Below are positions 1 through 64,000 of a DNA stretch of 64,000 bases, piece by piece. The notes beneath the pieces were generated by a model that saw only the letters and a list, made by a program, of their open reading frames with translations, did not search any database and was not told the DNA's origin. The position numbers were made by a program, and so were the translations under genes. Origin of the DNA: Solirubrobacterales bacterium 67-14 (GTDB taxonomy: Bacteria; Actinomycetota; Thermoleophilia; Solirubrobacterales; 70-9); the NCBI GenBank assembly GCA_001897355.1, contig MKST01000011.1, forward strand, positions 273,504 through 337,503. The letters run 5' to 3'. Each line of letters opens with the position of its first letter. The first letter of the stretch is position 1.

Positions 1-93
1 CCGCTTCCGCAGATGAGTGAGAACGAGGCCGTCCAACTCACCTGGACTCAGGCGCCCCTTGGCCGGGGACTTCTCTTTCGACTTGGCAGGCAT
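1..93 (-). CDS. 5' end of an unknown basic protein (partial)
   Basis: The gene begins at ATG (93-91) and runs off the left edge, so only 31 residues are visible: MPAKSKEKSPAKGRLSPGEL followed by DGLVLTHLRKR. A strong Shine-Dalgarno AAAGGAG lies 7 nt upstream, and this decides the start. The first 15 residues are Lys/Ser/Pro-rich and look disordered. The following LSPGELDGLVLTHLRKR looks like the first helix of a winged-helix domain found in small actinobacterial DNA-associated proteins. That assignment is inference from a short stretch, and no function can be given. Confidence 0.6.
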   Translation of the reverse strand, partial: MPAKSKEKSPAKGRLSPGELDGLVLTHLRKR

Positions 94-319
94 CGGATGC
101 TCCTTTCGTTGGAGCACCGAAGGCATGCTGCGATGAGCCCGGACAGGGCCACGGCGGATACCGTGCATCTTGCATCGAAGCAGGGTCTTCGGTGCCACGC
201 CCCGGGGTGTTTGCGCACCGCCGGGGCACTTACATATCGGGCTCGACGTTAGCTCCAGAACGGATCTAAAGCGAGCCGGAAACCAGCGAAATCCCCGGCG
301 ATCGACACATATCGGCCGG

Positions 320-343
320 TTTTCAGGCACTAGTGCCTGAAAA
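320..343. repeat. Perfect 24-bp palindrome
   Basis: TTTTCAGGCAC, central TA, then GTGCCTGAAAA form a perfect palindrome. No T-run follows on either strand, so it looks more like a protein-binding site than a terminator. It lies about 230 bp upstream of the partial minus-strand gene and downstream of the tRNA-His terminator. Confidence 0.6.
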
Positions 344-390
344 GTGACCCCGATTTCAGGGAGGTTTGAATTGCCTCTGCAAAGCGAAAA

Positions 391-406
391 CCCCGCAGTT
401 GCGGGG
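391..406 (-). terminator. Rho-independent terminator of tRNA-His
   Basis: CCCCGC and GCGGGG form a 6-bp GC stem with loop AGTT on the plus strand. On the minus strand the hairpin is followed by TTTTCG. It sits 13 nt past the tRNA 3' end and is in the right orientation to end the tRNA transcript. Confidence 0.8.
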
Positions 407-418
407 TCTTCTAGGAGG

Positions 419-492
419 GGTGGACGACGGGATTCGAACCCGCGACCGCCTGGACCACAACCAGGAGCTCTACCAACTGAGCTACGCCCACC
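419..492 (-). tRNA. tRNA-His (anticodon GTG)
   Basis: The minus strand folds into a full cloverleaf. The acceptor GTGGGCG pairs with CGTCCAC, the anticodon stem CCTGG/CCAGG encloses loop TTGTGGT (anticodon GTG), and the T-arm contains GGTTCGAATCC. A G at position -1 faces a C discriminator, the identity element of histidine tRNA. The CCA tail is not encoded. Confidence 0.97.
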
Positions 493-570
493 GCGAGACG
501 AGGAAATCTACCGGTCAGGAGTCGGATACGCTGCGCCGGTGGCAAACCGAATGACTCAGGGGGATGTGGT

Positions 571-1227
571 TTGACCGTACGCCGGGAGATGCGGGGATTC
601 GCGATCGGCTCGCTGCTGTTCGCGCTGGGCTCAACGCCCGGCTACCTCGGGTTGGTCGACGTCACGGCCGACAACGTCACCTACTTCCTCGGCTCGGTCT
701 TCTTCACCATCGCCGGCTTCACCCAGCTCCGGCTGACCGGCCGCTGGCAGCCCGGCAGTTGGTCCTCGAAAGACGCCTGGGACGATTGGTGGGCGGCGGC
801 GATCCAGTTCCTCGGCACGCTCGCCTTCAACGTCTCCACCCTGGTCGCGACCCTCGGCACGATCTATCCCGAGACCTTCAAACACATGGGCTGGCGGCCG
901 GACTTCGTCGGTTCGATCTGCTTCATCGTCGCCTCCGTCCTGGCCGTCAGGGCGACCACCCACCGCGAGTCGCTCTGGGATCCCGAGGCCCGCAACTGGT
1001 GGAACACCTGGCTCAACATGGCCGGGGCGGTCGCCTTCATGGTCTCGGCGATCTTCGCCTGGATCAACCCCTCCACCGGCGAACCGCTCAGCACCGACTG
1101 GACCAACATGGGCACCTTCGCCGGCGCGGTCTGCTTCTTCACCGCGGCGCTGCTGCTCAAGCCAGAGGCCGACCAGCCGCCCGACCCCTCCCTCAACGGA
1201 AACGGCCCTCACCCCGACGAAGGGTGA
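571..1227 (+). CDS. Multi-pass membrane protein, YrhK-like
   Basis: This is a 218-residue protein with four to six hydrophobic segments (around residues 8-28, 38-55, 76-98, 108-126, 146-166 and 180-198) and short polar loops. It ends in a Pro/Asn-rich tail. The repeated pattern of a hydrophobic pair ending in GS(V/I)xF resembles YrhK-type domains, which have no known biochemical role; this is a weak match by eye. The start is TTG with AGGGGG about 7 nt upstream; ATG 589 would be an alternative six codons later. It is monocistronic, with a convergent exporter gene downstream. Confidence 0.75.
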   Translation: MTVRREMRGFAIGSLLFALGSTPGYLGLVDVTADNVTYFLGSVFFTIAGFTQLRLTGRWQPGSWSSKDAWDDWWAAAIQFLGTLAFNVSTLVATLGTIYPETFKHMGWRPDFVGSICFIVASVLAVRATTHRESLWDPEARNWWNTWLNMAGAVAFMVSAIFAWINPSTGEPLSTDWTNMGTFAGAVCFFTAALLLKPEADQPPDPSLNGNGPHPDEG

Positions 1228-1249
1228 GAACCCTCTGGGCCGGCGCCTT

Positions 1250-2149
1250 CTAAGGCTCGATCGGGGCGGGCGCCCGAGCCGAGGAGAGCGCCCCGGCCGA
1301 GGCAGAGACGACCAAGGCGATCGCCGCGATCTGGGTGGCGGACATGTCCTGCGAGAGCAACAGGAAGCCGATCGTCGCCGCCATCGCCGGTTCGAGGCTC
1401 ATCATCACCCCGAAGACGTTGGAAGGCAGCCGGCGCAGCGCCTCCATCTCCAGCGAGAGCGGCAGCGTGGTGCTGAGCAGGGCCACGGCGACGCCGGTCG
1501 CGAGGACGGAAAGCCCGAGCAACGCCGAACCCCCGTCGGCAACCCCGAAGGGCGTGCAGAAGACGGTCGAGAAGACCATCGCGATCGCCAGGCCGCGGCC
1601 ACCGGAGAACTGCTCGCCGACCCTCTTCGCGAACAAGATGTAACAGCCCCAGAAGAAGCCGGCGACCAAGGCCAGGACTACCCCGAAAGGATCGATGCCC
1701 TCTTCGCCGATCCCGCCCGACAGCAGGACGATCCCCGCCGCCGCCATCGCCACCCAGATCAGGTCGCGCCGGCGATGGGAGGTGAGCAGGGCGACCCCCA
1801 GCGGACCGATGAACTCGAAGGTGACCCCTATTCCCAACGGGATCCGGTCGATCGCCTCGTAGAAGGAGAGGTTCATCGCCGCGAGGACGAGACCGAACCT
1901 CAGAGCGATCTTCGTGCTTTCCCGGTCCAGGCGGAAATCCGGCCGCCAGATGATCACCAGCAGGATCGCCGAGATGGCCGTGCGGAGGAAGGTGACGCCC
2001 ATCGCGCCGACCTCGTCGAAGAGGCCGGTTGCCAGCGCCGCCCCGACCTGGATCGAGCTGATCGAGCCGAGGACCATCGCAACCGCGGGAACGGTCGGCC
2101 CCCGGTGGCCGGACGGTGCGGATGTGCGGTCTTGGTCGGCTGCGGCCAC
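1250..2149 (-). CDS. EamA/DMT-family exporter, RhtA-like
   Basis: This 299-residue protein with about ten transmembrane helices belongs to the drug/metabolite transporter superfamily. The second half contains LEMEALRRLPSNVFGVMMS followed by LEPA, a signature shared with RhtA, the threonine/homoserine exporter of enterobacteria, so export of amino acids or similar small molecules from the cytoplasm is the best guess. The N-terminal 20 residues are hydrophilic. It is transcribed alone, divergently from the thioesterase at 2227. Substrate is inferred from family only. Confidence 0.85.
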   Translation of the reverse strand: MAAADQDRTSAPSGHRGPTVPAVAMVLGSISSIQVGAALATGLFDEVGAMGVTFLRTAISAILLVIIWRPDFRLDRESTKIALRFGLVLAAMNLSFYEAIDRIPLGIGVTFEFIGPLGVALLTSHRRRDLIWVAMAAAGIVLLSGGIGEEGIDPFGVVLALVAGFFWGCYILFAKRVGEQFSGGRGLAIAMVFSTVFCTPFGVADGGSALLGLSVLATGVAVALLSTTLPLSLEMEALRRLPSNVFGVMMSLEPAMAATIGFLLLSQDMSATQIAAIALVVSASAGALSSARAPAPIEP

Positions 2150-2226
2150 CGGGGCAGTGAATCACCGTGAGGCGATGCGATGCCGCGCGACACTCCGCAC
2201 CTCTGTCGCTCGGCGATAATCGAGAC

Positions 2227-2658
2227 ATGACCGATACGCCGCCCTCCATGGATGCCTATCCCCACTCGCTCACCATCCCGACCCGGTGGAAGGACAACGA
2301 CATCTACGGCCACGTCAACAACGTCGAGTACTACTCGTACTTCGACACGGTGATCAACCACTACCTGATCACCGCCGGCGGCCTGGACATCCACGGCGGC
2401 CCGACGATCGGGGTCTGCGCGGAATCCCACTGCAGCTTCCTCGCCGCAGTTGCTTTCCCCGACCCGGTCGAGGCCGGCCTCCGGGTCGGTCACCTCGGCA
2501 ATTCCTCGGTCCGCTACGAGATCGGGCTGTTCAATCCGGACGGCAGCCCGCTGGCCGAAGGCTGGTTCGTCCACGTATTCGTGGATCGCGAAAGCCGCCG
2601 CCCGGCCGGGATCCCCGACCCGATTCGCGCAGCCCTGCTGAAGCTGGAGGTGATCTGA
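2227..2658 (+). CDS. Acyl-CoA thioesterase, 4HBT hot-dog fold
   Basis: This 144-residue single hot-dog protein carries the characteristic [20 protein letters not shown] block near the N terminus, in which the Asp and the HVNN motif mark YbgC/4HBT thioesterases. It should hydrolyse a short or aromatic acyl-CoA. ATG 2227 is preferred to upstream in-frame starts because homology begins only a few residues later. The stop overlaps the next start by one base (TGATG), so it is translationally coupled to the alcohol dehydrogenase. Confidence 0.88.
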
Positions 2659-3791
2659 TGAGGACCACCGCGACCGTGCTCAGAGAGATGGGCCAGCCCG
2701 GACCCTTCGCCGAGACCGAGCCACTGGAGCGAGTCGAACTCGAACTCGACGACCCGGGCCAAGGCGAGCTGCTGATCCGGATCCGCGCGGCCGGCCTCTG
2801 CCACTCCGACCTCTCCGTGATCACCGGGCAGCGGCCACGGGTGATGCCGATGGCGCTCGGTCACGAGGCCGCCGGCGAAGTCATCCGAGTCGGCGCCGGC
2901 GACCACGGCTTCGTCGAAGGCGACCATGTCGTGCTCGCCTTCGTGCCGGCCTGCGGCGAATGCCGTTTCTGCCGCGAGGAGCGGCCGGCCCTATGCGAGC
3001 CCGGGGCCGAGGCCAACGTCGCCGGCAGCCTGCTCGGCGGCGGCATGCGCCTCCACGAGGAAGGCGGCGACGCGGTCCACCACCACCTCGGCGTCTCCGC
3101 CCTCGCCGACCACGCCGTGGTCTCGGCCCGCTCGGCGGTCAAAGTCCCGGACGACCTCCCCTTCGAGATCGCCGCTCTCTTCGGCTGCGCGGTTCTGACC
3201 GGGGCCGGCGCGGTGCTGAACACCGGCGCCTCCGCCCTGGGTGGGGCGCGTTCCATCGCGGTATTCGGTCTGGGCGGGGTCGGGCTGGCGGCGCTCTTGG
3301 CCGCGAAGTCCCAGCGGCCGGAGACCCTGGTCGCGGTCGACGCCGTGCCGGCCAAGCTGGAGCTCGCCCGGGACCTGGGTGCCGACGTGGCGATCCAGGC
3401 CGGCCCCGACGTGGTCGAGCAGGTCAAGGCAGCCACCGACGGCGGCGTCGACCTGGCGATCGAGACGGTCGGCAACGAGAACGTGCTGGCCGAGGCCTAC
3501 GCGGCGACCGGCCGCGGCGGGACCACGGTCACCGCGGGCCTGCCCCACCCCAGCCGCAAGCTGGAGATCCCGGCGATCTCGCTGGTCGCCGAGGAGCGGA
3601 CCCTGAAGGGCTCCTACCTCGGCTCCTGCGTGCCGCGGCGGGACATCCCCGAGTTCATCCGCATGTACCGCGCAGGCGAGCTGCCGGTCGAGAAGCTGCT
3701 CAGCCACCGGCTGAAGCCGGACGAGATCAACGCCGGCTTCGACCGCCTCGCCCGGGGCGAGGCGGTCCGCCAGATCGTGATCTTCGACTGA
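2658..3791 (+). CDS. Zinc-dependent alcohol dehydrogenase (MDR family)
   Basis: The 377-residue medium-chain dehydrogenase has catalytic zinc residues C48 and H69-E70, a complete structural-zinc lobe (C99, C102, C105, C113) and Rossmann motif GLGGVG at 204-209. Members oxidise alcohols or reduce aldehydes with NAD(P), often the S-hydroxymethyl-thiol or aryl-alcohol class. Coupling to a thioesterase suggests they act on related acyl or aldehyde intermediates. A perfect inverted repeat begins 3 nt after its stop. Confidence 0.92.
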   Translation: MRTTATVLREMGQPGPFAETEPLERVELELDDPGQGELLIRIRAAGLCHSDLSVITGQRPRVMPMALGHEAAGEVIRVGAGDHGFVEGDHVVLAFVPACGECRFCREERPALCEPGAEANVAGSLLGGGMRLHEEGGDAVHHHLGVSALADHAVVSARSAVKVPDDLPFEIAALFGCAVLTGAGAVLNTGASALGGARSIAVFGLGGVGLAALLAAKSQRPETLVAVDAVPAKLELARDLGADVAIQAGPDVVEQVKAATDGGVDLAIETVGNENVLAEAYAATGRGGTTVTAGLPHPSRKLEIPAISLVAEERTLKGSYLGSCVPRRDIPEFIRMYRAGELPVEKLLSHRLKPDEINAGFDRLARGEAVRQIVIFD

Positions 3792-3794
3792 CGC

Positions 3795-3839
3795 CGAGAT
3801 CGGGAAAGTTGGCAATTATTGCCAACTTTCCCGATCTCG
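3795..3839. repeat. Perfect 45-bp inverted repeat between convergent genes
   Basis: Two 21-nt arms (3795-3815 and 3819-3839) are exactly complementary around the 3-nt loop TTA; the core reads AAAGTTGGCAA-TTA-TTGCCAACTTT. It lies 3 nt after the alcohol dehydrogenase stop and 5 nt before the stop of the convergent hydrolase, a position that suits a bidirectional terminator, although no U-tract follows. The arms are unusually long for a simple terminator. Confidence 0.8.
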
Positions 3840-3844
3840 ATGAA

Positions 3845-5230
3845 CTACTTGACCCGCATCTTCAGGAAGGGGACCAGGGTTTTGATGAAGTCGTTCTTCG
3901 ACGGAGTGGCGCTGAGCGGGTCGATGTGGGCGTAGGTCTTCTTCCGGACCACGGTCCTGACCCACTTCTTCGGCACATGGGACTGTTTCGCCAGCGCCTC
4001 GGTCGCCCGTTTGACCCGGCCGTTGCCGAGCGAGGTGTCGAACGAGTACATCGGCAGGTGGACCCGCTTGCCCATCGTCGTCTTGATCCCGAACACCTTC
4101 TGCGCGGGGTTGGCGATGCCGTTGTTGACCGCGCCCGCATCGAGGGTGAGGCGCAGCGGGTGGTACCAGGCGGTGCCGTCCATGCCGTCGATCTCACGGA
4201 AGACCTGGGCGGCGCGCTGGGCCGTCCCGAGCTGTCCGTTGACCCATCCGCGCGGGTCGCCCGAAGGGGCGAGGTCACCGATGTGGCTCTGGACCAGGCT
4301 CAGGTTCTCCGGGCCGGTGTCCGCATCGACCGCGTACGCGTACTGCGCGAGGTTGGTCGCGGAAACGGGCGGCTTCAGCGACTCGGGCAGCAAGGGGAAA
4401 TTCCCGACCAGAGAGCGTGAGTTCGGATCCAACAAGGCGGCGGTGGAGCCCATCGCGTTGAAGACGCCGGCCGCCCAGGGGAGGGGCGGAACCAGGGTGA
4501 TGAAGGGCGAGGCGCTCGGGTCGTTCAGGCCGTCCAGGCTCGTTTGCGCATCCTCGGCCGACGGCAGGTCATCGGCCTCGCGGGCCCCTGCGCCATCGAT
4601 GAAGACCAGGCCGGAAAGGCCCTTCGCGCCGGGCTTGCCGTGGAAGTTCCAGGTCGCGTAGGCAGTGACGATCGAGCCACCCAGCGAGTGCCCTCCGAGC
4701 ACGACCTTGCGGCCACCCTTCCGGGCGATCTTGACTACCTTGTGGATGTCCTGGACGGTCATGCTGAGCCCCCACCGCTTGGCGAACTCGGTTTCCTCGG
4801 TGGTCTTGCCCTGGAAGTGCGGTTGAATCGAACTGTCCAGGATCCACCCGAGGTAGTAGTCGAGCACCTGCTGGTTGGTCGCATCGCCGTTCAGGTACTT
4901 CTCCAGCATCGAGTGGTCCTCGAGCAGGTTCTCGCGACGTTCGATCGACCAGACCTGCCAGCCCTTGAGCCGTTTGACCAGGGCGTTGCCAAGCGGCCGG
5001 AAGTTGGTTGCGCCGGCCGAGGTGCCGGGTTCAAGCAGGAGGATCTTCTTCGCCTTGGCCGGACCTTGCTTCACTACCTTGAACTTGTTGTACATGGCGG
5101 GAGTGCCAGGCGCCGGCGTGCCCTTCAAGGTCATTACGTTCAACTTGGCCGAGGCGCTGCCCGACATGCAGAGTCCGAGTGCCACAGTTGCTACGGCCAA
5201 TGCCAGCGATCCCCTGCGAACCACGTTCAT
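3845..5230 (-). CDS. Secreted alpha/beta hydrolase
   Basis: The protein has 461 residues. The first 28 form a classic signal peptide ending in SGSASA. The nucleophile elbow GGHSLGG places the catalytic serine at about residue 182, and a His in KTYAHIDPLSA near the C terminus is the likely triad His. It should act outside the cytoplasm as an esterase or lipase. ATG 5230 is chosen because it opens the signal peptide and has AGGAG upstream; the frame is open 24 codons further upstream. It is monocistronic. Confidence 0.87.
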   Translation of the reverse strand: MNVVRRGSLALAVATVALGLCMSGSASAKLNVMTLKGTPAPGTPAMYNKFKVVKQGPAKAKKILLLEPGTSAGATNFRPLGNALVKRLKGWQVWSIERRENLLEDHSMLEKYLNGDATNQQVLDYYLGWILDSSIQPHFQGKTTEETEFAKRWGLSMTVQDIHKVVKIARKGGRKVVLGGHSLGGSIVTAYATWNFHGKPGAKGLSGLVFIDGAGAREADDLPSAEDAQTSLDGLNDPSASPFITLVPPLPWAAGVFNAMGSTAALLDPNSRSLVGNFPLLPESLKPPVSATNLAQYAYAVDADTGPENLSLVQSHIGDLAPSGDPRGWVNGQLGTAQRAAQVFREIDGMDGTAWYHPLRLTLDAGAVNNGIANPAQKVFGIKTTMGKRVHLPMYSFDTSLGNGRVKRATEALAKQSHVPKKWVRTVVRKKTYAHIDPLSATPSKNDFIKTLVPFLKMRVK

Positions 5231-5308
5231 ATACCTCTCCTCTTGCTCATCGCGGACTTTCCCAGATCCGCGTCTTGGGTTGATTCTAGACAGCTGAAAC
5301 ACGAAAAA

Positions 5309-5328
5309 GGGCCCGCCGGAGCGGGCCC
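5309..5328 (-). terminator. Rho-independent terminator
   Basis: GGGCCCGC and GCGGGCCC form a perfect 8-bp stem with loop CGGA. On the minus strand it is followed by TTTTTCG. It lies 22 nt past the stop of the coiled-coil protein gene (5350-5799) and ends that transcript before the hydrolase gene. Confidence 0.88.
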
Positions 5329-5349
5329 TTGAAACGGATCGGCGGGAGA

Positions 5350-5799
5350 TCAGGCCACCTTGTAAGTCTTCTCGGCGCTCTTCTTGACCTTGCCGGCCGC
5401 GACGGCCTTCTTGGCGAGGCCATTGGCGGCGCTGTTCTGAACGCCGATCCCGCGGGCGATGTCCGCCAGCTTCGAGCCGGGGTTCTCTTTCACATAAGCG
5501 ACGAACTGTGCTTCACGCTCACCGCGCTTGGCACGCTGGCCTCCGGTGGAAGATGACTTTTCGGACCCAAGCGCCTTCTGGATCCGGGCCTGCGCGTCCT
5601 TGATCGACTTCTCGGCGTCGCGTGCCTCCTTGCGGGCCTGGGCCTTCTTCTCCTTGTACTCGGCCTTGACCTTCGTGGTCGCTTCCTTCGTCGCTTCCTT
5701 TACCGCGTCGCGAATCGCACGGCTCTCCTCGACTGAAAGCTGCTTTAGCTTCGAAGCCGAAGTTTCAAGTTGCTGAATTGCATCTTCAATGCTTGACAT
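5350..5799 (-). CDS. Lys/Ala-rich coiled-coil protein with C-terminal winged-helix-like domain
   Basis: This 149-residue protein has two parts. Residues 1-75 form a charged, Lys/Glu/Ala-rich heptad-like helix (IEDAIQQLETSASKLKQL and onward). After a Ser/Gly linker, residues 92-149 (REAQFVAYVKENPGSKLADI onward) resemble the small winged-helix module seen in actinobacterial nucleoid-associated proteins. A structural DNA-binding role is plausible but inferred. AGGAG lies 6 nt before the ATG, and its own terminator follows. No enzyme motif is present. Confidence 0.8.
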   Translation of the reverse strand: MSSIEDAIQQLETSASKLKQLSVEESRAIRDAVKEATKEATTKVKAEYKEKKAQARKEARDAEKSIKDAQARIQKALGSEKSSSTGGQRAKRGEREAQFVAYVKENPGSKLADIARGIGVQNSAANGLAKKAVAAGKVKKSAEKTYKVA

Positions 5800-5911
5800 T
5801 TCTTCTCCTGGTTTGCCTTTGTCATGTACCTGCCAGATATCATCATGGCACCGGCACGATGACTATATACAGATGAAGGCCGGGATTGCCAATAGAAATA
5901 TAAGTTGGGAA

Positions 5912-5927
5912 CCTGACACTCGTCAGG
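5912..5927. promoter_or_regulatory. Inverted repeat upstream of the MFS gene
   Basis: CCTGAC-ACTC-GTCAGG is a perfect 6-bp dyad about 70 nt before the MFS start, within an unusually AT-rich upstream stretch. It could be an operator or a leader hairpin. No regulator gene adjoins it. Confidence 0.4.
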
Positions 5928-5995
5928 AAGTTAAATCCCTGGTTGCGGGCGGGTCGACATTGCTACCGTCTCTTTCTCCCTCTTTCCCCTCGCCC

Positions 5996-7228
5996 ATGTC
6001 TTCGACCAGTCTTCGCCTGCCCAAGAACCCGCTCACGCACAGCCGGGCGTTCTGGGCGATGGCGGCGATCGCGGTCACCTTTCCGGCGATCTCCGCCGTG
6101 CCCTCGCCGCTCTACTCGCTCTACCAGGACATGTGGGGGTTCTCCGACGCGGTGCTGACCGAAGTCTTCGCGATCTATGTCGTGGCCCTGTTGTTCTCGC
6201 TGCTCGTATTCGGTGGCCTTTCCGACCACGTCGGCAGGCGCCCGGTCTTGCTGGGGGCGATCTTCTTCGAAGCGCTCTCGCTGCTCTTCTTCCTGGTCGC
6301 CGGCGGGGTCGCGACCCTGGCCCTGGCCCGGGTGGTCCAGGGCCTGGCCACCGGGGTCGCCCTGGCCACGCTCAGCGCCGTGATCGTCGATCTCCGACCG
6401 GCACATGCACCCAAGCGGAGCGGGGTCGTGAACGGGGTCGCGCCGCTGGCCGGGCTGGCCCTGGGTGCGCTCGGCTGCGGCCTGCTGGTCCAGTTCGCCC
6501 CCTGGCCCACCTCACTGATCTTCGTGATCTTGCTGGTCGCCCTGGCCTTCGCCGCGTTCGCGGTGTGGAAGGCGCCGGAGACCTCAGCGCTCAGGGCCGG
6601 CGCGCGCCGTTCCCTGATCCCAAAGGTCGGCCTGCCGGCCCATCTCCGCTCTGATTTCATGACCCTGCTGCCGATCATGGTGGCCGGCTGGTCGCTCGGC
6701 GGGCTCTACCTTTCGCTCGGCCCCTCGATCGCCTCCAGCTTCATCGACAAGGATCCCTACCTGACCGGCGCGATCGTGGTCACCGCGCTTTGCGGAACGG
6801 GCGCCTTCGTGGTCTACCTGCTGCGCCAGCGGGAGCCGCGCAGCGTGATCCGCTTCGCCGCGGCCTGGCTGTGCGTCGGCATAACCCTGAGCCTGATCGG
6901 ACTCCAGTTCGATCTCGGCCATCTCGCCTTGGTCGGCACCGTGGTCTCGGGGGTCGGTTTTGGCGCTTCGGCGCTGGGGTCGTTGGGTGCCCTGGTCGAC
7001 CTGCCTCATCCGGACGAGCGGGGCGAGCTCTTCGCCTTCGCCTATGTGGTGAGTTACGTCGCCTTCAGCGTCCCGGCGGTGATCGGCGGCTTCGCCTCGG
7101 ACCGGATCGGCCTCCACGACACCGCCCTGGCCTACGGCGCGGTGACCCTGGTCGTCTCGATCATCGCCCTGTTCGTGGCCAGTAACAGGCACCCCCGGCA
7201 GGATTCGAACCTGCGACATCCTGCTTAG
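5996..7228 (+). CDS. MFS transporter
   Basis: This 410-residue, twelve-helix major facilitator protein has motif A as GGLSDHVGRRPVL (residues 73-85). The architecture resembles small-molecule or drug exporters; the substrate is unknown. ATG 5996 is chosen because the upstream 69 codons have no transporter character. The frame runs into the antisense of tRNA-Arg: the last 13 codons (7190-7228, ending RQDSNLRHPA) lie opposite the tRNA, and the stop sits in the anticodon arm. The natural C terminus is therefore either a real overlap or hides a sequencing error upstream. Confidence 0.87.
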   Translation: MSSTSLRLPKNPLTHSRAFWAMAAIAVTFPAISAVPSPLYSLYQDMWGFSDAVLTEVFAIYVVALLFSLLVFGGLSDHVGRRPVLLGAIFFEALSLLFFLVAGGVATLALARVVQGLATGVALATLSAVIVDLRPAHAPKRSGVVNGVAPLAGLALGALGCGLLVQFAPWPTSLIFVILLVALAFAAFAVWKAPETSALRAGARRSLIPKVGLPAHLRSDFMTLLPIMVAGWSLGGLYLSLGPSIASSFIDKDPYLTGAIVVTALCGTGAFVVYLLRQREPRSVIRFAAAWLCVGITLSLIGLQFDLGHLALVGTVVSGVGFGASALGSLGALVDLPHPDERGELFAFAYVVSYVAFSVPAVIGGFASDRIGLHDTALAYGAVTLVVSIIALFVASNRHPRQDSNLRHPA

Positions 7229-7263
7229 AAGGCAGGCGCTCTATCCAGCTGAGCTACGGGGGC
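7190..7263 (-). tRNA. tRNA-Arg (anticodon TCT)
   Basis: The minus strand folds as a cloverleaf with acceptor GCCCCCG/CGGGGGT (a closing G-U pair), anticodon stem CCTGC/GCAGG around CTTCTAA (anticodon TCT) and T-arm GGTTCGAATCC. The discriminator is G and no CCA is encoded. It reads AGA codons, which are rare in this GC-rich genome. Its 3' half overlaps the end of the MFS reading frame. Confidence 0.97.
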
Positions 7264-7316
7264 GCGGAACTTTGAAGTTAGCCGTTCGGGGGCATGGCCG
7301 CCGATCCGGGGTCGCC

Positions 7317-9563
7317 CTAGTCCTCGGCCGCCGCGTCATCCTCGCGTTCGGCTTCTTCCTTGAGCGCTTCGATCCGGTCGGCGTAGAGCTTGTCCTTGTC
7401 GAGTTTGGCGCAGCGGTTCGGATCGATCTTGCCGTTGACCTTGTAGACGTAATCGGCCTGCGGCGTGATGTCGTCCTCGGAGACCACGAGCTTGAGCGCC
7501 GGGTCGCCGTCGATCCAGCCGCGCACGGGGTAGTAGTAGTCGGCGGTCGGCGAGTCTTGCGAGTACTCGCTGGTGATGATGTAGTCGAAGTCGCCGGCGT
7601 TGATCGTGTTGATGAACTCGCGGCAGTTGTCGATCAGGCGGTAGGTGCCGTTCGGGCCCTTCTGCCCGATGTACTGGACGTAATTGGAACGGTCGACCCC
7701 GTAGAAGCCGTACTGGCCGAAGAAGATCTCGCCGGAACCGGCCAGGGCGATCCGTTTGTCCTTCAGGTCGCGGGTGAACGCGAACGCGTCCTGCGGCCCG
7801 CCTTCCTGCAGGAAGAGCGTGGTCCGGGTGTAGTGCTTGTTGGCGTAGCCGACCTCTTCGCCCCGGCCCCAGATCGCGGCGATCAGGGCGATCGCGGTCA
7901 CGCAGGCGACGATCACCACCCGCGGCACCTTGGTGTTGTCCTTCATCCAGCTGAGGCCGACCGGCGCCCAGACGATCGCCAGCGTGAGGAAGACCGCCCC
8001 GGGCAGGAAGCCCGGATACCACTTGGGAGAGGTCAGCACCGTGATCGCATAGACCGCGGCGAGGAAGATCAGCACCTTCTTGGCCCGGTCCTCCGGTTCC
8101 CGCAGTTGCCGGATCAGCGGCAGCATCACGGCCGCCAGCAGCAATCCCGGCAGCAGGTAGCGGGTGTTGGTGAAGAAGCCACGCGGCTGGAACTCCTGGC
8201 CGGCCGCGGTGAGCGGCGTGAACACGTAGACCACGGCGGTGATCAGGGCGGCGGCCGAGATCACCCGGACGATCTTGTTGCGTGACTTGACCACCAGCCA
8301 GATCGCCGCCGCAGCGAGCATGACCAGGATCAGCGGGAACAGCACCCCGAAGGCGTCGTCGAGGCGGGGGAAGAACCACCAGCGGTAGATGCCCGGGTCG
8401 GTCAGGTAGTGGGCGACCGAGAAACGGGGCCGCGGGTCGAGCGGCATCTGGTCGGGCTGTGGCAGCTTGAGCGGACCCCAGCCGACCGCCGGCACCGGGT
8501 TGCCCCCCGTGTAGACCATCGCCCGCACGTACCAGTAGCCGCCGACCAGGAACATCGAGATGCCGAGGCAGAGCGCGGTGGTGAGGCGGCGGCCCTTGCC
8601 GCTGACCAGGACCATGCCGAGGAAGATCACGCCGATCGGGGCCAGCATCGAAACCTTGATCGAGATCGCCAGGCCGGCCGCGATCCCGGCCATGATCAGC
8701 GGTCCCTTGTCGAGCAGCGGCGCGTTGGCATCCGGGGTTTCGGACACGGCGCCGGATTTCGGCGCCCGGCGCTGATGCCCGTTGATCAAGAAGGCGACGA
8801 AGGCGACCAGGAAGGCGAAGCAGACGATGTCGTTGCGGCCCTCGCCGGGCTGGGTCTCGATCATCACGCCGGCCGAGAGCAGGATCGCGCCGCCGACCAG
8901 GGTGGCCGGACCGACCCCGTAGGGGCGGCCCACGCACCAGCAGGCGAGCAGGGCGATCCCAAGCGGGAGCATGTTGAAGACCGGCGAGAGGAAGTCGCTG
9001 CTGAGCAGGCCCATCAGGGCGCCGTGCATCAGCTCCGAGCTCTGCGGATAGAACCAGACCGCGAGCCGCAGGGCGTCCGTGTAATGGAGCTGCGTGATCG
9101 AGCCTTCCTGGATGAACCGGGCCGCATCCGGCATGTGGTACCAGGTGGTGTCGCCCCCGAACATGCCCTGGTCGAGGCTGAGCTGGGTCGGGAAGGTCCA
9201 CTCGGCGACGCACCAGGAGGCAACGGCGATCGCGACCAGGAAGGCCCAGGTAGGCACCGCCGGCGCCGCGATCTGCTCGACGTCACGCGGCGCGAACTTC
9301 CAGGCCAGTCCGGCACCGGCCAGCGGGATCACGATGCATGCGGCGGTGATCCAGGCTTCCTTCAGCAGTCCGACCGAACCGATCAGCTGCAGCGAGATGA
9401 TCAGCAGCGCGAAGGCGATCGTCAGCTCGGAGAGGCGGGCCAGCGCCCCCGAGAACTCGGGCACGATCCAGCGCCGGATCCACCAGGAGCCGTACCAGAC
9501 GGCACCGCAGATCGCGGCGATCTGAAGCACTCCGGCGATGTATGAAGCGAGGGACGGGGTCAA
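7317..9563 (-). CDS. Polytopic GT-C-like membrane glycosyltransferase
   Basis: The protein has 748 residues: about twelve transmembrane helices up to residue 550, then a soluble C-terminal domain ending in an acidic tail. The loop GGDTTWYH (136-143) in the first large extracytoplasmic segment, followed by PDAARFIQEG, resembles the Asp-containing catalytic loop of GT39/GT83-type transferases that use polyprenyl-linked sugars. Substrates are unknown. The start is TTG 9563 with AGGA upstream, 86 nt downstream of msrA on the same strand. Confidence 0.8.
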   Translation of the reverse strand: MTPSLASYIAGVLQIAAICGAVWYGSWWIRRWIVPEFSGALARLSELTIAFALLIISLQLIGSVGLLKEAWITAACIVIPLAGAGLAWKFAPRDVEQIAAPAVPTWAFLVAIAVASWCVAEWTFPTQLSLDQGMFGGDTTWYHMPDAARFIQEGSITQLHYTDALRLAVWFYPQSSELMHGALMGLLSSDFLSPVFNMLPLGIALLACWCVGRPYGVGPATLVGGAILLSAGVMIETQPGEGRNDIVCFAFLVAFVAFLINGHQRRAPKSGAVSETPDANAPLLDKGPLIMAGIAAGLAISIKVSMLAPIGVIFLGMVLVSGKGRRLTTALCLGISMFLVGGYWYVRAMVYTGGNPVPAVGWGPLKLPQPDQMPLDPRPRFSVAHYLTDPGIYRWWFFPRLDDAFGVLFPLILVMLAAAAIWLVVKSRNKIVRVISAAALITAVVYVFTPLTAAGQEFQPRGFFTNTRYLLPGLLLAAVMLPLIRQLREPEDRAKKVLIFLAAVYAITVLTSPKWYPGFLPGAVFLTLAIVWAPVGLSWMKDNTKVPRVVIVACVTAIALIAAIWGRGEEVGYANKHYTRTTLFLQEGGPQDAFAFTRDLKDKRIALAGSGEIFFGQYGFYGVDRSNYVQYIGQKGPNGTYRLIDNCREFINTINAGDFDYIITSEYSQDSPTADYYYPVRGWIDGDPALKLVVSEDDITPQADYVYKVNGKIDPNRCAKLDKDKLYADRIEALKEEAEREDDAAAED

Positions 9564-9649
9564 GGCCGTCCTGTGGACACGGTTGGCACCGCGGGAATCC
9601 TAATTTATGGCCGGTCGGGTTGGCTTCCGGCACACCCTGCCGGTCTGGA

Positions 9650-10309
9650 TCAGGCGGGGCCGCCGGCCAGCGGCACCTGGCAGGCGACGCCGGTACCGGC
9701 CAGGCCGCAGTAGCCGTTGGGGACCTTGTCGAGGTACTGCTGATGCGGCCCTTCCGCGTAGTAGAACGGGCCGGCCGCTTCGATCTCCGTGGTGATCTCC
9801 CCCAGCCCGCGAGCGGAAAGCGCCTGCTGGTAGGTGGCGCGGGCCATCTCGGCGACCTCTTTCTGGTGCTCGTCGACGGCGAAGATCGCCGACCGGTACT
9901 GGGTGCCTACGTCGTTTCCCTGGCGCATGCCCTGGGTCGGGTCATGCTCGGAGAAGAAGACCTCGAGCAGTCGTTCGTAGCTGACCTGCTGCGGGTCGAA
10001 GGCGACCATCACGGACTCGGCGTGGCCGGTCCGGCCGCTGCAGACCTCTTCGTAGGTCGGGTAGGGCGTGAAGCCGTTCTGGTAGCCGACCGCGGTCGTG
10101 TAGACCCCGTCGAGGTTCCAGAAGAGGCGCTCCGCCCCCCAGAAGCAACCGAGCGCGAAGTAGGCGACCTCGATCCCCTCCGGGAACGGCCCCTGGATCG
10201 GGTTGCCCAGCACGGTGTGTCGCTCCGGGATCGGGAAGTCGTAGTCGTCGCGGCCGGGGAGCGAATCCTCCGGGGCCGGCATCGTCGTCTTATCGCGGCC
10301 GAAGAGCAT
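9650..10309 (-). CDS. msrA: Peptide methionine sulfoxide reductase MsrA
   Basis: This enzyme reduces methionine S-sulfoxide in proteins. The 219-residue sequence has the catalytic GCFWG motif with C55 and two resolving-type cysteines at C201 and C210 near the C terminus ([12 protein letters not shown]), plus conserved RTGHAESV and [10 protein letters not shown]. The N-terminal extension of about 45 residues before the catalytic domain is usual for the longer MsrA form. It reads in the same direction as its neighbours, with 21 nt to the SGNH gene. Confidence 0.97.
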
Positions 10310-10330
10310 GCACCGATGCTACTCCGGTGC

Positions 10331-12019
10331 TCAGGAACCCGGGGCGGGAACCTGGCTGGCCATGTGCATGTAGCCGGCGGCGCTGGGATGGATGCCGGTG
10401 TCACCGCTGATGATCCAGGGCGGTCCGACCGCCGGCCCCGAGCAGAACGAAAGCGGGTGGTTGACCAGCAGCTCGTCCTGGGTCAGGGTCGACTGGACGC
10501 TCGGCCCGTCGACCTTGTAGCCGAGGTAGGAACAGGAGAAGTTCGAGGGGTATTGCGGCGACATGTCGATGCCGATGTCAAAGCGCGGCGGCGATATCAC
10601 GGTGATCCGGCTGGCCGAGACCTGCCCGGCCTCGTCGGCGATGATGCCGTTGAGGAGCTCGGTCATCATCTCGAGCTGGCTCGAGCTGTAGGCAAGGGCC
10701 GAAGACGGTATGGCGAGGTGGTACTGCATGAGCACGATCCGCGAGGTGGTGTTCTCGACCAAGCTGGTGTAGAGCTCGCTCAGGCGCTGGTCGAGATCGA
10801 CCGAGGCGAAGGCGTCGAGCACGCACTGGCGGAAGTCGCCGAAGATGTGCGACTCGAGGGCGCAGCCCATGTTGTCGATCCCGAACAGCACGTCCGAGAG
10901 CAGCGGGTTGGCGCCGATGGTCATCAGGATGTAGTCCGGGTCCTGGCTCTCGATCGATTTCAGGGTCGAGTTGAACTGGCCGCCAGGCAGCCAGTCGGTC
11001 GGGGCCGAACCGGTCACCGCGTAGTTCTCGTACTCGGTGATCCCGTACTGGTTGGCCCACTGCGCCGCCCATGAGATGTTGCGTGAGAGCCCGAAGTCGG
11101 GCAGGTAGTTCGGCTTGGTCCCGACCGAGCTGTTGGTGTTGGTCGAGTTGGAGGAGCAGGCGTCGTTGAAAACGGTCGCGCCCGGACGGCACTTGAGCAG
11201 CTGGGCCAGGCCCATCTGCTTGCCGGTCGACCCGAAATAGCCGAAGCCGGCGGTGACCGAGTCGCCCAGCGCGACGACCGACACCGTCGAGGGAGCCTCC
11301 GCGCTCAGGCGGATCTGGACCCGCTGCCGGGCCATCAGGCGTCCCTTCCGGTAGCCGTCGATCACGATCTCGTCCGCCCCCGGTCGGCCCGAGGACCGGT
11401 AGACGAGCGCGCCACCCCGGTGGGACACGCGGCCCTTCTTCGGCTGCTCGCTGATCCGCCAGTTCAGCTTCCGGCCGCAGCTCGGCAGCGCGATCCGCCG
11501 GGCCTTGCCGGTCGCGGGCGGGACCACTACCCGGGGCAGCGTCTCGCAGAACCCGGCGGGCGCCCGCGGCACGCCCGCCTGCGCGGAGCTGAAGCCCGCC
11601 CCCTGGTCCTGGCCCAGGGCGACGGACGGCAGCTCGTAATCGACGTTCGAAGAGATGCTGCTGGCCATCGGGTGGCGCAGGACGGCCCGGGCCACGGCTG
11701 TCGGCACCGCGATCCCCTTGACGTAGGTGAACTTCTGGCGCTGGTCTCCCAGCCGGATCCTTCCGGCGTGGGACGAGAACCGCCACCTGATGGTCCAGCT
11801 CCGCTGGGGTGCGTCGATCGAGAGTCGCCCGCGAACCCCGAGCCCCGCGGACCTCAGGGGCAGCTCGAGCGGCAAGAGAACCTTCCAGTTGGAGCCGTAG
11901 CCGGCCAGGCGGATCAGGCCCGAACTGCGACCGGCTGCGTCGGCGCCGGTCGGAAGCAGCGCAACGGCGGCCAGTGCGACCAGGCCGGCGGCGACGATCT
12001 GCGCGATCCGTCGCCGCAT
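10331..12019 (-). CDS. Secreted SGNH/GDSL hydrolase with N-terminal beta-rich region
   Basis: The protein has 562 residues with a signal peptide (1-29, ending in ADAA). Residues 30-240 are beta-rich and include a cadherin-like repeat (KLNWRISEQPKKGRVSHRGG). The SGNH domain follows: block I LGDSVTAGFG with S254, block III GANPLL, and block V DTGIHPS with H544. It probably deacylates an extracellular lipid or glycan. ATG 12019 with GGGAG is preferred to ATG 12052, which would add 11 residues before the signal peptide. It is divergent from the gene at 12051. Confidence 0.87.
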   Translation of the reverse strand: MRRRIAQIVAAGLVALAAVALLPTGADAAGRSSGLIRLAGYGSNWKVLLPLELPLRSAGLGVRGRLSIDAPQRSWTIRWRFSSHAGRIRLGDQRQKFTYVKGIAVPTAVARAVLRHPMASSISSNVDYELPSVALGQDQGAGFSSAQAGVPRAPAGFCETLPRVVVPPATGKARRIALPSCGRKLNWRISEQPKKGRVSHRGGALVYRSSGRPGADEIVIDGYRKGRLMARQRVQIRLSAEAPSTVSVVALGDSVTAGFGYFGSTGKQMGLAQLLKCRPGATVFNDACSSNSTNTNSSVGTKPNYLPDFGLSRNISWAAQWANQYGITEYENYAVTGSAPTDWLPGGQFNSTLKSIESQDPDYILMTIGANPLLSDVLFGIDNMGCALESHIFGDFRQCVLDAFASVDLDQRLSELYTSLVENTTSRIVLMQYHLAIPSSALAYSSSQLEMMTELLNGIIADEAGQVSASRITVISPPRFDIGIDMSPQYPSNFSCSYLGYKVDGPSVQSTLTQDELLVNHPLSFCSGPAVGPPWIISGDTGIHPSAAGYMHMASQVPAPGS

Positions 12020-12050
12020 CTTGCTCCCGTGCCCGGTGCCTGTTCCCCAC

Positions 12051-12713
12051 ATGACGACAACATTAACCGCCGATCCGGCCAGTTGGAGCGATTTCGGGAA
12101 TAAACTGCTGGACGTGGGCGCGCGGATCATCGAGAACGGCGAGATCGGAATCACCTGGGTGATGGAAGACGAGGCGATGGCCCGGGCCTCGCACGCGCTG
12201 ACCGACGGCGAGAGGGTCTGGCTGGTCGACCCGGTCGATGACGAGGCGGCGATCGAGCGGGCGCTCTCGCTGGGCAAGCCGGAGGTCGTCTTCCAGCTGC
12301 TCGATCGGCACAAGCGCGACTGCCAGCAGGTCGCCGACCGGCTCGGCGTCAAGCTGGTCGTGCTCCCGCTCGAGCTGCGGGGCACACCTTTCGAAGCGAT
12401 CGAGGTGGTCGAGAACCCGATCTGGAAGGAGCGCGCCCTCTGGTGGAAGAAGACCAAGACCCTGGTCGTGGCCGAGGCGGTCGGGGCCAGCAAGATGTTC
12501 CGCCCCACCGAGGCCGGCGCCGGCGTCCACATCGGCCTGCGCGTCACCCCGCCCCGCAAGCAGCTCGGCACCTACAACCCTCGGCACCTGCTGATGGGCC
12601 ACGGCGACCCGATCAACGGCGACCAGGCCACGGTCGCCCTGCAAGATGCCCTCGACAAGTCCCGCAAGGACCTCCCCAGCGCCCTCTTCCTGATGCCCCG
12701 CGCTTTCCGCTAG
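12051..12713 (+). CDS. Degenerate metallo-beta-lactamase-fold protein
   Basis: This 220-residue protein shows a beta-lactamase-like layout (RVWLVDPVDDEAAIERAL, then a helix-strand pattern and a final HLLMGHGDPI). Where an active enzyme would carry HxHxDH it has DRHKRDC, so most metal ligands are lost. It may be a non-catalytic or altered member; function is unknown. The start ATG 12051 overlaps the possible upstream start of the divergent SGNH gene, so the two promoters must lie within coding sequence or in the 30 nt between them. Confidence 0.72.
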   Translation: MTTTLTADPASWSDFGNKLLDVGARIIENGEIGITWVMEDEAMARASHALTDGERVWLVDPVDDEAAIERALSLGKPEVVFQLLDRHKRDCQQVADRLGVKLVVLPLELRGTPFEAIEVVENPIWKERALWWKKTKTLVVAEAVGASKMFRPTEAGAGVHIGLRVTPPRKQLGTYNPRHLLMGHGDPINGDQATVALQDALDKSRKDLPSALFLMPRAFR

Positions 12714-12738
12714 GCGCAGCCGGCGGAGCCCGGCGAGG

Positions 12739-13665
12739 TCAGAAGTTGGCTTGGCTCAGGCAGAGGTAGTTGCCGTCCGGCTCCTCGACGTACACGTAGC
12801 TCCAAGAGCCCTGGTCGGTGCTCACCGTGACCGGCTCGCCGTGGAATCTCACGCCCTCGCCGCCCAGCCGCTCGTATTCCCGCTCGAGATTGGTCACGCC
12901 GACCCCGAAGTCCATCGGGCCGGCATGCCCCCACTCGCCGTGCATCGGTGGCGACGGCGGGAAGTGCTGGACCGGCTCGAGTCCGCCGCCGCGGGGGTTG
13001 GTCATCAGGACCATGTGCTGGCGCGGGGGCTCCCGGTCGCCGTACCAGGGCGCCATCGGCTCGAAGTAGCCGTCTGAGTCGAAGAGCATGCCGGTGAAGC
13101 CGAGCCGCTCGTAGAAGGCCCGGGTCCGGTCCATGTCGGTGACCCCGAAGGCGACGTGGTTGACGCCATGCGGCCCGGGCTGGTTCTGCCAGCCCTCTTC
13201 CAGCGCGTACCACTCGATCAGCTCGATCTTGCCACCGGAGGGGTCGGCCACGTACGAGAGCCCGCAGGTGATGCCGTAGGGCGTCGTCTCGGTGTCGTTG
13301 GGCTCCATCAGGGAGGTGACGCCCTGCCCGACCAGTTTCTCGTAGAAGTCCGCCTGGCCCTGCGCGTAGAGGCAGATCTCACTGATGCCCGGCTCGCCCC
13401 AGCCGATCCCTTCGGGCAGCGGCGGGACTTCCCGGTCCAGCACCTCGACCAGCTTCAGGCCGGCCAGGCCGAGCGAGGAGGGGTTGGCGCTGCGGAGGTG
13501 CATGACCCTGGCCTCGGCGACATCCCGGCCGGCCACTCCTTCCATCCCGGGCAGCGGACCCGTGTAGTCGAAAGCGATTTCCGTGAAACCCAGCTCGGCG
13601 TAGAAACCGAGCGCTTGGTCGATGTCGGGGGCACCGACTCCGATGTGTTCGACTCCGAGTAGCAC
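12739..13665 (-). CDS. Double VOC (glyoxalase/dioxygenase-like) protein
   Basis: This 308-residue protein is made of two VOC modules. The first (2-150) starts GVEHIGVGAPDIDQALGFYA, and the second (about 165-305) starts GVNHVAFGVTDMDRTRAFYE. Each has the N-terminal metal His, and each ends with a metal-ligand Glu region (GGKIELIEWY; DGNYLCLS in the second, where the Glu is replaced). The GTG start at 13665 is fixed by GGAGG 6 nt upstream. It is divergent from the CoA-transferase operon and shares its 142-bp promoter region, which suggests a role in aromatic or organic acid catabolism (inference). Confidence 0.83.
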   Translation of the reverse strand: MLLGVEHIGVGAPDIDQALGFYAELGFTEIAFDYTGPLPGMEGVAGRDVAEARVMHLRSANPSSLGLAGLKLVEVLDREVPPLPEGIGWGEPGISEICLYAQGQADFYEKLVGQGVTSLMEPNDTETTPYGITCGLSYVADPSGGKIELIEWYALEEGWQNQPGPHGVNHVAFGVTDMDRTRAFYERLGFTGMLFDSDGYFEPMAPWYGDREPPRQHMVLMTNPRGGGLEPVQHFPPSPPMHGEWGHAGPMDFGVGVTNLEREYERLGGEGVRFHGEPVTVSTDQGSWSYVYVEEPDGNYLCLSQANF

Positions 13666-13761
13666 TGCTACCTCCTCATCTCGTCTCTGGTCACCTCGCC
13701 TGCCGGCGCCCGGATCGGGGCCGACAGACCACATGGTACACTCTGCGGACAAAGTAACGCT

Positions 13762-13790
13762 ATGCGCACAACGAATTCGTTGCCGCGCAT
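13762..13790. promoter_or_regulatory. Near-perfect palindrome, candidate IclR operator
   Basis: Around the centre CAACGAATTCGTTG the arms extend to ATGCGCA and CCGCGCAT, giving a 29-nt palindrome with one extra base. Read on the minus strand, its left half is ATTCG-TTGTG-CGCAT, which fits the (G/A)TTCG-N5-CGCA(C/T) form I recall for PcaR-type IclR operators. It lies 17 nt upstream of the CoA-transferase start, and an IclR gene ends this cluster. Confidence 0.6.
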
Positions 13791-13807
13791 GACCGATCGG
13801 GGACGAA

Positions 13808-14662
13808 TTGACTGCAACCGCATCGCGGCCAAACCCGGAGCCATCCGTGTTCTTGCCGCTCGACCAGGCAATCGGTGACCTGCTGAACGACGGGGACTCG
13901 GTCGCCTTCGAAGGGTTCACCCACCTCATACCCTTCGCCGCCGGCCAAGAGACGATCCGGCAGGGCAAACGGAACCTCGAACTGATCCGGATGACCCCGG
14001 ACCTGATCTACGACCAGCTGATCGGGGCCGGATGCGCCCGGCGGCTCGTCTTCTCCTACGGCGGCAACCCCGGCGTCGGCTCGCTGCACCGCTTCCGCGA
14101 CGCGATCGAGCACGACTGGCCCGCCCCGCTCGAGCTCGAGGAGCACAGCCACGCCGGCATGGTCAACCGTTACGTCGCCGGCGCCGCCGGCCTCCCCTTC
14201 GCCGTCCTCCGCGGGTACGCGGGGACCGACCTGCCGCAACACGTCGAGGTGGCCGAGATCGAGTGCCCCTTCACCGGCGAGCGGCTCTCCGCCGTGCCGG
14301 CCATCCGTCCCGACCTGACCGTGATCCACGCCCAGCAGGCCGACCGCCGGGGCAACGTCCAACTCTGGGGCATCCCCGGGGTCCAGAAAGAGGCCGTGCT
14401 CGCCGCCGACCGCTCGCTGGTCACGGTCGAGGAGCTGGTCGACGAGATCGAGCTCAAACCGGGCGGCGTCGTCATCCCGCACTGGGCCGTGACCGCGATC
14501 TCACATGTGCCGGGCGGCGCCCAGCCCTCCTACACCGACGGGTACACGACCCGCAACAACGACTTCTATCGGGAGTGGGACGAGATCAGCCGGGACCGGG
14601 ACCGGTTCCTCCGATGGCTGGCCGCCGAAGGCCTGGCCGACAAAGCCGAGGTCGCCCGGTGA
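13808..14662 (+). CDS. CoA-transferase subunit A (PcaI/GctA/IpdA-like)
   Basis: The 284-residue alpha subunit of a class I CoA-transferase carries EGFTHLIPFAAG near the N terminus and YGGNPGVGS further on. With subunit B it would move CoA onto a dicarboxylic or keto acid. The thiolase and PcaR-like regulator next door favour 3-oxoadipate as substrate, but the sequence type is also close to glutaconate CoA-transferase and IpdA. The start is TTG 13808, five bases after GGGGA. It overlaps subunit B by 4 nt. Confidence 0.85.
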   Translation: MTATASRPNPEPSVFLPLDQAIGDLLNDGDSVAFEGFTHLIPFAAGQETIRQGKRNLELIRMTPDLIYDQLIGAGCARRLVFSYGGNPGVGSLHRFRDAIEHDWPAPLELEEHSHAGMVNRYVAGAAGLPFAVLRGYAGTDLPQHVEVAEIECPFTGERLSAVPAIRPDLTVIHAQQADRRGNVQLWGIPGVQKEAVLAADRSLVTVEELVDEIELKPGGVVIPHWAVTAISHVPGGAQPSYTDGYTTRNNDFYREWDEISRDRDRFLRWLAAEGLADKAEVAR

Positions 14663-15384
14663 GCGCCTTCGACCCGGCCGAGCTGATGACGGTCGCCGCG
14701 GCGCGTGAGCTCCGCGACGGCCAGAGCGTGCTGGTCGGGGTCGGCCGGCCCAGCCACGCGGCGATCCTCGCCAAGCGGACCCATTCCCCTGGCCTGATCC
14801 TGGTCTACGAATCGGGGACGATCGACACCGACCCGGAGAACATCCCCCTCTCGATCGGCGACCCCGAGCTGGCCGCGACTTCGGTCTCGACCGTTTCCCT
14901 GCCGGACATCTTCAACTACTGGCTGCAGCCCGGGCGGATCGACGCCGGCTTCCTCGGCGCCGCCCAGATCGACCGCCACGGCAACCTCAACACGACCGTG
15001 ATCGGCGGCTACGACCATCCCAAGGTGAGGCTGCCCGGGGCCGGCGGCGCCCCCGAGATCGCCCGCTCCTGCAGCGAGATCGTGGTCACCCTCCCCCACT
15101 CGAAGCGCACCTTCGTCGAAGGGCTCGACTTCACGACCTCGCTCTGCCGGGGCGAGGGCGGCAGCATGGCCGTGGTGACCGACCTCGCCGTGCTGCGGAC
15201 CAGCGACCGCCACGACGAGCTCGAGCTGACCGAGACCTTCCCCGGGGTGTCGGTCGAGGACGTACTGGAGGCGACCAGCTGGGAGCTCAAGGTCGCACCG
15301 GAGGTCAGCACCGTCGCCGAGCCCTCCGACCGGGAGCTGGAGGTGCTCAGGTCCCTCGGGTCGAAGCCGAAGGCGGTGCGGTGA
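14659..15384 (+). CDS. CoA-transferase subunit B (PcaJ/GctB/IpdB-like)
   Basis: The 241-residue beta subunit contains the YESGTIDTD segment (E51), where class I CoA-transferases carry the catalytic glutamate that forms the glutamyl-CoA thioester. It begins with GTG in a GTGA overlap with subunit A and ends in a GTGATGATG overlap with the thiolase, so three proteins are translated in a chain. Presence of E51 argues for true transferase rather than only hydrolase activity, though IpdAB-like action cannot be excluded. Confidence 0.85.
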   Translation: MSAFDPAELMTVAAARELRDGQSVLVGVGRPSHAAILAKRTHSPGLILVYESGTIDTDPENIPLSIGDPELAATSVSTVSLPDIFNYWLQPGRIDAGFLGAAQIDRHGNLNTTVIGGYDHPKVRLPGAGGAPEIARSCSEIVVTLPHSKRTFVEGLDFTTSLCRGEGGSMAVVTDLAVLRTSDRHDELELTETFPGVSVEDVLEATSWELKVAPEVSTVAEPSDRELEVLRSLGSKPKAVR

Positions 15385-16592
15385 TGATGAGCGAGCCGGT
15401 CTACCTCGTCGACTCGGTCCGCACCCCGATCGGCAAGTTCGGGGGCGGCCTCGCCTCGGTCCGACCTGACGACCTGGCCGCCGCCGCGATCCGCGAGCTG
15501 ATGGCCCGCAACCCCTCCCTCGACGGAGAGTGGGTCGACGGCATCTGCCTCGGGGACGCGAACCAAGCCGGTGAGGACAACCGCAACGTCGCCCGGATGG
15601 CCGCCCTGCTGGCCGGCCTGCCGGTGACCGTGCCGGGCTCGACCGTCAACCGCCTCTGCGGCTCCGGCCTCGACGCCGTCTTCTCGATCAGCCGCGAGAT
15701 CGAGACCGGCGACGGCTCGATCGGGATCGCCGGTGGGGTCGAGTCGATGAGCCGGGCGCCGTGGGTCGTACCGAAGCCGGCCCGTGGCTTCCCTCACAGC
15801 GACGAGACGATGCATTCGACCACCCTCGGCTGGCGGATGGTCAACCCGGAAATGCCTTCCGAATGGACGGTCAGCCTCGGCGAGTGCGCCGAGATCCTGG
15901 CCGAGCGGTACTCGATCAGCCGCGAGGCCCAGGACGAGTTCGCGCTGAGGAGCCAGCAGGCCGCGGACCGCGCCTGGAGCGAGGGGCTCTTCGACGACGA
16001 GGTGTTCCAGGTGCCCGGCACCGAGCTCGACCGTGATCAGGGGATCCGTCCCGAGACCACGCCCGAGGGTCTGGCCCGGCTGAAACCCGTTTTCCGGGCC
16101 GGCGGCACGGTCACGGCCGGCAACTCCTCCCAGCTCAGCGACGGAGCCTCGGTCGTGCTGATGGCCGACCAGGACGGCCTGGACCGCCTGGGCGCCAAAC
16201 CGCGAGCCCGGATCGCCTCGCGGGCGACCAGCGCGATCGAACCCCACCTCTTCGGCCTCGGCCCGGTCGCCGCCTCGGAGAAGGCCCTGGCGCGCGCCGG
16301 GATCGGCTGGGACGACCTGGCCGTGGTCGAACTCAACGAGGCCTATGCGGCCCAGTCGCTGGCTTGCCTGGCCGAGTGGACCGAGCTCGATCCGGAGCTG
16401 GTCAACCCCAACGGCGGCGCGATCGCGATCGGCCACCCCCTCGGCTGCTCCGGCAGTCGCCTGCTGGGCACCCTGGTCGCCGAGCTCGAGCGCCGGGGCG
16501 GCGGTTGGGGGCTGGCCACGATGTGCATCGGGGTGGGCCAGGGCATAGCCGCGGTGGTCGAGGTCCCCTCCGGCCCGGTCCCCGAGCCGTGA
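15381..16592 (+). CDS. Thiolase, probable 3-oxoadipyl-CoA thiolase
   Basis: This 403-residue thiolase has the nucleophile in NRLCGSGLD (C93), the GHPLGCSGSR His motif and a second active-site Cys in MCIGVGQG. It would split a 3-oxoacyl-CoA into acetyl-CoA and a shortened acyl-CoA. Coupled to CoA-transferase A/B it matches a pcaI-pcaJ-pcaF order. GTG 15381 or the following ATGs (15384, 15387) could be the start; all are in frame. Confidence 0.9.
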   Translation: MMMSEPVYLVDSVRTPIGKFGGGLASVRPDDLAAAAIRELMARNPSLDGEWVDGICLGDANQAGEDNRNVARMAALLAGLPVTVPGSTVNRLCGSGLDAVFSISREIETGDGSIGIAGGVESMSRAPWVVPKPARGFPHSDETMHSTTLGWRMVNPEMPSEWTVSLGECAEILAERYSISREAQDEFALRSQQAADRAWSEGLFDDEVFQVPGTELDRDQGIRPETTPEGLARLKPVFRAGGTVTAGNSSQLSDGASVVLMADQDGLDRLGAKPRARIASRATSAIEPHLFGLGPVAASEKALARAGIGWDDLAVVELNEAYAAQSLACLAEWTELDPELVNPNGGAIAIGHPLGCSGSRLLGTLVAELERRGGGWGLATMCIGVGQGIAAVVEVPSGPVPEP

Positions 16593-16690
16593 GCGAACCA
16601 GAGCCGCGACCGCCCCTGAAGCCGCTCCATTCGGTGCAGCCGGCGCAGTGGTCGACGACCTTCCGCCGAGCGACCGATAAGAATGCGCCC

Positions 16691-17533
16691 ATGAGTCCGG
16701 CAGACGGACAGTTCGTGGACCCCACCTCACGCGACCGGGGGCCGGTGATCAGCGGCGAACCAGTCGAGCGTTCCAAGGACTTCGTCAAGTCACTGGAGCG
16801 AGGACTGGCCGTGATCCGCGCGATGGGGTCGAGCAACGACCCGATGACCCTGAGCGAGGTCGCGGCGCGGGCCGGCATTCCCCGGGCCGCCGCCCGGCGG
16901 TTCCTGATCACGCTCAGCGAGCTCTCCTACGTGGAGAGCGACGGCCGGCTGTTCCGACTCACCCCGCGGGTTATGGAACTCGGCTACGGCTACCTTTCCG
17001 GCCTCTCGCTGCCGGACATCGCCATCCCCCACGCCGAGTGGCTGGTCAACGAGACCAAGCAGCCCTCCGAGGGCGCGATCCTCGACGGCGACGAGATCGT
17101 CTACGTCTTCCGCGTGCCCGGCCCCTACATCATGTCCTCGAACGTCAACGTCGGCGCCCGGATGCCGGCCCACGCCACGGCGCTCGGCAAGATGCTCCTG
17201 GCCGGCCTCTCGGACGACCGCTTGGACGAGCTCCTGAAGAAGATCAAGTTCGAGTCCTACACCGAACGCACGGTGACCGATCCGGCTCGCTTGAAAGAAG
17301 ACATCGAGCGGATCCGCGAGCTCGGCTACTCGCTGGTCGACCAGGAGTTGGAGCCCGGGCTCTGCGCGATCGCGGTCCCGATCAAGACCCGCAAGGAAGA
17401 CGAGCCGGTGGCGATCAACGTCTCCTCCAGCATCGTCCACCACACGCCCGAGTCGATGGTCGAGGAGATCCTGCCGCCCCTGCGGACCGCAGCCGACCAG
17501 ATCGCCGCCGACCTGGCCAGCACCGGCGCCTAG
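16691..17533 (+). CDS. IclR-family regulator, PcaR/PobR-like
   Basis: This 280-residue regulator has a winged helix-turn-helix at about residues 35-95 (SLERGLAVIRAMGSSNDPMT onward) and an IclR effector domain (100-275). The LELGYGYLS-like region, VGARMPAHATALGKMLL and GYSLVDQELEPGL resemble the PcaR/PobR/CatR branch that senses aromatic-pathway acids. It lies 98 nt after the thiolase on the same strand. It probably controls the CoA-transferase operon and could also bind the GTTCG-N5-CGAAC sites farther along; both are inference. Confidence 0.9.
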   Translation: MSPADGQFVDPTSRDRGPVISGEPVERSKDFVKSLERGLAVIRAMGSSNDPMTLSEVAARAGIPRAAARRFLITLSELSYVESDGRLFRLTPRVMELGYGYLSGLSLPDIAIPHAEWLVNETKQPSEGAILDGDEIVYVFRVPGPYIMSSNVNVGARMPAHATALGKMLLAGLSDDRLDELLKKIKFESYTERTVTDPARLKEDIERIRELGYSLVDQELEPGLCAIAVPIKTRKEDEPVAINVSSSIVHHTPESMVEEILPPLRTAADQIAADLASTGA

Positions 17534-17542
17534 GATCAAGAA

Positions 17543-18532
17543 CTAGGCGCGCTCGATCAGGGCGGGGAAGCCGAGCATCGCTTCCATCGCCCGCGCCGGC
17601 TCCAGCGCGGGCAGCGCGAACTGCAGCATCAGGTCGGTCACCCCGGCCTCATGGCATTCGCGGATGCCGCGGCGGCAGTGCTCCTCGTCGCCGACGATCA
17701 CGTAACGGTCCAGCAGCTCCCAATCCTCGAGCGCGTCCCGCAGCTCGGGCGGGCTGCCGTAGGCGACGTAACGGTCGAACATGGCGGCGATCGCCGGCCA
17801 GGCTTTCTCCCTCGCCTCCGCTGTGGTGTCGGCCAGGTAGGCGAGCCGAGGCAGGACCATGCCCGGGTCCTCCTCCTGCCCGGCCTCTCGCCTTATCTCC
17901 TTCAGCCGGGCCAGGCTCTCCCGCGCCTCATCGATCGTGTGGGTGGCGCCGGGGAAACAGGGCGAGTCGAAGCGGGCGGCGCGGCGGAGCGCCGGCCCCG
18001 AGACGCCGCCCAGCCAGAGTCGCGGGCCGGCCTGCTGGAAGGGCCGGGGAGTCACGGTGATCTCGGGCAGTTGGAAGAACTCGCCTTCGTAGGAGAACGG
18101 CTCTCCCCGCCAGGCCAGGGTCAGGATCTCCAGCGCCTCCTCGAACCTGGCACCGCGACGGGCGAAGGGCACCCCCATCGCCTCGAACTCACGCACGCGG
18201 TACCCGGCGGCCAGGCCGAGAGTCAATCGACCCCGGCTCAACAGGTCCACCACTGCCGTCTCCTCGGCGATCCGCACCGGCTCGTGAAGCGGCAGGATCA
18301 GCATGCCGCTCGAGAGGCCGATCGTCTCGGTCGCGTTGGCGAGGGCGCCCAGGACGGGCAGCAGGGCCGGGCAGTAGCCGTCGTCGGTGACGTGGTGCTC
18401 GGTCAGGTTGACCCAGTCGTAGCCGGCCTGCTCCGAGCGCACGACCTGCTCGATCTCGCTCTCGTAGACGTCGACCGGATGAATCGGCGATCCGGGGAGC
18501 CGCTGGAAGCTGTGGACGGTGCCCAGCCTCAT
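17543..18532 (-). CDS. LLM-class flavin-dependent oxidoreductase
   Basis: The 329-residue luciferase-like TIM barrel has NLTEHHVTDDGYCPA (the EHH segment typical of FMN/F420-dependent LLM enzymes) and RGRLTLGLAAGYRVREFEAM. It likely oxygenates or dehydrogenates a small organic substrate. It is the last gene of the importer operon that starts at 24857, 10 nt after the formamidase gene, so it is probably induced with the transporter. It ends convergently 10 nt from the IclR gene. Confidence 0.88.
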   Translation of the reverse strand: MRLGTVHSFQRLPGSPIHPVDVYESEIEQVVRSEQAGYDWVNLTEHHVTDDGYCPALLPVLGALANATETIGLSSGMLILPLHEPVRIAEETAVVDLLSRGRLTLGLAAGYRVREFEAMGVPFARRGARFEEALEILTLAWRGEPFSYEGEFFQLPEITVTPRPFQQAGPRLWLGGVSGPALRRAARFDSPCFPGATHTIDEARESLARLKEIRREAGQEEDPGMVLPRLAYLADTTAEAREKAWPAIAAMFDRYVAYGSPPELRDALEDWELLDRYVIVGDEEHCRRGIRECHEAGVTDLMLQFALPALEPARAMEAMLGFPALIERA

Positions 18533-18542
18533 CTCGTCCTCC

Positions 18543-19481
18543 TCATCCCAAGCCTTCCACCGTCATGCCGAGCTGGTCGAGGCAGTCCCGGCCGAGCGTG
18601 CAGCAGGCGGTGTGCAGGAGGTTGCTGAGCTGGCAGACCCGGACCTCGGCCATCATCCCCAGGAACACGGCGGCGTCCTTGCGAGAGAGGCCGGACTCGG
18701 CCTCGACCCAGAGCAGCATCTCGCGGAATGCCTGGCGGCCGGCATCCGCGAACAGGGGGTTCGAGACGACGGTCGCGATCTCCTCGCCGGTCACGATCCG
18801 TGGCCAGGACATCGCGGCGGGGCGTTCGAGCACGGTCGCCTCGGCGGTGATGTTCATCGCGCATTCGGAGGCGTGGACGATCTCGCCGTCGCCCATCCTC
18901 GCCTTGCAGTCCCCGAAGAAGAGCAGGGCACCCTCGGCCTCGACCGGAAGCAGGACGGTGGAGCCGGCCGTGACCAGGTTGCAGTCCTGGTTGCCGCCGA
19001 AGGTCCCGGAGTTGATGCTCCGCACCGATTCCTGGCGCGGCGCCGCGGCGATGCAGCCGATCACCGGGCGAACCGGCACTTCGAGCCCTTCGCCCAGGGC
19101 GATGCGGCCGTCCTCGATCGCCAGCTCACGGGACTCGTCGTTGTCCAGCCACCAGTCGTCCGGGGAGAGCGCGGTCATCGGCCCGATCACCATCGTGGCC
19201 GGCGAGACGATCTCCAACTCGTGGATCCGCACCGCCACCGCATCGCCGGGCCGGGCTCCACGGACCTGGACCGGCCCGGTCACCGCGTTGAGGTTCTCCT
19301 CGACCCACTCGTGACTCTGACGCGACTTCCAGCCTTCACCTCGGAAGTGACCGCCGTAACAGTCCATGGTCTCGACCGCGAACCGCTCGCCCGGAGCGAC
19401 GCTGCCGATCCGTTCGTGAAGGCGACTGTAGGTGTTGACCGCCGCCGAGGAAGGGAAGCGCTGGAGACTAGAGTTCGACAA
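18543..19481 (-). CDS. Acetamidase/formamidase family amidohydrolase
   Basis: The 312-residue FmdA/AmdA-family protein includes VETMDCYGGHF, ARPGDAVAVRI, FGGNQDCNLVTAGSTVLLPV and FFGDCKARMGDGEI, all typical blocks. Members hydrolyse formamide, acetamide or similar simple amides to ammonia and acid. Its first 14 nt overlap the end of the class V aminotransferase gene, and it belongs to the same operon as the ABC importer. This supports use of an amide or N-formyl compound as nitrogen source. Confidence 0.88.
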   Translation of the reverse strand: MSNSSLQRFPSSAAVNTYSRLHERIGSVAPGERFAVETMDCYGGHFRGEGWKSRQSHEWVEENLNAVTGPVQVRGARPGDAVAVRIHELEIVSPATMVIGPMTALSPDDWWLDNDESRELAIEDGRIALGEGLEVPVRPVIGCIAAAPRQESVRSINSGTFGGNQDCNLVTAGSTVLLPVEAEGALLFFGDCKARMGDGEIVHASECAMNITAEATVLERPAAMSWPRIVTGEEIATVVSNPLFADAGRQAFREMLLWVEAESGLSRKDAAVFLGMMAEVRVCQLSNLLHTACCTLGRDCLDQLGMTVEGLG

Positions 19482-20751
19482 TGGCTTCGACCAGCCTGTC
19501 GACGTCGTCCTCGTCGTTGTAGTGGACGAAGCTCGCCCGGATCATACCGCCGCTGCTCTCCAGGCCGTAGGCTCGCATCGTCTCCAGGCCATAGTGATCC
19601 CCGTCGTTGACGTAGATCCCGGCGCCCGCCATCCGGGTCGCCACCTCACGCTGGGTGAGTTTCTCGTGGGTGAAGGCGATCGTCGCGGTCCGCTCGGCGA
19701 TCCGCTCCGGATCGGAGATCCCGTAGATGACGATGTCCTCGACGTCTTGCAGCTGGTTCAGCGCCCGCTGCCCCAGCAGCTGCTCGTGTTCTCGGATCCG
19801 GTCGAACGCCTCGCCCAGCTGCTCGCGCCGGCTGGTGCCGCCGACCCCGGGGAGCGAGGCGAAATACTCGGCGCTGGCCACGAAGCCGGCCAATGCCTCG
19901 TGGTTCTGGGTGCCGGTCTCGAACCGGTGGCCGACCGGGGTCTCGTCGGCGGGCCGGACGCGTTCGGCCGGGAGGCTCCCGGCCAGGTCGGACCTGATCG
20001 CGGCCACGCCCATGTGGGGGCCGCAGTACTTGTACGGCGAGGTCAGCACCACGTCCAGGCCGATCGCCTCGCGATCGACCAGCCGGTGGCAGGCGTAGTG
20101 CACGCCGTCGGCCCAGGTGATCGCCCCGACTTGCCTGGCGAGTTCCACCATCGGGCCCGGGTCGACGATGGTGCCGGTGGTGTTGGAGGCCAGGGGAAAG
20201 CTGATCACCCGGGTTTTCGGACCCACCATGCCCTGTGCGGCATCGAGGTCGAGTGTCCCATCCTCGAGCCTGAGCGGCGCGAACCTGACTTCGAGGCCGA
20301 AATCTCGTGCGGCCGCCAGCCAGGGAGAGATGTTCGCGTCGTGGTCGAGGCAGGTGACCAGAATTTCCTCACCGGGGCTCATCGTCCGCGCGAAGGCCCG
20401 GGTGAGGAGGAAGTTGAGGGTGGTGGTGTTCGCGCCGAGGACGATCTCTTCGCTGCGGCTGCCGAGGAAGTCGGCGCCGACCTCGCGGGCCGTCTCGATC
20501 AGCTCGTCGGTCTCGACGGAAGTCGGGAAGGCGCCGTCGATGTTGGCGTTCGAGTCCTCGAGGTAGCCCTTGACCGCCCCGACGACCATGTCCGGCGTCT
20601 GGGTTCCCCCCGCTCCGTCGAGGAAGGCGATCGGGCCGGCCTCGTATCGCGCGTTCCGGTAGGCGGCGAAATGCGCCCTGATCCCGGCGATGTCGTTCGC
20701 GTCCCACGGGCCGGACGAGCGGCCGGCCATCGGTTGTTGCTCCGCTGCCAT
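19468..20751 (-). CDS. Cysteine desulfurase-like class V aminotransferase
   Basis: The 427-residue PLP protein has FLDGAGGTQTP near the N terminus, a His for cofactor stacking in DHDANISPW, D215/H218 in WADGVHYA and the Schiff-base lysine K241 in TSPYKYCGPH. It matches the cysteine-desulfurase-like group of unknown specificity, which need not act on cysteine. It lies 7 nt after the ABC ATPase gene, so it may process the imported compound. Confidence 0.88.
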   Translation of the reverse strand: MAAEQQPMAGRSSGPWDANDIAGIRAHFAAYRNARYEAGPIAFLDGAGGTQTPDMVVGAVKGYLEDSNANIDGAFPTSVETDELIETAREVGADFLGSRSEEIVLGANTTTLNFLLTRAFARTMSPGEEILVTCLDHDANISPWLAAARDFGLEVRFAPLRLEDGTLDLDAAQGMVGPKTRVISFPLASNTTGTIVDPGPMVELARQVGAITWADGVHYACHRLVDREAIGLDVVLTSPYKYCGPHMGVAAIRSDLAGSLPAERVRPADETPVGHRFETGTQNHEALAGFVASAEYFASLPGVGGTSRREQLGEAFDRIREHEQLLGQRALNQLQDVEDIVIYGISDPERIAERTATIAFTHEKLTQREVATRMAGAGIYVNDGDHYGLETMRAYGLESSGGMIRASFVHYNDEDDVDRLVEAIVEL

Positions 20752-20758
20752 CGGCCGC

Positions 20759-21883
20759 TCAGGCCCGCTCGTCGGCGACCATGATCACGTCCGACCGGTG
20801 CCAGGAGACGATCGCCGGCTTGCCCGGTTCGAGCCCGTCCTCCTGGAACCTCGCGTACTCGCGCTGGCCCAGGTCGATGCGCAGGTCGGTCTCCTCCGAG
20901 ACCGTGGCATGCACTTGGTGGTTGGAGCCGTTGAAGACCACGTGGCTGATCGTCGCCGTCACCTCGTCGGTCCCGGCCTCGCCCTCCCCGGCCCGATCGG
21001 CCGGCCGGATGTCGAGCATCTTCGGGACCAGCACCGCGGCGAAGGTCGAGCTGCCGTTACTGGCGCGAGAGGCCGCACCGGTGACCGCGATGTCCGGGCC
21101 GCGGACCTCGATCATGTCGCCCCGACGGGCGTTCTCGCCGCTGATCACCGTGCCGGCGTTGATGAACTCGGCCACGTACCGGCTGGCCGGCGCCCGGAAC
21201 AGCTCCTCGGGCGTGTCCACCTGGACGATGCGGCCGTCCTCCATCACGGCAACCCGGTCGGCGATCGCGCAGGCCTCCTCCTGGTCGTGGGTGACGTGCA
21301 CGAAGGTCGTGCCCGAACGCTCCTTGAGCCGGACCAGCTCCTCCTGCATCTGCCGACGCAGCTTCAGGTCCAGCGCGCCGAGCGGCTCGTCGAGCAGCAG
21401 CAGGGCCGGCTCCTTGGCCATCGCCCGGGCCAGGGCGGCACGCTGAGCCTGCCCGCCCGAGAGCTCGGAGACCTTGCGCTTGTTGTACCCCTCCAGGCCG
21501 ACCAGGCTGAGGACCCGGTCCACGCGCCCCTGGCGCTCCTTCTTCGAGATGCCGTCCATCTTGAGCCCGAAGCCCACGTTCGATTCCACGTTCATGTGCG
21601 GGAACAGGGCGTAGCCCTGGAACACGGTGTTGGTCGGCCGTTTGTACGGCTTGAGGCCGGTCACGTCACGGCCCTCGATCTCGACCCGGCCCTGGTCCGC
21701 CTCGACGAAGCCGCCCATGATCCCGAGGGTGGTCGTCTTGCCGCAGCCGCTCGGCCCCAGCAAGGCGAGCAGCTCTCCCCTTTCGGCCTGGATCGAGACG
21801 CCTTCTTCGTCGGGCCCCAGCGCGTACTGCTCCTGTCCGGGGTACTTCTTCCGCAGTCCTTGGCAATTCAACGTGGTCGTCAT
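20759..21883 (-). CDS. ABC transporter ATPase, PotA-like
   Basis: The 374-residue ATPase has Walker A GPSGCGKTT (43-51), the signature LSGGQAQRAALARA, Walker B ALLLLDEPLGALD and a C-terminal TOBE domain (about 240-370). It powers the importer made with the fused permease and the binding protein, most like spermidine/putrescine systems. ATG 21883 is preferred because it overlaps the permease stop as ATGA; TTG 21907 would add eight residues. Confidence 0.93.
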   Translation of the reverse strand: MTTTLNCQGLRKKYPGQEQYALGPDEEGVSIQAERGELLALLGPSGCGKTTTLGIMGGFVEADQGRVEIEGRDVTGLKPYKRPTNTVFQGYALFPHMNVESNVGFGLKMDGISKKERQGRVDRVLSLVGLEGYNKRKVSELSGGQAQRAALARAMAKEPALLLLDEPLGALDLKLRRQMQEELVRLKERSGTTFVHVTHDQEEACAIADRVAVMEDGRIVQVDTPEELFRAPASRYVAEFINAGTVISGENARRGDMIEVRGPDIAVTGAASRASNGSSTFAAVLVPKMLDIRPADRAGEGEAGTDEVTATISHVVFNGSNHQVHATVSEETDLRIDLGQREYARFQEDGLEPGKPAIVSWHRSDVIMVADERA

Positions 21884-23562
21884 ATCCTCTGCTCTTTTCT
21901 TCCCCAAGTTCGGTCCCGGCCGAATGCGACCAGCGCACCCAGCAGGATGATCGTGAATGAAGCGACGATGATCACCGCCGCCAAGGCCATCAGCTCAGGC
22001 GAGATCTGGAACCTGATCGCGCTGTATATGTAGAGGGGCAGGGTGACCTGCGACCCGGTGACCAGGAAGGTCATGATGAACTCGTCCATCGACAGCGCGA
22101 AGCAGACCATCGCCGCTGCGATGATGCCCGGCAGCGCCTGCGGCAAGGTGATGTATGCGAAGGCGCGGATCGGCTTCGCCCCGAGGTCCATCGCCGCCTT
22201 CTCCTGGGCCAGGTCGAAACCCTCCAGCCGGACCAGGATCAGCAGCGTCGCGACCGGCAGGGTGAAGATCACGTGCGCCAGGACGATCGACCAGAGGCCC
22301 CGCTCGACGCCGATCGCGTTCATCCCGATCACCACCCCAAGCCCGAGGATGACCGGCGGCAGCAGCAGCGGCATCGAGAGCAGGAACAGGTTCACGTTGC
22401 GGTACTTGCCCTTGGTCCGCGCCATCTGCACCGCGGCCAAGGTTCCGAGGACGACGCTGGTCAAGACCGCGATGAGTGCGATCTGCAGGCTCAGCATCAG
22501 GGCCTGGATCAGGTTCGGATCGTCGAAGACGGCGCTGACCCAGTGCAGGGTTATGCCCTTGATCGGGAAGCCGACGATGTCGGACGCGTTCAGCCCGAAC
22601 AGGATCAGCAGCACGACCGGGATGTACAAGAAGAGGATGAAGGCGATCGCGTAGCCCAGCAGGAACGGGGAGCGCTCCCGGCTGTACTGCCGCGTGTACT
22701 CGCCGACCGACTGGACCCCGCCGCCGGAAGCCACCCTCAGCACGATCAGCAACACGGCGAAGCTGGCCAGGAGGATGAAGCCGAGCGCGGCACCGAAGCC
22801 CCACTGCAGCGAGCCGCCGAACTGGTTGACGATCAGGTTCGAGAAGAAGATCCCGTTCGTCCCGCCGATCAGGGTCGGCGTCACGTAGTCGCCGGCCATC
22901 ACGATGAAGCACATGATGAAGCCCGCGATCAGGCCCGATTTGCAGAAGGGGATGATCACGGCCGTCAGGCTGCGCCAGGGCCGCGCCCCGAGGTCGCTGG
23001 CCGCCCGGAGCAGCCGCACGTCCAGGCGCTCCAGCGAGATGTAGGTCGTCAAGAAGGCCATCGGGAACAGCAGGTAGACGAAGGTGATCAGGATCGCCGG
23101 ACGGTCGTAGGCGAAGAACTCGACCGGTGACGAGGCCAGATGCAGACGCATCAGCGCCTGGTTGATCACGCCGTTGTCGCCGAACAGGTTCTGCCAGGCG
23201 AAGACCCGGACCAGGTAGCTGGTCCAGAACGGCACGATCGCGGCGATCAGCCAGACCGGCCGCATCGACGGCCTCGCCCGTACCGCCACGAAGTAGGCGA
23301 ACGGGAAGGTCAGGAGGACCGTGACCAACGCGGAGAGACCGACGAACTTGAAGGTGTCGAAGAGCGTCCGGAGGTAGGTACCTCCGGACGCAAATGCCTT
23401 CGTGTAGTTGGAGAATGTCCATTGATGGACGATCTCGCCGTTGTGGGTCGGCCAGAACGAGTAGACCGCCATCACCAGGAGCGGCAGGATGAAGCCGACG
23501 ATCACGACCAGGATCGCCGGCACCGTCATGGCGCGATTTGCCAGTGGATCTTTGCTACCCAT
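21880..23562 (-). CDS. Fused ABC permease (PotB-PotC in one chain)
   Basis: The 560-residue inner-membrane protein consists of two permease domains. The N half (about 1-275) resembles PotB, with the EAA-type loop RLLRAASDLGARPWRSLTAV. The C half (about 300-555) resembles PotC, with the second EAA loop EKAAMDLGAKPIRAFAYI. Each half has about six helices. Most Pot-type importers use two separate chains. The gene lies 83 nt after the binding protein and overlaps the ATPase by 4 nt. Confidence 0.92.
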   Translation of the reverse strand: MGSKDPLANRAMTVPAILVVIVGFILPLLVMAVYSFWPTHNGEIVHQWTFSNYTKAFASGGTYLRTLFDTFKFVGLSALVTVLLTFPFAYFVAVRARPSMRPVWLIAAIVPFWTSYLVRVFAWQNLFGDNGVINQALMRLHLASSPVEFFAYDRPAILITFVYLLFPMAFLTTYISLERLDVRLLRAASDLGARPWRSLTAVIIPFCKSGLIAGFIMCFIVMAGDYVTPTLIGGTNGIFFSNLIVNQFGGSLQWGFGAALGFILLASFAVLLIVLRVASGGGVQSVGEYTRQYSRERSPFLLGYAIAFILFLYIPVVLLILFGLNASDIVGFPIKGITLHWVSAVFDDPNLIQALMLSLQIALIAVLTSVVLGTLAAVQMARTKGKYRNVNLFLLSMPLLLPPVILGLGVVIGMNAIGVERGLWSIVLAHVIFTLPVATLLILVRLEGFDLAQEKAAMDLGAKPIRAFAYITLPQALPGIIAAAMVCFALSMDEFIMTFLVTGSQVTLPLYIYSAIRFQISPELMALAAVIIVASFTIILLGALVAFGRDRTWGRKEQRI

Positions 23563-23645
23563 CTTCTAGATCAATCCCGTGGCCCTGCCGACCGAGTATC
23601 TCTTACCTCCTGGACTCGCATGCGATCTGGTGGTAGACGTCTCCG

Positions 23646-24857
23646 TCACTGACCCGTGATCTTGTCCCAAGCCGCGTTCCAGGCCTGGTTGTCATCCGGC
23701 AGGCCGAGCAGCGCGATCTGCTTCACGGTGTCGGGCTTGTCGGCGCCGATCGCCTTGGCCAGCTTGGCGGAATCGCCGCCGCGATCGATCGCCCGCTTGA
23801 CCGCATCCTGGTTTGCCTGGGCGAAGCCGTACTGATCCCACATGTAGGTCAGCAGCTTCTGGTCGCTGGCGAACCAGTCGATGTACTTGAGCGCGTTCTC
23901 CCGGTTCTTGGCGCCCTTGACCAGCATCGGACCGTCGATCCAGCCTGCGGTCCCCTGCTCGGGGATCACGTTCTTCGCCGTCTCGGAGCCGGCCTGCTGG
24001 TTGATCAGGAGGGCCGAGCTCATGTCCGGGCTGTAGCCGATCCACCCTTCCTCGGTCCGGATCTGGTTGCGGAACTGGGGCACCGCGTACGGGTTGACCT
24101 GGAAGGGCTTCAGCTCGATCAGCCGGTTGGTCGCGTTCTCCAGCTCGGCGCCCTTCATCTGGAGGATCTTGGTCAGCGGGACGCCCTGCTCGATGCCGGC
24201 CATGGAGAGGATTTCCACCGCGCCGCCCGAGAGGATGACCTTGTTGTCCGGGATCGACGGATCCCAGAGCTGCGACCACGAGTACGGCGGGGTCGGCTGG
24301 TAGTCGACATTGGTGTTCCAGATCATGCCCAGCGGCGCCCACATGTTCGGGTAGAGGAGCACCTTGTCCTTGTCCATGACATAGGGGAACTCGGTGTTCT
24401 CCTTGAAGACCGGGTAGAGCTGCTTGGACGAAGGGATGTCCTTCAGGTCTATGGTCTCGATCAGGTTGTTCTTGTAGTAGGTGGGCGTCCACCCCGCGTT
24501 GGCGAAGACGATGTCGAAGGAGCCCGCGCCGCCGGCCTTGAGCTTGGTGAACATGGTCTGGTCGGCGTCCGCGACGACCGTGTTCAGCTTGATGTCGGGA
24601 TGAGCCTCTGCCCAGAGCTTGTTTTCCTCGGAATCGACGTAGCTGGCCCAGCTCAGGACGTTCACCTCGCCGCCGGACGAGGAACCAGCGCCACAGGCGG
24701 CCAGGAAGGCGCTGCTGCCGCCGATCGCCAGCGCCACGCCGGCCGACTTGCCGATGAACTGCCGGCGCGTGGTGCGGCCGAACAGGCTCTTGTCCTTGTC
24801 TTCAGATGGACTCTCGATGATGCCTCCGGAGTCGCTCTTGGTCTTGCTTTCGCTCAT
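23646..24857 (-). CDS. Polyamine-type ABC substrate-binding lipoprotein
   Basis: This 403-residue protein of the PotD/PotF kind has a twin-arginine signal (RTTRRQFIGKSAG, R31/R32) and a lipobox FLAAC with C55, so it is probably exported folded by Tat and lipidated. The mature part starts EVNVLSWASYVDSEE, typical of spermidine/putrescine-binding proteins. It is the first gene of the six-gene operon. GGAGG lies 8 nt before the ATG, and tandem dyads lie about 300 bp upstream. Confidence 0.92.
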   Translation of the reverse strand: MSESKTKSDSGGIIESPSEDKDKSLFGRTTRRQFIGKSAGVALAIGGSSAFLAACGAGSSSGGEVNVLSWASYVDSEENKLWAEAHPDIKLNTVVADADQTMFTKLKAGGAGSFDIVFANAGWTPTYYKNNLIETIDLKDIPSSKQLYPVFKENTEFPYVMDKDKVLLYPNMWAPLGMIWNTNVDYQPTPPYSWSQLWDPSIPDNKVILSGGAVEILSMAGIEQGVPLTKILQMKGAELENATNRLIELKPFQVNPYAVPQFRNQIRTEEGWIGYSPDMSSALLINQQAGSETAKNVIPEQGTAGWIDGPMLVKGAKNRENALKYIDWFASDQKLLTYMWDQYGFAQANQDAVKRAIDRGGDSAKLAKAIGADKPDTVKQIALLGLPDDNQAWNAAWDKITGQ

Positions 24858-25206
24858 TTTCCACCCTCCGTTTGTTCTTCACTGCCATGTTTGACGAGAC
24901 GTGCTGCTGGGTTACTGCGTTGCGGTTCAGCTGCCGGACCTGGTCGGGCCAGCCATGGAAATCCGGGATCGAGGCCGCCGTCGGCGGCCGTCCTCCCAGC
25001 CGGGATCGTCGAAGTGCGCAGGGGGCCGTGCCCGTCCTCGGGTGACCGTACGGCCCTTTCGGGACCGATCGATCCGGACACTTTCCTCGCGGTGGCGGTG
25101 GACGCCAACTCAACTCCTCCGACTTCGATAGCAACCATGGCTAGAACACAAAATGTTCGTTACCCGAACAAAGTCTCGTATTGCGTACATTCTCTCATAT
25201 CTCGGA
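24858..25206. other. Intergenic region with importer promoter
   Basis: This 349-bp region lies between the SDR stop and the importer's binding protein. It contains the ribosome-binding site, a long leader without a credible gene, and the tandem dyads at 25155-25188. Short open frames on both strands here overlap each other and lack ribosome-binding sites. The leader of about 290 nt between the dyads and the start codon may hold an unseen regulatory element. Confidence 0.6.
25155..25188. promoter_or_regulatory. Tandem dyad operator, copy A (importer operon)
   Basis: GTTCG-TTACC-CGAAC (25155-25169, perfect; flanked T...A) is followed exactly 19 bp later by the weaker TCTCG-TATTG-CGTAC (25174-25188). 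The same pair with the same spacing occurs at 32427/32446 and 35881/35900. It is placed upstream of the ABC importer operon. Confidence 0.65.
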
Positions 25207-26022
25207 CTACCCGTGTTGCATTTCCGGGCCGAGCACATCCGGCCCTGGCAGCAGCGAGAGCGAGCCCCCGTCGACCGGCACCGAGGCACCGGTCATGAAG
25301 GACGAATCGTCAGATAGAAGGAAGGCCACCGAGGCCGCGATCTCCGCCGGATCGGCGCAGCGCTTCATCGCCTGGAGCCCGTCCATCAGCTCTCGCTGCA
25401 GCTCGGGATCGGGGGCATCCTCGACCTCCCGCTCGACCAGCGGGGTCAGCGTCGCGCCCGGCAGGATCGCGTTGGCGCGGATCCCCTGGGTCGCGTAGTC
25501 GACGCTGATCGCCCGGACGATCGCACCGACCGCCGCCTTGGAGATCGCGTAGATGCCGATCTTTGGGTAGGAGGCGACGTCATGGATCGAGCTGGTGCAG
25601 CAGATCGCCCCGCCGCCCAGTTCGAGCATGTGCCGGATCGCGTGCTTGCAGGTGAGGAAGACGCCCTTGGTGTTGACCGCGATCGTCCGGTCGAACCACT
25701 CGTCCGAGGTGTCGGCCAAGAGCAGCGGCGGCGTCTCGATGCCCGCGTTGGCGTGGACGCCGTCCAGCCGCCCGTGCCGGGCGACGATGCCGTCCATCAA
25801 CTCGGCGACCGAGCCCCCGTCCGATACGTCGCAGTGTGCGAACTCGATCCGGGGCACCGAGTCGGCCAGGGCCGGGCCCAGATCCGTGTCGATATCCGCC
25901 ACGACCACGGTCGCCCCCTCGGCAGCGAGCCGCCTCGCGGTCGCCTCGCCGATCCCGCTCGCCCCGCCGGTGACCACCGTCACCCTGCCCTCGAACCTGC
26001 CCTGCCCTGGAACCTCAGCCAT
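25207..26022 (-). CDS. Short-chain dehydrogenase/reductase
   Basis: The 271-residue classical SDR has the cofactor motif TGGASGIG, NAG in HANAGIE, catalytic Ser in CTSSIHD and YAISK for the Tyr/Lys pair. It uses NAD(P) on a secondary alcohol or ketone of unknown identity. The DIDTDL segment after beta-2 hints at NAD preference. ATG 26022 overlaps the end of the upstream dehydrogenase by 8 nt, and AGAGG precedes it. It is the last gene of the aminotransferase operon. Confidence 0.9.
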   Translation of the reverse strand: MAEVPGQGRFEGRVTVVTGGASGIGEATARRLAAEGATVVVADIDTDLGPALADSVPRIEFAHCDVSDGGSVAELMDGIVARHGRLDGVHANAGIETPPLLLADTSDEWFDRTIAVNTKGVFLTCKHAIRHMLELGGGAICCTSSIHDVASYPKIGIYAISKAAVGAIVRAISVDYATQGIRANAILPGATLTPLVEREVEDAPDPELQRELMDGLQAMKRCADPAEIAASVAFLLSDDSSFMTGASVPVDGGSLSLLPGPDVLGPEMQHG

Positions 26023-26953
26023 GGTCAACCTCTCTTCTCGCGGCTTCCGCCTTCATCAGTTGCTCGTCCCGCCAGAGGACTCGTGATCCCCACTCGTCCA
26101 GCGGCAGAATCTCCCGCCGGCCCGCCTCCGCCCGGGCCACCAGCTCCGGCGTCCAGGGGTCGTCTTGCCCCCGCTCCGCCCCCATCCGCTCGTAGGCGGC
26201 GCCCATCTTCTCGGCGTGGGAGGCGATGCCGCCTCTCGTGTTCAGGTCGGCAGTCTCGAAGGGCCCGGTCAGAGCCCAGCGCCGGCCCAGGCCGCCGCGG
26301 ACCGCGAGGTCGATCTCGTCGACCGAGGCCACCCCGTCGCGGAGCAGGCAGTACGCCTCGCGCAGGATCGCGCCCTGCAGGCGGTTGACCACGAAGCCCT
26401 CGGCCTCGGAGCGGACCAGGATCGGGCTCATGCCGACCGCGGCGAACATCTCCCGCGCCGACTCGACCGCCGTCTCAGCCGTGAAGCCGGCCGGGACCAG
26501 TTCCACCACCGGCAGCAGGTAGGGCGGGTTGGTCGGGTGGGCGACCAGGCAGCGTTCGGCACCGGCCAGCCCGTCGAAGAGGCTGGTCGGCGAGAGGGCC
26601 GACGTCGAGCTGGTCAGCAGGGCGTCGCCCGGAGCCGACTCCAGCACCGCCCGGTAGACCTCCCGCTTGAGTTCGAGCCGCTCGGGGGCGCACTCGATCA
26701 CCAGCTCCGCCTCGCCCACCGCCCAGGCTTGTTCGGCACCGGCCTCGACCCGCTCCGCGACCACGTCCACGGGCTCGCCGAGCAAGCCGTGCGCATCGAG
26801 GCGGCCGAGGCGCTCCTGGATCTCCGCCTCGACCGCCTCGACGCGCACCGGGTCGGGGTCGACGACCCGCACCGACCAGCCCGCCCGGGCGAAGGTGACC
26901 GCCCAGGCGACGCCGATCGACCCGGCGCCGACGATCCCGACCCGTCTGCTCAA
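26015..26953 (-). CDS. 3-hydroxyacyl-CoA dehydrogenase-family, CRYL1/carnitine dehydrogenase-like
   Basis: The 312-residue NAD-dependent dehydrogenase has VGIVGAGSIGVAWAV at the N terminus and the catalytic-His block RCLVAHPTNPPYLLP. Its length and the single HAD-NAD plus short C-domain layout match L-gulonate 3-dehydrogenase (lambda-crystallin) and L-carnitine dehydrogenase rather than beta-oxidation HAD. It probably oxidises a beta-hydroxy acid without CoA. TTG 26953 overlaps the gcvPB stop as TTGA. Confidence 0.87.
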   Translation of the reverse strand: MSRRVGIVGAGSIGVAWAVTFARAGWSVRVVDPDPVRVEAVEAEIQERLGRLDAHGLLGEPVDVVAERVEAGAEQAWAVGEAELVIECAPERLELKREVYRAVLESAPGDALLTSSTSALSPTSLFDGLAGAERCLVAHPTNPPYLLPVVELVPAGFTAETAVESAREMFAAVGMSPILVRSEAEGFVVNRLQGAILREAYCLLRDGVASVDEIDLAVRGGLGRRWALTGPFETADLNTRGGIASHAEKMGAAYERMGAERGQDDPWTPELVARAEAGRREILPLDEWGSRVLWRDEQLMKAEAARREVDHG

Positions 26954-28500
26954 GGGCTGGTCCGCCCCTTCGGTCGGTCGCCGTGCTTGCGCTTGTAGGC
27001 CCGCCAGGTGGTCGCCCACTGGTCGGGCTCGTCGAGCCTCGATCCATCGACCGGACCGATCGCCTGGTTGTGCGGTGCCGTCTTGACGATCTCGGGGTCC
27101 TCGTAGGCCTCGCGACAGACCTGGGCGAGGACGTCGATCCAGTAGTCGAGATCCTCGATCGGCCAGGTCTCGCCCGCCTCCGGGGTGATCGGCTCGGGCA
27201 CCAGCCAGGGCTCGTGGCTCAGCCATGGTGCGTCGACCCCGAAATCGACCATCCGGTTCTGGACGTCGAAGACGGTCACGCCGGTGTCCTCCTGGAGCTT
27301 GCCGAGGCTGTACCTCGTCATCTCGAGCCGGCGGCTCTTGATGTCCGGGTGGCTGATGCTCAGGCCCGGGATCTCGAGCAGGCGCTTCTCCATGTAGTTG
27401 TTGGCCAGGACCGACATGTCGGAGGCGAAGCGGATGCCCTCGGCGCCCATCGATCGCACCCAGGAGTAGGCCTTGACGATCTGGGGGACATTGCCCCAGT
27501 ACTCGCGAACGCGCCCCACGCTCTTCGGCGCCTCGTCGACGTCCTCGAGCGAGTAGGAACCACCCTGCTCGCGGACCAGGGGCCGCGGCATGTAGGGCTC
27601 GAGCTCGGACGAGCATCCGTATGCGCCGACCGCCGGCCCACCGCCGCCGAACGGCGCAGCAAAGGTCTTGTGGAGCATGAACATGCAGGCGTCGAAGCCG
27701 AGTTCACGGGCTCGCAGCTTGCTCATCGCGCCGTTGAAGTTGGCGTGGTCGTAGAAGCAGAGCCCGCCGGCCTCGTGGACCAGGTCCACCCACTGCTTGA
27801 TCTCGGGGTTGTAGATCCCCATGTCGTCCGGGTTGCCGATCATCATGCCCGCGGTCCGCTCCGAGACGGCCGCCTCGAGCGCCTCCAAGGGCGGGTAGCC
27901 GTCCTCGCCCAGCATCAGGGTGACCACCTTGAAGCCGGCCGCCGCGGCGGTCGCGGCGTTGCAGGGATGGGTCTGGATCGTGGTGATGATCTCGTTGCGC
28001 TGCTCGAGCTCGCCGCGGTCCGCGTGGTAGGCCCGGGTCGTGACCGCGTTGACGTAGGCGGCATCGGCCCCGCCGCCGGCCTGGAACACGAACTGGTCCA
28101 TGCCGGAGAGCTCGCAGAGGATCTCGCTCATGCCATGAAGCACCGCGAGCACGCCCTGGATGGTCTCGGGATCCTGCCCGGGATGGAGCTCCGCGATGTG
28201 ATCGGCGGAGATCCGCTCACCCAGCAGCGGCGAGTACTTGATCGTGCAGGTGCCGAACAGGTTCACCCCCATCATGCCCAGGGTCTCCTGGGCCAGATGT
28301 ATGTAGTGGCGCTGGACCTCGGCCTCCGACAGCTCCGGCAGGCCGGCCCGTTCCCCGCGCTTCATCGAATCGGGTACGAAGCCGGCCGTGTCGGCGTCAC
28401 CGGCCGCCGGCGGGATGAACCCGCGGCGCCCCGGGCTGCCCATCTCCATCACCACCGGCTCGTCCCAAACCGGCGCGTGATACCTGCGCAGGCCGCTCAC
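26950..28500 (-). CDS. gcvPB: Glycine dehydrogenase (decarboxylating) subunit 2
   Basis: The 516-residue C-terminal half of the glycine cleavage P-protein has the PLP lysine in MLHKTFAAPFGGGGPA (K278), the FQAGGGADA loop and the MIGNPDDMGIYNP block. With GcvPA it decarboxylates glycine and passes an aminomethyl group to a lipoyl carrier. The GTG start overlaps gcvPA by 4 nt. No gcvH, gcvT or lpd lies in the window, so this may be a paralogue dedicated to this catabolic cluster. Confidence 0.92.
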   Translation of the reverse strand: MSGLRRYHAPVWDEPVVMEMGSPGRRGFIPPAAGDADTAGFVPDSMKRGERAGLPELSEAEVQRHYIHLAQETLGMMGVNLFGTCTIKYSPLLGERISADHIAELHPGQDPETIQGVLAVLHGMSEILCELSGMDQFVFQAGGGADAAYVNAVTTRAYHADRGELEQRNEIITTIQTHPCNAATAAAAGFKVVTLMLGEDGYPPLEALEAAVSERTAGMMIGNPDDMGIYNPEIKQWVDLVHEAGGLCFYDHANFNGAMSKLRARELGFDACMFMLHKTFAAPFGGGGPAVGAYGCSSELEPYMPRPLVREQGGSYSLEDVDEAPKSVGRVREYWGNVPQIVKAYSWVRSMGAEGIRFASDMSVLANNYMEKRLLEIPGLSISHPDIKSRRLEMTRYSLGKLQEDTGVTVFDVQNRMVDFGVDAPWLSHEPWLVPEPITPEAGETWPIEDLDYWIDVLAQVCREAYEDPEIVKTAPHNQAIGPVDGSRLDEPDQWATTWRAYKRKHGDRPKGRTSP

Positions 28501-29897
28501 CGGACCGCCTCCGTCAGGGCTTCGCCGAGCAAGGCGATGTCCTCGTCCTGGTGGACCTCGGTCACGCAGATCAAGGCGCTCTGGCCCAGCTCGGGGAAAC
28601 GGCCCGAGAGGTCGAGGCCGCCGAAGATGCCCTGCTCGCGGAGCGAGGCGTTGATCTCGGCCACCGTCTTGCCGGTGCCGTTGAAGTCGGCCACGAATTC
28701 CTTGAAGAAGGCGTCGCCGAAGCGGACCTCGACGCCCGGGATGCGGGCGACGGTCTCGGCGGCCTGATGACTGCGACCGAGGATCGTCCGCCCGATCTCC
28801 TCGAAGCCGCGTGGGCCGAGCAGGGCCATGTAGACCGAAGCGGCTATCGCCCAGAGGTAGGTCGAGTTGCCGGTCCAGTCGTTGCCCAGCTCGCGTGAGC
28901 CGTAGGAGGTCTGTTCGAAGAGGGTCATCGAAAAGCCGATGTCCCCTTCGGCCGTGTGTGCCGCGGAGAGGCAGAGGGTCGGGTACTGGCGGGCGTAGCG
29001 CTCCTCGTCCCGGGAGGCGATGAAGCCGCTGGCGCCACCGCCGCAGTTCATGTGCACCCCGAGCGACTGGATCGTGCCGACCACGATGTCCGCGCCCCAG
29101 GCCGACGGCGAGGCGGTGACGCCGAGCGCGATCGGGTCGACGCCGACGATCACCTCCGCCCCCGCTTCCTTGGCCAGGCGGGCGGCCTCCGGCCCGCTTG
29201 CCTCGAAGGTGCCGAGGAAAGACGGGTTCTCGAGGTAGATGGCGGCGGTCCGGTCGGAGAGCTTGGACCGGAAGTCCTCCAGGTCGAGGCAGCCGGTCTC
29301 CCAGTCGGTCGCGACTTCGACCAGCTCGATGTGGTGCTCGAGCTCGGGCAACCCGGCGTAGGTCTCGATCACCGCGCGGCGTTCCGGGTCGAGCGACGCG
29401 GCGACCAGCACCTCCGAGCGCCCGTTGATCCGCTGGGCCATCAGCATCGCGTGGCCGGCAGCGCAACCCCATGAGTAGACCGGCAGCCCGACGAAGTCGA
29501 GTTCGAGCAGTTCGCCGAGCTGGGAGCAGAACTCGAAGAGCGACTGGGTCCGCCCGAGATCCGAAGAGGGGGTGCCCCAGATGTTGTTGAGGAACTCGGC
29601 CCGGCCGACGATCTCGTCGACCACCGCCGGCACGTAGTGGGGCCAGCAGCCACCGCCGAGGAAGCTTGCCTTCGGTTTCACGTCGCGGCTCAGCAGGTCG
29701 TCCATGTGGCGCGAGAGATCGGCTTCGGAGACCAGCGCCGGCGGCAGCTCCAGGCCACCCGCAAGTCGGTGCTCAGCCGGGATCTGCTCGAAGAGCTCCT
29801 CGACATCCGATGCCCCGACCACGTCCAGCATGTGCTCGACCGTGGCCTGGTTCGAGTTGGCCATCAGGTGATGGGGCTCGATCTTGCTCACGTCCAT
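28497..29897 (-). CDS. gcvPA: Glycine dehydrogenase (decarboxylating) subunit 1
   Basis: The 466-residue N-terminal half of P-protein contains the conserved FLGGGCWPHYVPAVVDEI, FEFCSQLGELL and VGTIQSLGVHMNCGGGASGF blocks. It pairs with GcvPB to build the pyridoxal-dependent decarboxylase. It begins 13 nt after the AcoX-like kinase gene and is transcribed with it. The canonical type has YxPYQAE-like segments; here this region reads NNIWGTPSSDLGRTQSLFEF, a noticeable departure, so the substrate could differ from glycine. Confidence 0.88.
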   Translation of the reverse strand: MDVSKIEPHHLMANSNQATVEHMLDVVGASDVEELFEQIPAEHRLAGGLELPPALVSEADLSRHMDDLLSRDVKPKASFLGGGCWPHYVPAVVDEIVGRAEFLNNIWGTPSSDLGRTQSLFEFCSQLGELLELDFVGLPVYSWGCAAGHAMLMAQRINGRSEVLVAASLDPERRAVIETYAGLPELEHHIELVEVATDWETGCLDLEDFRSKLSDRTAAIYLENPSFLGTFEASGPEAARLAKEAGAEVIVGVDPIALGVTASPSAWGADIVVGTIQSLGVHMNCGGGASGFIASRDEERYARQYPTLCLSAAHTAEGDIGFSMTLFEQTSYGSRELGNDWTGNSTYLWAIAASVYMALLGPRGFEEIGRTILGRSHQAAETVARIPGVEVRFGDAFFKEFVADFNGTGKTVAEINASLREQGIFGGLDLSGRFPELGQSALICVTEVHQDEDIALLGEALTEAVR

Positions 29898-29910
29898 TCC
29901 CTCTCCTCCA

Positions 29911-31038
29911 CTAGGCCGCCACCTCGTAGATGAGCGACTCTTTTCTGCCGATTCGCACCGGGCGATACCCGGTGAAGCGCCTGTCGATGTCCGTATCTCC
30001 GGTGTCGACCGTCAAGGGCGAGGATCCGAGCTCGATCAATTTCTGCAGGTCGGCGACCACGATCAGGTCGCCGGGGTCGACCCGCTCCAGGGTCTTGGGC
30101 CCGATCTGCTGGTTGCCTCGCCCCAGCAGCGACCCTTGGCCGCCGATCACACCCATGACCAGGTGGACGCGACCGGCCTCGGCGGTCAGCTCGTCCAGCT
30201 CGGCCTCGGTCACGTCGCCGGCGATCAACTCCCGGTCGCGGACCACGTCGATCGCCAGCGGGTCGGACTGGAAGCCGAGATGGCGACGGACCCAGCCCAT
30301 GGTCGAACCGGGGCCGATCACGTATGTATCGCCCGGGACCATCTCCTCTACCACCTCGAGGCAGGCGCCCCGCATGGCCGCGGCGTCACGCCCGCTCGAT
30401 CGCGACTTCGCGGCCAGCAGGCGGGAGCGCGCCTCCGGCACGGAGACCGTGCCGTAGAGGGTGGTCGTGGCCTTGGGATCGTCGGCGTCGCGATCGACCA
30501 CTTCCGCCTCGTCCAACCGTACGGACCCGGGATCGTGGCCCAGGTACTCGGCGACCACGTCCGCCGCCGCGGCCGGGCTCCTCGCGAAACAGCCCGAATG
30601 CATCTTGACGCCGGTCGGGATGCCCACCACCGGGATCCGGCGGCCGATCGACTCGCGAATCACCCTGGCGGTGCCGTCGCCGCCGGCGAACATGATCAGT
30701 TCGACGCCGGAGTCGGCCATCGCCAGGGCCGCATCGCGGGTGTCGTCGGGTGAGGTGTGGCAGCCGAACCGCCCGGTCACCTCGGTCTCGAAGCCGTGCT
30801 CGCGGGCCACCTTCTCGCCCATCGCCCCGCCCGCCACGGTCAGGGTGAAGCCCTGGCCCCGCAGGCGGTCGAGCGCAACCCCGGCTCTCTCGGCCGCCAT
30901 CTCGGTCGCGCCGAGCTCCCTGGCCCGCCGCTGAAGCTCGTCCCCGTCGGTGCCGCGCAGCCCGACCTTGCCTCCCATCCCGGCGATCGGGTTGACGATC
31001 AACCCGATCCGGCGGCGGAGGGAGGTCGGGCCGGCCAT
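29911..31038 (-). CDS. ATP-NAD kinase/AcoX-like protein
   Basis: The 375-residue protein opens with RIGLIVNPIAGMGGKVGLRG and carries the nucleotide motif GGDGT (119-123) and IPTGVKMHSGCFA, which are characteristic of the AcoX-like branch of the NAD kinase superfamily. AcoX genes accompany acetoin and other catabolic operons, and their reaction is not established. It sits between the aminotransferase and gcvPA, 4 nt after the aminotransferase stop. Confidence 0.87.
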   Translation of the reverse strand: MAGPTSLRRRIGLIVNPIAGMGGKVGLRGTDGDELQRRARELGATEMAAERAGVALDRLRGQGFTLTVAGGAMGEKVAREHGFETEVTGRFGCHTSPDDTRDAALAMADSGVELIMFAGGDGTARVIRESIGRRIPVVGIPTGVKMHSGCFARSPAAAADVVAEYLGHDPGSVRLDEAEVVDRDADDPKATTTLYGTVSVPEARSRLLAAKSRSSGRDAAAMRGACLEVVEEMVPGDTYVIGPGSTMGWVRRHLGFQSDPLAIDVVRDRELIAGDVTEAELDELTAEAGRVHLVMGVIGGQGSLLGRGNQQIGPKTLERVDPGDLIVVADLQKLIELGSSPLTVDTGDTDIDRRFTGYRPVRIGRKESLIYEVAA

Positions 31039-31042
31039 CGCC

Positions 31043-32443
31043 TCAGGCCCTGCCCAGTTCCTTCGCGACCTGGTCGGCCGAATCGCGGGCGACCGAGACC
31101 ATCTGGTCGATCTCCGCCTCTTCGATCACGAAGGGCGGTGAGAAAGAGATCGTGTCGGCCTCCGGGAGGGCCCGCGAGATCACCCCCCGCTCCAGGCAGG
31201 CCTGGTTGATCCGCCGCCCGACCCCGAGCGCCGGGTCGAAGCGGACCGCCGGATCCTTCTCGGCCACGAACTCGACCGCGGCGACCAGGCCCTTGCCGCG
31301 CACCTCGCCGACCAAGGGGTGGTCGGCGAAGGCTTCGCGCAGGTTGGAGCGCAGGCGTTCGCCCCGGACGGTGACCTGGGAGATCAGGTCCTCGTCTTCG
31401 ACGATGTCGAGGTTGGCCATCGCCGCGGCGGCCGAAAGGGGGTGGGCACTGTAGGTGTATCCGTGGCCGAAGGCAAGGCCGCTGTCCGAGTGCTCGGCCA
31501 GCACGTCCCAGACCTTGCCGGTGACCAGGCAGGCGGAGAGCGGCACGTACCCGGAGGTGATCCCCTTCGCGACCGTGATCAGGTCGGGCTCCATTCCCAT
31601 CACCGTCGACCCGAACCACTCGCCGAGACGGCCGAAGGCGGAGACCACCTCGTCGGCGATGAGCAGGACGTCGTGTCGGTCGAGTACCTCCTTGATGGCG
31701 GGGAAGTAGCCATCGGGAGGAATGATGACGCCCCCGGCCGCTTGGATCGGCTCGGCGATGAAAGCGGCGACGGTGTCCGGCCCCTCGTCCAGGATCAGCT
31801 GCTCGAGGTCAGCGGCGAGCCGGGCCGAGAAGTCGGCGTCGCTCTCCCCCGGCTTCGCTTCCCAGAGCCGCGATGGAGTCGTGGTGTGCCGGATGAACGG
31901 CAACGGCAGGTCGAAACCCTCGTGGAGGTTGCTGAGTCCGGTCAGCCCGGCCGTGGCGATGGTCACCCCGTGGTAGCCGCGACGGCGGGAGATGACCTTC
32001 TTCTTCTCCGGCCGCCCGAGGGCGTTGTTGTAGTACCAGACCAGTTTGATCTGGGTGTCGTTCGCGTCCGAGCCGCTGTTGCCGTAGAAGACCTTGGAGA
32101 TCGGCACCGGGGCGAGCTCGGTCAGGCGCTCGGCCAGCCGGGCGGGGGTATCGGTCGCCATCGACGAGAAGGCGTGGTAATAGGGCAGCTTCAGGGTCTG
32201 GTCGTACAGCGCCTGCGCGATCCGCTCCCGCCCGTAGCCGACGTTGACGCACCAGAGCCCGGCCATGGCGTCCAGGTACTCGGTGCCGGCTTCGTCCCAG
32301 AGGGTCGAAGCCTTGCCGCGGACCATCATCCGCGGACCTGTTCGCTGATGCTCTCCGAGCACCGTGAAGGGGTGAAAGACGTGCTTCCGGTCGAGTTCGG
32401 AAGCCGCCGGCATGTCTGGGGGATTTGTTCGGCTTGCGTTCAT
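31043..32443 (-). CDS. Class III (omega) aminotransferase
   Basis: The 466-residue PLP enzyme has [34 protein letters not shown]264 in [13 protein letters not shown] and Schiff-base K293 in [13 protein letters not shown]. Relatives are omega-amino acid:pyruvate or putrescine/taurine aminotransferases, giving an aldehyde from a terminal amine. That aldehyde would suit the divergent aldehyde dehydrogenase. ATG 32443 is preferred; TTG 32488 is open upstream but would cover the operator. It is the first gene of a six-gene operon. Confidence 0.9.
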
Positions 32444-32460
32444 TTGCTCGTTATGCGAAC
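32427..32460. promoter_or_regulatory. Tandem dyad operator, copy B (aminotransferase/aldehyde dehydrogenase)
   Basis: GTTCG-GCTTG-CGTTC (32427-32441) and GCTCG-TTATG-CGAAC (32446-32460) are 19 bp apart, as at the other two loci. The second lies between the divergent aminotransferase and aldehyde dehydrogenase genes; the first falls inside the aminotransferase 5' end if ATG 32443 is used. A shared regulator could control both directions. Confidence 0.6.
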
Positions 32461-32506
32461 CTTTACATATTGACGGAGGTTTGTCCAATCGAAGGAGAAA
32501 TGGCCG

Positions 32507-33976
32507 ATGGCAGCAACCGAAACCAGTCCCCTCGACAGCCGGCTCTGGCGCGAGGATCTGTTCATCGACGGCCGATGGGTCGAATCCGATTCGGGTGAAC
32601 GGCTGACGGTCACCGACCCCGCGACCGGCGAGGAGATCGCCCGGGTCTCATCGGCCGGTGCGGCCGAGACCGAAGCCGCGATCGACGCCGCCGCGCGGGC
32701 GCTGCCGGCCTGGGCGGGGCTCACCGCCAAGCAGAGGGCCGGCATCATGCGGGACTGGTTCGACCTGATCGTCGAGCACGCGGAGGAGTTGGCGGCGATC
32801 CTCGTCCTCGAGCAGGGCAAGCCGCTCGCCGAAGCGGTCGGGGAGATCCACTACGGGGCAGGCTTCCTGGAGTGGTACGCCGAGGAGGGCAAGCGCGCCT
32901 ACGGCGACGTGGTGCCGACCAACCAGGACGGGCGCCGGATCTTCGCGATCAAGCAGCCGGTCGGCGTCTGCGCCGCGATCACCCCCTGGAACTTCCCCTC
33001 GGCGATGATCATGCGCAAGGTCGCCCCCGCCCTCGGCGCCGGCTGCACCATCGTGGTCAAGCCGGCCGAGCAGACCCCCCTCTCTGCCACCGCCCTGGCC
33101 AAGCTGGCCGAGGAGGCCGGAGTCCCGGCCGGGGTGCTCAACGTGGTCACCGGTGACCCGGCCGCGATCGGCGGCGCCATCACCTCCGACGCCCGGGTGC
33201 GCCTGCTCAGCTTCACCGGGTCCACCCCGGTCGGCAAGCTGCTGATGTCACAGTGCGCCGAGACCGTCAAGCACGTCTCGCTGGAGCTCGGCGGCAACGC
33301 GCCGCTGATCGTCTTCGACGATGCCGACCTCGACGCCGCAGTCGAGGGGGCGATGGCCTCCAAGTTCCGTAATGCCGGCCAGACCTGCGTCTGCGCCAAC
33401 CGGCTGATCGTCCAGGACGGCGTCTACGACGAGTTCGTCGAGAAACTGGTCGCGGCAACGGAGGCACTCACCGTCGGCTCCGGATTCGAGGAAGGGGTCG
33501 ACCAGGGCCCGCTGATCGACGACGCGGCGGTGGCCAAGGTCGAGTCCCACATCGCCGACGCGACCAGCCGCGGGGCCGAGGTCGCCACCGGCGGCACCCT
33601 CCACGAGAGAGGCGGAACCTGGTTCGCCCCGACCGTGCTGACCGGGGTCGGCCCGGAAATGCGGATCGCCTCGGAGGAGACCTTCGGGCCGGTCGCTCCC
33701 GTCTTCCGCTTCGACAGCGAGGAGGAGGCGCTCCGGATGGCCAACGCCACCGAATCCGGCCTCGCCGCCTACTTCTTCTCGCGCGACGTCGGCCGCACCT
33801 GGCGCTTTGCCGAGCGACTCGAGTTCGGCGTGGTAGGAGTGAACACCGGAGTCATCTCATACGAAGGGGCACCCTTCGGGGGTGTCAAGCAATCCGGCCT
33901 GGGAAGAGAGGGTTCGCGGTTCGGGCTCGACGACTTCCTGGAAATCAAGTACGTCTGTCTGGAGGGAATCGAATGA
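32507..33976 (+). CDS. Aldehyde dehydrogenase, succinate-semialdehyde type
   Basis: The 489-residue NAD(P)-dependent dehydrogenase has N162 in [10 protein letters not shown]260 in LELGGNAP and catalytic C294 in [11 protein letters not shown]. The CVC pair and the [13 protein letters not shown] segment resemble GabD. It would oxidise the semialdehyde made by an omega-aminotransferase to an acid. GGAG lies 10 nt before the ATG. It overlaps the SDR gene by 4 nt (ATGA). Confidence 0.92.
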
Positions 33977-34743
33977 AGTCACTCGAAGGGCGCACCGCGA
34001 TCGTCACCGGTTCCGCGCAAGGCATCGGCCGCGGGATCGCCGAGGTGCTCGGGCGCGAAGGTGCCAAGGTAGTGATCGCCGACATCAACGGCGAGCTGGC
34101 CGAGGCCACCGCCAGGCAGCTGGAGGACGAGGGGATCGAGGCGATCGGGGCCGGGGTCGACGTCACCGACACCGACAGCCTCGACGGGCTGGTCGCCAGG
34201 ACGGTCGAAGAGTTCGGATCGATCGACATCCTCGCCGCCAATGCCGGGATCTATCCGGCCGACCCGATCGAGGAGGTCGACCGGGCCGGCTGGGACCGGG
34301 TCATGGACCTCAACGTGGCCGGCGCGTTCTTCTCATTCCAGGCCTGCCTGCCGCAGATGCGCGAGCAGGGTTATGGCCGGGCCGTCTTCACCTCTTCGAT
34401 CTCCGGGCCCTACACCGGTCATCCCGGCTACTCGCACTACGGCGCCTCGAAGGCCGCGGTGCTGGGTTTCATGCGCTCGGCCGCGATCGAGACCGCCCGG
34501 CAGGGGATCACCGTGAACGCCGTGCTGCCCGGCAACGTCCAGACCCCGGGCCTGGACGACGCCGGCGAGGAACACAAGCAGGCGATGATGGCGTCGATCC
34601 CGATGGGCGAATTCGCGACCCCGGCGGACATCGGCTGGGCGGTCCGTTTCCTCGCCTCGGAGGAGGCCCGGTACATCACCGGGCACCCGCTCGTGGTCGA
34701 CGGCGGACAGGTGCTGCCGGAGACGCCGCTGGCGCTCCACTGA
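33973..34743 (+). CDS. Short-chain dehydrogenase/reductase
   Basis: The 256-residue classical SDR has TGSAQGIG, AANAGIY, Ser in TSSISGPY and the active-site YGASK. It is close to 3-oxoacyl-reductase or sugar/polyol dehydrogenase types. Acidic DING after beta-2 suggests NAD use. It is coupled to the aldehyde dehydrogenase and followed after 18 nt by an EamA transporter, so it likely reduces or oxidises an intermediate of the same route. Confidence 0.9.
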   Translation: MKSLEGRTAIVTGSAQGIGRGIAEVLGREGAKVVIADINGELAEATARQLEDEGIEAIGAGVDVTDTDSLDGLVARTVEEFGSIDILAANAGIYPADPIEEVDRAGWDRVMDLNVAGAFFSFQACLPQMREQGYGRAVFTSSISGPYTGHPGYSHYGASKAAVLGFMRSAAIETARQGITVNAVLPGNVQTPGLDDAGEEHKQAMMASIPMGEFATPADIGWAVRFLASEEARYITGHPLVVDGGQVLPETPLALH

Positions 34744-34761
34744 GCGGCAGGCCGGCCCCAC

Positions 34762-35604
34762 TTGATCTCGGTCCTGCTCGGCGCCTCGGCGGCACTCTGC
34801 TGGGGTGCCCAGAACGTCTTGCTGGCCGGGGTCGCCCGCCGGGGAGACCCCGACGTGGCGGCGCTCTGGTACGTGACCTACATGGCCCTGCTGGCCGCCC
34901 CCTTCGCGCTCGCGACCGGGGATCTCTCCGACCTGGCCGACGGCACGATCGGCTACTTCGTCCTGGCCGGGCTGGTGCAGGCCTTCGGGATGATCGCCTT
35001 CACCCGGGCGCTCGGGATCGGGCCGGTGGGAATGCTGACCGGGCTGCTCTCGCTCGAAGGCTCCGGGGCGGCGATCCTCAGCTTCGTCGCCGGCGAGTCG
35101 GTCGGCCTGCCGGTCGCGGCGGGCCTGCTGCTGGCCAGTGTCGGCGGCGTGCTGCTGGTCGCCTCCCGCTCGGGTGGATCGCCGAACCGCGGCGTAGGCC
35201 TGACCCTGGCCGCGGTCGCCTGCTTCGCGGCCAGCCTCTTCTGCCTAGGCCACTACGAGGCCAACCTCGCGCTGACCATGCTCGTCTTCAACGGAGCCTC
35301 GTCCCTCGCCATCGCCGGCCTGCTTAAGGTGCAGGGACGGAGCCTGGCCACCGGCCGCTTCGAATCGGCCCGGTCCGAGTCGGTGATGATCCTGATCGCC
35401 GCCCTGGGCCTGCTCGGCCTGGTCTCCTTCGCCTACGGGTCGAGGCAGGGCTCGACCGCGGTGACGGCGGTCCTCTCCGCCCAGTTCGGGGCGGTCGCCG
35501 CGATCGGCGGCTACTTCCATTTCGGCGAGAAACTCGCCCCCAGCCAGATCGCCGGTTTCGCGATCCTCGCCTCGGGGGTCAGCCTGGTCGCGGCGTTCGC
35601 CTGA
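34762..35604 (+). CDS. EamA-family small-molecule transporter
   Basis: This 280-residue membrane protein has about ten helices in two EamA repeats (1-135 and 145-280). It belongs to the DMT superfamily, which moves amino acids, amines or other metabolites. The start is TTG with poor ribosome-binding signal, so the first few residues are uncertain. It is the third gene of the aldehyde dehydrogenase operon and ends convergently 12 nt from tatA. Confidence 0.83.
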   Translation: MISVLLGASAALCWGAQNVLLAGVARRGDPDVAALWYVTYMALLAAPFALATGDLSDLADGTIGYFVLAGLVQAFGMIAFTRALGIGPVGMLTGLLSLEGSGAAILSFVAGESVGLPVAAGLLLASVGGVLLVASRSGGSPNRGVGLTLAAVACFAASLFCLGHYEANLALTMLVFNGASSLAIAGLLKVQGRSLATGRFESARSESVMILIAALGLLGLVSFAYGSRQGSTAVTAVLSAQFGAVAAIGGYFHFGEKLAPSQIAGFAILASGVSLVAAFA

Positions 35605-35616
35605 CCGCGGCTTCGT

Positions 35617-35838
35617 CTAGGCGACGTCTGCCTTGGCCGGCTCCGCGGCCTTTTCGACCTCGGCCTGGGCCGGGCTGCCCTCGTCCACACTGTCTTGGCG
35701 GCTGTTCAGCCCGGACTTGAATTCACGAAGTCCCTTGCCGGCCGAGCGTCCCAGTTCCGGCAACTTTCGGGGACCGAAGATCACCAGCAGCAAGATCAGG
35801 ACGATCGCTATTTCCATGGGACCGATGTTCGGAATCAC
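35617..35838 (-). CDS. tatA: Twin-arginine translocase subunit TatA
   Basis: The 73-residue protein has one N-terminal helix (PMEIAIVLILLLVIF), the FGPRKLPELGRSAGKG hinge and amphipathic helix typical of TatA/E, and an acidic Ala-rich tail. The GTG start at 35838 has AGGAG upstream; the longer frame from 35910 lacks Tat features. It sits inside the catabolic island without tatB/C. The Tat-signalled binding protein at 24857 could use it. Confidence 0.9.
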   Translation of the reverse strand: MIPNIGPMEIAIVLILLLVIFGPRKLPELGRSAGKGLREFKSGLNSRQDSVDEGSPAQAEVEKAAEPAKADVA

Positions 35839-35880
35839 TTTGCCTCTCCTCGTTGGATTCAGCGCAGAGCATAGCCCCTG

Positions 35881-35914
35881 ATTCGTATTACGCGCAAACG
35901 TTCGATTCACGAAC
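35881..35914. promoter_or_regulatory. Tandem dyad operator, copy C (tatA upstream region)
   Basis: ATTCG-TATTA-CGCGC (35881-35895) and the perfect GTTCG-ATTCA-CGAAC (35900-35914) are 19 bp apart. They lie 43-76 bp upstream of the tatA start, between tatA and the end of the flavoprotein gene. The arrangement equals copies A and B. Confidence 0.6.
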
Positions 35915-35950
35915 CCGGCCTGGGGACCGTGACCAGCGCGACCGCGACCG

Positions 35951-37006
35951 TCAATCCGCGAGCACCTGCTCGGCGACCATCTCGCCGACCGCCGGGGCCA
36001 GCTGGAACCCCTGTCCGTTGCAGGCGCTCACGGCGGTGATCGCGCCCTTCCTCTCGATCAGGATCCGTTCGTCCGGAGTGTTCGTATAGACGCAGGTCTC
36101 GGATATCGCCGGCGCCTCCGTGACCCCGAGACGCTCGGCCACCCAGGCCGCGGTCGCCTCCACCCGCGCCGGGTCGGGGTCGGGCAGCCGGCCGGGTTCG
36201 ATCACCGGCCCGAACTCATGGTCGGCGGACTTCAGCCCGAAGCCCGGGGTCCAGCCCGAGTACGGTTCGGCCCCGTCGTAGTCGATCAGCGCCGGAGGTG
36301 GTGTGCCCTCGTACCGGAAGTAGGAGACCGTCTGGGCGGTCGGCTCGAGGCCCCGCAATTCATCCCAGCCGAGCAGGGACGCGGTCCAGGCCCCGGCGAC
36401 CACGACGGCCCGCCCGAACTCCAGCTCACGGTCCGGCAGCCGCAGGATCACCCTGCCGTCATCCTGCCCGACCCGCTCGACCATCCGGCCGGTACTGAGT
36501 CGCACCCCGCGGGTGCTCGCCGCCCCGAGCATCGCCGCCAGGCCGGCCTCGGCGGCGATAGTCGCCCCGTCCGGCTGCCAAAGCACCTGGTCGACGTGAT
36601 CGGGCAGCCGCACCGCGGGCGCAAGCTCGGCGGCCCGCCCCGGGGTCATCAACTCGTGCTCGACCCCGTGCTCCGCCAGCGCCCCAGCCAGCCGCTCGGC
36701 CAGGCTGCCGTAGGAGATCGCGCCGGTCGGGTGGAGGATGCGACGGCCGGATTCCCGCTCGAGCTCCCGCCAGAGGTCGTCGGCGGCGAGGCCGAGCCGC
36801 AGGTACTCGTCATCGGGGTAAGCGGCCAGGACGCGGATCCGGGCGTCGCCCTTGCTCGAGGCCGAGCCGTGCCCCGGGCGTTCGGCTTCGAGGATGGTCA
36901 CCGGTTCACCGCGCCGGGCCAGCGCCCGGGCCACGGATGCCCCGACGATCCCGCCCCCGACCACTGCCGTCCCGGCTGCCCTGCTTTCGGCTTCGCGGGC
37001 GGCCAC
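35951..37006 (-). CDS. FAD-dependent amine oxidase, DAO/sarcosine oxidase-like
   Basis: The 351-residue flavoprotein has the Rossmann motif VVGGGIVGASVARAL and ends with SACNGQGFQLAPAVG, the C-terminal FAD segment of the DAO/monomeric sarcosine oxidase group. It should oxidise a secondary or primary amine or amino acid to an imine with O2 or an acceptor. The start is GTG 37006 with CGAGG upstream, directly after the fused decarboxylase, whose product could be the substrate (inference). Confidence 0.87.
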   Translation of the reverse strand: MAAREAESRAAGTAVVGGGIVGASVARALARRGEPVTILEAERPGHGSASSKGDARIRVLAAYPDDEYLRLGLAADDLWRELERESGRRILHPTGAISYGSLAERLAGALAEHGVEHELMTPGRAAELAPAVRLPDHVDQVLWQPDGATIAAEAGLAAMLGAASTRGVRLSTGRMVERVGQDDGRVILRLPDRELEFGRAVVVAGAWTASLLGWDELRGLEPTAQTVSYFRYEGTPPPALIDYDGAEPYSGWTPGFGLKSADHEFGPVIEPGRLPDPDPARVEATAAWVAERLGVTEAPAISETCVYTNTPDERILIERKGAITAVSACNGQGFQLAPAVGEMVAEQVLAD

Positions 37007-37010
37007 CGGT

Positions 37011-38855
37011 TCAACCTCGGGCCGGTTGTACGAGTTCGATCGAAACGCCGTCGGGGTCGGTCGCGTAGAAGACCCGCGCGCCCTGCCAGGCTCCGGGCGT
37101 CTCGATCAGGAACGGGTCGGCGGGCCTCGGCCCTTCCTCGCAGATCCGACGGTGGACCGCCTCGATGTCGGAGACCCGGAGGGCGACGTGGACCTGGTCG
37201 CCCGCCTTCGCCGGATCCGGCGGTCGCGGCCCGCCGTACTCGATCAGCTCGACCACCTGCCCGTCCCCCACTTCGACGTCCGCCCACCGGATCGGCACCT
37301 CGCCGCGGCCGGTGATCGCGAACTCGTCGGTGCCGTCGGACTCGCCGCGAGCCCGTAGCTCGAGGCCGAGCACCTCGCAGTAGAAGTGGACCGAGCGGCC
37401 GAGATCGGCGCAGTTCACCGCGACGTGGTCGATCAGGTACGGCCGCCAGGGTCGCGGACCGTCGGCCTTCTCCTCGGCCAGGTGTTCCGGCACGAGGTCG
37501 CGGGCGAAGACGTCGTCGACCGTTTCGTGGCGCCGGACCAGCTCGGCCTCCCGACCGTGGACGAGGACGGTGCCGGGACGGGGCAGGGAATTGAAGTTGT
37601 GGGAGCCCGCATCCTGGTAGGCGCCGGTGTCGAGGAAGGCGAGCAGGTCGCCCGCCTCGACCCGGGGGAGTTCCGCGTCGGGAATGATCACGTCCAGCGC
37701 ACAGGTCCGACCGGTCACATCCGCGGTGATCTCCGGGGCGGCCAGGGGCCGCTCGACGACCAGGCAGCGCCAGCGGTTGAACTCGAGGTTGACATCGGGC
37801 AGATAGGCATCCGAGCTGTCGGTCTCGACCCAGGTCATCGGTTGCGGGCCGGCCTGGCGTTTGACGTTGCCGACCCTGGCCAAGTGGATGCCCGCGTCAC
37901 CGTAGATCGCCCGGCCCGGCTCGAGTTCGATTCGCACCGAAGCCGGGTCGACCCCGATCGACCGCAGGCCTCCTTCCAGGGCCGGGCAGATCGCGGCCGC
38001 GTACTGCTCGGGTCCGGGCGCGAGGCCGTCGTCGGCCTGGCGGCGTTGCGGCAAGAGCCGGCCGAAGGGGTCGCGGGGAACGGGGAAGCCGCCGCCGATG
38101 TCGATCTCGGACGGCGACCAACCGACCAGCCTGGCGCGAAACCCTTCGATGATCTCGACCAGGTCGCCGACCGCTTCGACCCAGACCTCCGGGTCGGCGC
38201 TGTGGCGCCCGATGTGGAAATGGATCCCGCGAAGCTCGATCTCCGGGGCGACCCGATCGAGGGCGAGGAGATCCCCGGTCGGGATGCCGGCCTTGTAGCG
38301 CTGGTAGGCCTCGTGGATCGAGTCGCCGGCGGCCGACATCTCGGAGGCCGAGGCCTGGCCCGCCAAGTCGGGACGGATCCGCAACCTCACGCGGGCCGGC
38401 CTGCCGACCGCGCGCGACGCCGCCGCCGCGGTCTCCAGCTCGCCGATGTCGTCGAGCGTGATCATCACCCCTGCCCGGACCGCCCGCTCGAGCAGACCTT
38501 GGCTCTTCATCGGCCCGTTCAGCGAGATCTTCTCCGGTGGCGTCCCGGTCCTGAGCGCCGCTTCGAACTCTCCCTCGCCGAAGACGTCGCAGCCGGCGCC
38601 AGCCAGGGTCAGGACGCGGCGCAGGGCCAACGAGCCGTTCGCCTTGATCGAGGGCAACAGTAGCGTCGGCCCCGGCCAGTGCCGCTCGAATGCCGATTGG
38701 AACCTGCTGAGGTTCCGTCGCAGCTGGTCCTCGGAAACCACGTGGAGCGGGGTTCCGAATCGGCGCGCCAGGTCGGCCGCGCGGCATTCCTCCACGAGCA
38801 ACTCATCGTCCCTCACCGACAGCATCTCGTCGATCGTTTTCCGGCTTGTTTCCAC
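37011..38855 (-). CDS. Fold-III PLP decarboxylase fused to a VOC domain
   Basis: The 614-residue protein has two parts. Residues 20-450 are a LysA/ornithine-decarboxylase-like barrel with PLP K71 (LLPSIKANG), HFHIGRHS (212-219), GGGF and LEPGRAIYGDAG. The usual CESGD motif is replaced by C385-A-L-D388, so substrate choice may be altered. Residues 472-611 are a complete VOC domain with metal ligands H477, E536 or E539, H556 and E607. The GTG start has GGAG 6 nt upstream. It heads an operon with the flavoprotein, divergent from tetR. Confidence 0.9.
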   Translation of the reverse strand: METSRKTIDEMLSVRDDELLVEECRAADLARRFGTPLHVVSEDQLRRNLSRFQSAFERHWPGPTLLLPSIKANGSLALRRVLTLAGAGCDVFGEGEFEAALRTGTPPEKISLNGPMKSQGLLERAVRAGVMITLDDIGELETAAAASRAVGRPARVRLRIRPDLAGQASASEMSAAGDSIHEAYQRYKAGIPTGDLLALDRVAPEIELRGIHFHIGRHSADPEVWVEAVGDLVEIIEGFRARLVGWSPSEIDIGGGFPVPRDPFGRLLPQRRQADDGLAPGPEQYAAAICPALEGGLRSIGVDPASVRIELEPGRAIYGDAGIHLARVGNVKRQAGPQPMTWVETDSSDAYLPDVNLEFNRWRCLVVERPLAAPEITADVTGRTCALDVIIPDAELPRVEAGDLLAFLDTGAYQDAGSHNFNSLPRPGTVLVHGREAELVRRHETVDDVFARDLVPEHLAEEKADGPRPWRPYLIDHVAVNCADLGRSVHFYCEVLGLELRARGESDGTDEFAITGRGEVPIRWADVEVGDGQVVELIEYGGPRPPDPAKAGDQVHVALRVSDIEAVHRRICEEGPRPADPFLIETPGAWQGARVFYATDPDGVSIELVQPARG

Positions 38856-38872
38856 GTCGTTCTCCAGTATGT

Positions 38873-38884
38873 GTACAATTGTAC
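38873..38884. promoter_or_regulatory. Palindromic operator between decarboxylase and tetR
   Basis: GTACAATTGTAC is a perfect 12-bp palindrome within the 36-bp gap between the divergent decarboxylase-VOC and TetR genes. A second half-like GTACTAATGTCCAC follows. Its position 7 nt before the tetR start suits autorepression and repression of the divergent operon. Confidence 0.6.
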
Positions 38885-38891
38885 TGTACTA

Positions 38892-39545
38892 ATGTCCACA
38901 TCGGCCAAAAGCCTGCTTTCGACTGATGCCCGGAAGGGCCGCGAAACCCGCGGCGACGCCCGTCGCGCCCTCTTGCTCCAGACCACCTTGCGGCTGATCG
39001 GCGAGCAGGGGATCGCCGCGGTCAACCATCGTTCGGTCGCCAAGGCGGCCGACGTCCCGCTCGGGTCCACCACCTACTGGTTCGGGTCGCGGCAGGAAAT
39101 GCTGACCGAGGCGCTGCGTGAGTTCGTCAGGGTGGAGAACGACACCCTCGAGTTCAGGCTGAGCGGGATCGCCGAGGAAGGGATGCCGACCGACGAGCTG
39201 GTCGATGCCTTCGCCGCCCACCTCGCTTCACAGCTGGGTGAGGACCGCTGGCGCACCGTTGCCCAGTACACGCTGATGCAGGAGGCGATCCGAGACCCGG
39301 AGCTGGAGGCGATCTGCCGCGAGTGGTCCGAAGCCTGGACCCAGGCCCTCACCCCCCTCTTCGAACGCCTCGGCGCCGCCGACCCGGAACTCGAGTCCGG
39401 CACCTTCCTCGCCCTGCTCGACGGACTGCTGATCAACCAGCTCGCCACCCCGGACCCGGACGCCGAGGAGCGCCTCCTGCGCCCCGCCCTTGAAGCCTGG
39501 TTCACCCGATTCGAAGAACCCGAAGCCGACCGGAGGCACCCATGA
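38892..39545 (+). CDS. TetR-family regulator
   Basis: The 217-residue protein has a basic tail, a TetR helix-turn-helix at about 30-75 (TLRLIGEQGIAAVNHRSVAK, GSTTYWFGSRQEML) and an all-helical ligand domain. It probably binds the adjacent palindrome and controls the decarboxylase operon plus itself. ATG 38892 is preferred; the upstream frame is shared with the palindrome. Its last four bases overlap the start of the binding-protein gene. Confidence 0.88.
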   Translation: MSTSAKSLLSTDARKGRETRGDARRALLLQTTLRLIGEQGIAAVNHRSVAKAADVPLGSTTYWFGSRQEMLTEALREFVRVENDTLEFRLSGIAEEGMPTDELVDAFAAHLASQLGEDRWRTVAQYTLMQEAIRDPELEAICREWSEAWTQALTPLFERLGAADPELESGTFLALLDGLLINQLATPDPDAEERLLRPALEAWFTRFEEPEADRRHP

Positions 39546-40690
39546 CCACCATCAGAACCTTTCCCGCCCGGCTGGTCCTGCCGCTGGCCGTGCTCGCGCT
39601 GGCCCTGGTCGCCGGCTGCGGCAACGACAACCTCGGGGGGAGCGACAACAGCGACGTCACCGTCGCCAAGGCCTCGGGCAAGCCCTCGGGTGAGTTGAAG
39701 GTCTCCAACTGGCCTCTCTACATCGACAAGGAGACCATCCCCGCCTACGAGAAGGAGTCGGGCGTCAAGGTCGATTACCTCGAGGAGATCAACTCATACG
39801 ACGAGTACTTCGGCAAGCTGCAGCCACAGCTTGCGCAGGGCGAGTCGGGCGGGCGCTCGCTGCTGGTCGCGACCGACTGGCTGGCCAAGAAGATGTACGA
39901 CCTCGGCTACATCCAGAAGCTGGACAAAGAAGCCCTCGCGCCCGCCTTCTCCCACTTGAGCCCGAACGTCAAGGCGCCCTCGTCCGATCCGAACTGGGAT
40001 TTCTCGATCCCCTGGCAGGGCGGGATGACCGGCCTGATCGTGAACAAGGCCGAGGCTCCGGACATCGATTCGATCTCCGACCTCTTCGACCCGAAGTACA
40101 AGGGCAAGGTCGAGGTGCTGGCCGAGATGCGCGAGACCCTCTCGCTGGTCATGAAGAGCCAGGGGGTCGACCCCGAAACGGCGGACACCGACCAGTGGCT
40201 GGACGCGGTCGACAAGCTCAAGGAAGAACTCGACTCCGGCCAGATCCGCCGCATCGCCGGCAGCGACTACGCCGGTGACCTGGCCAGCGGCAACGCCGTC
40301 GCCGTGATGGGGTGGGCGGCCGACGCGATCCAGCTCACGGCCGACAATCCGGACCTCGAATGGGTGATGCCTAAGGAAGGCTGCCTGGCCTGGTGGGACG
40401 ACTGGGTCGTCCCGGTCGGCGCGCCCAACCCGACCGCGGCCTACGACTGGATCAACTACACCTACGAGCCCAAGAACCAGGCCCGGATCTCAGCCTGGAC
40501 CAGTGCCACCACGCCGGTGGCCGGGGTCAAGCAGATCCTCAGGAAGACCAGCCCCGAGCAGGCCGACAACCCGCTGATCTTCCCCACCGCCGCTTACACG
40601 AAGAACTGCTCGAGCGTGGTCTCCCCTCCCGGCGACGAGGAGCAGCAGAAGAAGGTCGAAGACGCCTGGGTGGCGGCCACGAACGGTTGA
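39542..40690 (+). CDS. Second polyamine-type substrate-binding lipoprotein
   Basis: The 382-residue PotD-like protein has a Sec lipoprotein signal (VAGC, C26). The mature part, KVSNWPLYIDKETIPAYEKE, is typical of spermidine/putrescine binders. It differs from the Tat-exported one at 23646-24857. No permease or ATPase adjoins it, so it may deliver to the fused permease or act as a sensor. It is translationally coupled to tetR, an uncommon pairing. Confidence 0.9.
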   Translation: MTTIRTFPARLVLPLAVLALALVAGCGNDNLGGSDNSDVTVAKASGKPSGELKVSNWPLYIDKETIPAYEKESGVKVDYLEEINSYDEYFGKLQPQLAQGESGGRSLLVATDWLAKKMYDLGYIQKLDKEALAPAFSHLSPNVKAPSSDPNWDFSIPWQGGMTGLIVNKAEAPDIDSISDLFDPKYKGKVEVLAEMRETLSLVMKSQGVDPETADTDQWLDAVDKLKEELDSGQIRRIAGSDYAGDLASGNAVAVMGWAADAIQLTADNPDLEWVMPKEGCLAWWDDWVVPVGAPNPTAAYDWINYTYEPKNQARISAWTSATTPVAGVKQILRKTSPEQADNPLIFPTAAYTKNCSSVVSPPGDEEQQKKVEDAWVAATNG

Positions 40691-40711
40691 TCGGCTGCGG
40701 GCCCGGAACCC

Positions 40712-41119
40712 CTAACCCTGCTTCATGTAGCTGACCTTCTCCGGTTCGAGGGTGAAGGTGACCCGCACCTCACCCGGCTGGCGGAACGGGTATTCGTCCT
40801 CGCCGACGTACTTCTTGGAGAGCATGTTGATGTCGTCATCGGCACCCTCCTGCGTGTCACCGACCAGCCGACCGCGAATCGACACGTACTCGTACGGGTT
40901 CCCGTCCGCCATCATCGTCACCGTCGCCCGTCCGGCCTTGCGCAGGTTCTCCGGCCAAGCCCGGCCTTCGGCGCTGTTCAGGATCAGATTGCCGCCCTCA
41001 TCGGCGTGGGCCCAGACGATCACCGTCTGCACCGAGCCGTCGTCGGTGGGTACGGCGACGACCGCGTAGTTCTGCCCCTCCTTGACGATTTCAAGCGGGC
41101 GACCTTCGAGTTCTGCCAT
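40712..41119 (-). CDS. PPOX-class F420/flavin-binding protein
   Basis: The 135-residue split-barrel protein has TVIVWAHADEGGNLILNSAE and RAWPENLRKAGRATVTMM, typical of actinobacterial F420-dependent oxidoreductases of the pyridoxamine 5'-phosphate oxidase superfamily. Members reduce quinones or xenobiotics with F420H2. ATG 41119 has AGGAG 6 nt upstream. A hairpin separates it from the thioesterase gene on the same strand. Confidence 0.87.
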   Translation of the reverse strand: MAELEGRPLEIVKEGQNYAVVAVPTDDGSVQTVIVWAHADEGGNLILNSAEGRAWPENLRKAGRATVTMMADGNPYEYVSIRGRLVGDTQEGADDDINMLSKKYVGEDEYPFRQPGEVRVTFTLEPEKVSYMKQG

Positions 41120-41141
41120 CTCGGCTCCTCTCCTTTGGGCT

Positions 41142-41164
41142 GGTTGCCCCGGTCCGGGGCAACC
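41142..41164. terminator. GC-rich hairpin between thioesterase and PPOX genes
   Basis: GGTTGCCCCG-GTC-CGGGGCAACC is a perfect 10-bp stem. It starts 6 nt after the thioesterase stop in transcription direction (minus strand). No U-tract follows, so it is a terminator-like or transcript-stabilising hairpin rather than a proven terminator. Confidence 0.55.
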
Positions 41165-41169
41165 CGAAT

Positions 41170-41595
41170 CTACAGGGCTGGATTCACCGGCTGGCCCGGT
41201 TCTCCACCGAACGCCGTCCGTACCTCCTCGGGCCAAGGAGTGGGCTGACCCGATTCGTCGACGAAGACGGTGACCAGCTTGGCCCGGGCGCAGGCCTCCC
41301 CACCCCGCTCGATCAGGAACTCGAAGGTGACCGAGGTGCTGCCCAGGTCGGCCACGGCGGCCGTTACCTCGACCTCGTCCATGAAGTAGAGCGTCGCCGA
41401 GTAGTCGACTTCGAGGTGGGCCCGCGGCATCGATGTATAGATCGAATCGAGCAGGCCGACTCCGGCCAGCAGCTCGACCTCGGCGGCTTCGATCAGCCGG
41501 ATCACGGTGCCGTAGTGGTAGCGGCCGGAGGAATCGACGTCGGAGAACTCGATCCGCCGATTGATCTTCGCGGTGGGTGCGCCTGGACTGGTCAT
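41170..41595 (-). CDS. Acyl-CoA thioesterase, 4HBT hot-dog fold
   Basis: The 141-residue hot-dog protein has EFSDVDSSGRYHYGTVIRLI in place of the YbgC DxxxHVN block; the Asp is kept and a His (YHYG) is near its expected place. It likely hydrolyses a small acyl-CoA; the altered motif makes substrate uncertain. Start ATG 41595. It is transcribed away from the sensor kinase gene. Confidence 0.83.
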   Translation of the reverse strand: MTSPGAPTAKINRRIEFSDVDSSGRYHYGTVIRLIEAAEVELLAGVGLLDSIYTSMPRAHLEVDYSATLYFMDEVEVTAAVADLGSTSVTFEFLIERGGEACARAKLVTVFVDESGQPTPWPEEVRTAFGGEPGQPVNPAL

Positions 41596-41664
41596 CGCAC
41601 GACGAACCTAGAACAAACTCACAGCCGGGCTCCCCCTGCCCCCAACCGGCCGCCGTTCGTCAAA

Positions 41665-41680
41665 CCCCCCAAAAGGGGGG
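41665..41680. promoter_or_regulatory. CCCCCC-AAAA-GGGGGG dyad upstream of the sensor kinase
   Basis: A perfect 6-bp C/G stem with A4 loop lies about 50-70 bp before the sensor kinase start. A related C5-N-G6 dyad precedes the fatty acid operon at 43447-43463. Confidence 0.45.
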
Positions 41681-41732
41681 TGCGAATTCTGTAACCGGGA
41701 TCGGGAGACCGGGTAGCCTCGATATCGACGCT

Positions 41733-42824
41733 TTGAGCTCTGAAGGACAGGCAGGAGAGATCGACGTCCTGGTCGGTCTGATCGCAGGCATGGAGGATCC
41801 GGAGTCGGCGGGCCCGCTCACGGACCGGATCTGCGAGGCCGTCTGCCGCTCGACCAGCCTGACCCGGGCGGCGATGTTCCTCCACGACCCGACCATCGGG
41901 GTTTCGAGGCCGGTCGGCTCCCACGGCGTCGACCAGGAGCTGATCGCCTCGGTTTCGGCCACCCTGGACGAGATGCCGGTCGCTCAGCGCGTCCTGGTCG
42001 AAGACCGCGTGATCGAGGTTTCGCAGAACCTCGAGTTCGAGCTGCCCGCCCGGTACGCGGGGCTGGCCGGGATCACCACGATCACCTGCGCTCCGGTGGC
42101 TGCCGGCAGCGAGTGGCTCGGGGTGATCGTCGGCGACCAGGGCGGCCACGACTATTCGCTTTCCGAGGAAGACCACCAGCGGATCCACACCCTGGGCCGG
42201 TTGGCGGCGGTCGCTTCGACCGTAGAGCGCTCGACCCTCGCCCGCGAGCAGGCCCGCAGCCTGGACAACCGCATCGAGATGATTCGCGAGATCCACGACC
42301 AGGTCGTCCAGAAGCTGTTCGGGCTTTCACTCGCCCTCGGGGCCGACGAACCCCTTTCCGCCGAAGAACGCCGCCGCTGCAGCGAAGAAGTTTCGGCCGT
42401 GCTCGGCCAGCTCCGCTCGGCCCTCGGCCGCTCGGTCACACCTCGCGAAAGGCCGCAATCCCGGCCATTCCGTGAACTGGCCGACTGGTTCTCCCAGTCA
42501 CCCGGTGTCTCGCTCGACTGGGAAGAAGGTCTCGAGACCCCGGGCCATCTCGATCTGCTTTCCAAGTCCGCGCTGACCGAGGGCATGCGCAACGCCAACC
42601 GCCACTCGGACGGAGGCCAGGTGCAGATCCGGGTCGCCGGCGAGGCCGGCACCTTCACGGTCGAGGTCATAAACGACCGGGTCTCCGCCGAGCGCCGCCG
42701 CGGTGGCGGGCTCGGGCTGCGCCTGCTCACCCTGGAAGCGCTGGAACACGATGCCCTGGTCGAGTTCGGCCCGCTCGAAGGTGGCCGCTGGCGCTTCCGG
42801 ATGATCGCCCCGGTGACCGCATGA
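41733..42824 (+). CDS. Cytoplasmic GAF sensor histidine kinase (NarL type)
   Basis: About 363 residues without membrane helices: a GAF domain (10-160), a HisKA_3 dimerisation helix with EIHDQVVQ (H188) and a HATPase domain (about 265-360) with EGMRNANRHS and GGGLGLRLLTLEA. It should phosphorylate the response regulator, which it overlaps by 4 nt. The start is uncertain: the frame is open back to 41577, and TTG 41733 is only the best guess. Confidence 0.85.
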   Translation: MSSEGQAGEIDVLVGLIAGMEDPESAGPLTDRICEAVCRSTSLTRAAMFLHDPTIGVSRPVGSHGVDQELIASVSATLDEMPVAQRVLVEDRVIEVSQNLEFELPARYAGLAGITTITCAPVAAGSEWLGVIVGDQGGHDYSLSEEDHQRIHTLGRLAAVASTVERSTLAREQARSLDNRIEMIREIHDQVVQKLFGLSLALGADEPLSAEERRRCSEEVSAVLGQLRSALGRSVTPRERPQSRPFRELADWFSQSPGVSLDWEEGLETPGHLDLLSKSALTEGMRNANRHSDGGQVQIRVAGEAGTFTVEVINDRVSAERRRGGGLGLRLLTLEALEHDALVEFGPLEGGRWRFRMIAPVTA

Positions 42825-43426
42825 CGGCCACGACCGGGCTTCGGGTGCTGGTGGTCGATGACCACGACGTCGTCCACTGGGGTTTCCGGCTGCTGCTCGA
42901 CCGGCAAAGCTGGGTCGAGAGCTGCGACGGTGCCGCCGGGCTTCAGGAGGCCGTCGAGTTCGCGGCCAACCTGCGACCGGATGTCGCCCTGATCGACCTG
43001 ATGCTCGGCGCCGATTCCGGAGCGGAGGCATGTTCCGCGATCCGCGAGGTCTCTCCCAACACGAAGGTACTGCTGATCTCCGGGGCCGGCCGGATCTCGC
43101 CGGCGGTGGCCCGTTCGGCCGGCGCCTCCGGATTCATCTCGAAGGACTGGGGCGCCGCCGACGTGGTCAAGGCGGTGCGGATGATTGCGCTCGGCTCCGA
43201 GGTCTTCGCCGAAGGCGGCCCTGGCGATTCCGTCGGGCTCTCGGATCGCGAACGGGAAGTGCTGGGGCTGATCGCGACCGGGGCGACGAATCGTGAGATC
43301 GCCGGGAACCTCTTCCTCTCCCCCCACACCGTGAAGGAACACACCAGCGCGATCTACCGCAAGCTCGGGGTCAGAAACCGGGCGGAGGCGGTGCGCAGCG
43401 CCCAAGGCCTGGGATTGCTCGGCTGA
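42821..43426 (+). CDS. NarL/FixJ-family response regulator
   Basis: The 201-residue protein has a receiver domain (7-125) with DDH acidic pocket, D59 as phosphoacceptor (VALIDLML) and a LuxR helix-turn-helix (138-195; LSDREREVLGLIATGATNRE). It is the partner of the upstream kinase. The next gene is fabD, 90 nt on, so control of fatty acid synthesis is plausible but unproven. Confidence 0.92.
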   Translation: MTATTGLRVLVVDDHDVVHWGFRLLLDRQSWVESCDGAAGLQEAVEFAANLRPDVALIDLMLGADSGAEACSAIREVSPNTKVLLISGAGRISPAVARSAGASGFISKDWGAADVVKAVRMIALGSEVFAEGGPGDSVGLSDREREVLGLIATGATNREIAGNLFLSPHTVKEHTSAIYRKLGVRNRAEAVRSAQGLGLLG

Positions 43427-43431
43427 CCCCT

Positions 43432-43463
43432 CCCCGGTGGGGAGCTCCCCCGACGTTCGGGGG
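43432..43463. promoter_or_regulatory. Two G/C-tract hairpins before the fatty acid operon
   Basis: CCCC-GGT-GGGG (43432-43442) is followed by CCCCCGA-CGT-TCGGGGG (43447-43463), then GTTCTCG. The first starts 5 nt after the response regulator stop. They could end that transcript or act as binding sites at the fabD promoter. Confidence 0.5.
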
Positions 43464-43516
43464 GTTCTCGATCGGAACGACGTGACATAACACCGTTGCC
43501 GGAGAACTATCCGGCA

Positions 43517-44395
43517 ATGAACGTTTCCGCAGACCTCAGCCATACGGCCCTCGTCTTCCCCGGCCAGGGCAGCCAGCGGGCCGAGATGCGCGACCTGGTT
43601 GCGGAGCACTGCCCGGAACTGATCGAGCTCGCGATCGACGAGATCGGCAGCGACCCCTTCGAGTTGGTTTCCGAGGGCACCGCCTACCAGCAGCCCGCGC
43701 TCTACTCGGCGGCGATCGCCGGTTGGAAGGCGGCCGGCAGCCCGCGAGCCGGATGGTTCGCCGGCCACTCCCTCGGTGAGCTGGCCGCAGCGGCCGCCTC
43801 CGGGGCGATCTCGACCGAAGACGGCCTGCGCCTGGCGATCACCCGGGGCCGCGTGATGCAGCAGGCGGCCGAAGCGGACCCGGGCGGGATGCTGGCCGTG
43901 CTCGGCGAGACCAGCGGCGTCCCGGCCCTGGCCAACTCCCTCGGACTGACTGTTGCCAACGACAACGCCCCCGACCAGATCGTTCTTTCGGGGCCGACCG
44001 AGGAGATCAAGGAAGCGCGAGCCAGGTTCAAGGAGGCCGGTGTCCGCACCGTGCGCCTGCCGGTTGCCGGCGCCTTTCACTCGCCGGCCATGGCGACCGC
44101 CGTGCCCGAGTTCCGAGCCGTCCTGGAGGGGATCAAGGTGAGCACAAGGCCCCGCTTGATCTCCTCCGTGACGGCCCGGCCCTTCACCGACCTGCGGGAA
44201 GGATTGCTCTCCGCCCTGACCCGCCCGGTCCGGTGGCGCGAGACGGTGCTGCGGTTGCGTGACCTGGGGGTCTCGCATTTCCTCGAGTCGGGCCCCGGCG
44301 AGGTGCTGACCGGCCTGGTCCGCCGCACGATCGAAGGGATCGACGCCGCCCCGCTCAGCAGCCTTTCGACCCCACAGGAGACCGCCGATGTTTGA
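43517..44395 (+). CDS. fabD: Malonyl-CoA:ACP transacylase
   Basis: The 292-residue enzyme loads malonate onto ACP. FPGQGSQ is at 14-20, the nucleophile S85 is in GHSLGE, R111 is in TRGR and H188 is in AGAFHSP. ATG 43517 is preferred to TTG 43496, which has no ribosome-binding site. It opens the type II fatty acid synthesis operon and overlaps fabH by 8 nt. Confidence 0.95.
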   Translation: MNVSADLSHTALVFPGQGSQRAEMRDLVAEHCPELIELAIDEIGSDPFELVSEGTAYQQPALYSAAIAGWKAAGSPRAGWFAGHSLGELAAAAASGAISTEDGLRLAITRGRVMQQAAEADPGGMLAVLGETSGVPALANSLGLTVANDNAPDQIVLSGPTEEIKEARARFKEAGVRTVRLPVAGAFHSPAMATAVPEFRAVLEGIKVSTRPRLISSVTARPFTDLREGLLSALTRPVRWRETVLRLRDLGVSHFLESGPGEVLTGLVRRTIEGIDAAPLSSLSTPQETADV

Positions 44396-45407
44396 GCTCG
44401 AACTCGAACGCACGATGGATCTTTCCTCCCCGACGGTTCGGGGCACCGCGGTTGTCGGTCTGGGGGTCGCGGTGCCCGAACCGGTCGTCCCCAACCAGGT
44501 GGTGGCCGACCGGCTCGGGGTGACGCCCGAATGGATCACCGAGCGGACCGGCGTCAAACAGCGCCATGTCGCACCGGCCGAGAAGACCCTGGTCGAAATC
44601 GCCACCGAGGGCGGCCGAGCCGCGCTCGAGGACGCGGGGGTCGAGGCCGATTCGATCGACCTGGTGATCGTCGCCACGGTCACCGGTGAGATGCTCTGCC
44701 CGGCCGCGGCACCGGTCGTCGCCGCCAATCTGGGCTGCGACCATGCCGGTGCCTTCGACCTGAATGCCGCCTGCTCGGGCTTCCTCTCCGGGCTTGGCAT
44801 GGCGTCCGCCTGGATCGCGACCGGAGCTGCCGAGCGGGCCCTGGTGGTCGGCTGTGACCTGATGTACCGGGTGATCGACCACGACGACCGCTCGACCGCC
44901 GGGATCTTCGCCGACGGCGGCGGCGCAGTCGTACTCGCCCCCTGCGCCGGCGAGGGCCGGATCGGCCGGATCAACCTGGCCAGCGACGGTGGCCGTGGCG
45001 AGCTGGTCGAGGCGACCCGCGAAGAGGCGATCGTCCGCATGAACGGCCACGACACCTTCCGCCAGGCGGTCGCCCGCCTCTGCGAGACCACCCTCGAGGC
45101 AGCGGACGACGCCGGCCTCACCCTGGACGAGATCGACCTCTTCGTCTACCACCAGGCCAATAGCCGGATCATCGCCGCGGTCGGCGAGAAGCTCGGTCTC
45201 GACCCGGCCAAGGTGGTCGACTGCGTCGGTGAGTACGGCAACACTTCAGCCGGCTCGCTCCCGATCGCGCTGGGCGTCGCCCGCGAAGACGGTCGGCTCA
45301 AGCCCGGCTCGAAAGTTCTGCTCGGCGTCTTCGGCGGCGGCCTGACCTGGGGTGCCGGCGTGGTCGAGTGGGGTTTCGACGAGGAGGCCGTGGATGGCCC
45401 GGAGTAA
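44388..45407 (+). CDS. fabH: Beta-ketoacyl-ACP synthase III
   Basis: The 339-residue initiating condensing enzyme joins acyl-CoA to malonyl-ACP. It has the triad C129 (NAACSGF), H255 (YHQAN) and N285 (YGNTSAGS). It overlaps fabD by 8 nt and fabG by 14 nt, so the three are tightly coupled. Actinobacterial FabH enzymes often prefer branched primers; the sequence alone does not decide this. Confidence 0.95.
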   Translation: MFELELERTMDLSSPTVRGTAVVGLGVAVPEPVVPNQVVADRLGVTPEWITERTGVKQRHVAPAEKTLVEIATEGGRAALEDAGVEADSIDLVIVATVTGEMLCPAAAPVVAANLGCDHAGAFDLNAACSGFLSGLGMASAWIATGAAERALVVGCDLMYRVIDHDDRSTAGIFADGGGAVVLAPCAGEGRIGRINLASDGGRGELVEATREEAIVRMNGHDTFRQAVARLCETTLEAADDAGLTLDEIDLFVYHQANSRIIAAVGEKLGLDPAKVVDCVGEYGNTSAGSLPIALGVAREDGRLKPGSKVLLGVFGGGLTWGAGVVEWGFDEEAVDGPE

Positions 45408-46152
45408 CGGGAACGGCAACAGCCGGCCCGAGGGCGCGGCCCTGGTCACCGGCGCCTCCGGCGGGATCGGTGCCGCCACCGCCCATGCGCTGGCCGCCGG
45501 GGGCTGGCCGGTCGCCGTCCACTTCCGCTCCAACCCCGAGGGGGCGGCCGAGGTGGTCGCCTCGATCGAACGTTCGGGCGGGCGGGCGATCGCGGTCGGC
45601 GCCGACCTCGACTCGGCCGAGGCCGCCGACCAGCTGCTCACCCAGGTCGAGGAAAGCTTCGGGCCGGTCCTGGTCCTGGTCAACAACGCCGGCCGCCGGG
45701 CCGATGGCCTCTCCCCCCAGATCAAGGACCAGGAGTGGCAGCAGGTGATCGAGACCAACCTGAACGCCGCCTTCCGCCTGACCCGGCGCACCCTGAAGCC
45801 GATGCTTCGGGCCCGCTTCGGCCGGGTCGTCAACGTCGCCTCGGTGGTCGGCCCTCGCGCCAACCCGGGACAGGCCAACTACGCCGCCTCGAAGGCGGGG
45901 CTGATCGGGATGACCAAGACGATCGCGGTCGAGGTCGCGCGACGCGGGGTGACCGTGAACGCGGTCGCACCCGGGCTGGTCGAGACCGGGCTGACCGCCG
46001 ACCTGCCGGCCGGCGCCTTCGACGAGGCGATCCCCGCCCGCCGGCCCGGTACGCCCGAGGAGATCGCCGCCTGCATCGGATTTCTCGCCTCGGACGAGGC
46101 CTCGTACGTGACCGGAAGCGTGCTCACCGTCGACGGCGGGATGAGCGCATGA
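45394..46152 (+). CDS. fabG: 3-oxoacyl-ACP reductase
   Basis: The 252-residue SDR has TGASGGIG, NNAGRRADG, Ser in VASVVG and YAASKAG. It reduces 3-oxoacyl-ACP with NADPH; HFRSN after beta-2 fits NADPH. ATG 45394 is fixed by GGAGG 7 nt upstream, inside the end of fabH. Its place between fabH and acpP supports the assignment over other SDR roles. Confidence 0.92.
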   Translation: MARSNGNGNSRPEGAALVTGASGGIGAATAHALAAGGWPVAVHFRSNPEGAAEVVASIERSGGRAIAVGADLDSAEAADQLLTQVEESFGPVLVLVNNAGRRADGLSPQIKDQEWQQVIETNLNAAFRLTRRTLKPMLRARFGRVVNVASVVGPRANPGQANYAASKAGLIGMTKTIAVEVARRGVTVNAVAPGLVETGLTADLPAGAFDEAIPARRPGTPEEIAACIGFLASDEASYVTGSVLTVDGGMSA

Positions 46153-46177
46153 ACAAACCAAAGGAAAGAAGGACTCG

Positions 46178-46426
46178 ATGACCACCAAGGCAGACCCGCA
46201 GTCGGCAGAAACAGTGATCCGCAAGGGTCTCGAAGAGGTCGGGGCCGACCCGGACCAGATCGCCCGCGACGCCACCTTCGAATCGCTCGACGTCGACTCG
46301 CTCGACCTGGTCGAGATCGCGCAGATCGTCGAGGACGAGTTCGGGGTCGAGCTGACCGGAGACGACGTCAAGGACCTGAACACGGTCGGCGAGGTCATCG
46401 ACCTGGTGGTGACCAAGGCAGCATGA
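46178..46426 (+). CDS. acpP: Acyl carrier protein
   Basis: The 82-residue acidic protein carries the phosphopantetheine serine S41 in DVDSLDLVEI. It shuttles the growing acyl chain among the enzymes of the operon. GAAGGA lies upstream of the ATG, and the stop overlaps fabF by 4 nt. Confidence 0.96.
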   Translation: MTTKADPQSAETVIRKGLEEVGADPDQIARDATFESLDVDSLDLVEIAQIVEDEFGVELTGDDVKDLNTVGEVIDLVVTKAA

Positions 46427-47613
46427 AACGCCGCGCCGTCATCACCGGGACCGGGGCCGTCTCACCCCTCGGGGTCGGGGCCGAGACCCTGGTCGACCGC
46501 TGGACCCGCGGCGAAAGCGGAATCGTCGACGGTGACGCCAGCTGCCGTGAGTTCGACCCGCTCGAGTTCCTCAGCCGCAAAGAGGCGCGCCGGGCCGACC
46601 GTTTCACCCAGCTCGCCCTGGCCGCCTCCGACGAGGCGCTGGCCAAGGCCGGTTGGGAGGAACTTCCGTACGACTCCCGGCGGATCGGCTGCGTGATCGG
46701 CACCGGCATCGGCGGGATCGGCTCCCTGATGGAACAGTCGGCGGTGCTGCGGGAAAAGGGCGCCAAGGCGGTCTCCCCCCTGGCCGTGCCTCTGATGATG
46801 GCCAACGCCGGCTCGGCCGCGGTCGCGATGCGCCACGGCCTGAACGGCGAGAGCTTCGGCGTCGTGTCCGCCTGCGCGGCCGGCGCCCACGCGATCGGCA
46901 CCGCGGTGCGCATGATCCGGGCCGGGGCCGCCGACGCGGTGGTCACCGGCGGCTCCGAATCGGCAATGACCGATGTCGCGATCGCCGCCTTCGCTTCGAT
47001 GGGCGCAACCTCCCCGACCGGCATCTCCCGCCCCTTCGACGCGCGGCGCGACGGCTTCGTGATGGGTGAAGGCGCCGGCGTGCTGGTACTCGAAGACGCC
47101 GAGGCCGCGGAGGCCCGCGGGGCCACCATCCTCGGCGAGATCCTCGGCTACGGCGCCAGCTCCGACGCCCACCACCTGACCGCCCCGGACCCTTCCGGCA
47201 CCGAGTCGGCACGGGCGATCCGCATGGCCCTCGACGATGCGGGCTTGGGCGTGGAAGACATCGACTACGTCAACGCCCACGGCACCTCCACCCCGCTCAA
47301 CGACCGCTCCGAGACCGACGCCCTGAAGCTCGCCTTCGGCGAGGCTGCCGGGTCCGTCCCGGTCAGCTCGACCAAGTCGGTGATCGGGCACCTGATGGGC
47401 GCCGCCGGCGCGGTCGAGGCCGTGGCTACGACCACCCTGCTCGGCCGCCACGTCGCCCCGCCCACGGTCGGCCTCGAACAGTTCGAGGAAGGCCTCGACC
47501 TCGACTACGTGCCGGGCGAAGCCCGGGAGCTGCCGGGTGAGCAGCTCTACGCAATCTCCAACTCCTTCGGGTTCGGCGGTCACAACGCCGTGCTCTGCAT
47601 TGCCGCGACATGA
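46423..47613 (+). CDS. fabF: Beta-ketoacyl-ACP synthase II
   Basis: The 396-residue elongating condensing enzyme has C151 (VSACAAG), H286 (NAHGTST), K318 and H323 (IGHLMGA). It extends acyl-ACP by two carbons with malonyl-ACP. It overlaps acpP and the carboxyltransferase gene by 4 nt each. Confidence 0.95.
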   Translation: MKRRAVITGTGAVSPLGVGAETLVDRWTRGESGIVDGDASCREFDPLEFLSRKEARRADRFTQLALAASDEALAKAGWEELPYDSRRIGCVIGTGIGGIGSLMEQSAVLREKGAKAVSPLAVPLMMANAGSAAVAMRHGLNGESFGVVSACAAGAHAIGTAVRMIRAGAADAVVTGGSESAMTDVAIAAFASMGATSPTGISRPFDARRDGFVMGEGAGVLVLEDAEAAEARGATILGEILGYGASSDAHHLTAPDPSGTESARAIRMALDDAGLGVEDIDYVNAHGTSTPLNDRSETDALKLAFGEAAGSVPVSSTKSVIGHLMGAAGAVEAVATTTLLGRHVAPPTVGLEQFEEGLDLDYVPGEARELPGEQLYAISNSFGFGGHNAVLCIAAT

Positions 47614-49052
47614 ATGCGACCGTCGCGGCAACCGCAAGCCCCGAGGCGGCGTCTTCTCCCAGGCGACGGCTCGAAGGGCTTTGCGATCCGGGCAGCTTCC
47701 GACCACTGCGCTCGGCCACTCTCTCCCCTGGGCTGGGCAGGCGCGCAACACCCGGCGATGGAGTCATCGCCGGCGCCGGCCTGGTCGGAGGCCGCCCGGT
47801 GTTTTGCTACTCCCAGGACCCGGGCTTCCTCGGCGGCTCCCTGGGTGAGATCCACGCCGAGACCATCGTCCGCACCCTGCGCCTGGCCGGCGACGCCAGG
47901 GCGCCGGTGGTCGGGTTCGTCGAGTCCGGCGGCGCCCGCCTGCAGGAAGGCCACGCCGCCCTGGCCGGCTACGGGCGGATCTTCCGTGAGAGCGTCCGGC
48001 TGGCCCGGCGGGTGCCGCAGATCTCGATCGTGGCCGGGGTCTCGGCCGGCGGCGGCGCCTACTCACCCGCTCTGACCGACTTCGTGCTGATGAGCCGCGA
48101 CGCCCGCCTGTTCCTGACCGGCCCCCGCGTCGTTGCCGAGGCGGTCGGCGAGGAAGTCTCGATGGAGGACCTGGGCGGCCCTCGTATCCACGAGCAGAAC
48201 GGGGTCTGCCAGATGGTCGCCGAGACCGAAGCGGAGGCGATCGAGGACGCCCGCCGCCTGCTCGGCCTGTTGCCGCAGACGATCGGCCGCGAGCCGGAGA
48301 TGGTCGACCCGGTACCACCGGAAACCCCCGATCCCGGTGCGACCGTGCCGGCCGACGGGCGCAAGACCTATGACGTGCGCGACACCGCCCGGGCGATCGT
48401 CGACGAGGCGAGCCTGGTCGAGATCCACCCCCGCTGGGGTGACGGCATCTTCACCGGCCTGGCCCGCCTCGAGGGACGTTCGGTCGCCGTGGTGGCCAAC
48501 CAGCCGCGCCGTTTCGGCGGCGTGATCGACGCCCGGGCCTCGGAGAAGGCCGCCGGCTTCGTCGCCGCCGCCGACCGGTTCGGGCTGCCGCTGGTCGTGC
48601 TGGTCGACACGCCCGGCTTCATGCCCGGGCTGAGACAGGAACAGGCCGGGGTGATCCGTCACGGCGCCGCGTTGCTGCGGGCCTTCGCCGGCGCGAGCGT
48701 GCCGAAGCTGACCGTGGTCATGCGCAAGGCTTACGGCGGTGCCGCGATCACCATGAACTCGCGCGACCTCGGGGCCGACGTGGTCTTCGCTTGGCCGGAG
48801 GCCGAGATCGGGATCATGTCCGCCGGGCAGGCGGTGAATTTCGTCCATCGGCGCGAGATCGCCGACGGGACCAGCGACCGGGACGAGCTGGCCGATGCCT
48901 ATGCGGCCGAGCACCTGACCGCCGAGGCGGCCGCGGCCAGCGGCTTCGTCGACGAGGTGATCGACCCGGCCGAGACCAGGGCGTCGCTGGCCTGGGCACT
49001 CAGCACGATCGCCGCCGGCGTACGGCAGCCAGCGGGGATCCCGAAATGGTGA
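47610..49052 (+). CDS. Acyl-CoA carboxylase carboxyltransferase (AccD/PccB-like)
   Basis: The 480-residue carboxyltransferase has both crotonase-like halves in one chain: GFVESGGARLQEG and GVSAGGGAYSPALTDF in the N half, and VDTPGFMPGLRQEQAGVIRHGAALL and KAYGGAAITMNS in the C half. With a biotin carboxylase/carrier subunit encoded elsewhere it makes malonyl-CoA (or methylmalonyl-CoA). Its place in the operon favours malonyl-CoA supply. Confidence 0.92.
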   Translation: MNATVAATASPEAASSPRRRLEGLCDPGSFRPLRSATLSPGLGRRATPGDGVIAGAGLVGGRPVFCYSQDPGFLGGSLGEIHAETIVRTLRLAGDARAPVVGFVESGGARLQEGHAALAGYGRIFRESVRLARRVPQISIVAGVSAGGGAYSPALTDFVLMSRDARLFLTGPRVVAEAVGEEVSMEDLGGPRIHEQNGVCQMVAETEAEAIEDARRLLGLLPQTIGREPEMVDPVPPETPDPGATVPADGRKTYDVRDTARAIVDEASLVEIHPRWGDGIFTGLARLEGRSVAVVANQPRRFGGVIDARASEKAAGFVAAADRFGLPLVVLVDTPGFMPGLRQEQAGVIRHGAALLRAFAGASVPKLTVVMRKAYGGAAITMNSRDLGADVVFAWPEAEIGIMSAGQAVNFVHRREIADGTSDRDELADAYAAEHLTAEAAAASGFVDEVIDPAETRASLAWALSTIAAGVRQPAGIPKW

Positions 49053-49666
49053 ACTCGTACGTCGCCCTGGGCGACAGCTTCACGGCCGGCAACGGGATCG
49101 AGCCGGGGCGGCGTTGGCCGGACCTGCTGGCCGCCGAACTCGCCGCGGGACGGGAGGGTTTCGAGTACGTCAACCTGGCCCGCGACGGGGCCGACAGCCG
49201 CGAGGTGCTGACCACGATCCAGCCGGCGATCGAGTGCCGGCCCGACCTCGTCACCCTGGCCTGCGGAGCCAACGACGTGCTGCTCAGCACCCGCCCCGAC
49301 ATCCCCGCCTTCGAAGGCCGCTTCGATTACATGCTCAAGAGCCTGCGGGATGGGATTCCGGGGGTACGGCTGCTGGTCTCGACCTATCCCGACGACTGGC
49401 AGATGCCGGGGCTCGGCCCCCGCACCGCCCAGCGGATCGACCGCGGCATCCGGGCGGTCAACCAGACGGTCATCGAACTCGCCTTCGCCCACGGGGTGCC
49501 GTGCATGGACGTCACCTCCCACCCCGGCGCGAAGGAGCCCGGCAACCTCGACGCGGACGGCCTCCACCCTTCGGCGCTCGGCCACCAGCGGGCCGCGGCC
49601 GAGTACGCGCAGGCGATCTACCGCCATTTCGAACTGGACAAAGACCAAAGGAGGATCACCGCATGA
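49046..49666 (+). CDS. SGNH/GDSL hydrolase inside the fatty acid operon
   Basis: The 206-residue protein has no signal peptide. Block I is ALGDSFTAGNG (S11), block III is CGANDVLL and block V is DADGLHPSALG. It could be a cytoplasmic esterase or acyl-thioesterase like TesA. ATG 49046 overlaps the carboxyltransferase by 7 nt, and the stop overlaps the MaoC gene by 4 nt, so it is fully embedded in the biosynthetic operon. Confidence 0.9.
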   Translation: MVNSYVALGDSFTAGNGIEPGRRWPDLLAAELAAGREGFEYVNLARDGADSREVLTTIQPAIECRPDLVTLACGANDVLLSTRPDIPAFEGRFDYMLKSLRDGIPGVRLLVSTYPDDWQMPGLGPRTAQRIDRGIRAVNQTVIELAFAHGVPCMDVTSHPGAKEPGNLDADGLHPSALGHQRAAAEYAQAIYRHFELDKDQRRITA

Positions 49667-50136
49667 ACACCAGCGGAGTGTTCGGCTCCGGCTTCGACCA
49701 GCTCGAGGTCGGGGACGGGTTCGAAACCGAATTCAGGACGATCTGCGACGAGGATCTGACCGCCTTCTCCGACCTGACCTGGGACCACCATCCCCTCCAC
49801 ACCGACCCGGAGTGGGCGGCCGGCTCTCCCTTCGGCAGCCGGATCGCCCACGGCATGCTGCTGCTCTCCTACTCGGTCGGCCTCGCCCCGATCGATCCCG
49901 AGCGAGTGGTCGCGCTGCGAGGCTTTGACCGCGTGGTGTTCAAGCGTCCGGTCCACATCGACGACCAGATCAGCCTGCGAGGAAAGATCGCCGAGCTTCG
50001 TCCGATCGACGACGAGACCGGCATCGCCCGCTTGACCTGGACGGTGGTCAACCAGGACGTGCAGACCGTGCTCAAGGCCAACGCCGAGATCATCTGGCGC
50101 CGGGCCGCACCGGTGCCCGAACCGGTGTATCTCTGA
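49663..50136 (+). CDS. MaoC-type (R)-hydratase/dehydratase
   Basis: The 157-residue single hot-dog MaoC domain has FSDLTWDHHPLHTDPEWA and SPFGSRIAHGMLLLS, the hydratase-2 Asp/His motif region. No FabZ or FabA is in the operon, so this enzyme probably dehydrates 3-hydroxyacyl-ACP, as HadB does in mycobacteria (inference). AAAGGAGG lies upstream of its ATG, and the stop overlaps fabI by one base. Confidence 0.9.
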   Translation: MNTSGVFGSGFDQLEVGDGFETEFRTICDEDLTAFSDLTWDHHPLHTDPEWAAGSPFGSRIAHGMLLLSYSVGLAPIDPERVVALRGFDRVVFKRPVHIDDQISLRGKIAELRPIDDETGIARLTWTVVNQDVQTVLKANAEIIWRRAAPVPEPVYL

Positions 50137-51002
50137 TGACCTCGAACCGATACGTGGCCACCGCCAACCACGCTCCCGCGAGCCCGAACGGTTCGGCTCG
50201 GCCCGACCCCGGCGAGCCCCAGCTGCTCCAAGGCAAGCGGATCCTGATCACCGGCGTGGTCAACCGGCGCAGCATCGCCTTCGCCACCGCCGAGCGGGCG
50301 CAGCGACTCGGCGCCGAGGTGATCCTGACCAGCTTCGGCCGGATCCGCCGCATGACCGAAAGGGCGGCGGCCCGCCTGCCCCGGGAGGTGCCGGTGCTGG
50401 AACTCGACGTCAACAGCGAACAGGACCTGGACCGCCTGCCCAGCCTGGTCGGCGAGCATTGGGACGGGATCGACGGGGTCCTCCACGCGATCGCCCATGC
50501 CCCGGGCGACGCGCTCGGCGGCAACTTCCTCGCGGCGCCGCGCCAGAGCGCCGCCGAGGCCTTCGAGACCAGCGCCTACTCGTTCAAGGCGCTGGCCGAC
50601 TCGGTCCGGCCGCTGCTCAGCGACCAGGGCGCCAGCCTGGTCGGCCTCGACTTCGATGCGACCGTGGCCTGGCCCTCCTACGATTGGATGGGCGTGGCCA
50701 AGGCCGCGCTCGAATCGGTCTCCCGCTACCTCGCCCGCGATCTCGGGCCGGAGAAGGTCCGGGTCAACCTGATCTCGGCCGGCCCGATCCGCACCGCCGC
50801 GGCCGGCGGCGTGCCCGGCTTCTCCGATCTCGCCGATTCCTGGTCAACGGCGGCCCCGCTCGATTGGGACATGGACGACCCGGAACCGGTCGCCGACACC
50901 GCCGCCTTCCTCTTCTCGGACCTCTCCCGCAGGATCACGGGCGAAATCATCCACGTCGACTCCGGCTTCCACGCGATCGGCGCCACCCCGCCCCCGGCCT
51001 GA
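50136..51002 (+). CDS. fabI: Enoyl-ACP reductase, FabI/InhA-like
   Basis: The 288-residue SDR-type reductase has GKRILITGVVNRRSIAFATA, the long FabI loop replacing GxxxGxG, and YDWMGVAKAALES with the Y-x6-K pair. It does the last reduction in each elongation cycle. About 30 N-terminal residues before the domain are disordered (PNGSARPDPGEP). It is the last clear gene of the operon. Confidence 0.94.
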   Translation: MTSNRYVATANHAPASPNGSARPDPGEPQLLQGKRILITGVVNRRSIAFATAERAQRLGAEVILTSFGRIRRMTERAAARLPREVPVLELDVNSEQDLDRLPSLVGEHWDGIDGVLHAIAHAPGDALGGNFLAAPRQSAAEAFETSAYSFKALADSVRPLLSDQGASLVGLDFDATVAWPSYDWMGVAKAALESVSRYLARDLGPEKVRVNLISAGPIRTAAAGGVPGFSDLADSWSTAAPLDWDMDDPEPVADTAAFLFSDLSRRITGEIIHVDSGFHAIGATPPPA

Positions 51003-51056
51003 ACCGAGACCCCGTGACGGACAGACTTTGCCAGCCGGCGAACGGGCGGTGCAACA

Positions 51057-51422
51057 ATGCGAAACATGAACTTCGAACGCACCGATTTCGTATCGATCCC
51101 GGTTCAGGACATGGAACGGGCAAAAGCCTTCTACCGCGACGTGCTGGGCATGGACAGCCCCGACTGGGATGCCGGCTGGCCCGAGATCGAGACCGGAAAC
51201 GTGTCCCTGTACCTGGTCGACCCGAGCGTGAGGGGCGTCGACTTCGCACCCCACAAGGTCGAGGTCGCGCTACGGGTCCCGGATGTACCGGAGGCCAAGC
51301 GGGAGCTCGAAGCAAAAGGGGTCGAGTTCAGCGGCGAGCATGACACCGGGGTCTGCAAGATGGCCTTCTTCGAGGACAGCGAGGGCAACGCCCTGATGCT
51401 GCACCGCCGCTACGCCCCCTGA
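51057..51422 (+). CDS. Single VOC-domain protein
   Basis: The 121-residue glyoxalase-like protein starts FVSIPVQDMERAKAFYRDVL and ends DSEGNALMLHRRY. The usual first-strand metal His is replaced (SIPV), so it may be a binding rather than a metal-enzyme form. It lies 54 nt after fabI. Its 3' end overlaps the convergent membrane protein gene by 13 nt. Confidence 0.82.
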   Translation: MRNMNFERTDFVSIPVQDMERAKAFYRDVLGMDSPDWDAGWPEIETGNVSLYLVDPSVRGVDFAPHKVEVALRVPDVPEAKRELEAKGVEFSGEHDTGVCKMAFFEDSEGNALMLHRRYAP

Positions 51423-52351
51423 CGATGGGTCGGCGTTAGACGCGCCAGGCGGACCAGCAGGGCCGTCGTGGCGAGGCCCGAGAGGGCGAGCAGCAACAAC
51501 AACGCCTTGTCGCCGAGCGGGACGGCGCTCACCCCGTAGAGCAAGACGACCGGCAGGATCGTCGCCAAACCCAGGATCCCGGCGAGCATGCCCGCCGGGT
51601 CGCGGTGCCGTCGGATCGTCCCGATCGCCAGCGCACCGATCATTGCCAGCCCGTAGGCGACGAGGCATATCCCAAGCCCGTTCAAGTCGACCTTGCCGAG
51701 GGCCACATACTGCGGGTACAGGAGCCGGGCCGAGATCGCGCCCACGGCCACCCAGGCCGTCGTCGCCAGGACCGCTGGGAATGAAGCGCGGCGGCCGGGG
51801 CAGATGCTCGCGGCGAGAAACAGCAGTCCGGCCGGGATCACGGCACCGAGAAACGGCAGGTCGAAACCGCTGGCAGTCCAGGTGGCCGTGGCCTCGAGCG
51901 GTCCGTTCAACAGAAGCCCGTTGCCTTGCGCGACGCCTAGCAGGACGACGAGGGTCCCGCCGAACGCCAATGGCAGACGCCATCCCGCGAGCAGCCCGAG
52001 CAGGGCGAGGGCGGGCGCGGCGATGACGGCGATCCAGCTCCAGCCGGGCCAGGCCAGTCCATCGATGCCGAGCCAGAAGGCGAGGGTGCCGAGGTCGACG
52101 GCCAGGAGGGCCACCGCCACCGGCAGCGCTATCCGCCGAAGCGCTTCCTGCCAAGGCAGCTCGGCGAGGTCACCGGCTCGGGCGACCAGTCCACCGCGGA
52201 GCAACCCCAACGCCTCACGGCCGGTCGACGACTGGCCCTCATCGACCAGATCCCGCGCCAAGGAGATCAGCACCGCGCCCTCCGCCTGTCTCATCTCGCG
52301 CGGATAGGCGCGCAGCGCGAGCCAGAGCCGCGCCCCTCCTTCCCTGCTCAC
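51410..52351 (-). CDS. Membrane protein paired with PadR
   Basis: The 313-residue protein has a soluble N-terminal helix region (1-70: WLALRAYPREMRQAEGAVLI) and about eight transmembrane helices. The N part resembles the HAAS-type signalling segments that accompany PadR regulators. GTG 52351 overlaps the padR stop as GTGA, so the two are co-expressed. Transport or signalling function is unknown. Confidence 0.8.
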   Translation of the reverse strand: MSREGGARLWLALRAYPREMRQAEGAVLISLARDLVDEGQSSTGREALGLLRGGLVARAGDLAELPWQEALRRIALPVAVALLAVDLGTLAFWLGIDGLAWPGWSWIAVIAAPALALLGLLAGWRLPLAFGGTLVVLLGVAQGNGLLLNGPLEATATWTASGFDLPFLGAVIPAGLLFLAASICPGRRASFPAVLATTAWVAVGAISARLLYPQYVALGKVDLNGLGICLVAYGLAMIGALAIGTIRRHRDPAGMLAGILGLATILPVVLLYGVSAVPLGDKALLLLLALSGLATTALLVRLARLTPTHRQGA

Positions 52352-52704
52352 GCCTCGACCGCCTTCGCCGGACGGGTCGCGCCGGCGCCTTCGACGATCG
52401 CCGCGGCGCTACGCATCCGGGTCGCCTCTTCGTGAAGCGCGGTTCGGCCTTCGCTGGTCAACGAGTAGGAGCGGCGCTTCCGCCCGGCCACTAGTTCGTC
52501 ACCGATTTCCACGAGCATTCCTTGTTTGACGAGCCGGTCGAGCGCGCCATAGAGCGTGCCCGCGGTCAGGCGCACGCGCCCGTCCGAAAGCTCCGATGCT
52601 CGCTGCGCGATCGCGTAGCCATGGAGCGGGCCGTCGAGCAGCGCGGCCAGCAGAAAGTAGGTTGGTTCTCGGATCTCAGGCGGCATGCGCAGAGCATAGA
52701 TCAT
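52348..52704 (-). CDS. PadR-family transcriptional regulator
   Basis: The 118-residue protein is a PadR winged helix (about 8-95: YFLLAALLDGPLHGYAIAQR, TAGTLYGALDRLVKQGMLVE) with a short C-terminal helix. It probably represses itself and the coupled membrane protein gene. A dyad TATCG-N5-CGATA lies 10 nt upstream of its start codon. Confidence 0.93.
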   Translation of the reverse strand: MIYALRMPPEIREPTYFLLAALLDGPLHGYAIAQRASELSDGRVRLTAGTLYGALDRLVKQGMLVEIGDELVAGRKRRSYSLTSEGRTALHEEATRMRSAAAIVEGAGATRPAKAVEA

Positions 52705-52708
52705 CCAT

Positions 52709-52728
52709 CGATGTATCGTCGTCCGATA
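52709..52728. promoter_or_regulatory. Candidate PadR operator
   Basis: Overlapping dyads CGAT-GT-ATCG (52709-52718) and TATCG-TCGTC-CGATA (52714-52728) lie in the gap between padR and the divergent SnoaL-like gene. Confidence 0.5.
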
Positions 52729-52777
52729 TATGTTGAATGAGCAGCGGACCAGTCGCGCCGGAGCGCATAATTGGAAT

Positions 52778-53185
52778 GTGGCACGAGATCCCGAACCCGG
52801 TGTGACCGAAGAGCTCCGCTCGCTCGAACCGATCTTCCACCGGGTCGAAGCGGGCTCCGGCCGGGAGGCATTCGAGGCGATCGCTTCGCCCGACTTTCTC
52901 GAGGTCGGCGCGAGCGGCCAGGTCTACGACCGGGACTTCGTCCTCGACACGCTGGCCAGGCGCCACTCCCAGCCACATGACGATCGGTGGCAGATCCACG
53001 ACTTCGAGGCCCGCGAACTCAGCGACGACCTGTGGCTGGTGACCTACGAGCTCGACCAGGACGGTCGACGCAGCCGCCGGGCCACGATCTGGCGACGGAC
53101 AGAGTCCGGCTGGATGGCCGAGTACCACCAGGGAACCCTGCTGCCGCCCACTCCCGAACCGCCGATACCGGACCGAGGCGTGTAG
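52778..53185 (+). CDS. DUF4440/NTF2-like protein
   Basis: The protein of about 135 residues has the NTF2-like layout: a helix (EELRSLEPIFHRVEAGSGRE), ASPDFLEVGASGQVYDRDFV, then sheets ending WRRTESGWMAEYHQGTLL. Such proteins bind small ligands or catalyse simple reactions; no active site is obvious. GTG 52778 is preferred; ATG 52730 is in frame but would read across the padR operator region. Confidence 0.8.
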   Translation: MARDPEPGVTEELRSLEPIFHRVEAGSGREAFEAIASPDFLEVGASGQVYDRDFVLDTLARRHSQPHDDRWQIHDFEARELSDDLWLVTYELDQDGRRSRRATIWRRTESGWMAEYHQGTLLPPTPEPPIPDRGV

Positions 53186-53193
53186 CGGAAGCG

Positions 53194-53814
53194 ATGGAAG
53201 ACCTGCTGATCAATCTCACCTTCGTCGCCGCGATCGGGGCGGGGACCCGGTTCGTGGTCGGCGGCGGCGGACGGTTCACCTTTCCGGCCGCGACCCTGGC
53301 CTTGGCCGGGATCACCCTGGCGATCAGCGTCGCCGGCAACCTCGACCAGGCATTGCTGGACAGTCTCGATCGAAACCGCGATCAGCTGCTGTCCGGCGAG
53401 GTCTGGCGGATCTTCACGCCGCTTTTCGTCCAGGACGGCGGCTGGGCCGGCACCGCTTCCAACATCATCGCCCTGCTCTTCATCGGCACGATCACCGAAA
53501 CGGTCTTCAGCCGCCGCGTCCTCTTGGCCGCCTACTTCACAGCCGGACTGCTCAGCGAGATAGCCGCCTACACGATCTTCCAGCATCAGGGCTACGCCGG
53601 AAACTCGGTCGCGATCCTCGGGCTCGCGGGCCTCTGCCTGGTCACCTTCGCAACCCAGGCCGAAACCGTCACCAAGGCCATCGCGGTGGTCGGCCTGCTC
53701 GCGGGCGCCATCCTCCTGGTCACCGGAAACCTCCACGGGGTCGGCTTCACGGTCGGCGTCGCCGTGGGCGTAGCGCTTGTCGGGTCCCCCAAACCCTTGC
53801 GATCGGGCGGGTAG
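53194..53814 (+). CDS. Rhomboid-like membrane protein
   Basis: The 206-residue protein has six helices. RNRDQLLSGEVWRIFTPLF, SNIIALLFIG, a catalytic-type Ser in AGNSVAI (S138) and a His in LHGVG (H181) match the rhomboid intramembrane protease layout. The usual GxSG is GNSV here, so protease activity is uncertain. It begins 8 nt after the upstream stop. Confidence 0.8.
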   Translation: MEDLLINLTFVAAIGAGTRFVVGGGGRFTFPAATLALAGITLAISVAGNLDQALLDSLDRNRDQLLSGEVWRIFTPLFVQDGGWAGTASNIIALLFIGTITETVFSRRVLLAAYFTAGLLSEIAAYTIFQHQGYAGNSVAILGLAGLCLVTFATQAETVTKAIAVVGLLAGAILLVTGNLHGVGFTVGVAVGVALVGSPKPLRSGG

Positions 53815-53824
53815 GGTTCGGTCC

Positions 53825-54190
53825 ATGCCTTCCGACTCGGAACTCGTCTGGTCCAGCGACGGCGGGGACTTCCGCCCGGAACAGAAGCGGGAAAAGAAGA
53901 AGCGTGGCGGGAAGCCCGCCGCGGCGCCGGTTCCCGGCCCAGCCCCTGCCGGCTCCACCATCAAGGTGAAACGGGAGACCTCGGGCCGCAAAGGGAAGAC
54001 GGGCACCACGATCTCGGAGATCCCCCTCGGGGAAGCCGAGACCAAAGCCCTCGCCAAACGACTGAAGCAGCATTGCGGCGTCGGCGGCACCGCCCGCGGA
54101 TCCACTATCGAACTCCAGGGCGACCACCGCGACAAGGTGATCGCCTACCTCGAAAAAGAAGGCCACCGCGCGGTCCGAGCCGGGGGTTGA
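53825..54190 (+). CDS. SUI1/eIF1-like translation factor (YciH type)
   Basis: The 121-residue protein has a charged N-terminal tail (EQKREKKKRGGKPAA) followed by a SUI1 domain (45-118). KVKRETSGRKGKTGTTISEI, CGVGGTARGSTIELQG and HRDKVIAYLEKEGH are standard blocks. In bacteria this family may tune start-codon selection or stress translation. It lies 7 nt from the 3' end of tRNA-Pro on the other strand. Confidence 0.92.
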   Translation: MPSDSELVWSSDGGDFRPEQKREKKKRGGKPAAAPVPGPAPAGSTIKVKRETSGRKGKTGTTISEIPLGEAETKALAKRLKQHCGVGGTARGSTIELQGDHRDKVIAYLEKEGHRAVRAGG

Positions 54191-54197
54191 GCTTTAG

Positions 54198-54271
54198 TCG
54201 GGGTGACCGGATTCGAACCGATGATCTCCTGCTCCCAGGGCAGGCGCGTTACCAGGCTTCGCTACACCCCG
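54198..54271 (-). tRNA. tRNA-Pro (anticodon TGG)
   Basis: The minus strand forms a cloverleaf with acceptor CGGGGTG/CACCCCG, anticodon stem CCTGC/GCAGG around CCTGGGA (anticodon TGG) and T-arm GGTTCGAATCC. The discriminator is A; CCA is not encoded. Confidence 0.97.
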
Positions 54272-54286
54272 TAGTGGATTGTGATT

Positions 54287-54925
54287 CTACTTCCACTCGC
54301 TCCTAATGCGATCCATCCAAGCCTCTAGGCGCGCTCTGAGTTGCGTGTCTCCCATCGAGACGCTCAGGACGCCGTGGGCAGAGCGCCAAGTCCGGCCGGT
54401 CAGTTGGTTGCTGTTCGACTTTCTCTGGAGGTTTATGTCTTCTGGAAGGACCCCGACGATCCCGCTCCAGAACTCCTGAAGTTCGTGCAGATCCTGATCA
54501 GCGTGATACTGGACGGAATAGCGGATCTTGTTCTTGCCCAGTCTCCTGATCCATCGGCTACCCAGGGCAATCACCGTCGGATCCGAGTTGGCGATACAAA
54601 CAGTGTTTCGACAACGTTTGGACCCCTCACCGAGATACATGCAGACAAAGTCGCGAAAGGTCTCGTCCTTGGCCAAATCGTCGAATTCATCCACACCTTG
54701 CTGATAAGCCCGCTCCCGTTTGAGACGGGCACGTTCGCTGTTGGCAAGTGACGCTTTGCGGCGCTTCTCAGATTGCTTTGCGGTCTCGGGAATCTTGATC
54801 CGCCCTACCCAGTAGAAAGCCGTTGTTCTCGAGACCGACAATCGTTCGGCTATTTCGTCGATTGTCAGCTTCTTTTCGACTCTCAGCTGGATCGCTTTCT
54901 TTCTGATGTATTCGGGATGGGCCAT
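54287..54925 (-). CDS. HTH protein with LAGLIDADG-like motif, possible acquired gene
   Basis: The 212-residue basic protein has an N-terminal helix-turn-helix (KKLTIDEIAERLSVSRTTAF) and a C-terminal region with FVCMYLGEGSK, which resembles a LAGLIDADG core, followed by RTWRSAHGVLSV. It may be a homing-endonuclease-related DNA-binding protein. Base composition is clearly AT-richer than its neighbours, and it lies 15 nt upstream of tRNA-Pro, a common integration point. ATG 54925 is chosen; 54994 is also open. Confidence 0.75.
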   Translation of the reverse strand: MAHPEYIRKKAIQLRVEKKLTIDEIAERLSVSRTTAFYWVGRIKIPETAKQSEKRRKASLANSERARLKRERAYQQGVDEFDDLAKDETFRDFVCMYLGEGSKRCRNTVCIANSDPTVIALGSRWIRRLGKNKIRYSVQYHADQDLHELQEFWSGIVGVLPEDINLQRKSNSNQLTGRTWRSAHGVLSVSMGDTQLRARLEAWMDRIRSEWK

Positions 54926-54984
54926 AAGTCCATGGTCATCCTCGAGGCGGTCGAGAAAGGGGCGAAAAGGGCTTACACAAGGGG

Positions 54985-55006
54985 TTTGCAACAAAGTCGT
55001 TGCAAA
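54985..55006. repeat. Inverted repeat TTTGCAAC/GTTGCAAA
   Basis: Perfect 8-bp arms with 6-nt spacer AAAGTC lie in the AT-rich gap upstream of the HTH gene. A further TTGTTGCAG copy follows at about 55018. It may be an operator of the HTH gene or the boundary of an acquired segment. Confidence 0.5.
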
Positions 55007-55027
55007 GAATCTGCACTTTTGTTGCAG

Positions 55028-55984
55028 TTAGAGACCCTGGGACTGACGCCAGGCTTGGAAGGCCTCGCGGGTCGTGTATTCCGGGGTGTAGCCGAACTCC
55101 TCCTTGAGGCGGCTGTTGTCGAGCACCGGACGGTAGGCGAGGAAGTCGGTCTGGGCCGGGCCATGCGGGGTGAGGTCGAGGAAGTGGCCGATCCAGAGGC
55201 CGGCCTTGAGCGCGCCGACCGGCACCGGGAGGGTCTTCTTGCCGAGCTCGGCGGCGATCTCGTCGACCGTCATCGCGCCGTCCCCCGCCACGTTGTAGAT
55301 CCCCGTCTTCTCCCCCAGCACCCCCTGCAGGATCACCCCGACCACGTCCTGGTCCCAGATGAAGACGAAGGGCGATTCGGAACCGCGGATCTTCAGCAGG
55401 CGCTTCGACCTGAACAGGTCGGTGATTTGGTTGTCGACCGACTCCCCCAGGATCGTGCCGATCCGCAGCACCACCTGTTCAAGCTCGGGGTGCGACTCGC
55501 GGAGCGCCGCCAGTTCCTCCTCGACCAGCCGCTTGTGCAGGCTGTACGGGAAGGTCTCCGTGCCGCGGACCGGATCGTCCTCGGTCAGCCAGGCCGGGTT
55601 GTCCGCGTGGTAGCCGTAGGCTGCCCCGCTGGAAGAGACAATCACCCGTTTCACCCCATGCGCGAGGCAGGCGTCGAAGACGTTCTTCGAACCGGTCACG
55701 TCAACCGCGAACTCCTGCTCGACCGTGGTGTTCGCCCCCGGATTGACGATCGAGGCGAGGTGAACCACGGTGTCGATCCCGTGTTCGCCGATCGGCCCGG
55801 AGATCGCCGAGGCGTCGGTGACGTCGGCGACGACGTAGTCGACCCCGTCCGCCCGACGTTCTTCGGGCTGATGGTGCAGGTCCGCCGAGACGACCAACTC
55901 GACCTGGTCCTCGGCCTCGGCCAGGCCGCGCACGACCGAATGCCCGAGAAATCCGTTGCCGCCGGTGACCAGAACCCGCTTCAT
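55028..55984 (-). CDS. NAD-dependent epimerase/dehydratase family protein
   Basis: The 318-residue extended SDR has VLVTGGNGFLGHSVV, DVTDASAI for cofactor contact, SSSGAAYG and the catalytic YSLHK. It acts on nucleotide-sugars or other carbonyl compounds; substrate unknown. An 18-bp inverted repeat fills the gap to the upstream transporter gene on the same strand. Confidence 0.9.
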   Translation of the reverse strand: MKRVLVTGGNGFLGHSVVRGLAEAEDQVELVVSADLHHQPEERRADGVDYVVADVTDASAISGPIGEHGIDTVVHLASIVNPGANTTVEQEFAVDVTGSKNVFDACLAHGVKRVIVSSSGAAYGYHADNPAWLTEDDPVRGTETFPYSLHKRLVEEELAALRESHPELEQVVLRIGTILGESVDNQITDLFRSKRLLKIRGSESPFVFIWDQDVVGVILQGVLGEKTGIYNVAGDGAMTVDEIAAELGKKTLPVPVGALKAGLWIGHFLDLTPHGPAQTDFLAYRPVLDNSRLKEEFGYTPEYTTREAFQAWRQSQGL

Positions 55985-55989
55985 CGATC

Positions 55990-56054
55990 AGAGCCTATCC
56001 CGGCAGGGCTGCGAAGCGGTGCGCTGGCAAGCTCTGCCTGCCGGGATAGGCTCT
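55990..56054. repeat. 18-bp inverted repeat with 29-nt loop
   Basis: AGAGCCTATCCCGGCAGG (55990-56007) and its exact complement (56037-56054) flank a 29-nt spacer. The repeat occupies the whole gap between the symporter and epimerase genes and reaches the last base of the symporter stop. No U-tract follows. Confidence 0.75.
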
Positions 56055-57028
56055 TACCCGCCTTCTGCCGCTTCCAGAGTGCTCTCGCCCACGTCACCGG
56101 TCGGTCGCTTCGCCCACCAGCTGGAGAGCGCCAGGCCCGCGATCAGGTCCCAGACACCCCACCAGGCAGCGACCATCGCCACCCCGCCGAGTCCCTCGAA
56201 AACGCTCAAGGCGATACCGAGGCCGAGGGCCGCGTTCCTCACCCCCACCTCGAAGGTGATCGCCCGCCGGTTCGGCTCCGAGACCCGGAAAGAAGCGGCG
56301 ATCCCGTAGCCCAGCAGCAGCGCCAGCGTGTCGTGCAGGAAGACCGCCACCGCGACCAGGGCGATGTAGTTGACGAAGACGCCGATGTTGCCGATCAGCG
56401 CGCCAAGGATGAAGAGGACCAGGAAGATCATCGAGAACTTCTTGACCAGGGGCTGGACCTTCTTCGCGAATTCCGGCTTGCGGCTGGAGATGGTCAGCCC
56501 GAGGCAGAGGGGGATGCCGATCAGCACGACGATGTCGAGCAGCAACTCGATTGCGCTCACGTCCACGTCCTTGAGCACCTGCGACGCCTCCGGATGCATG
56601 CCGGCCCAGAAGGCGATGTTGAGCGGCATCAGGAAGATCGCCAGGAAGTTCGAGAGGGCGGTCATCGACAGCGAGAGGGCGACGTTCCCCCGCGCCCGGT
56701 AGACCAGGATGTTCGAGATGTTGCCCGGCGGGCAGCAGGCGACCAGGATCATCCCGAGGGCGATCGAAGGCCGGAAGCCGAGGGCCAGGGTCAGGAGGTA
56801 AGTGATGGCCGGCAGGCAGATGAACTGGGCCGCGACCCCGACCGCCATCGCCTTCGGCAACTTCGCGACGTGCCGGAAGTCGTCGACCTTCATCTCCAAG
56901 GCGATGCCCAGCATGATCACGAAGATCACCGCGCTGAGCAGGAGAAGCATGCCGTCGCTGGTGTTCAGGTTCGCACTGTCGATGTCCTCCGCCCCGAAGG
57001 GGAGGTTGGGCAGAAAGGCCAGGCTCAT
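56054..57028 (-). CDS. Bile acid:sodium symporter family transporter
   Basis: The 324-residue membrane protein has about ten helices and the family hallmark VACCPPGNISNILVYRARGN; FEVGVRNAALGLGIAL is the second conserved crossover. It moves an organic anion with Na+. It follows the monooxygenase gene by 16 nt on the same strand and may supply its substrate. Confidence 0.92.
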   Translation of the reverse strand: MSLAFLPNLPFGAEDIDSANLNTSDGMLLLLSAVIFVIMLGIALEMKVDDFRHVAKLPKAMAVGVAAQFICLPAITYLLTLALGFRPSIALGMILVACCPPGNISNILVYRARGNVALSLSMTALSNFLAIFLMPLNIAFWAGMHPEASQVLKDVDVSAIELLLDIVVLIGIPLCLGLTISSRKPEFAKKVQPLVKKFSMIFLVLFILGALIGNIGVFVNYIALVAVAVFLHDTLALLLGYGIAASFRVSEPNRRAITFEVGVRNAALGLGIALSVFEGLGGVAMVAAWWGVWDLIAGLALSSWWAKRPTGDVGESTLEAAEGG

Positions 57029-57044
57029 GCGCGGATGACCCGGC

Positions 57045-58379
57045 TCATGCGAAGATCTTCAGGTGCCGGTGGATCTCGGCCCGGTAGGCGTCCTTGTTGA
57101 CGTAGAACGGGAGCCGGTCGAGCTGACGGTAGTTGTAGCCCGCGAAGAGGTCGGGCTTGGGACCCTGGACGCGGCGCCACATCTCCTCGGCCCGGGCCGG
57201 ATCGCGATCACCGGCCTCGATGAACTCGGAGACGAGGTGGGCCTGGTTGTAGCGGCCCTGCCAGCCGAGCCCGGTCGCCTCGACCATGCCGAGCACGAAG
57301 ACGTTGCGGTGCTTCGGGGTGAAGATGTTGAGGTAGAGGTCCGGGCTGTTGCCACGCCAGTTGAGGTGTTCCGGGTCGATGAACGGGTAGTGGAGCTTGT
57401 AGCCGGTGGCCAGCATGACCAGGTCGTATTCCCCGGTCGATCCGTCGACGAACTCGACCCCGGTCTTGGTGAAGCGCTTGATGTTCTTGCGGACGTGGAT
57501 GTCGCCGTGGCCGGCGTGGTAGAGCACCTGGGTGTTCATCACCGGGTGGGTCTCGTAGATCCGCCCCTCCGGCTTGGGGAAGCCGAGCCGGGCCGGGTCG
57601 CCGGTCAGGAACTTGATGAACTTCCCGTCGATCCTGGTCTTGAGGAAGGCGGGCAGCGCCTTGCCCTCATTCAGGGTGTCGGAGGGACGGCCGAAGATGT
57701 ACTTGGGAAAGAACCAGTAGCCGGAGCGCAGGCTCATCTCGATCGACTCCGCGTAGTGGACCGCGTCCACGGCGATGTCACAGCCGGAGTTGCCGCAGCC
57801 GACGATCAAGGCTTTCTTGTCCCGGAAGATGTCGGGCCGCTTGTAGGAAGCGGTGTGGAGGATCTCTCCCTCGAACTCGTCCTCGCCCTCGAAGGCCGGG
57901 ATGCTGGGCTCCGAGAGGATGCCGTTGGCGATGATCACCCCGGCGTAGCGGCCGCTCTCCTCCTCCCCGTTCTCGTTTCGGATCGTCACCTTCCAAGCCG
58001 AATCGTCTGATTCCGGATCTTCCGGCTCCGCCCCGATCACCTCGGTGCCGAAGCGGTAGTTCCGCCGCAGGTCGAAGGTGTCCGCGTAATCCTTGAAGTA
58101 GGTGTTCATCTCCCAGTGGCTGGGGAAGTCGGCCACTTCGTCGCGCATCGGGAACTCGTCGTAGGCGGTGGTCGTCTTCGAAGAGATCAGGTGCGCCGAC
58201 TCGTACATAGTCGACTTCTCGCTGGTGATGTCCCAGAGGCCGCCGACATCGGAGTGGACCTCGAAGCCGACGAAGTCGATCCCGCGGCGGGAGAGGTTGC
58301 GGGCCGCGGAGAGCCCGGTCGGTCCGGCCCCGATCAGAGCCCACGGAAGTTCGTTATTTGCGTCCCCCTCAGGCACCAC
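57045..58379 (-). CDS. Flavin-containing monooxygenase
   Basis: The 444-residue enzyme has the FAD motif IGAGPTGLSAA, the FMO signature FEGEILHTASYK and NADPH motif VGCGNSGCD. It adds oxygen to nitrogen, sulfur or ketone substrates. The start is GTG 58379 (or the next GTG, 58376). It is divergent from the DUF1015 gene. Confidence 0.92.
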   Translation of the reverse strand: MVPEGDANNELPWALIGAGPTGLSAARNLSRRGIDFVGFEVHSDVGGLWDITSEKSTMYESAHLISSKTTTAYDEFPMRDEVADFPSHWEMNTYFKDYADTFDLRRNYRFGTEVIGAEPEDPESDDSAWKVTIRNENGEEESGRYAGVIIANGILSEPSIPAFEGEDEFEGEILHTASYKRPDIFRDKKALIVGCGNSGCDIAVDAVHYAESIEMSLRSGYWFFPKYIFGRPSDTLNEGKALPAFLKTRIDGKFIKFLTGDPARLGFPKPEGRIYETHPVMNTQVLYHAGHGDIHVRKNIKRFTKTGVEFVDGSTGEYDLVMLATGYKLHYPFIDPEHLNWRGNSPDLYLNIFTPKHRNVFVLGMVEATGLGWQGRYNQAHLVSEFIEAGDRDPARAEEMWRRVQGPKPDLFAGYNYRQLDRLPFYVNKDAYRAEIHRHLKIFA

Positions 58380-58442
58380 GTTCCGGGCATCCTACGCCAC
58401 CGCCCCTCCGGTGCCGCCACCGGGGCGCGGTACGGTTGGCAC

Positions 58443-59687
58443 ATGGCGGACGTCGCCCCCATCCACGCGCTCCATTACGACCTGAACGCGGTCGGCTCCC
58501 TGAGTGACGTGATCGCCCCGCCGTACGACGGGGTGAGCGAAGAGCTGCGGTCCGAACTGCTGGCCCGCTCACCTTTCAACGTGGTCGAGGTCGACCTGCC
58601 GGAATCCCCCGGCGGCGACCGCTACGAGCACGCGGCCGGCACCCTCGAGGAATGGATCTTGAGCGGCATCCTCCACCAGGACCGCGAGCCTTCGATCTGG
58701 GCTCTCACGCAGGAGTACAACGGGCCCGACGGTTCGCTCCGGATCCGCAACGGCATCCTGGCCCGGGTCCGGGTCGAGGATTATGGCCCCGGCCGGATCC
58801 GGCCCCACGAACGCACCCAGCCGGGTCCGAAACAGGACCGGCTCGACCTGGCCCGCGCCACCCGCTTCAACCTCTCACCGATCTTTTCACTGACCGCACG
58901 GGATGCCTGGCCACAGGTCGAACCGGCGACCCACACCGAACCCTGGGCCGAGGTACTCGGCGAGGACGGGACTCTCAACCGGATCTGGCGGGTCACCGAC
59001 CCAGAGATCCACCGGGCGGTCGCCTGGGAGCTGAGCGAGGCGGAATTGCTGATCGCCGACGGCCACCATCGCTACGAGACCGCCCGCACCTACCGCGACG
59101 AGGTCGGCGGCGAAGGCGCCCATTGCTACACCCTCATGTCCCTCACCGGCCTGGCCGACCCGGGGCTGACCGTCTTCCCGATCCACCGCCTGCTGTTGGG
59201 CATCGGCGACCCCGATCTCGCCGATCGCTTCAAGAGGGGCATCGAGGAGGCGTTCGAGACGCTCACCGAGGGCGATCTCGACCCGGCGGGTCTGGAGGGG
59301 ACCGGCTGCTTCGGGTTGTACGAGGCCGACGGCTCCAGACGGCTGCTTCGGCTCCGCGATCCCGCTTCCCTCGATGCCCTCTTCGACGGCCGCTCCGCCG
59401 CCTACCGCAATCTCGACCCGGCGATCCTCGAGAAGGTCGTCTTCGGCGAGATCCTCGGCATGAGCGAGGCCGACGTCGAGGCGAAGAAGGGACTCGGCTA
59501 CGCGAAGTCGCTCGAAGAAGCAACGAGCGAAGTCGAGGCGGGCCGGGCCGGGGCCGCCTTCATCCTCCGCCCCACCCCGGTCGAGCAGGTCCGGGCGGTC
59601 GCCGACGCCGGCGAGACGATGCCGCCCAAGTCGACCTACTTCTTCCCCAAGCTCCCGACCGGCATCGTCTTCAACCCCCTGAGCTGA
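58443..59687 (+). CDS. DUF1015 family protein
   Basis: The 414-residue protein shows the DUF1015 blocks VIAPPYDGVS, RPHERTQPGPKQDRL and the highly conserved LLIADGHHRYETA. The biochemical role is not known; the HHRYE motif suggests a phosphate- or nucleic-acid-related function. It is followed by an inverted repeat and the cobalamin adenosyltransferase gene. Confidence 0.93.
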   Translation: MADVAPIHALHYDLNAVGSLSDVIAPPYDGVSEELRSELLARSPFNVVEVDLPESPGGDRYEHAAGTLEEWILSGILHQDREPSIWALTQEYNGPDGSLRIRNGILARVRVEDYGPGRIRPHERTQPGPKQDRLDLARATRFNLSPIFSLTARDAWPQVEPATHTEPWAEVLGEDGTLNRIWRVTDPEIHRAVAWELSEAELLIADGHHRYETARTYRDEVGGEGAHCYTLMSLTGLADPGLTVFPIHRLLLGIGDPDLADRFKRGIEEAFETLTEGDLDPAGLEGTGCFGLYEADGSRRLLRLRDPASLDALFDGRSAAYRNLDPAILEKVVFGEILGMSEADVEAKKGLGYAKSLEEATSEVEAGRAGAAFILRPTPVEQVRAVADAGETMPPKSTYFFPKLPTGIVFNPLS

Positions 59688-59702
59688 CCTCGCGGACCGC
59701 TC

Positions 59703-59741
59703 GGTTCGATTTACGGGCGCTATATCCCCCCAAATCGAACC
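59703..59741 (+). terminator. Inverted repeat after the DUF1015 gene
   Basis: GGTTCGATTT and AAATCGAACC are perfect 10-bp arms separated by 19 nt. The repeat starts 16 nt past the DUF1015 stop and ends 29 nt before the next start. It could be a weak terminator or an operator for the adenosyltransferase gene; it has no U-run. Confidence 0.45.
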
Positions 59742-59770
59742 CATCAGCCCGCGACCTTTAGGATCGGGTC

Positions 59771-60343
59771 ATGGTCAAGATCTATACGAAGAAGGGCGAC
59801 GACGGGACGACCGGGCTCTGGTACGGGGGCCGGGTCGAGAAATCCGGACTGAGGACCGACGCCTACGGCACCCTCGACGAAGCCTGCTCCGCGCTCGGGG
59901 TCGCTCGGGCGCTCTGCGATGACGGCCAGGAAGAACTCGCAGCCGACATCCTCGCCCTGCAGAACGAGCTGTTCGTGGCCGGGGCCGAGCTCGCCACCGC
60001 TCCGGAAGCGGCCGAGCGGCTCGAAGACGGGATCAGCCGGATCACCGCCGAGATGGTCGACGCGCTCGACCCCGAGATCGACAAGTACATGGAGCGGGTC
60101 GACCTGCCGCCCAAGTTCGTGATCCCCGGCGGCACCCAGCTTTCGGCCCAGCTCGACGTGGCCCGCACCATCGTGCGGCGGGCCGAGCGGGCGACCGTCC
60201 GTATCCAGCTCGCCGGCGAGCTCGCCTCGACCGAGATCCTGCGCTTCCTCAACCGGGCCTCGGACCTCGTCTTCTCGATGGCCCGCTACGCCGACGTCGA
60301 CTCCCCGGACCTCTTCGAAGGCCGGCGCAAGTCCGGGGACTGA
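59771..60343 (+). CDS. Cob(I)alamin adenosyltransferase, PduO type
   Basis: The 190-residue protein starts with KIYTKKGDDGTTGLWYGGRV, the ATP-binding motif of PduO enzymes, and has RRAERATV and RFLNRASDLVFSMAR near the C terminus. It makes adenosylcobalamin from cob(I)alamin and ATP. No B12-dependent enzyme adjoins it. Confidence 0.95.
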   Translation: MVKIYTKKGDDGTTGLWYGGRVEKSGLRTDAYGTLDEACSALGVARALCDDGQEELAADILALQNELFVAGAELATAPEAAERLEDGISRITAEMVDALDPEIDKYMERVDLPPKFVIPGGTQLSAQLDVARTIVRRAERATVRIQLAGELASTEILRFLNRASDLVFSMARYADVDSPDLFEGRRKSGD

Positions 60344-60378
60344 GACCTTGGCCTGCCGGCGAGGCGGTCGCTGACCCG

Positions 60379-61179
60379 ATGGACCTGGGCCTGAAAGGCC
60401 GCGTCTGCGTGGTGACCGGGGCCAGCGGCGGGATCGGACTGGAGGTGACCCGGCAGCTCTGCGACGAGGGCGCCAAGGTGCTGATGGTCTCCCGCGATCT
60501 CGAACAACTTGCGGCGATGTCCGAGGTGGTCCGGGCCGAGGGCGGTGAAGCCGAGGTCGTGGTCAAGGACGTGACCGACGACTGTGCCGGTCAGCACATC
60601 GTCGCTGCCGCGAAACAGGCCTTCGGCAAGGTGGACGTGCTGGTCAACAACGCCGGTGCCGCCGAGTGGAAGCCGCTGGAGGAAGCGAGCGAAGAAGACT
60701 TCCGTTTCCAGTTCGAGCTAAGCGTGATCGCCCCGCTCAACCTGATGCGGGCGGCGATCCCCGAGATGACCGAGCGCGGCTGGGGCCGGGTGGTCAACGT
60801 CTCCTCGACCGCCGGCAAACGACCCTCGGCGATGATGCCCGACTACTCGGTCGGCAAGGCGGCGATGCTCTCGCTCTCCCGGCAGTTCGCCGAGCGCCAC
60901 GCCAGCGAGGGCGTGATGGTGAACGCGGTCTGTCCCGGGCCGACGGCCTCCGACCTCTGGATGGCCGAGGGCGGACTGCTCGACCAGTCGAAGGAAGCGG
61001 CCGGCCACGCGACTCGCGAGGAGGCGCTGAGGGCGACCGGCTCGAAGCGGCCGATCGGGCGGCTGGGCACGCCGGAGGAGATCGCATCAGCAATCGTCTT
61101 CCTCTGCTCCGAACGCGCCTCTTATGTTTCGGGCGTAGCTTGGGGCATAGACGGGGGCACCGTCCCAGTGATCATCTAA
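60379..61179 (+). CDS. Short-chain dehydrogenase/reductase
   Basis: The 266-residue SDR has TGASGGIG, NNAGAAEW, Ser in NVSSTAGKR and YSVGKAAM. The Arg-containing SRDLEQL after beta-2 suggests NADPH. It resembles 3-oxoacyl reductases but stands alone here. Its end overlaps the convergent apt gene by 4 nt. Confidence 0.9.
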   Translation: MDLGLKGRVCVVTGASGGIGLEVTRQLCDEGAKVLMVSRDLEQLAAMSEVVRAEGGEAEVVVKDVTDDCAGQHIVAAAKQAFGKVDVLVNNAGAAEWKPLEEASEEDFRFQFELSVIAPLNLMRAAIPEMTERGWGRVVNVSSTAGKRPSAMMPDYSVGKAAMLSLSRQFAERHASEGVMVNAVCPGPTASDLWMAEGGLLDQSKEAAGHATREEALRATGSKRPIGRLGTPEEIASAIVFLCSERASYVSGVAWGIDGGTVPVII

Positions 61180-61712
61180 CCGGAGGCCGGCAACTTCAGC
61201 AGCGCACGCGTCTGGTGCGGGGCGATGCGGTCGCGGCCGCCGAGGCCTTCGAGCTCGATCAGGAAGACGCAGCCGACCACCTTCGCCCCCAGTTTCTCGA
61301 CCGCGTCGATCTTCGCCCGGGCGGTGCCGCCGGTCGCGATCAGGTCGTCGTGGACCAGCACCCGGGCACCGTCGGAGAGCGCGTCGGCGTGGACTTCTAG
61401 CGCGTCGAGCCTGTACTCGAGCTCGTACTCGACCGAGACCGTCTCGGCCGGCAGCTTGCCGGGCTTGCGGGCGGGGATGAACCCGATGCCGAGCGCCTGG
61501 GCCAGCGCCCCGCCGAAGATGAAGCCACGGGACTCGGCAGCCACCACGAACTCGGCCCCGAGCGGCTCGGCCAGCGCGGCGAGGTCCCGGGTCACCGCGC
61601 GGCAAGCTTCGCCGTCGAGCAGCAGCGGGGTGATGTCCCGGAAGAGGATCCCCGGCTCGGGAAAGTCGGGGACTGGGCGAATCAGTGAGGAATAGTCCGG
61701 CTGGTCACCCAT
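61176..61712 (-). CDS. apt: Adenine phosphoribosyltransferase
   Basis: The 178-residue purine-salvage enzyme converts adenine and PRPP to AMP. It has VPDFPEPGILFRDITPLL, VVAAESRGFIFGGALA and the PRPP motif VLVHDDLIATGGTA. ATG 61712 is chosen since homology starts within 12 residues. It lies 8 nt downstream of the secreted-protein gene. Confidence 0.95.
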   Translation of the reverse strand: MGDQPDYSSLIRPVPDFPEPGILFRDITPLLLDGEACRAVTRDLAALAEPLGAEFVVAAESRGFIFGGALAQALGIGFIPARKPGKLPAETVSVEYELEYRLDALEVHADALSDGARVLVHDDLIATGGTARAKIDAVEKLGAKVVGCVFLIELEGLGGRDRIAPHQTRALLKLPASG

Positions 61713-61720
61713 GAGCGAGG

Positions 61721-62143
61721 CTACTTGCGGGTCGCGGTGAACTTCTGGTCGGCCTGGCAGAGCCCGCTGACGATCATCCGGCCACTCACCTTCTTGCCCT
61801 TCACCTTGCCGGTCAGAGTGCGCTGGTCGTCCTTGAAACTCACATCGGGCGACCCCTTGAAGACCGCGCTGAAGACGCCGTTGCCCTTGATCTTCGAGCT
61901 GGCGCTCGGTCGCTGCGCCGCCGACGGGTACTTGAAGGCGACGAAGGTGGTGCCGATCCCGTAGCAATAGCCGGACGGATTGCCCTTGAAGGAGGTGACC
62001 CGGTTGTGCTTGATCTTCAGCGTCACTTTGACCTTGCCTTCGTCCTTGCCGACGTACGTGCCGTTCTTCGCGGCGCCGGCGGCGGCCGGGAAGAGAAGGG
62101 TCGCGAGCAACGCGACGACTGCTGCGAGCCGGTTTCTGGTCAT
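61721..62143 (-). CDS. Small secreted lysine-rich protein
   Basis: The 140-residue protein has a signal peptide (1-24, ending in AAGA) and a beta-rich mature part with two cysteines (YCYG, GLCQ) that could form a disulfide. Similar short Thermoleophilia secreted proteins of unknown role share the NGTYVGKDEGKVKVTLKIK type of start. Function unknown. Confidence 0.83.
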   Translation of the reverse strand: MTRNRLAAVVALLATLLFPAAAGAAKNGTYVGKDEGKVKVTLKIKHNRVTSFKGNPSGYCYGIGTTFVAFKYPSAAQRPSASSKIKGNGVFSAVFKGSPDVSFKDDQRTLTGKVKGKKVSGRMIVSGLCQADQKFTATRK

Positions 62144-62185
62144 GGCGCGGCAGCTTACCGACGAGCGTTACGGCATGATCGTGCT

Positions 62186-62755
62186 GTGGACTTCACCGCG
62201 ATCGACCTTCCGGGGATGCTGCTCGACACCGAGTCCGCGGTGGCGATGAAGGCACACGGCAGCACCGAGGCGGCGGTCCTGCTGCCGATCTCCGGCTGGC
62301 CCGAGGCACCTCGCCTCACCTTCACCGAACGAAGGGCCGACCTGCGCAAGCACGCGGGTGAGATCTCCTTCCCCGGCGGCACCACCGAACCCGAGGACAG
62401 GGACCTCGAGGACACTGCCCTGCGCGAATCGGAGGAGGAGATCGCGCTGCACCGGGTCCACGTCGAGGTCGTCGGCGCGGTCCCGCCGGTCGGCACCTTC
62501 GCCACCTCCTTCCGGATCCGGCCGATCGTCGGGCTGGTCTCCGGGGAGGCGACCATGGTCGCCAACCCGGACGAGGTCGCGGCGATCCTCTCCTTCGGCT
62601 TCGACGAGTTGCTGGACTCGTACGCGATGCGGCGGCTGGTCCGGCGCGGAGTGCCGATCCGCACTCCCACCTTCGAGCTCGGACGTCACTTGATCTGGGG
62701 CGCAACCGCCCGGATCCTGACCGACTTCTTCCACCGGATCGGGGCGATGGACTGA
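62186..62755 (+). CDS. NUDIX hydrolase, CoA pyrophosphatase-like
   Basis: The protein of about 189 residues has the UPF0035-type lead HAGEISFPGG followed by the Nudix box GGTTEPEDRDLEDTALRESE with EEIAL. This combination marks the CoA diphosphatase group (NudL, NUDT7/8). The start is GTG 62186 or ATG 62216; neither has a strong ribosome-binding site. It is divergent from the secreted-protein gene. Confidence 0.88.
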   Translation: MDFTAIDLPGMLLDTESAVAMKAHGSTEAAVLLPISGWPEAPRLTFTERRADLRKHAGEISFPGGTTEPEDRDLEDTALRESEEEIALHRVHVEVVGAVPPVGTFATSFRIRPIVGLVSGEATMVANPDEVAAILSFGFDELLDSYAMRRLVRRGVPIRTPTFELGRHLIWGATARILTDFFHRIGAMD

Positions 62756-62776
62756 TCAGGCGCCCGCGGCGGCTCT

Positions 62777-63580
62777 ATGCTGCTGCCGATGTCCGAGCCG
62801 CTCAAGTTCAGCCTCGACGGCAAGATCCTCGGGCCGGGCGAAGCCTTCCTGCCCCTGCCTGACGACGGCTTGCTGCGGGGCGACGGAGTTTTCGAAGTGG
62901 TGCGGGTCTACCGGGGCCGGCCTTTCGCGCTGGACCTGCACCTCGACCGGATGGAACGCTCCGCGGCGACCATCGAACTGCCGCTCGATCGCGGCCTGCT
63001 GAGCGTGGATGTCGACGGGCTGCTCGCCTCGCTCGACCACCCGGACTGCCTGCTGCGCCTGGTCCAGACCCGGGCCGGACGGAGGATCGTCACCACCGAG
63101 AAGCTGCCGGTCCACACCCCGTCGATCGCCCTCGCCACCGTCACCTACTCGCCGACCGTGGTCCTCAACGGCGTCAAGTCTCTTTCCTACGCCGCCAATA
63201 TGCAGGTGACCCGACTGGCCCGGGCCGCCGGCGCGGCCGAGGCGCTGTTCATCCGTCCCGACCAGGTCGTGCTCGAAGCGCCGACCTCGTCGATCTTCTG
63301 GGCGACGGCCGATGGAAGGCTGCGGACGCCGGCGCTCGAGGCGGGAGTGCTCGACTCGATCACCCGGCGCAAGATCGTCGAGGGGATCGAGGTCGAGCAG
63401 GGCGAGTTCCCGCTCGACGACCTGCTCGCCGCACCCGAGGCCTTTCTCGCCTCGACCACCCGCGAGGTCCAGCCGATCTCGAAGATCGACGATGTCGGGT
63501 ACGGCGCAGCGCCGGGCCCGCAAACAGAAGCGGCGGCGAAAGCTTTCGCCGCCGCATTGGCCGAAGACCTCCGAGACTAG
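62777..63580 (+). CDS. Class IV aminotransferase (PabC/IlvE-like)
   Basis: The 267-residue PLP enzyme has LPLPDDGLLRGDGVFEVVRV, the Schiff-base lysine in VKSLSYAANMQVTRLARAAG and APTSSIFWATADGRL. It is either 4-amino-4-deoxychorismate lyase or a branched-chain/D-amino acid aminotransferase; the length favours PabC. ATG 62777 or 62789 may be the start. It is 21 nt after the NUDIX gene. Confidence 0.88.
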   Translation: MLLPMSEPLKFSLDGKILGPGEAFLPLPDDGLLRGDGVFEVVRVYRGRPFALDLHLDRMERSAATIELPLDRGLLSVDVDGLLASLDHPDCLLRLVQTRAGRRIVTTEKLPVHTPSIALATVTYSPTVVLNGVKSLSYAANMQVTRLARAAGAAEALFIRPDQVVLEAPTSSIFWATADGRLRTPALEAGVLDSITRRKIVEGIEVEQGEFPLDDLLAAPEAFLASTTREVQPISKIDDVGYGAAPGPQTEAAAKAFAAALAEDLRD

Positions 63581-63590
63581 ACTGGCAGAG

Positions 63591-63628
63591 CCCCTCCCAG
63601 CCATTCATTGCTTCAAATGGGAGGGGCG
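63591..63628 (+). terminator. Hairpin after the class IV aminotransferase gene
   Basis: GCCCCTCCCA and TGGGAGGGGC are perfect 10-bp arms with an 18-nt loop, 10 nt past the stop. A second GGGCGGG...CCCGCCC stem follows at about 63643-63662. They separate the convergent aminotransferase and trxB genes and may serve as terminators for both. Confidence 0.6.
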
Positions 63629-63669
63629 GGTTACTCGTGGAGGGCGGGTCGGACCCCGCCCGACTCCTG

Positions 63670-64000
63670 TTAAAAAGTCGCGTCGCGGAGGTACCACTCC
63701 GCGTCGAGGGCGCCCTTGCAGCCGGAACCGGCGGCGGTGATCGCCTGGCGGTAGGTGTGGTCGACCAGGTCGCCGACCGCGAAGACCCCGGCCAGGTTCG
63801 TCTTCGTGGAAGTCGGGTCGGTCTTGACGTAACCCTCCTCGTCGGTGTCGACCTGACCCACGACCAGCTCGGAGCGCGGGATGTGGCCGATCGCCACGAA
63901 GACGCCGTCGACCGGCACCTCTTCGACCTCGCCGTTCTCGGAATGCTTGAGCCGGACCTTCTCCAGCGAGCCGTCCTCGCCGGCCACGAACTCCTCCGGG
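63670..64000 (-). CDS. trxB: Thioredoxin-disulfide reductase, C-terminal part
   Basis: Only the last 110 or so codons are in the window; the gene continues past the right edge. VPVDGVFVAIGHIPRSELV and AGVFAVGDLVDHTYRQAITA are the TrxB FAD-binding C-terminal blocks. It would reduce thioredoxin with NADPH. Confidence 0.93.
   Translation of the reverse strand, partial: PEEFVAGEDGSLEKVRLKHSENGEVEEVPVDGVFVAIGHIPRSELVVGQVDTDEEGYVKTDPTSTKTNLAGVFAVGDLVDHTYRQAITAAGSGCKGALDAEWYLRDATF

Follow-up and report, generated by a model that had tools for sequence, protein, structure and literature searches.

The window analysed here, a 64-kb stretch of the genome of Solirubrobacterales bacterium 67-14, carries tandem copies of the dyad TGTTCG-N5-CGAACA in several intergenic regions, and the question that it raises is whether these copies are operators and, if so, which protein binds them. 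An initial annotation had reported three such pairs and proposed that a single regulator occupies both sites of each pair and joins the neighboring importer, aminotransferase, aldehyde dehydrogenase and tatA genes into one regulon. A fourth pair was identified, and for all of them the most likely regulator, and our candidate binder, is an IclR-family protein whose gene lies within the cluster at about 16691-17533. At a probability of roughly 0.87, the pairs would be operators of this PcaR/PcaU/PobR-type protein, controlling four gene groups jointly.

Gene content of the cluster

For the first group, a gene for a two-domain VOC/glyoxalase-fold protein (12739..13665, minus strand) is followed on the plus strand by genes for a CoA-transferase subunit A-like protein (13808..14662, PF01144), an open frame with a CoA-transferase subunit B-like domain at residues 218-413 (14032..15384, PF01144), the true start of which is probably further in, a thiolase resembling 3-oxoadipyl-CoA thiolase (15381..16592, under the pcaF cut-off) and the IclR-family regulator (16691..17533, PF01614 at 1.5e-36; read as P0001 from 16694). 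The CoA-transferase and thiolase genes, with scores under the pcaI, pcaJ and pcaF cut-offs, adjoin the regulator gene, and as the latter lies 3' of the thiolase gene in the same orientation, it may be autoregulated through the fourth pair. The second group is an importer operon on the minus strand, encoding a PotD-type solute-binding protein (23646..24857, by Pfam, with a twin-arginine/lipobox signal read from the sequence) and a permease of the BPD_transp_1 family with its ATPase (20759..23562). The permease is a single frame of 560 amino acids (21880-23562, minus strand) with two BPD_transp_1 stretches.

The third group comprises, on the minus strand at 25207..32413, genes for a class III aminotransferase, NAD-kinase-like, GcvPA-like and GcvPB-like proteins (these latter three at 26950-31038, minus strand), a 3HCDH protein and an SDR, together with a plus-strand gene for an aldehyde dehydrogenase of the succinate-semialdehyde dehydrogenase subfamily (32507..33976; TIGR01780, 704.8 bits with a cut-off of 646.35). 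The fourth is a gene for a TatA-type protein (35617..35838, minus strand) recognized by a TatA/B/E family match; the genome has three genes of this family, and the family search cannot tell TatA from TatB. A TetR gene is located in the window at about 38754-39545, and one open frame at 37011-38855 (minus strand) combines a diaminopimelate/ornithine decarboxylase-like domain with a VOC domain.

Putative operator pairs in the window

All six reported dyads are present. The pair 25155/25174 (25154..25189) lies 5' of the PotD-PotBC-PotA-type importer operon (minus strand), 32427/32446 (32426..32461) separates the aminotransferase gene (minus strand) from the aldehyde dehydrogenase gene (plus strand), and 35881/35900 (35880..35915) lies 5' of the tatA-type gene (minus strand); the pairs themselves have no assigned strand. 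Their mismatches to GTTCG-N5-CGAAC are 0/3, 2/1 and 3/0, respectively, so that each pair holds at least one perfect or single-mismatch copy, as the initial annotation had it. It had overlooked a fourth, weaker pair, 13736/13755 (13735..13770, likewise without a strand), which separates the VOC gene (minus strand) from the CoA-transferase gene (plus strand) and joins the set. This pair is more degenerate, with 3+4 mismatches, and has the same centre-to-centre spacing as the other three, 19 bp in all four. With a matrix of the six reported sites its score is 15.2 bits, a value exceeded in the window only by the three reported pairs and by an overlapping, shifted version of the first, and a matrix trained with the fourth pair included gives 25.1. 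By itself it is modest evidence, and the case is made by its location together with its conservation in a genome of the same genus. Eighteen dyads, reduced to the distinct ones and taken on both strands, yield the consensus TGTTCGCAATGCGAACA, which fits the palindrome GKTYCRYW3RYGRAMC, and a similar consensus was found in 36 pairs of other loci, which were selected by the matrix and are so biased.

On the plus strand of the 64-kb window, YTCG-N5-CG repeated at 19 bp is confined to the three reported places, and the minus strand has one further repeat, at 26298-26327 within the 3HCDH reading frame. The three plus-strand matches to this exact pattern compare with a mean of 0.30 and a maximum of 2 in 300 first-order Markov resamples; for 19-bp pairs with at most four mismatches in total, the same resamples gave a mean of 0.13 and a maximum of 2 versus three observed. 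The claim that the equal spacing is unlikely by chance thus stands, whereas the three loci can hardly be called unrelated, as a single cluster of about 25 kb holds all of them. Single dyad-like matches were also noted at 42154 (14.0 bits), with no strong partner at 15-25 bp, and at 59704 (10.9 bits), with a weak partner at 22 bp (pair 16.2); both are probably due to chance.

The distance from the pair centre to the start codon is about 31 nt for the likely ATG of the aminotransferase gene (32413, picked because matches of relatives begin near that point), 63 nt for aldehyde dehydrogenase, 60 nt for tatA, 55 nt for CoA-transferase, 88 nt for VOC and about 315 nt for PotD. Scans of the four intergenic regions holding pairs found no sigma-70-like promoters. 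Rfam gave no matches at the gathering score in 12000-42000, and hence the 300-nt leader of the importer operon has no match to a known riboswitch. A terminator-like match at 25154-25170 was rejected as a terminator, being the palindrome itself; another such match is at 32502-32518 on the minus strand.

Specificity of the pairs in the genome and among 61 genomes

A genome-wide scan had been suggested as a check, and its outcome depends on the model used. The loose YTCG-N5-CG pair is non-specific, with 24 matches in the 3.23-Mb genome, 21 of them elsewhere than at these sites; the same pattern read backwards, as a control, has 4 matches. The whole-pair profile is specific. This sequence-only profile was trained on both strands of nine pairs, namely the four of the window, four of G011 (the genome of the same genus) and one of G040. 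In the own genome it has four places at E≤0.01, which are the window pairs, all in the cluster, with E-values from 5e-7 to 1e-3 for these members of the training set (5.2e-4 for the fourth pair, likewise included in training), and the next place has an E-value of 0.32. A repeat of this search scored 150 of 264 first-look candidates.

The search of 61 genomes used stricter filters and scored no more than 104 candidates in any genome, and the model E-values are rough. Among the candidates scored, matches at E≤0.01 were identified in four genomes: the own genome (G000), G011 (its four pairs), G040 (C421 and C28) and G053. Sites of G000, G011 and G040:C421 were in the training set, and those of G040:C28 and G053 are independent of it. 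An IclR homologue at E≤1e-30 is present in five of the 61 genomes, and four of these five are the genomes with profile matches at E≤0.01; the fifth, G050, has no site at E≤1 among the candidates scored. On the same candidates, a match at E≤1 was obtained in 10 of the 61 genomes, the best E-value in the 56 without a homologue being 0.17.

Conservation in near relatives and across phyla

In G011, where the aminotransferase is 93% and the IclR protein 85% identical, all four pairs are kept. The aminotransferase pair is an identical 40-mer there and similar in G040. The counterpart of the importer pair (L139:2871) has many bases changed and keeps the dyad form (2 + 3 mismatches), and that of the fourth pair is at L138:13238. 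The counterpart of the tatA pair is at L139:13548, and the tatA-type gene is kept as well, which favors the membership of tatA in the regulon. The importer binding protein has a twin-arginine motif in both genomes, and this would give a reason for co-regulation of tatA, namely export of the protein. An SDR gene (L139:2074-2820), not listed in the window, heads the importer operon of G011 between the pair and PotD; this gene, which would have been lost in the window genome or gained in G011, may account for the long leader devoid of genes in the window. In G053 a pair adjoins SDR genes, and the cluster around it also includes genes for CoA-transferase, thiolase and an IclR protein.

Conservation before orthologous operons, the other check suggested, was followed with a matrix of the six reported sites alone in the best 80 of 587 candidate loci obtained with the aminotransferase as query, 16 of which contain GcvPA. 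Within 260 nt of the aminotransferase start, the best 19-bp pair scored 13.7-32.9 bits in 13 of the 16 GcvPA loci and at most 8.0 bits in the 64 loci without GcvPA. Among the same 80 loci, 19-bp pairs of at least 18 bits numbered 25 in 15 module loci (320 kb) versus none in 65 others (1,083 kb), L030 being counted among the others, where lowering the threshold to 16 bits gave two. Near-copies among the loci (e.g. L032/L035 and L036/L037) make these counts non-independent events. The spacing of 19 stands out, as other spacings from 14 to 26 gave 0-4 pairs in module loci and 0-2 in the others. Three loci with GcvPA (L030, L044 and L045) have no pair directly before the aminotransferase gene; in L030 the aminotransferase match starts 247 bases into the contig, and L044 and L045 have strong pairs elsewhere in the locus. 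The genera include Pseudomonas, Paraburkholderia, Caballeronia, Sphingomonas, Leucobacter, Microbacterium, Salinibacterium, Nocardioides and Actinomadura, and a 19-bp pair thus precedes the orthologous aminotransferase gene in both Actinobacteria and Proteobacteria. The proposal that one regulator joins the importer, aminotransferase/aldehyde dehydrogenase, VOC/CoA-transferase-thiolase and tatA operons is well supported, as judged from the specificity in the genome, the retention of 4/4 pairs in G011 and this cross-phylum conservation.

Candidate regulator and alternative binders

The IclR protein of the window scores 284.6 bits with TIGR02431 (PcaR/PcaU/PobR), 0.15 below the curated cut-off of 284.75, over profile positions 2-248 of 248. 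Its nearest solved relatives in the PDB include 2ia2, 5w1e and 8eju, the last being a regulator of a Pca regulon. Three IclR genes were detected in the genome by PF01614, one of them in the window; of the other two, L025 is 26% identical to the window protein and has a different recognition helix, and L027 was absent from the matches in the identity comparison. The recognition helix RA-x-x-RR-x-L-x-TL is kept.

An IclR homologue is present in 14 of the 80 aminotransferase loci (the best 80 of 587). In Actinomadura, L039 has pairs, and an IclR gene (50% identity) is on the same contig just beyond the first stretch examined; three places at E≤1 were obtained in this 10.7-Mb genome with 150 of 726 candidates scored, all on the L039 contig. 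The L030 genome encodes an IclR protein (39%) on a different contig, and the 12 kb around its gene contain pairs of 17.5-22.8 bits. Among plasmids, eight matches at least 50% identical to GcvPA were found and six examined: both loci with an IclR gene in the stretch (L172 and L176) have pairs of at least 18 bits, and the four without it have pairs of at most 15.4 bits. When 25 IclR rows were placed in a tree, the regulators of the module did not group into a single clade (6 changes; mean after shuffling 6.3), so that PcaR-type paralogues could own some sites elsewhere. As the motif is also common to PcaR-type relatives (e.g. in G053), the site appears to report a PcaR-type regulator, not one pathway.

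Binding of the pairs by another regulator, either the TetR protein encoded in the window or a protein of the Lrp/AsnC type, is improbable. Lrp/AsnC-type proteins favor 15-bp 5-5-5 dyads in phase, a geometry similar to that of the pairs. However, no homologue of the TetR protein was found at E≤1e-15 in the best 80 of 587 aminotransferase loci, where IclR homologues do occur, the pairs track IclR on the plasmids, and the motif and the spacing both agree with those given for IclR proteins in the main text of PMC8222616.

The numerous matches of the loose pattern elsewhere in the genome might suggest that it merely picks up short GC-rich palindromes by chance. Such an origin has next to no probability, as the profile, the matrix, the resampling, the aminotransferase-start controls and the conservation in relatives speak strongly against it. 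We give equally little credence to SOS boxes. The actinobacterial LexA box resembles CGAAC-N4-GTTCG, and the 5+5+5+4 spacing of tandem dyads yields an inner dyad of this geometry, the half-sites of which are not weaker than the outer ones in relatives; in the three reported pairs, however, the inner half-sites have 7 mismatches and the outer ones 2. No repair-family match was found among the downstream proteins scanned, and the pairs follow IclR. The inner dyad also resembles the motif of IclR group 2, given as TGRAACAN1-2TGTTYCA in the main text of PMC8222616.

Proposed mechanism and relation to known IclR regulons

Under control by the IclR protein, each dyad would take one dimer, and as 19 bp is about two helical turns, two dimers would lie on one face of the DNA, with a dimer of dimers holding the operator pair. 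The protein would respond to a compound of the pathway and control the importer operon, the divergent aminotransferase/NADK-GcvPA-GcvPB-3HCDH-SDR and aldehyde dehydrogenase operons, the VOC and CoA-transferase-thiolase-(IclR) pair, and tatA, so that nutrient uptake and breakdown are probably controlled together. Since the aminotransferase pair is so near the start codon, our guess is repression relieved by the ligand. Activation is the control mode of PcaU and PobR and would be the alternative here. Counting against control by the IclR protein are G050, which has a homologue and no site at E≤1 among the candidates scored, the weak fourth pair (15.2 bits), the lack of promoters in the scans and the distance of the PotD start.

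The tandem-operator architecture is already known. In the main text of Suvorova and Gelfand (2021, PMC8222616), IclR group 1 has the palindrome GKTYCRYW3-4RYGRAMC, and tandem sites with 18-22 nt between centres are described for 94 orthologous groups, a spacing that fits tetramers with dimers facing one side of the DNA; the sites lie near gene starts, and AtoD/AtoA CoA-transferase genes recur in the regulogs. The pairs described here share with group 1 the palindrome, the tandem spacing and an IclR gene nearby. Likeness to PcaR of Corynebacterium glutamicum, for which Table 1 of the same paper gives GTTCGC-N3-GCGAAC, and to PcaU and PobR of Acinetobacter extends to TIGR02431 (just under the cut-off), the half-site GTTCG and the adjacent CoA-transferase and thiolase genes. 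Unlike PcaU, which is described there with three boxes, the four half-sites form two dyads, and unlike in these systems the genes are for the most part those of a PotD-type importer, an aminotransferase, an aldehyde dehydrogenase and GcvP-like proteins. The main text of PMC8222616, the supplement of which may list this orthologous group, contains none of the terms aminotransferase, COG0403, COG1003, COG3199, COG0161 and polyamine, and literature searches on the pathway found no report to the point among the papers listed. The content of the regulon is possibly new, namely a Tat-type PotD importer, aminotransferase, aldehyde dehydrogenase, NAD-kinase-like/GcvPA/GcvPB, CoA-transferase/thiolase and a tatA-type gene.

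Tentatively, and at somewhat under even odds, the module may represent an uncharacterised catabolic regulon found in both Actinobacteria and Proteobacteria, the PcaR-like IclR proteins of which moved from an aromatic pathway to one for a nitrogen compound (aminotransferase, aldehyde dehydrogenase and NADK-GcvPA-GcvPB), here also controlling a Tat subunit for export of the binding protein. The analysis names a candidate regulator for the regulon first proposed and provides a specific sequence signature, a pair of dyads spaced by 19 bp, by which the module genes are grouped across phyla. It also predicts that a tatA-type gene is controlled jointly with a binding protein bearing a Tat signal. The pathway of the module, above all GcvPA/GcvPB and the NAD-kinase-like protein, becomes open to direct genetic test. 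GcvPA/GcvPB genes with no kinase gene beside them occur in Natronosalvus, and the NAD-kinase-like/GcvPA/GcvPB trio was also seen with other neighbors on plasmids of Rhodococcus, Paracoccus, Sphingomonas, Gemmobacter and Roseicitreum. As a hint to the pathway, pairs of relatives at L029:1537, L040:18512 and L170:8867 precede frames that resemble, by eye, the dihydrodipicolinate synthase family.

Follow-up and report, generated by a model that had tools for sequence, protein, structure and literature searches.

The closest described counterparts of the sites reported here are operators of IclR-family regulators. Table 1 of PMC8222616 gives GTTCGC-N3-GCGAAC as the motif of Corynebacterium glutamicum PcaR, and the same source predicts that 94 IclR orthologous groups bind tandem sites 18-22 nt apart, a layout interpreted there as the binding of a tetramer to one face of the DNA. 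The operator of Pseudomonas putida PcaR, GTTCGATAATCGCAC, as given in PMC12455658, holds a GTTCG-N5-CGCAC dyad, and that protein belongs by name to the NCBIfam group discussed below. PcaU and PobR of Acinetobacter baylyi, likewise of the IclR family, are described in PMC8222616 with boxes of alternating direction (three in PcaU), and TtgV (PDB 2xrn, 2xro), a further member of the family, binds and bends its operator according to the account in PMC8222616.

The 64,000-nucleotide stretch of DNA analysed here (the window) carries three strong tandem dyads of this kind and a fourth, weaker one. We regard it as highly probable that these pairs are the four operators of a single PcaR/PcaU/PobR-type regulator of the IclR family, encoded at 16676..17533 on the plus strand and proposed to bind all of them.

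Tandem dyads in the window and in related genomes

A preliminary description of this DNA had reported paired TGTTCG-N5-CGAACA dyads at 25155/25174, 32427/32446 and 35881/35900, and all three pairs are present at these positions with a 19-bp period (site 1, 25155..25188; site 2, 32427..32460; site 3, 35881..35914). Two copies of GTTCG-N5-CGAAC set 19 bp apart specify 20 positions, of which each pair matches 17. As had been claimed, each also contains at least one near-perfect copy: sites 1 and 3 both have a dyad with perfect arms, and site 2 has 9/10. The outer T and A of the reported motif are kept in only part of the six dyads; the inner C and G of GTTCGC-N3-GCGAAC are not kept in all window dyads. 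The common spacing is unlikely to arise by chance, as had also been argued: in 200 dinucleotide shuffles of the window, 19-bp pairs scoring at least 17 averaged 0.01 (maximum 1) against three observed, and with spacings of 15-25 allowed the shuffles averaged 0.075 (maximum 2), again against three. The runner-up at 19 bp in the window, at 35900, has a dyad in common with site 3 and scores 14; the next scores 13, and the best window pair at any other spacing (10-40 bp) scores 16. A third weak dyad follows site 1 in the same 19-bp step (25174-25207), forming an overlapping register of 12.0 bits in the matrix introduced below.

The preliminary description had also summarised the sites as YTCG-N5-CG taken twice. 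This holds at all three pairs but is not diagnostic, given that 24 places in the genome match it (10 forward, 14 reverse), the three sites among them, against 4 for the reversed version; it is therefore unfit for use alone. The fuller pattern drawn from sites 1-3, TTCGN5CGN2CN5YTCGN5CGNAC, occurs at exactly three places in the 3.2-Mb genome (~95% complete), and its reversed control gives zero matches in the same ~95% complete genome. A matrix built from 21 operators outside this genus ranks site 2 first in the window (36.7 bits), followed by site 3 (28.4), site 1 (24.4), the fourth site (18.4), the overlapping register at site 1 and then a match of 3.7 bits. With 100 column-permuted matrices the window maximum averages 7.2 bits and reaches 17.5, so that sites 1-3 stand clear of it and the fourth site just barely. 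This ranking is partly circular, because the window's own consensus guided the choice of training sites; the comparisons with random stretches given below are free of that circularity. Scoring of our own genome with the matrix covered the fetched stretches, in which one further match (L073, C2:70216; 20.5 bits) outscores the fourth site, lies inside a coding sequence and was taken as chance. The operator consensus of the relatives starts with GTTCGCATTGCGAAC, which equals the published C. glutamicum motif, and the window dyads fit its outer five bases per side to varying degree. Judged by the PcaR dyad or its five-base arms, the sites are of PcaR type.

Site 1 stands about 300 bp before the binding-protein gene of a polyamine-type ABC importer (ATPase, fused permease and binding protein; 20759..24857, minus strand), whose best models are PotA, PotB/PotC and PotD, every one below its cut-off. 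In G011, a genome of the same genus, an additional SDR gene is found at this place. The window segment between site 1 and the binding-protein gene (25032-25127) is colinear with the beginning of that SDR gene (65% identity over 96 bp, E 0.14); it may be an SDR remnant, which would account for the long leader of the binding-protein gene. Site 2 separates a class III aminotransferase from an aldehyde dehydrogenase. The aminotransferase leads the minus-strand genes (25207..32443) and is followed by AcoX/NAD-kinase-like, GcvPA-like, GcvPB-like, 3-hydroxyacyl-CoA-dehydrogenase-like and SDR genes; one candidate for its start, ATG 32443, is inside site 2. The plus-strand genes (32507..35604) encode the aldehyde dehydrogenase, an SDR and an EamA transporter; the first of these is of the succinate-semialdehyde type, with TIGR01780 above cut-off. 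An amine or amino acid substrate is suggested by the importer together with the aminotransferase and this dehydrogenase; the VOC gene, CoA transferase and thiolase described in the next section make a carboxylic or aromatic intermediate possible as well.

Two further observations concern the gene content of this region. The GcvPA-like, GcvPB-like and AcoX/NAD-kinase-like genes lie side by side (26950-31038), and an alignment-based search of genome contigs with the AcoX-like protein gave at least 80 loci; among those listed, relatives of AcoX and GcvPA occur together in at least 44 from several phyla, and 5 of the 80 loci listed have an operator match of at least 10 bits. Operator-like matches of 22.0 and 26.6 bits are found at the proteobacterial AcoX/GcvPA loci L109:9932 and L144:6173. 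Beyond site 3, a diaminopimelate/ornithine-decarboxylase-like domain is fused to a glyoxalase-type domain (37011-38855).

The preliminary description had expected that such pairs would not occur at random frequency and would be conserved upstream of orthologous operons, and neither expectation was contradicted in the relatives. G011 has an identical site 2, a similar site 3 in the same place and a diverged counterpart of site 1 at the corresponding place (L049:12872); place and core are kept although much of the flank differs. The site between aminotransferase and aldehyde dehydrogenase is found again in other genera and families. Outside the genus, we considered genes sharing at least 60% identity with the aminotransferase, aldehyde dehydrogenase or CoA transferase A. 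Their upstream regions comprise 32 distinct places, and 23 of these hold a tandem dyad with at least 15 of the 20 positions; among 3000 random stretches of equal length drawn from these loci, the share is 2.4%. Several of these operators come from near-identical genomes (e.g., L230/L231), and the loci picked for the regulator after the pattern was known (L224-L226, L228-L247) have the dyad at 11 of 15 places. As for the 9 places below this threshold, the stretches at L051 and L053 were cut next to an operator that had been located via the adjacent gene, L240 lies at a contig end, and dyads score 13-14 at L057, L066, L235 and L253 and 10-11 at L234 and L237. With loci L227 and L248-L254 left out of the count, 22 places in the relatives have the 19-bp spacing and 0-7 have each other spacing of 12-30 bp; in the window pairs and in these 22 places alike, the palindrome centres thus lie within the 18-22 nt of IclR-family tandem sites. 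At the aminotransferase gene pair itself, a 15/20 dyad is present in 9 of the 12 orthologue genomes (G000, G011, G046, G065, G075, G079, G085, G388 and G398), and G246 has one of 14/20. A degenerate pattern, used solely to find extra loci, matched 64 of 399 genomes, many of them probably by chance. Operator-like sites also stand 0.3-1.2 kb before ABC importer ATPase genes in other genera (L227:9098, L051:5727, L225:3955); these ATPases are 33-37% identical to that of the window, and importer control may therefore recur in the regulon.

The fourth site and the CoA-transferase operon

The fourth tandem dyad, 13736..13769 (GTACACTCTGCGGACAAAGTAACGCTATGCGCAC), was absent from the preliminary description. 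It lies between a VOC gene and the CoA-transferase/thiolase/IclR genes, and was met in a mismatch-tolerant genome search, in which it has two mismatches to the genome pattern. About 20 genome places reach that level, and the loosened pattern (up to three mismatches) matches at 240 places, its reversed control at 203. Because so many places match equally well, the fourth site is singled out by its place and its conservation: 32 of its 34 bases are kept in G011. We propose that it acts both on the VOC gene and on the operon of the regulator itself, which would make it an autoregulatory operator.

On the minus side, the two-domain gene of the glyoxalase/dioxygenase superfamily (VOC; 12739..13665, GTG start 13665 assigned by eye) is divergent from the CoA-transferase operon and scores 69.7 bits with Glyoxalase PF00903. 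Its relatives occur in 7 of the 51 fetched loci, and an operator match of at least 12 bits precedes it in 6 of these (L049, L058, L224, L226, L249 and L251); the match at L226 is weak (13.1 bits), and L249 and L251 entered the set because of the pattern itself. The sole exception among the 7 loci is L062, where the VOC gene has no preceding match of at least 12 bits. On the plus side (13808..16592), CoA-transferase subunits A and B are followed by a thiolase nearest to 3-oxoadipyl-CoA thiolase, and tandem dyads also precede the CoA-transferase/thiolase genes that adjoin the regulator's relatives in other genomes. Measured against the models of the beta-ketoadipate (pca) pathway, all three proteins fall short: 491.1 bits against the PcaF cut-off of 597 for the thiolase, and 27.7 against 128.5 (PcaI) and 53.1 against 243.55 (PcaJ) for subunits A and B. 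By these models the targets do not include pcaIJ and pcaF, which would mark a pca regulon; as to a ring-cleavage gene, its other mark, the VOC gene belongs to the superfamily named above, and no specific NCBIfam model reaches its cut-off.

Site 3 and a probable accessory tatA

A tatA gene (35617..35838, minus strand; TatA_B_E 64.4 bits) is preceded by site 3 at a distance of 42 bp; its GTG start at 35838 was assigned by eye, and ATG 35817 is the alternative. The genome has three tatA-family genes. Forty-five tatA-family places were found in 18 genomes, and 30 of them were compared as loci; in the main alignments of these 30, the window tatA shares 62% identity with its positional counterpart in G011 and no more than 54% with the others, and therefore looks like an accessory copy. 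A possible link to the importer is offered by its binding protein, which carries a twin-arginine signal and a lipobox (TTRRQFIGKSAGVALAIGGSSAFLAACG) in the sequence TTRRQFIGKSAGVALAIGG...LAACG, read straight from the translation rather than predicted by a program; the G011 relative of this protein keeps TTRRQF.

Could sites 1, 2 and 4 be true operators and site 3 a remnant, or a site acting on a target other than tatA, such as a small RNA or a leader? Among the 30 tatA loci, a strong operator match is found just at the G000 and G011 copies in this cluster, the best other match reaching 11.0 bits, as this reading would have it. Against it speak the scores of site 3 (28.4 bits) and of its G011 counterpart (33.3) and the position of both shortly before tatA; in addition, the gene on the other side of site 3 in the window, an FAD oxidoreductase gene, points its end rather than its start towards the site. 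We consider this reading unlikely, and take site 3 as a probable operator of tatA. That TatA and a Tat substrate are supplied under joint regulation is then plausible on the evidence of two genomes of one genus, and the regulon may take in export capacity for its own binding protein. In a tentative evolutionary scenario, to which we give rather less than even credence, a PcaR-type regulator moved from aromatic to amine catabolism and captured an accessory tatA, giving a regulon that supplies its own export component. If this is true, induction of the importer with its Tat-dependent binding protein would go hand in hand with a rise in Tat export capacity, and an accessory tatA under a catabolic regulator would exemplify export capacity matched to an induced Tat substrate.

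The regulator and its relation to known systems

The protein encoded at 16676..17533 belongs to the IclR family, with domain scores of 57.1 bits for HTH_IclR (cut-off 22) and 124.1 bits for IclR_C (cut-off 24), both taken on the longer ORF 16364-17533. Its best NCBIfam model is TIGR02431 (PcaR/PcaU/PobR), at 284.5 bits against a cut-off of 284.75 and hence 0.25 bit short, and the next best model reaches 133.1 bits. The nearest solved chains are 2ia2 and 8eju, the latter named as a Pca regulon protein. Three IclR-family proteins are encoded in the genome; where they align with this one, the other two share 27% and 23% identity with it. Within the 399 genomes of the class, an aminotransferase orthologue (E <= 1e-140) is present in 12 and the regulator (E <= 1e-50) in 34, and the two occur together in 11 (hypergeometric 4e-12, with our own genome counted and relatedness uncorrected). 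G280 has the aminotransferase and an operator match of 9.5 bits, with no regulator at E <= 1e-50 among its best candidates (up to six scored per genome); G353 has both genes and an operator match of 14.5 bits. An IclR relative of at least 40% identity is found in 38 of the 51 fetched loci, most of which were fetched for that relative.

Another candidate within the window is a TetR-family regulator (38889-39545), which is encoded near site 3 and has TetR_C_31 above cut-off and BetI-type models below theirs. TetR proteins often bind palindromes of this kind. Nevertheless, it was rejected as the binder of these dyads, a role we find very improbable, for close relatives are absent from the other 11 genomes with the aminotransferase: 7 of them (including G011, 74% complete) give no match at E <= 1e-10, the remaining 4 hold relatives of at most 36% identity, and the 51 fetched loci give no match at E <= 1e-3. 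Reading the pairs as structural or repeat DNA common to these places (a mobile repeat, methylation site or terminator), as their common sequence and fixed layout might suggest, is hardly credible when the fuller pattern occurs at just three genome places, G011 keeps place and core of the sites while much of the flank differs, and the sites precede gene starts and accompany one regulator group. The IclR protein, which the preliminary description had not named, is most likely the regulator of the pairs. The earlier proposal itself, that one regulator binds two adjacent sites and joins the importer, the aminotransferase/aldehyde dehydrogenase genes and tatA into a regulon, is supported by the comparative evidence.

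What can be read directly from the DNA is where the sites lie, how they are conserved and that they accompany this regulator; how they work is described here as a model. Two dimers, or one tetramer, would occupy the adjacent dyads, which lie on the same DNA face at a distance of about two helical turns, and we infer a cooperative tetramer. The predicted targets are the regulator's own operon (CoA transferase and thiolase) with the divergent VOC gene, the polyamine-type ABC importer, the divergent aminotransferase and aldehyde dehydrogenase operons, and the accessory tatA, which may help to export the importer's twin-arginine binding protein. The effector is probably a pathway intermediate, perhaps a 3-oxo acid by analogy with PcaR, and both repression and activation at the four promoters are compatible with the sequence. 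Overall, our analysis provides an operator, a regulator and a target set amenable to testing in a high-GC lineage, and it ties an uncharacterised set of aminotransferase, aldehyde dehydrogenase, GcvP-like, AcoX-like and VOC genes to one putative switch, which could aid the search for their substrate.

Compared with known systems, the predicted regulon is of a type already known, and its putative amine-type targets and tatA are the unusual part. TtgV is distant from the regulator in sequence (49.8 bits). Of the two TtgV structures, we take 2xro to hold operator DNA. The likeness to C. glutamicum PcaR extends to the dyad type, the nearest regulator group and the CoA-transferase and 3-oxoadipyl-CoA-thiolase-like neighbours, whereas the targets predicted here are chiefly an amine-type importer and genes of transamination. 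P. putida PcaR (PMC12455658) likewise has other targets than the regulon predicted here. In contrast to the boxes of A. baylyi PcaU/PobR, as set out in PMC8222616, the present sites consist of four half-sites making two dyads. Finally, an extra TatA beside another is described in PMC4148689 for paired TatA proteins, e.g., those of Campylobacter jejuni, whereas the present tatA is placed behind a catabolic operator.
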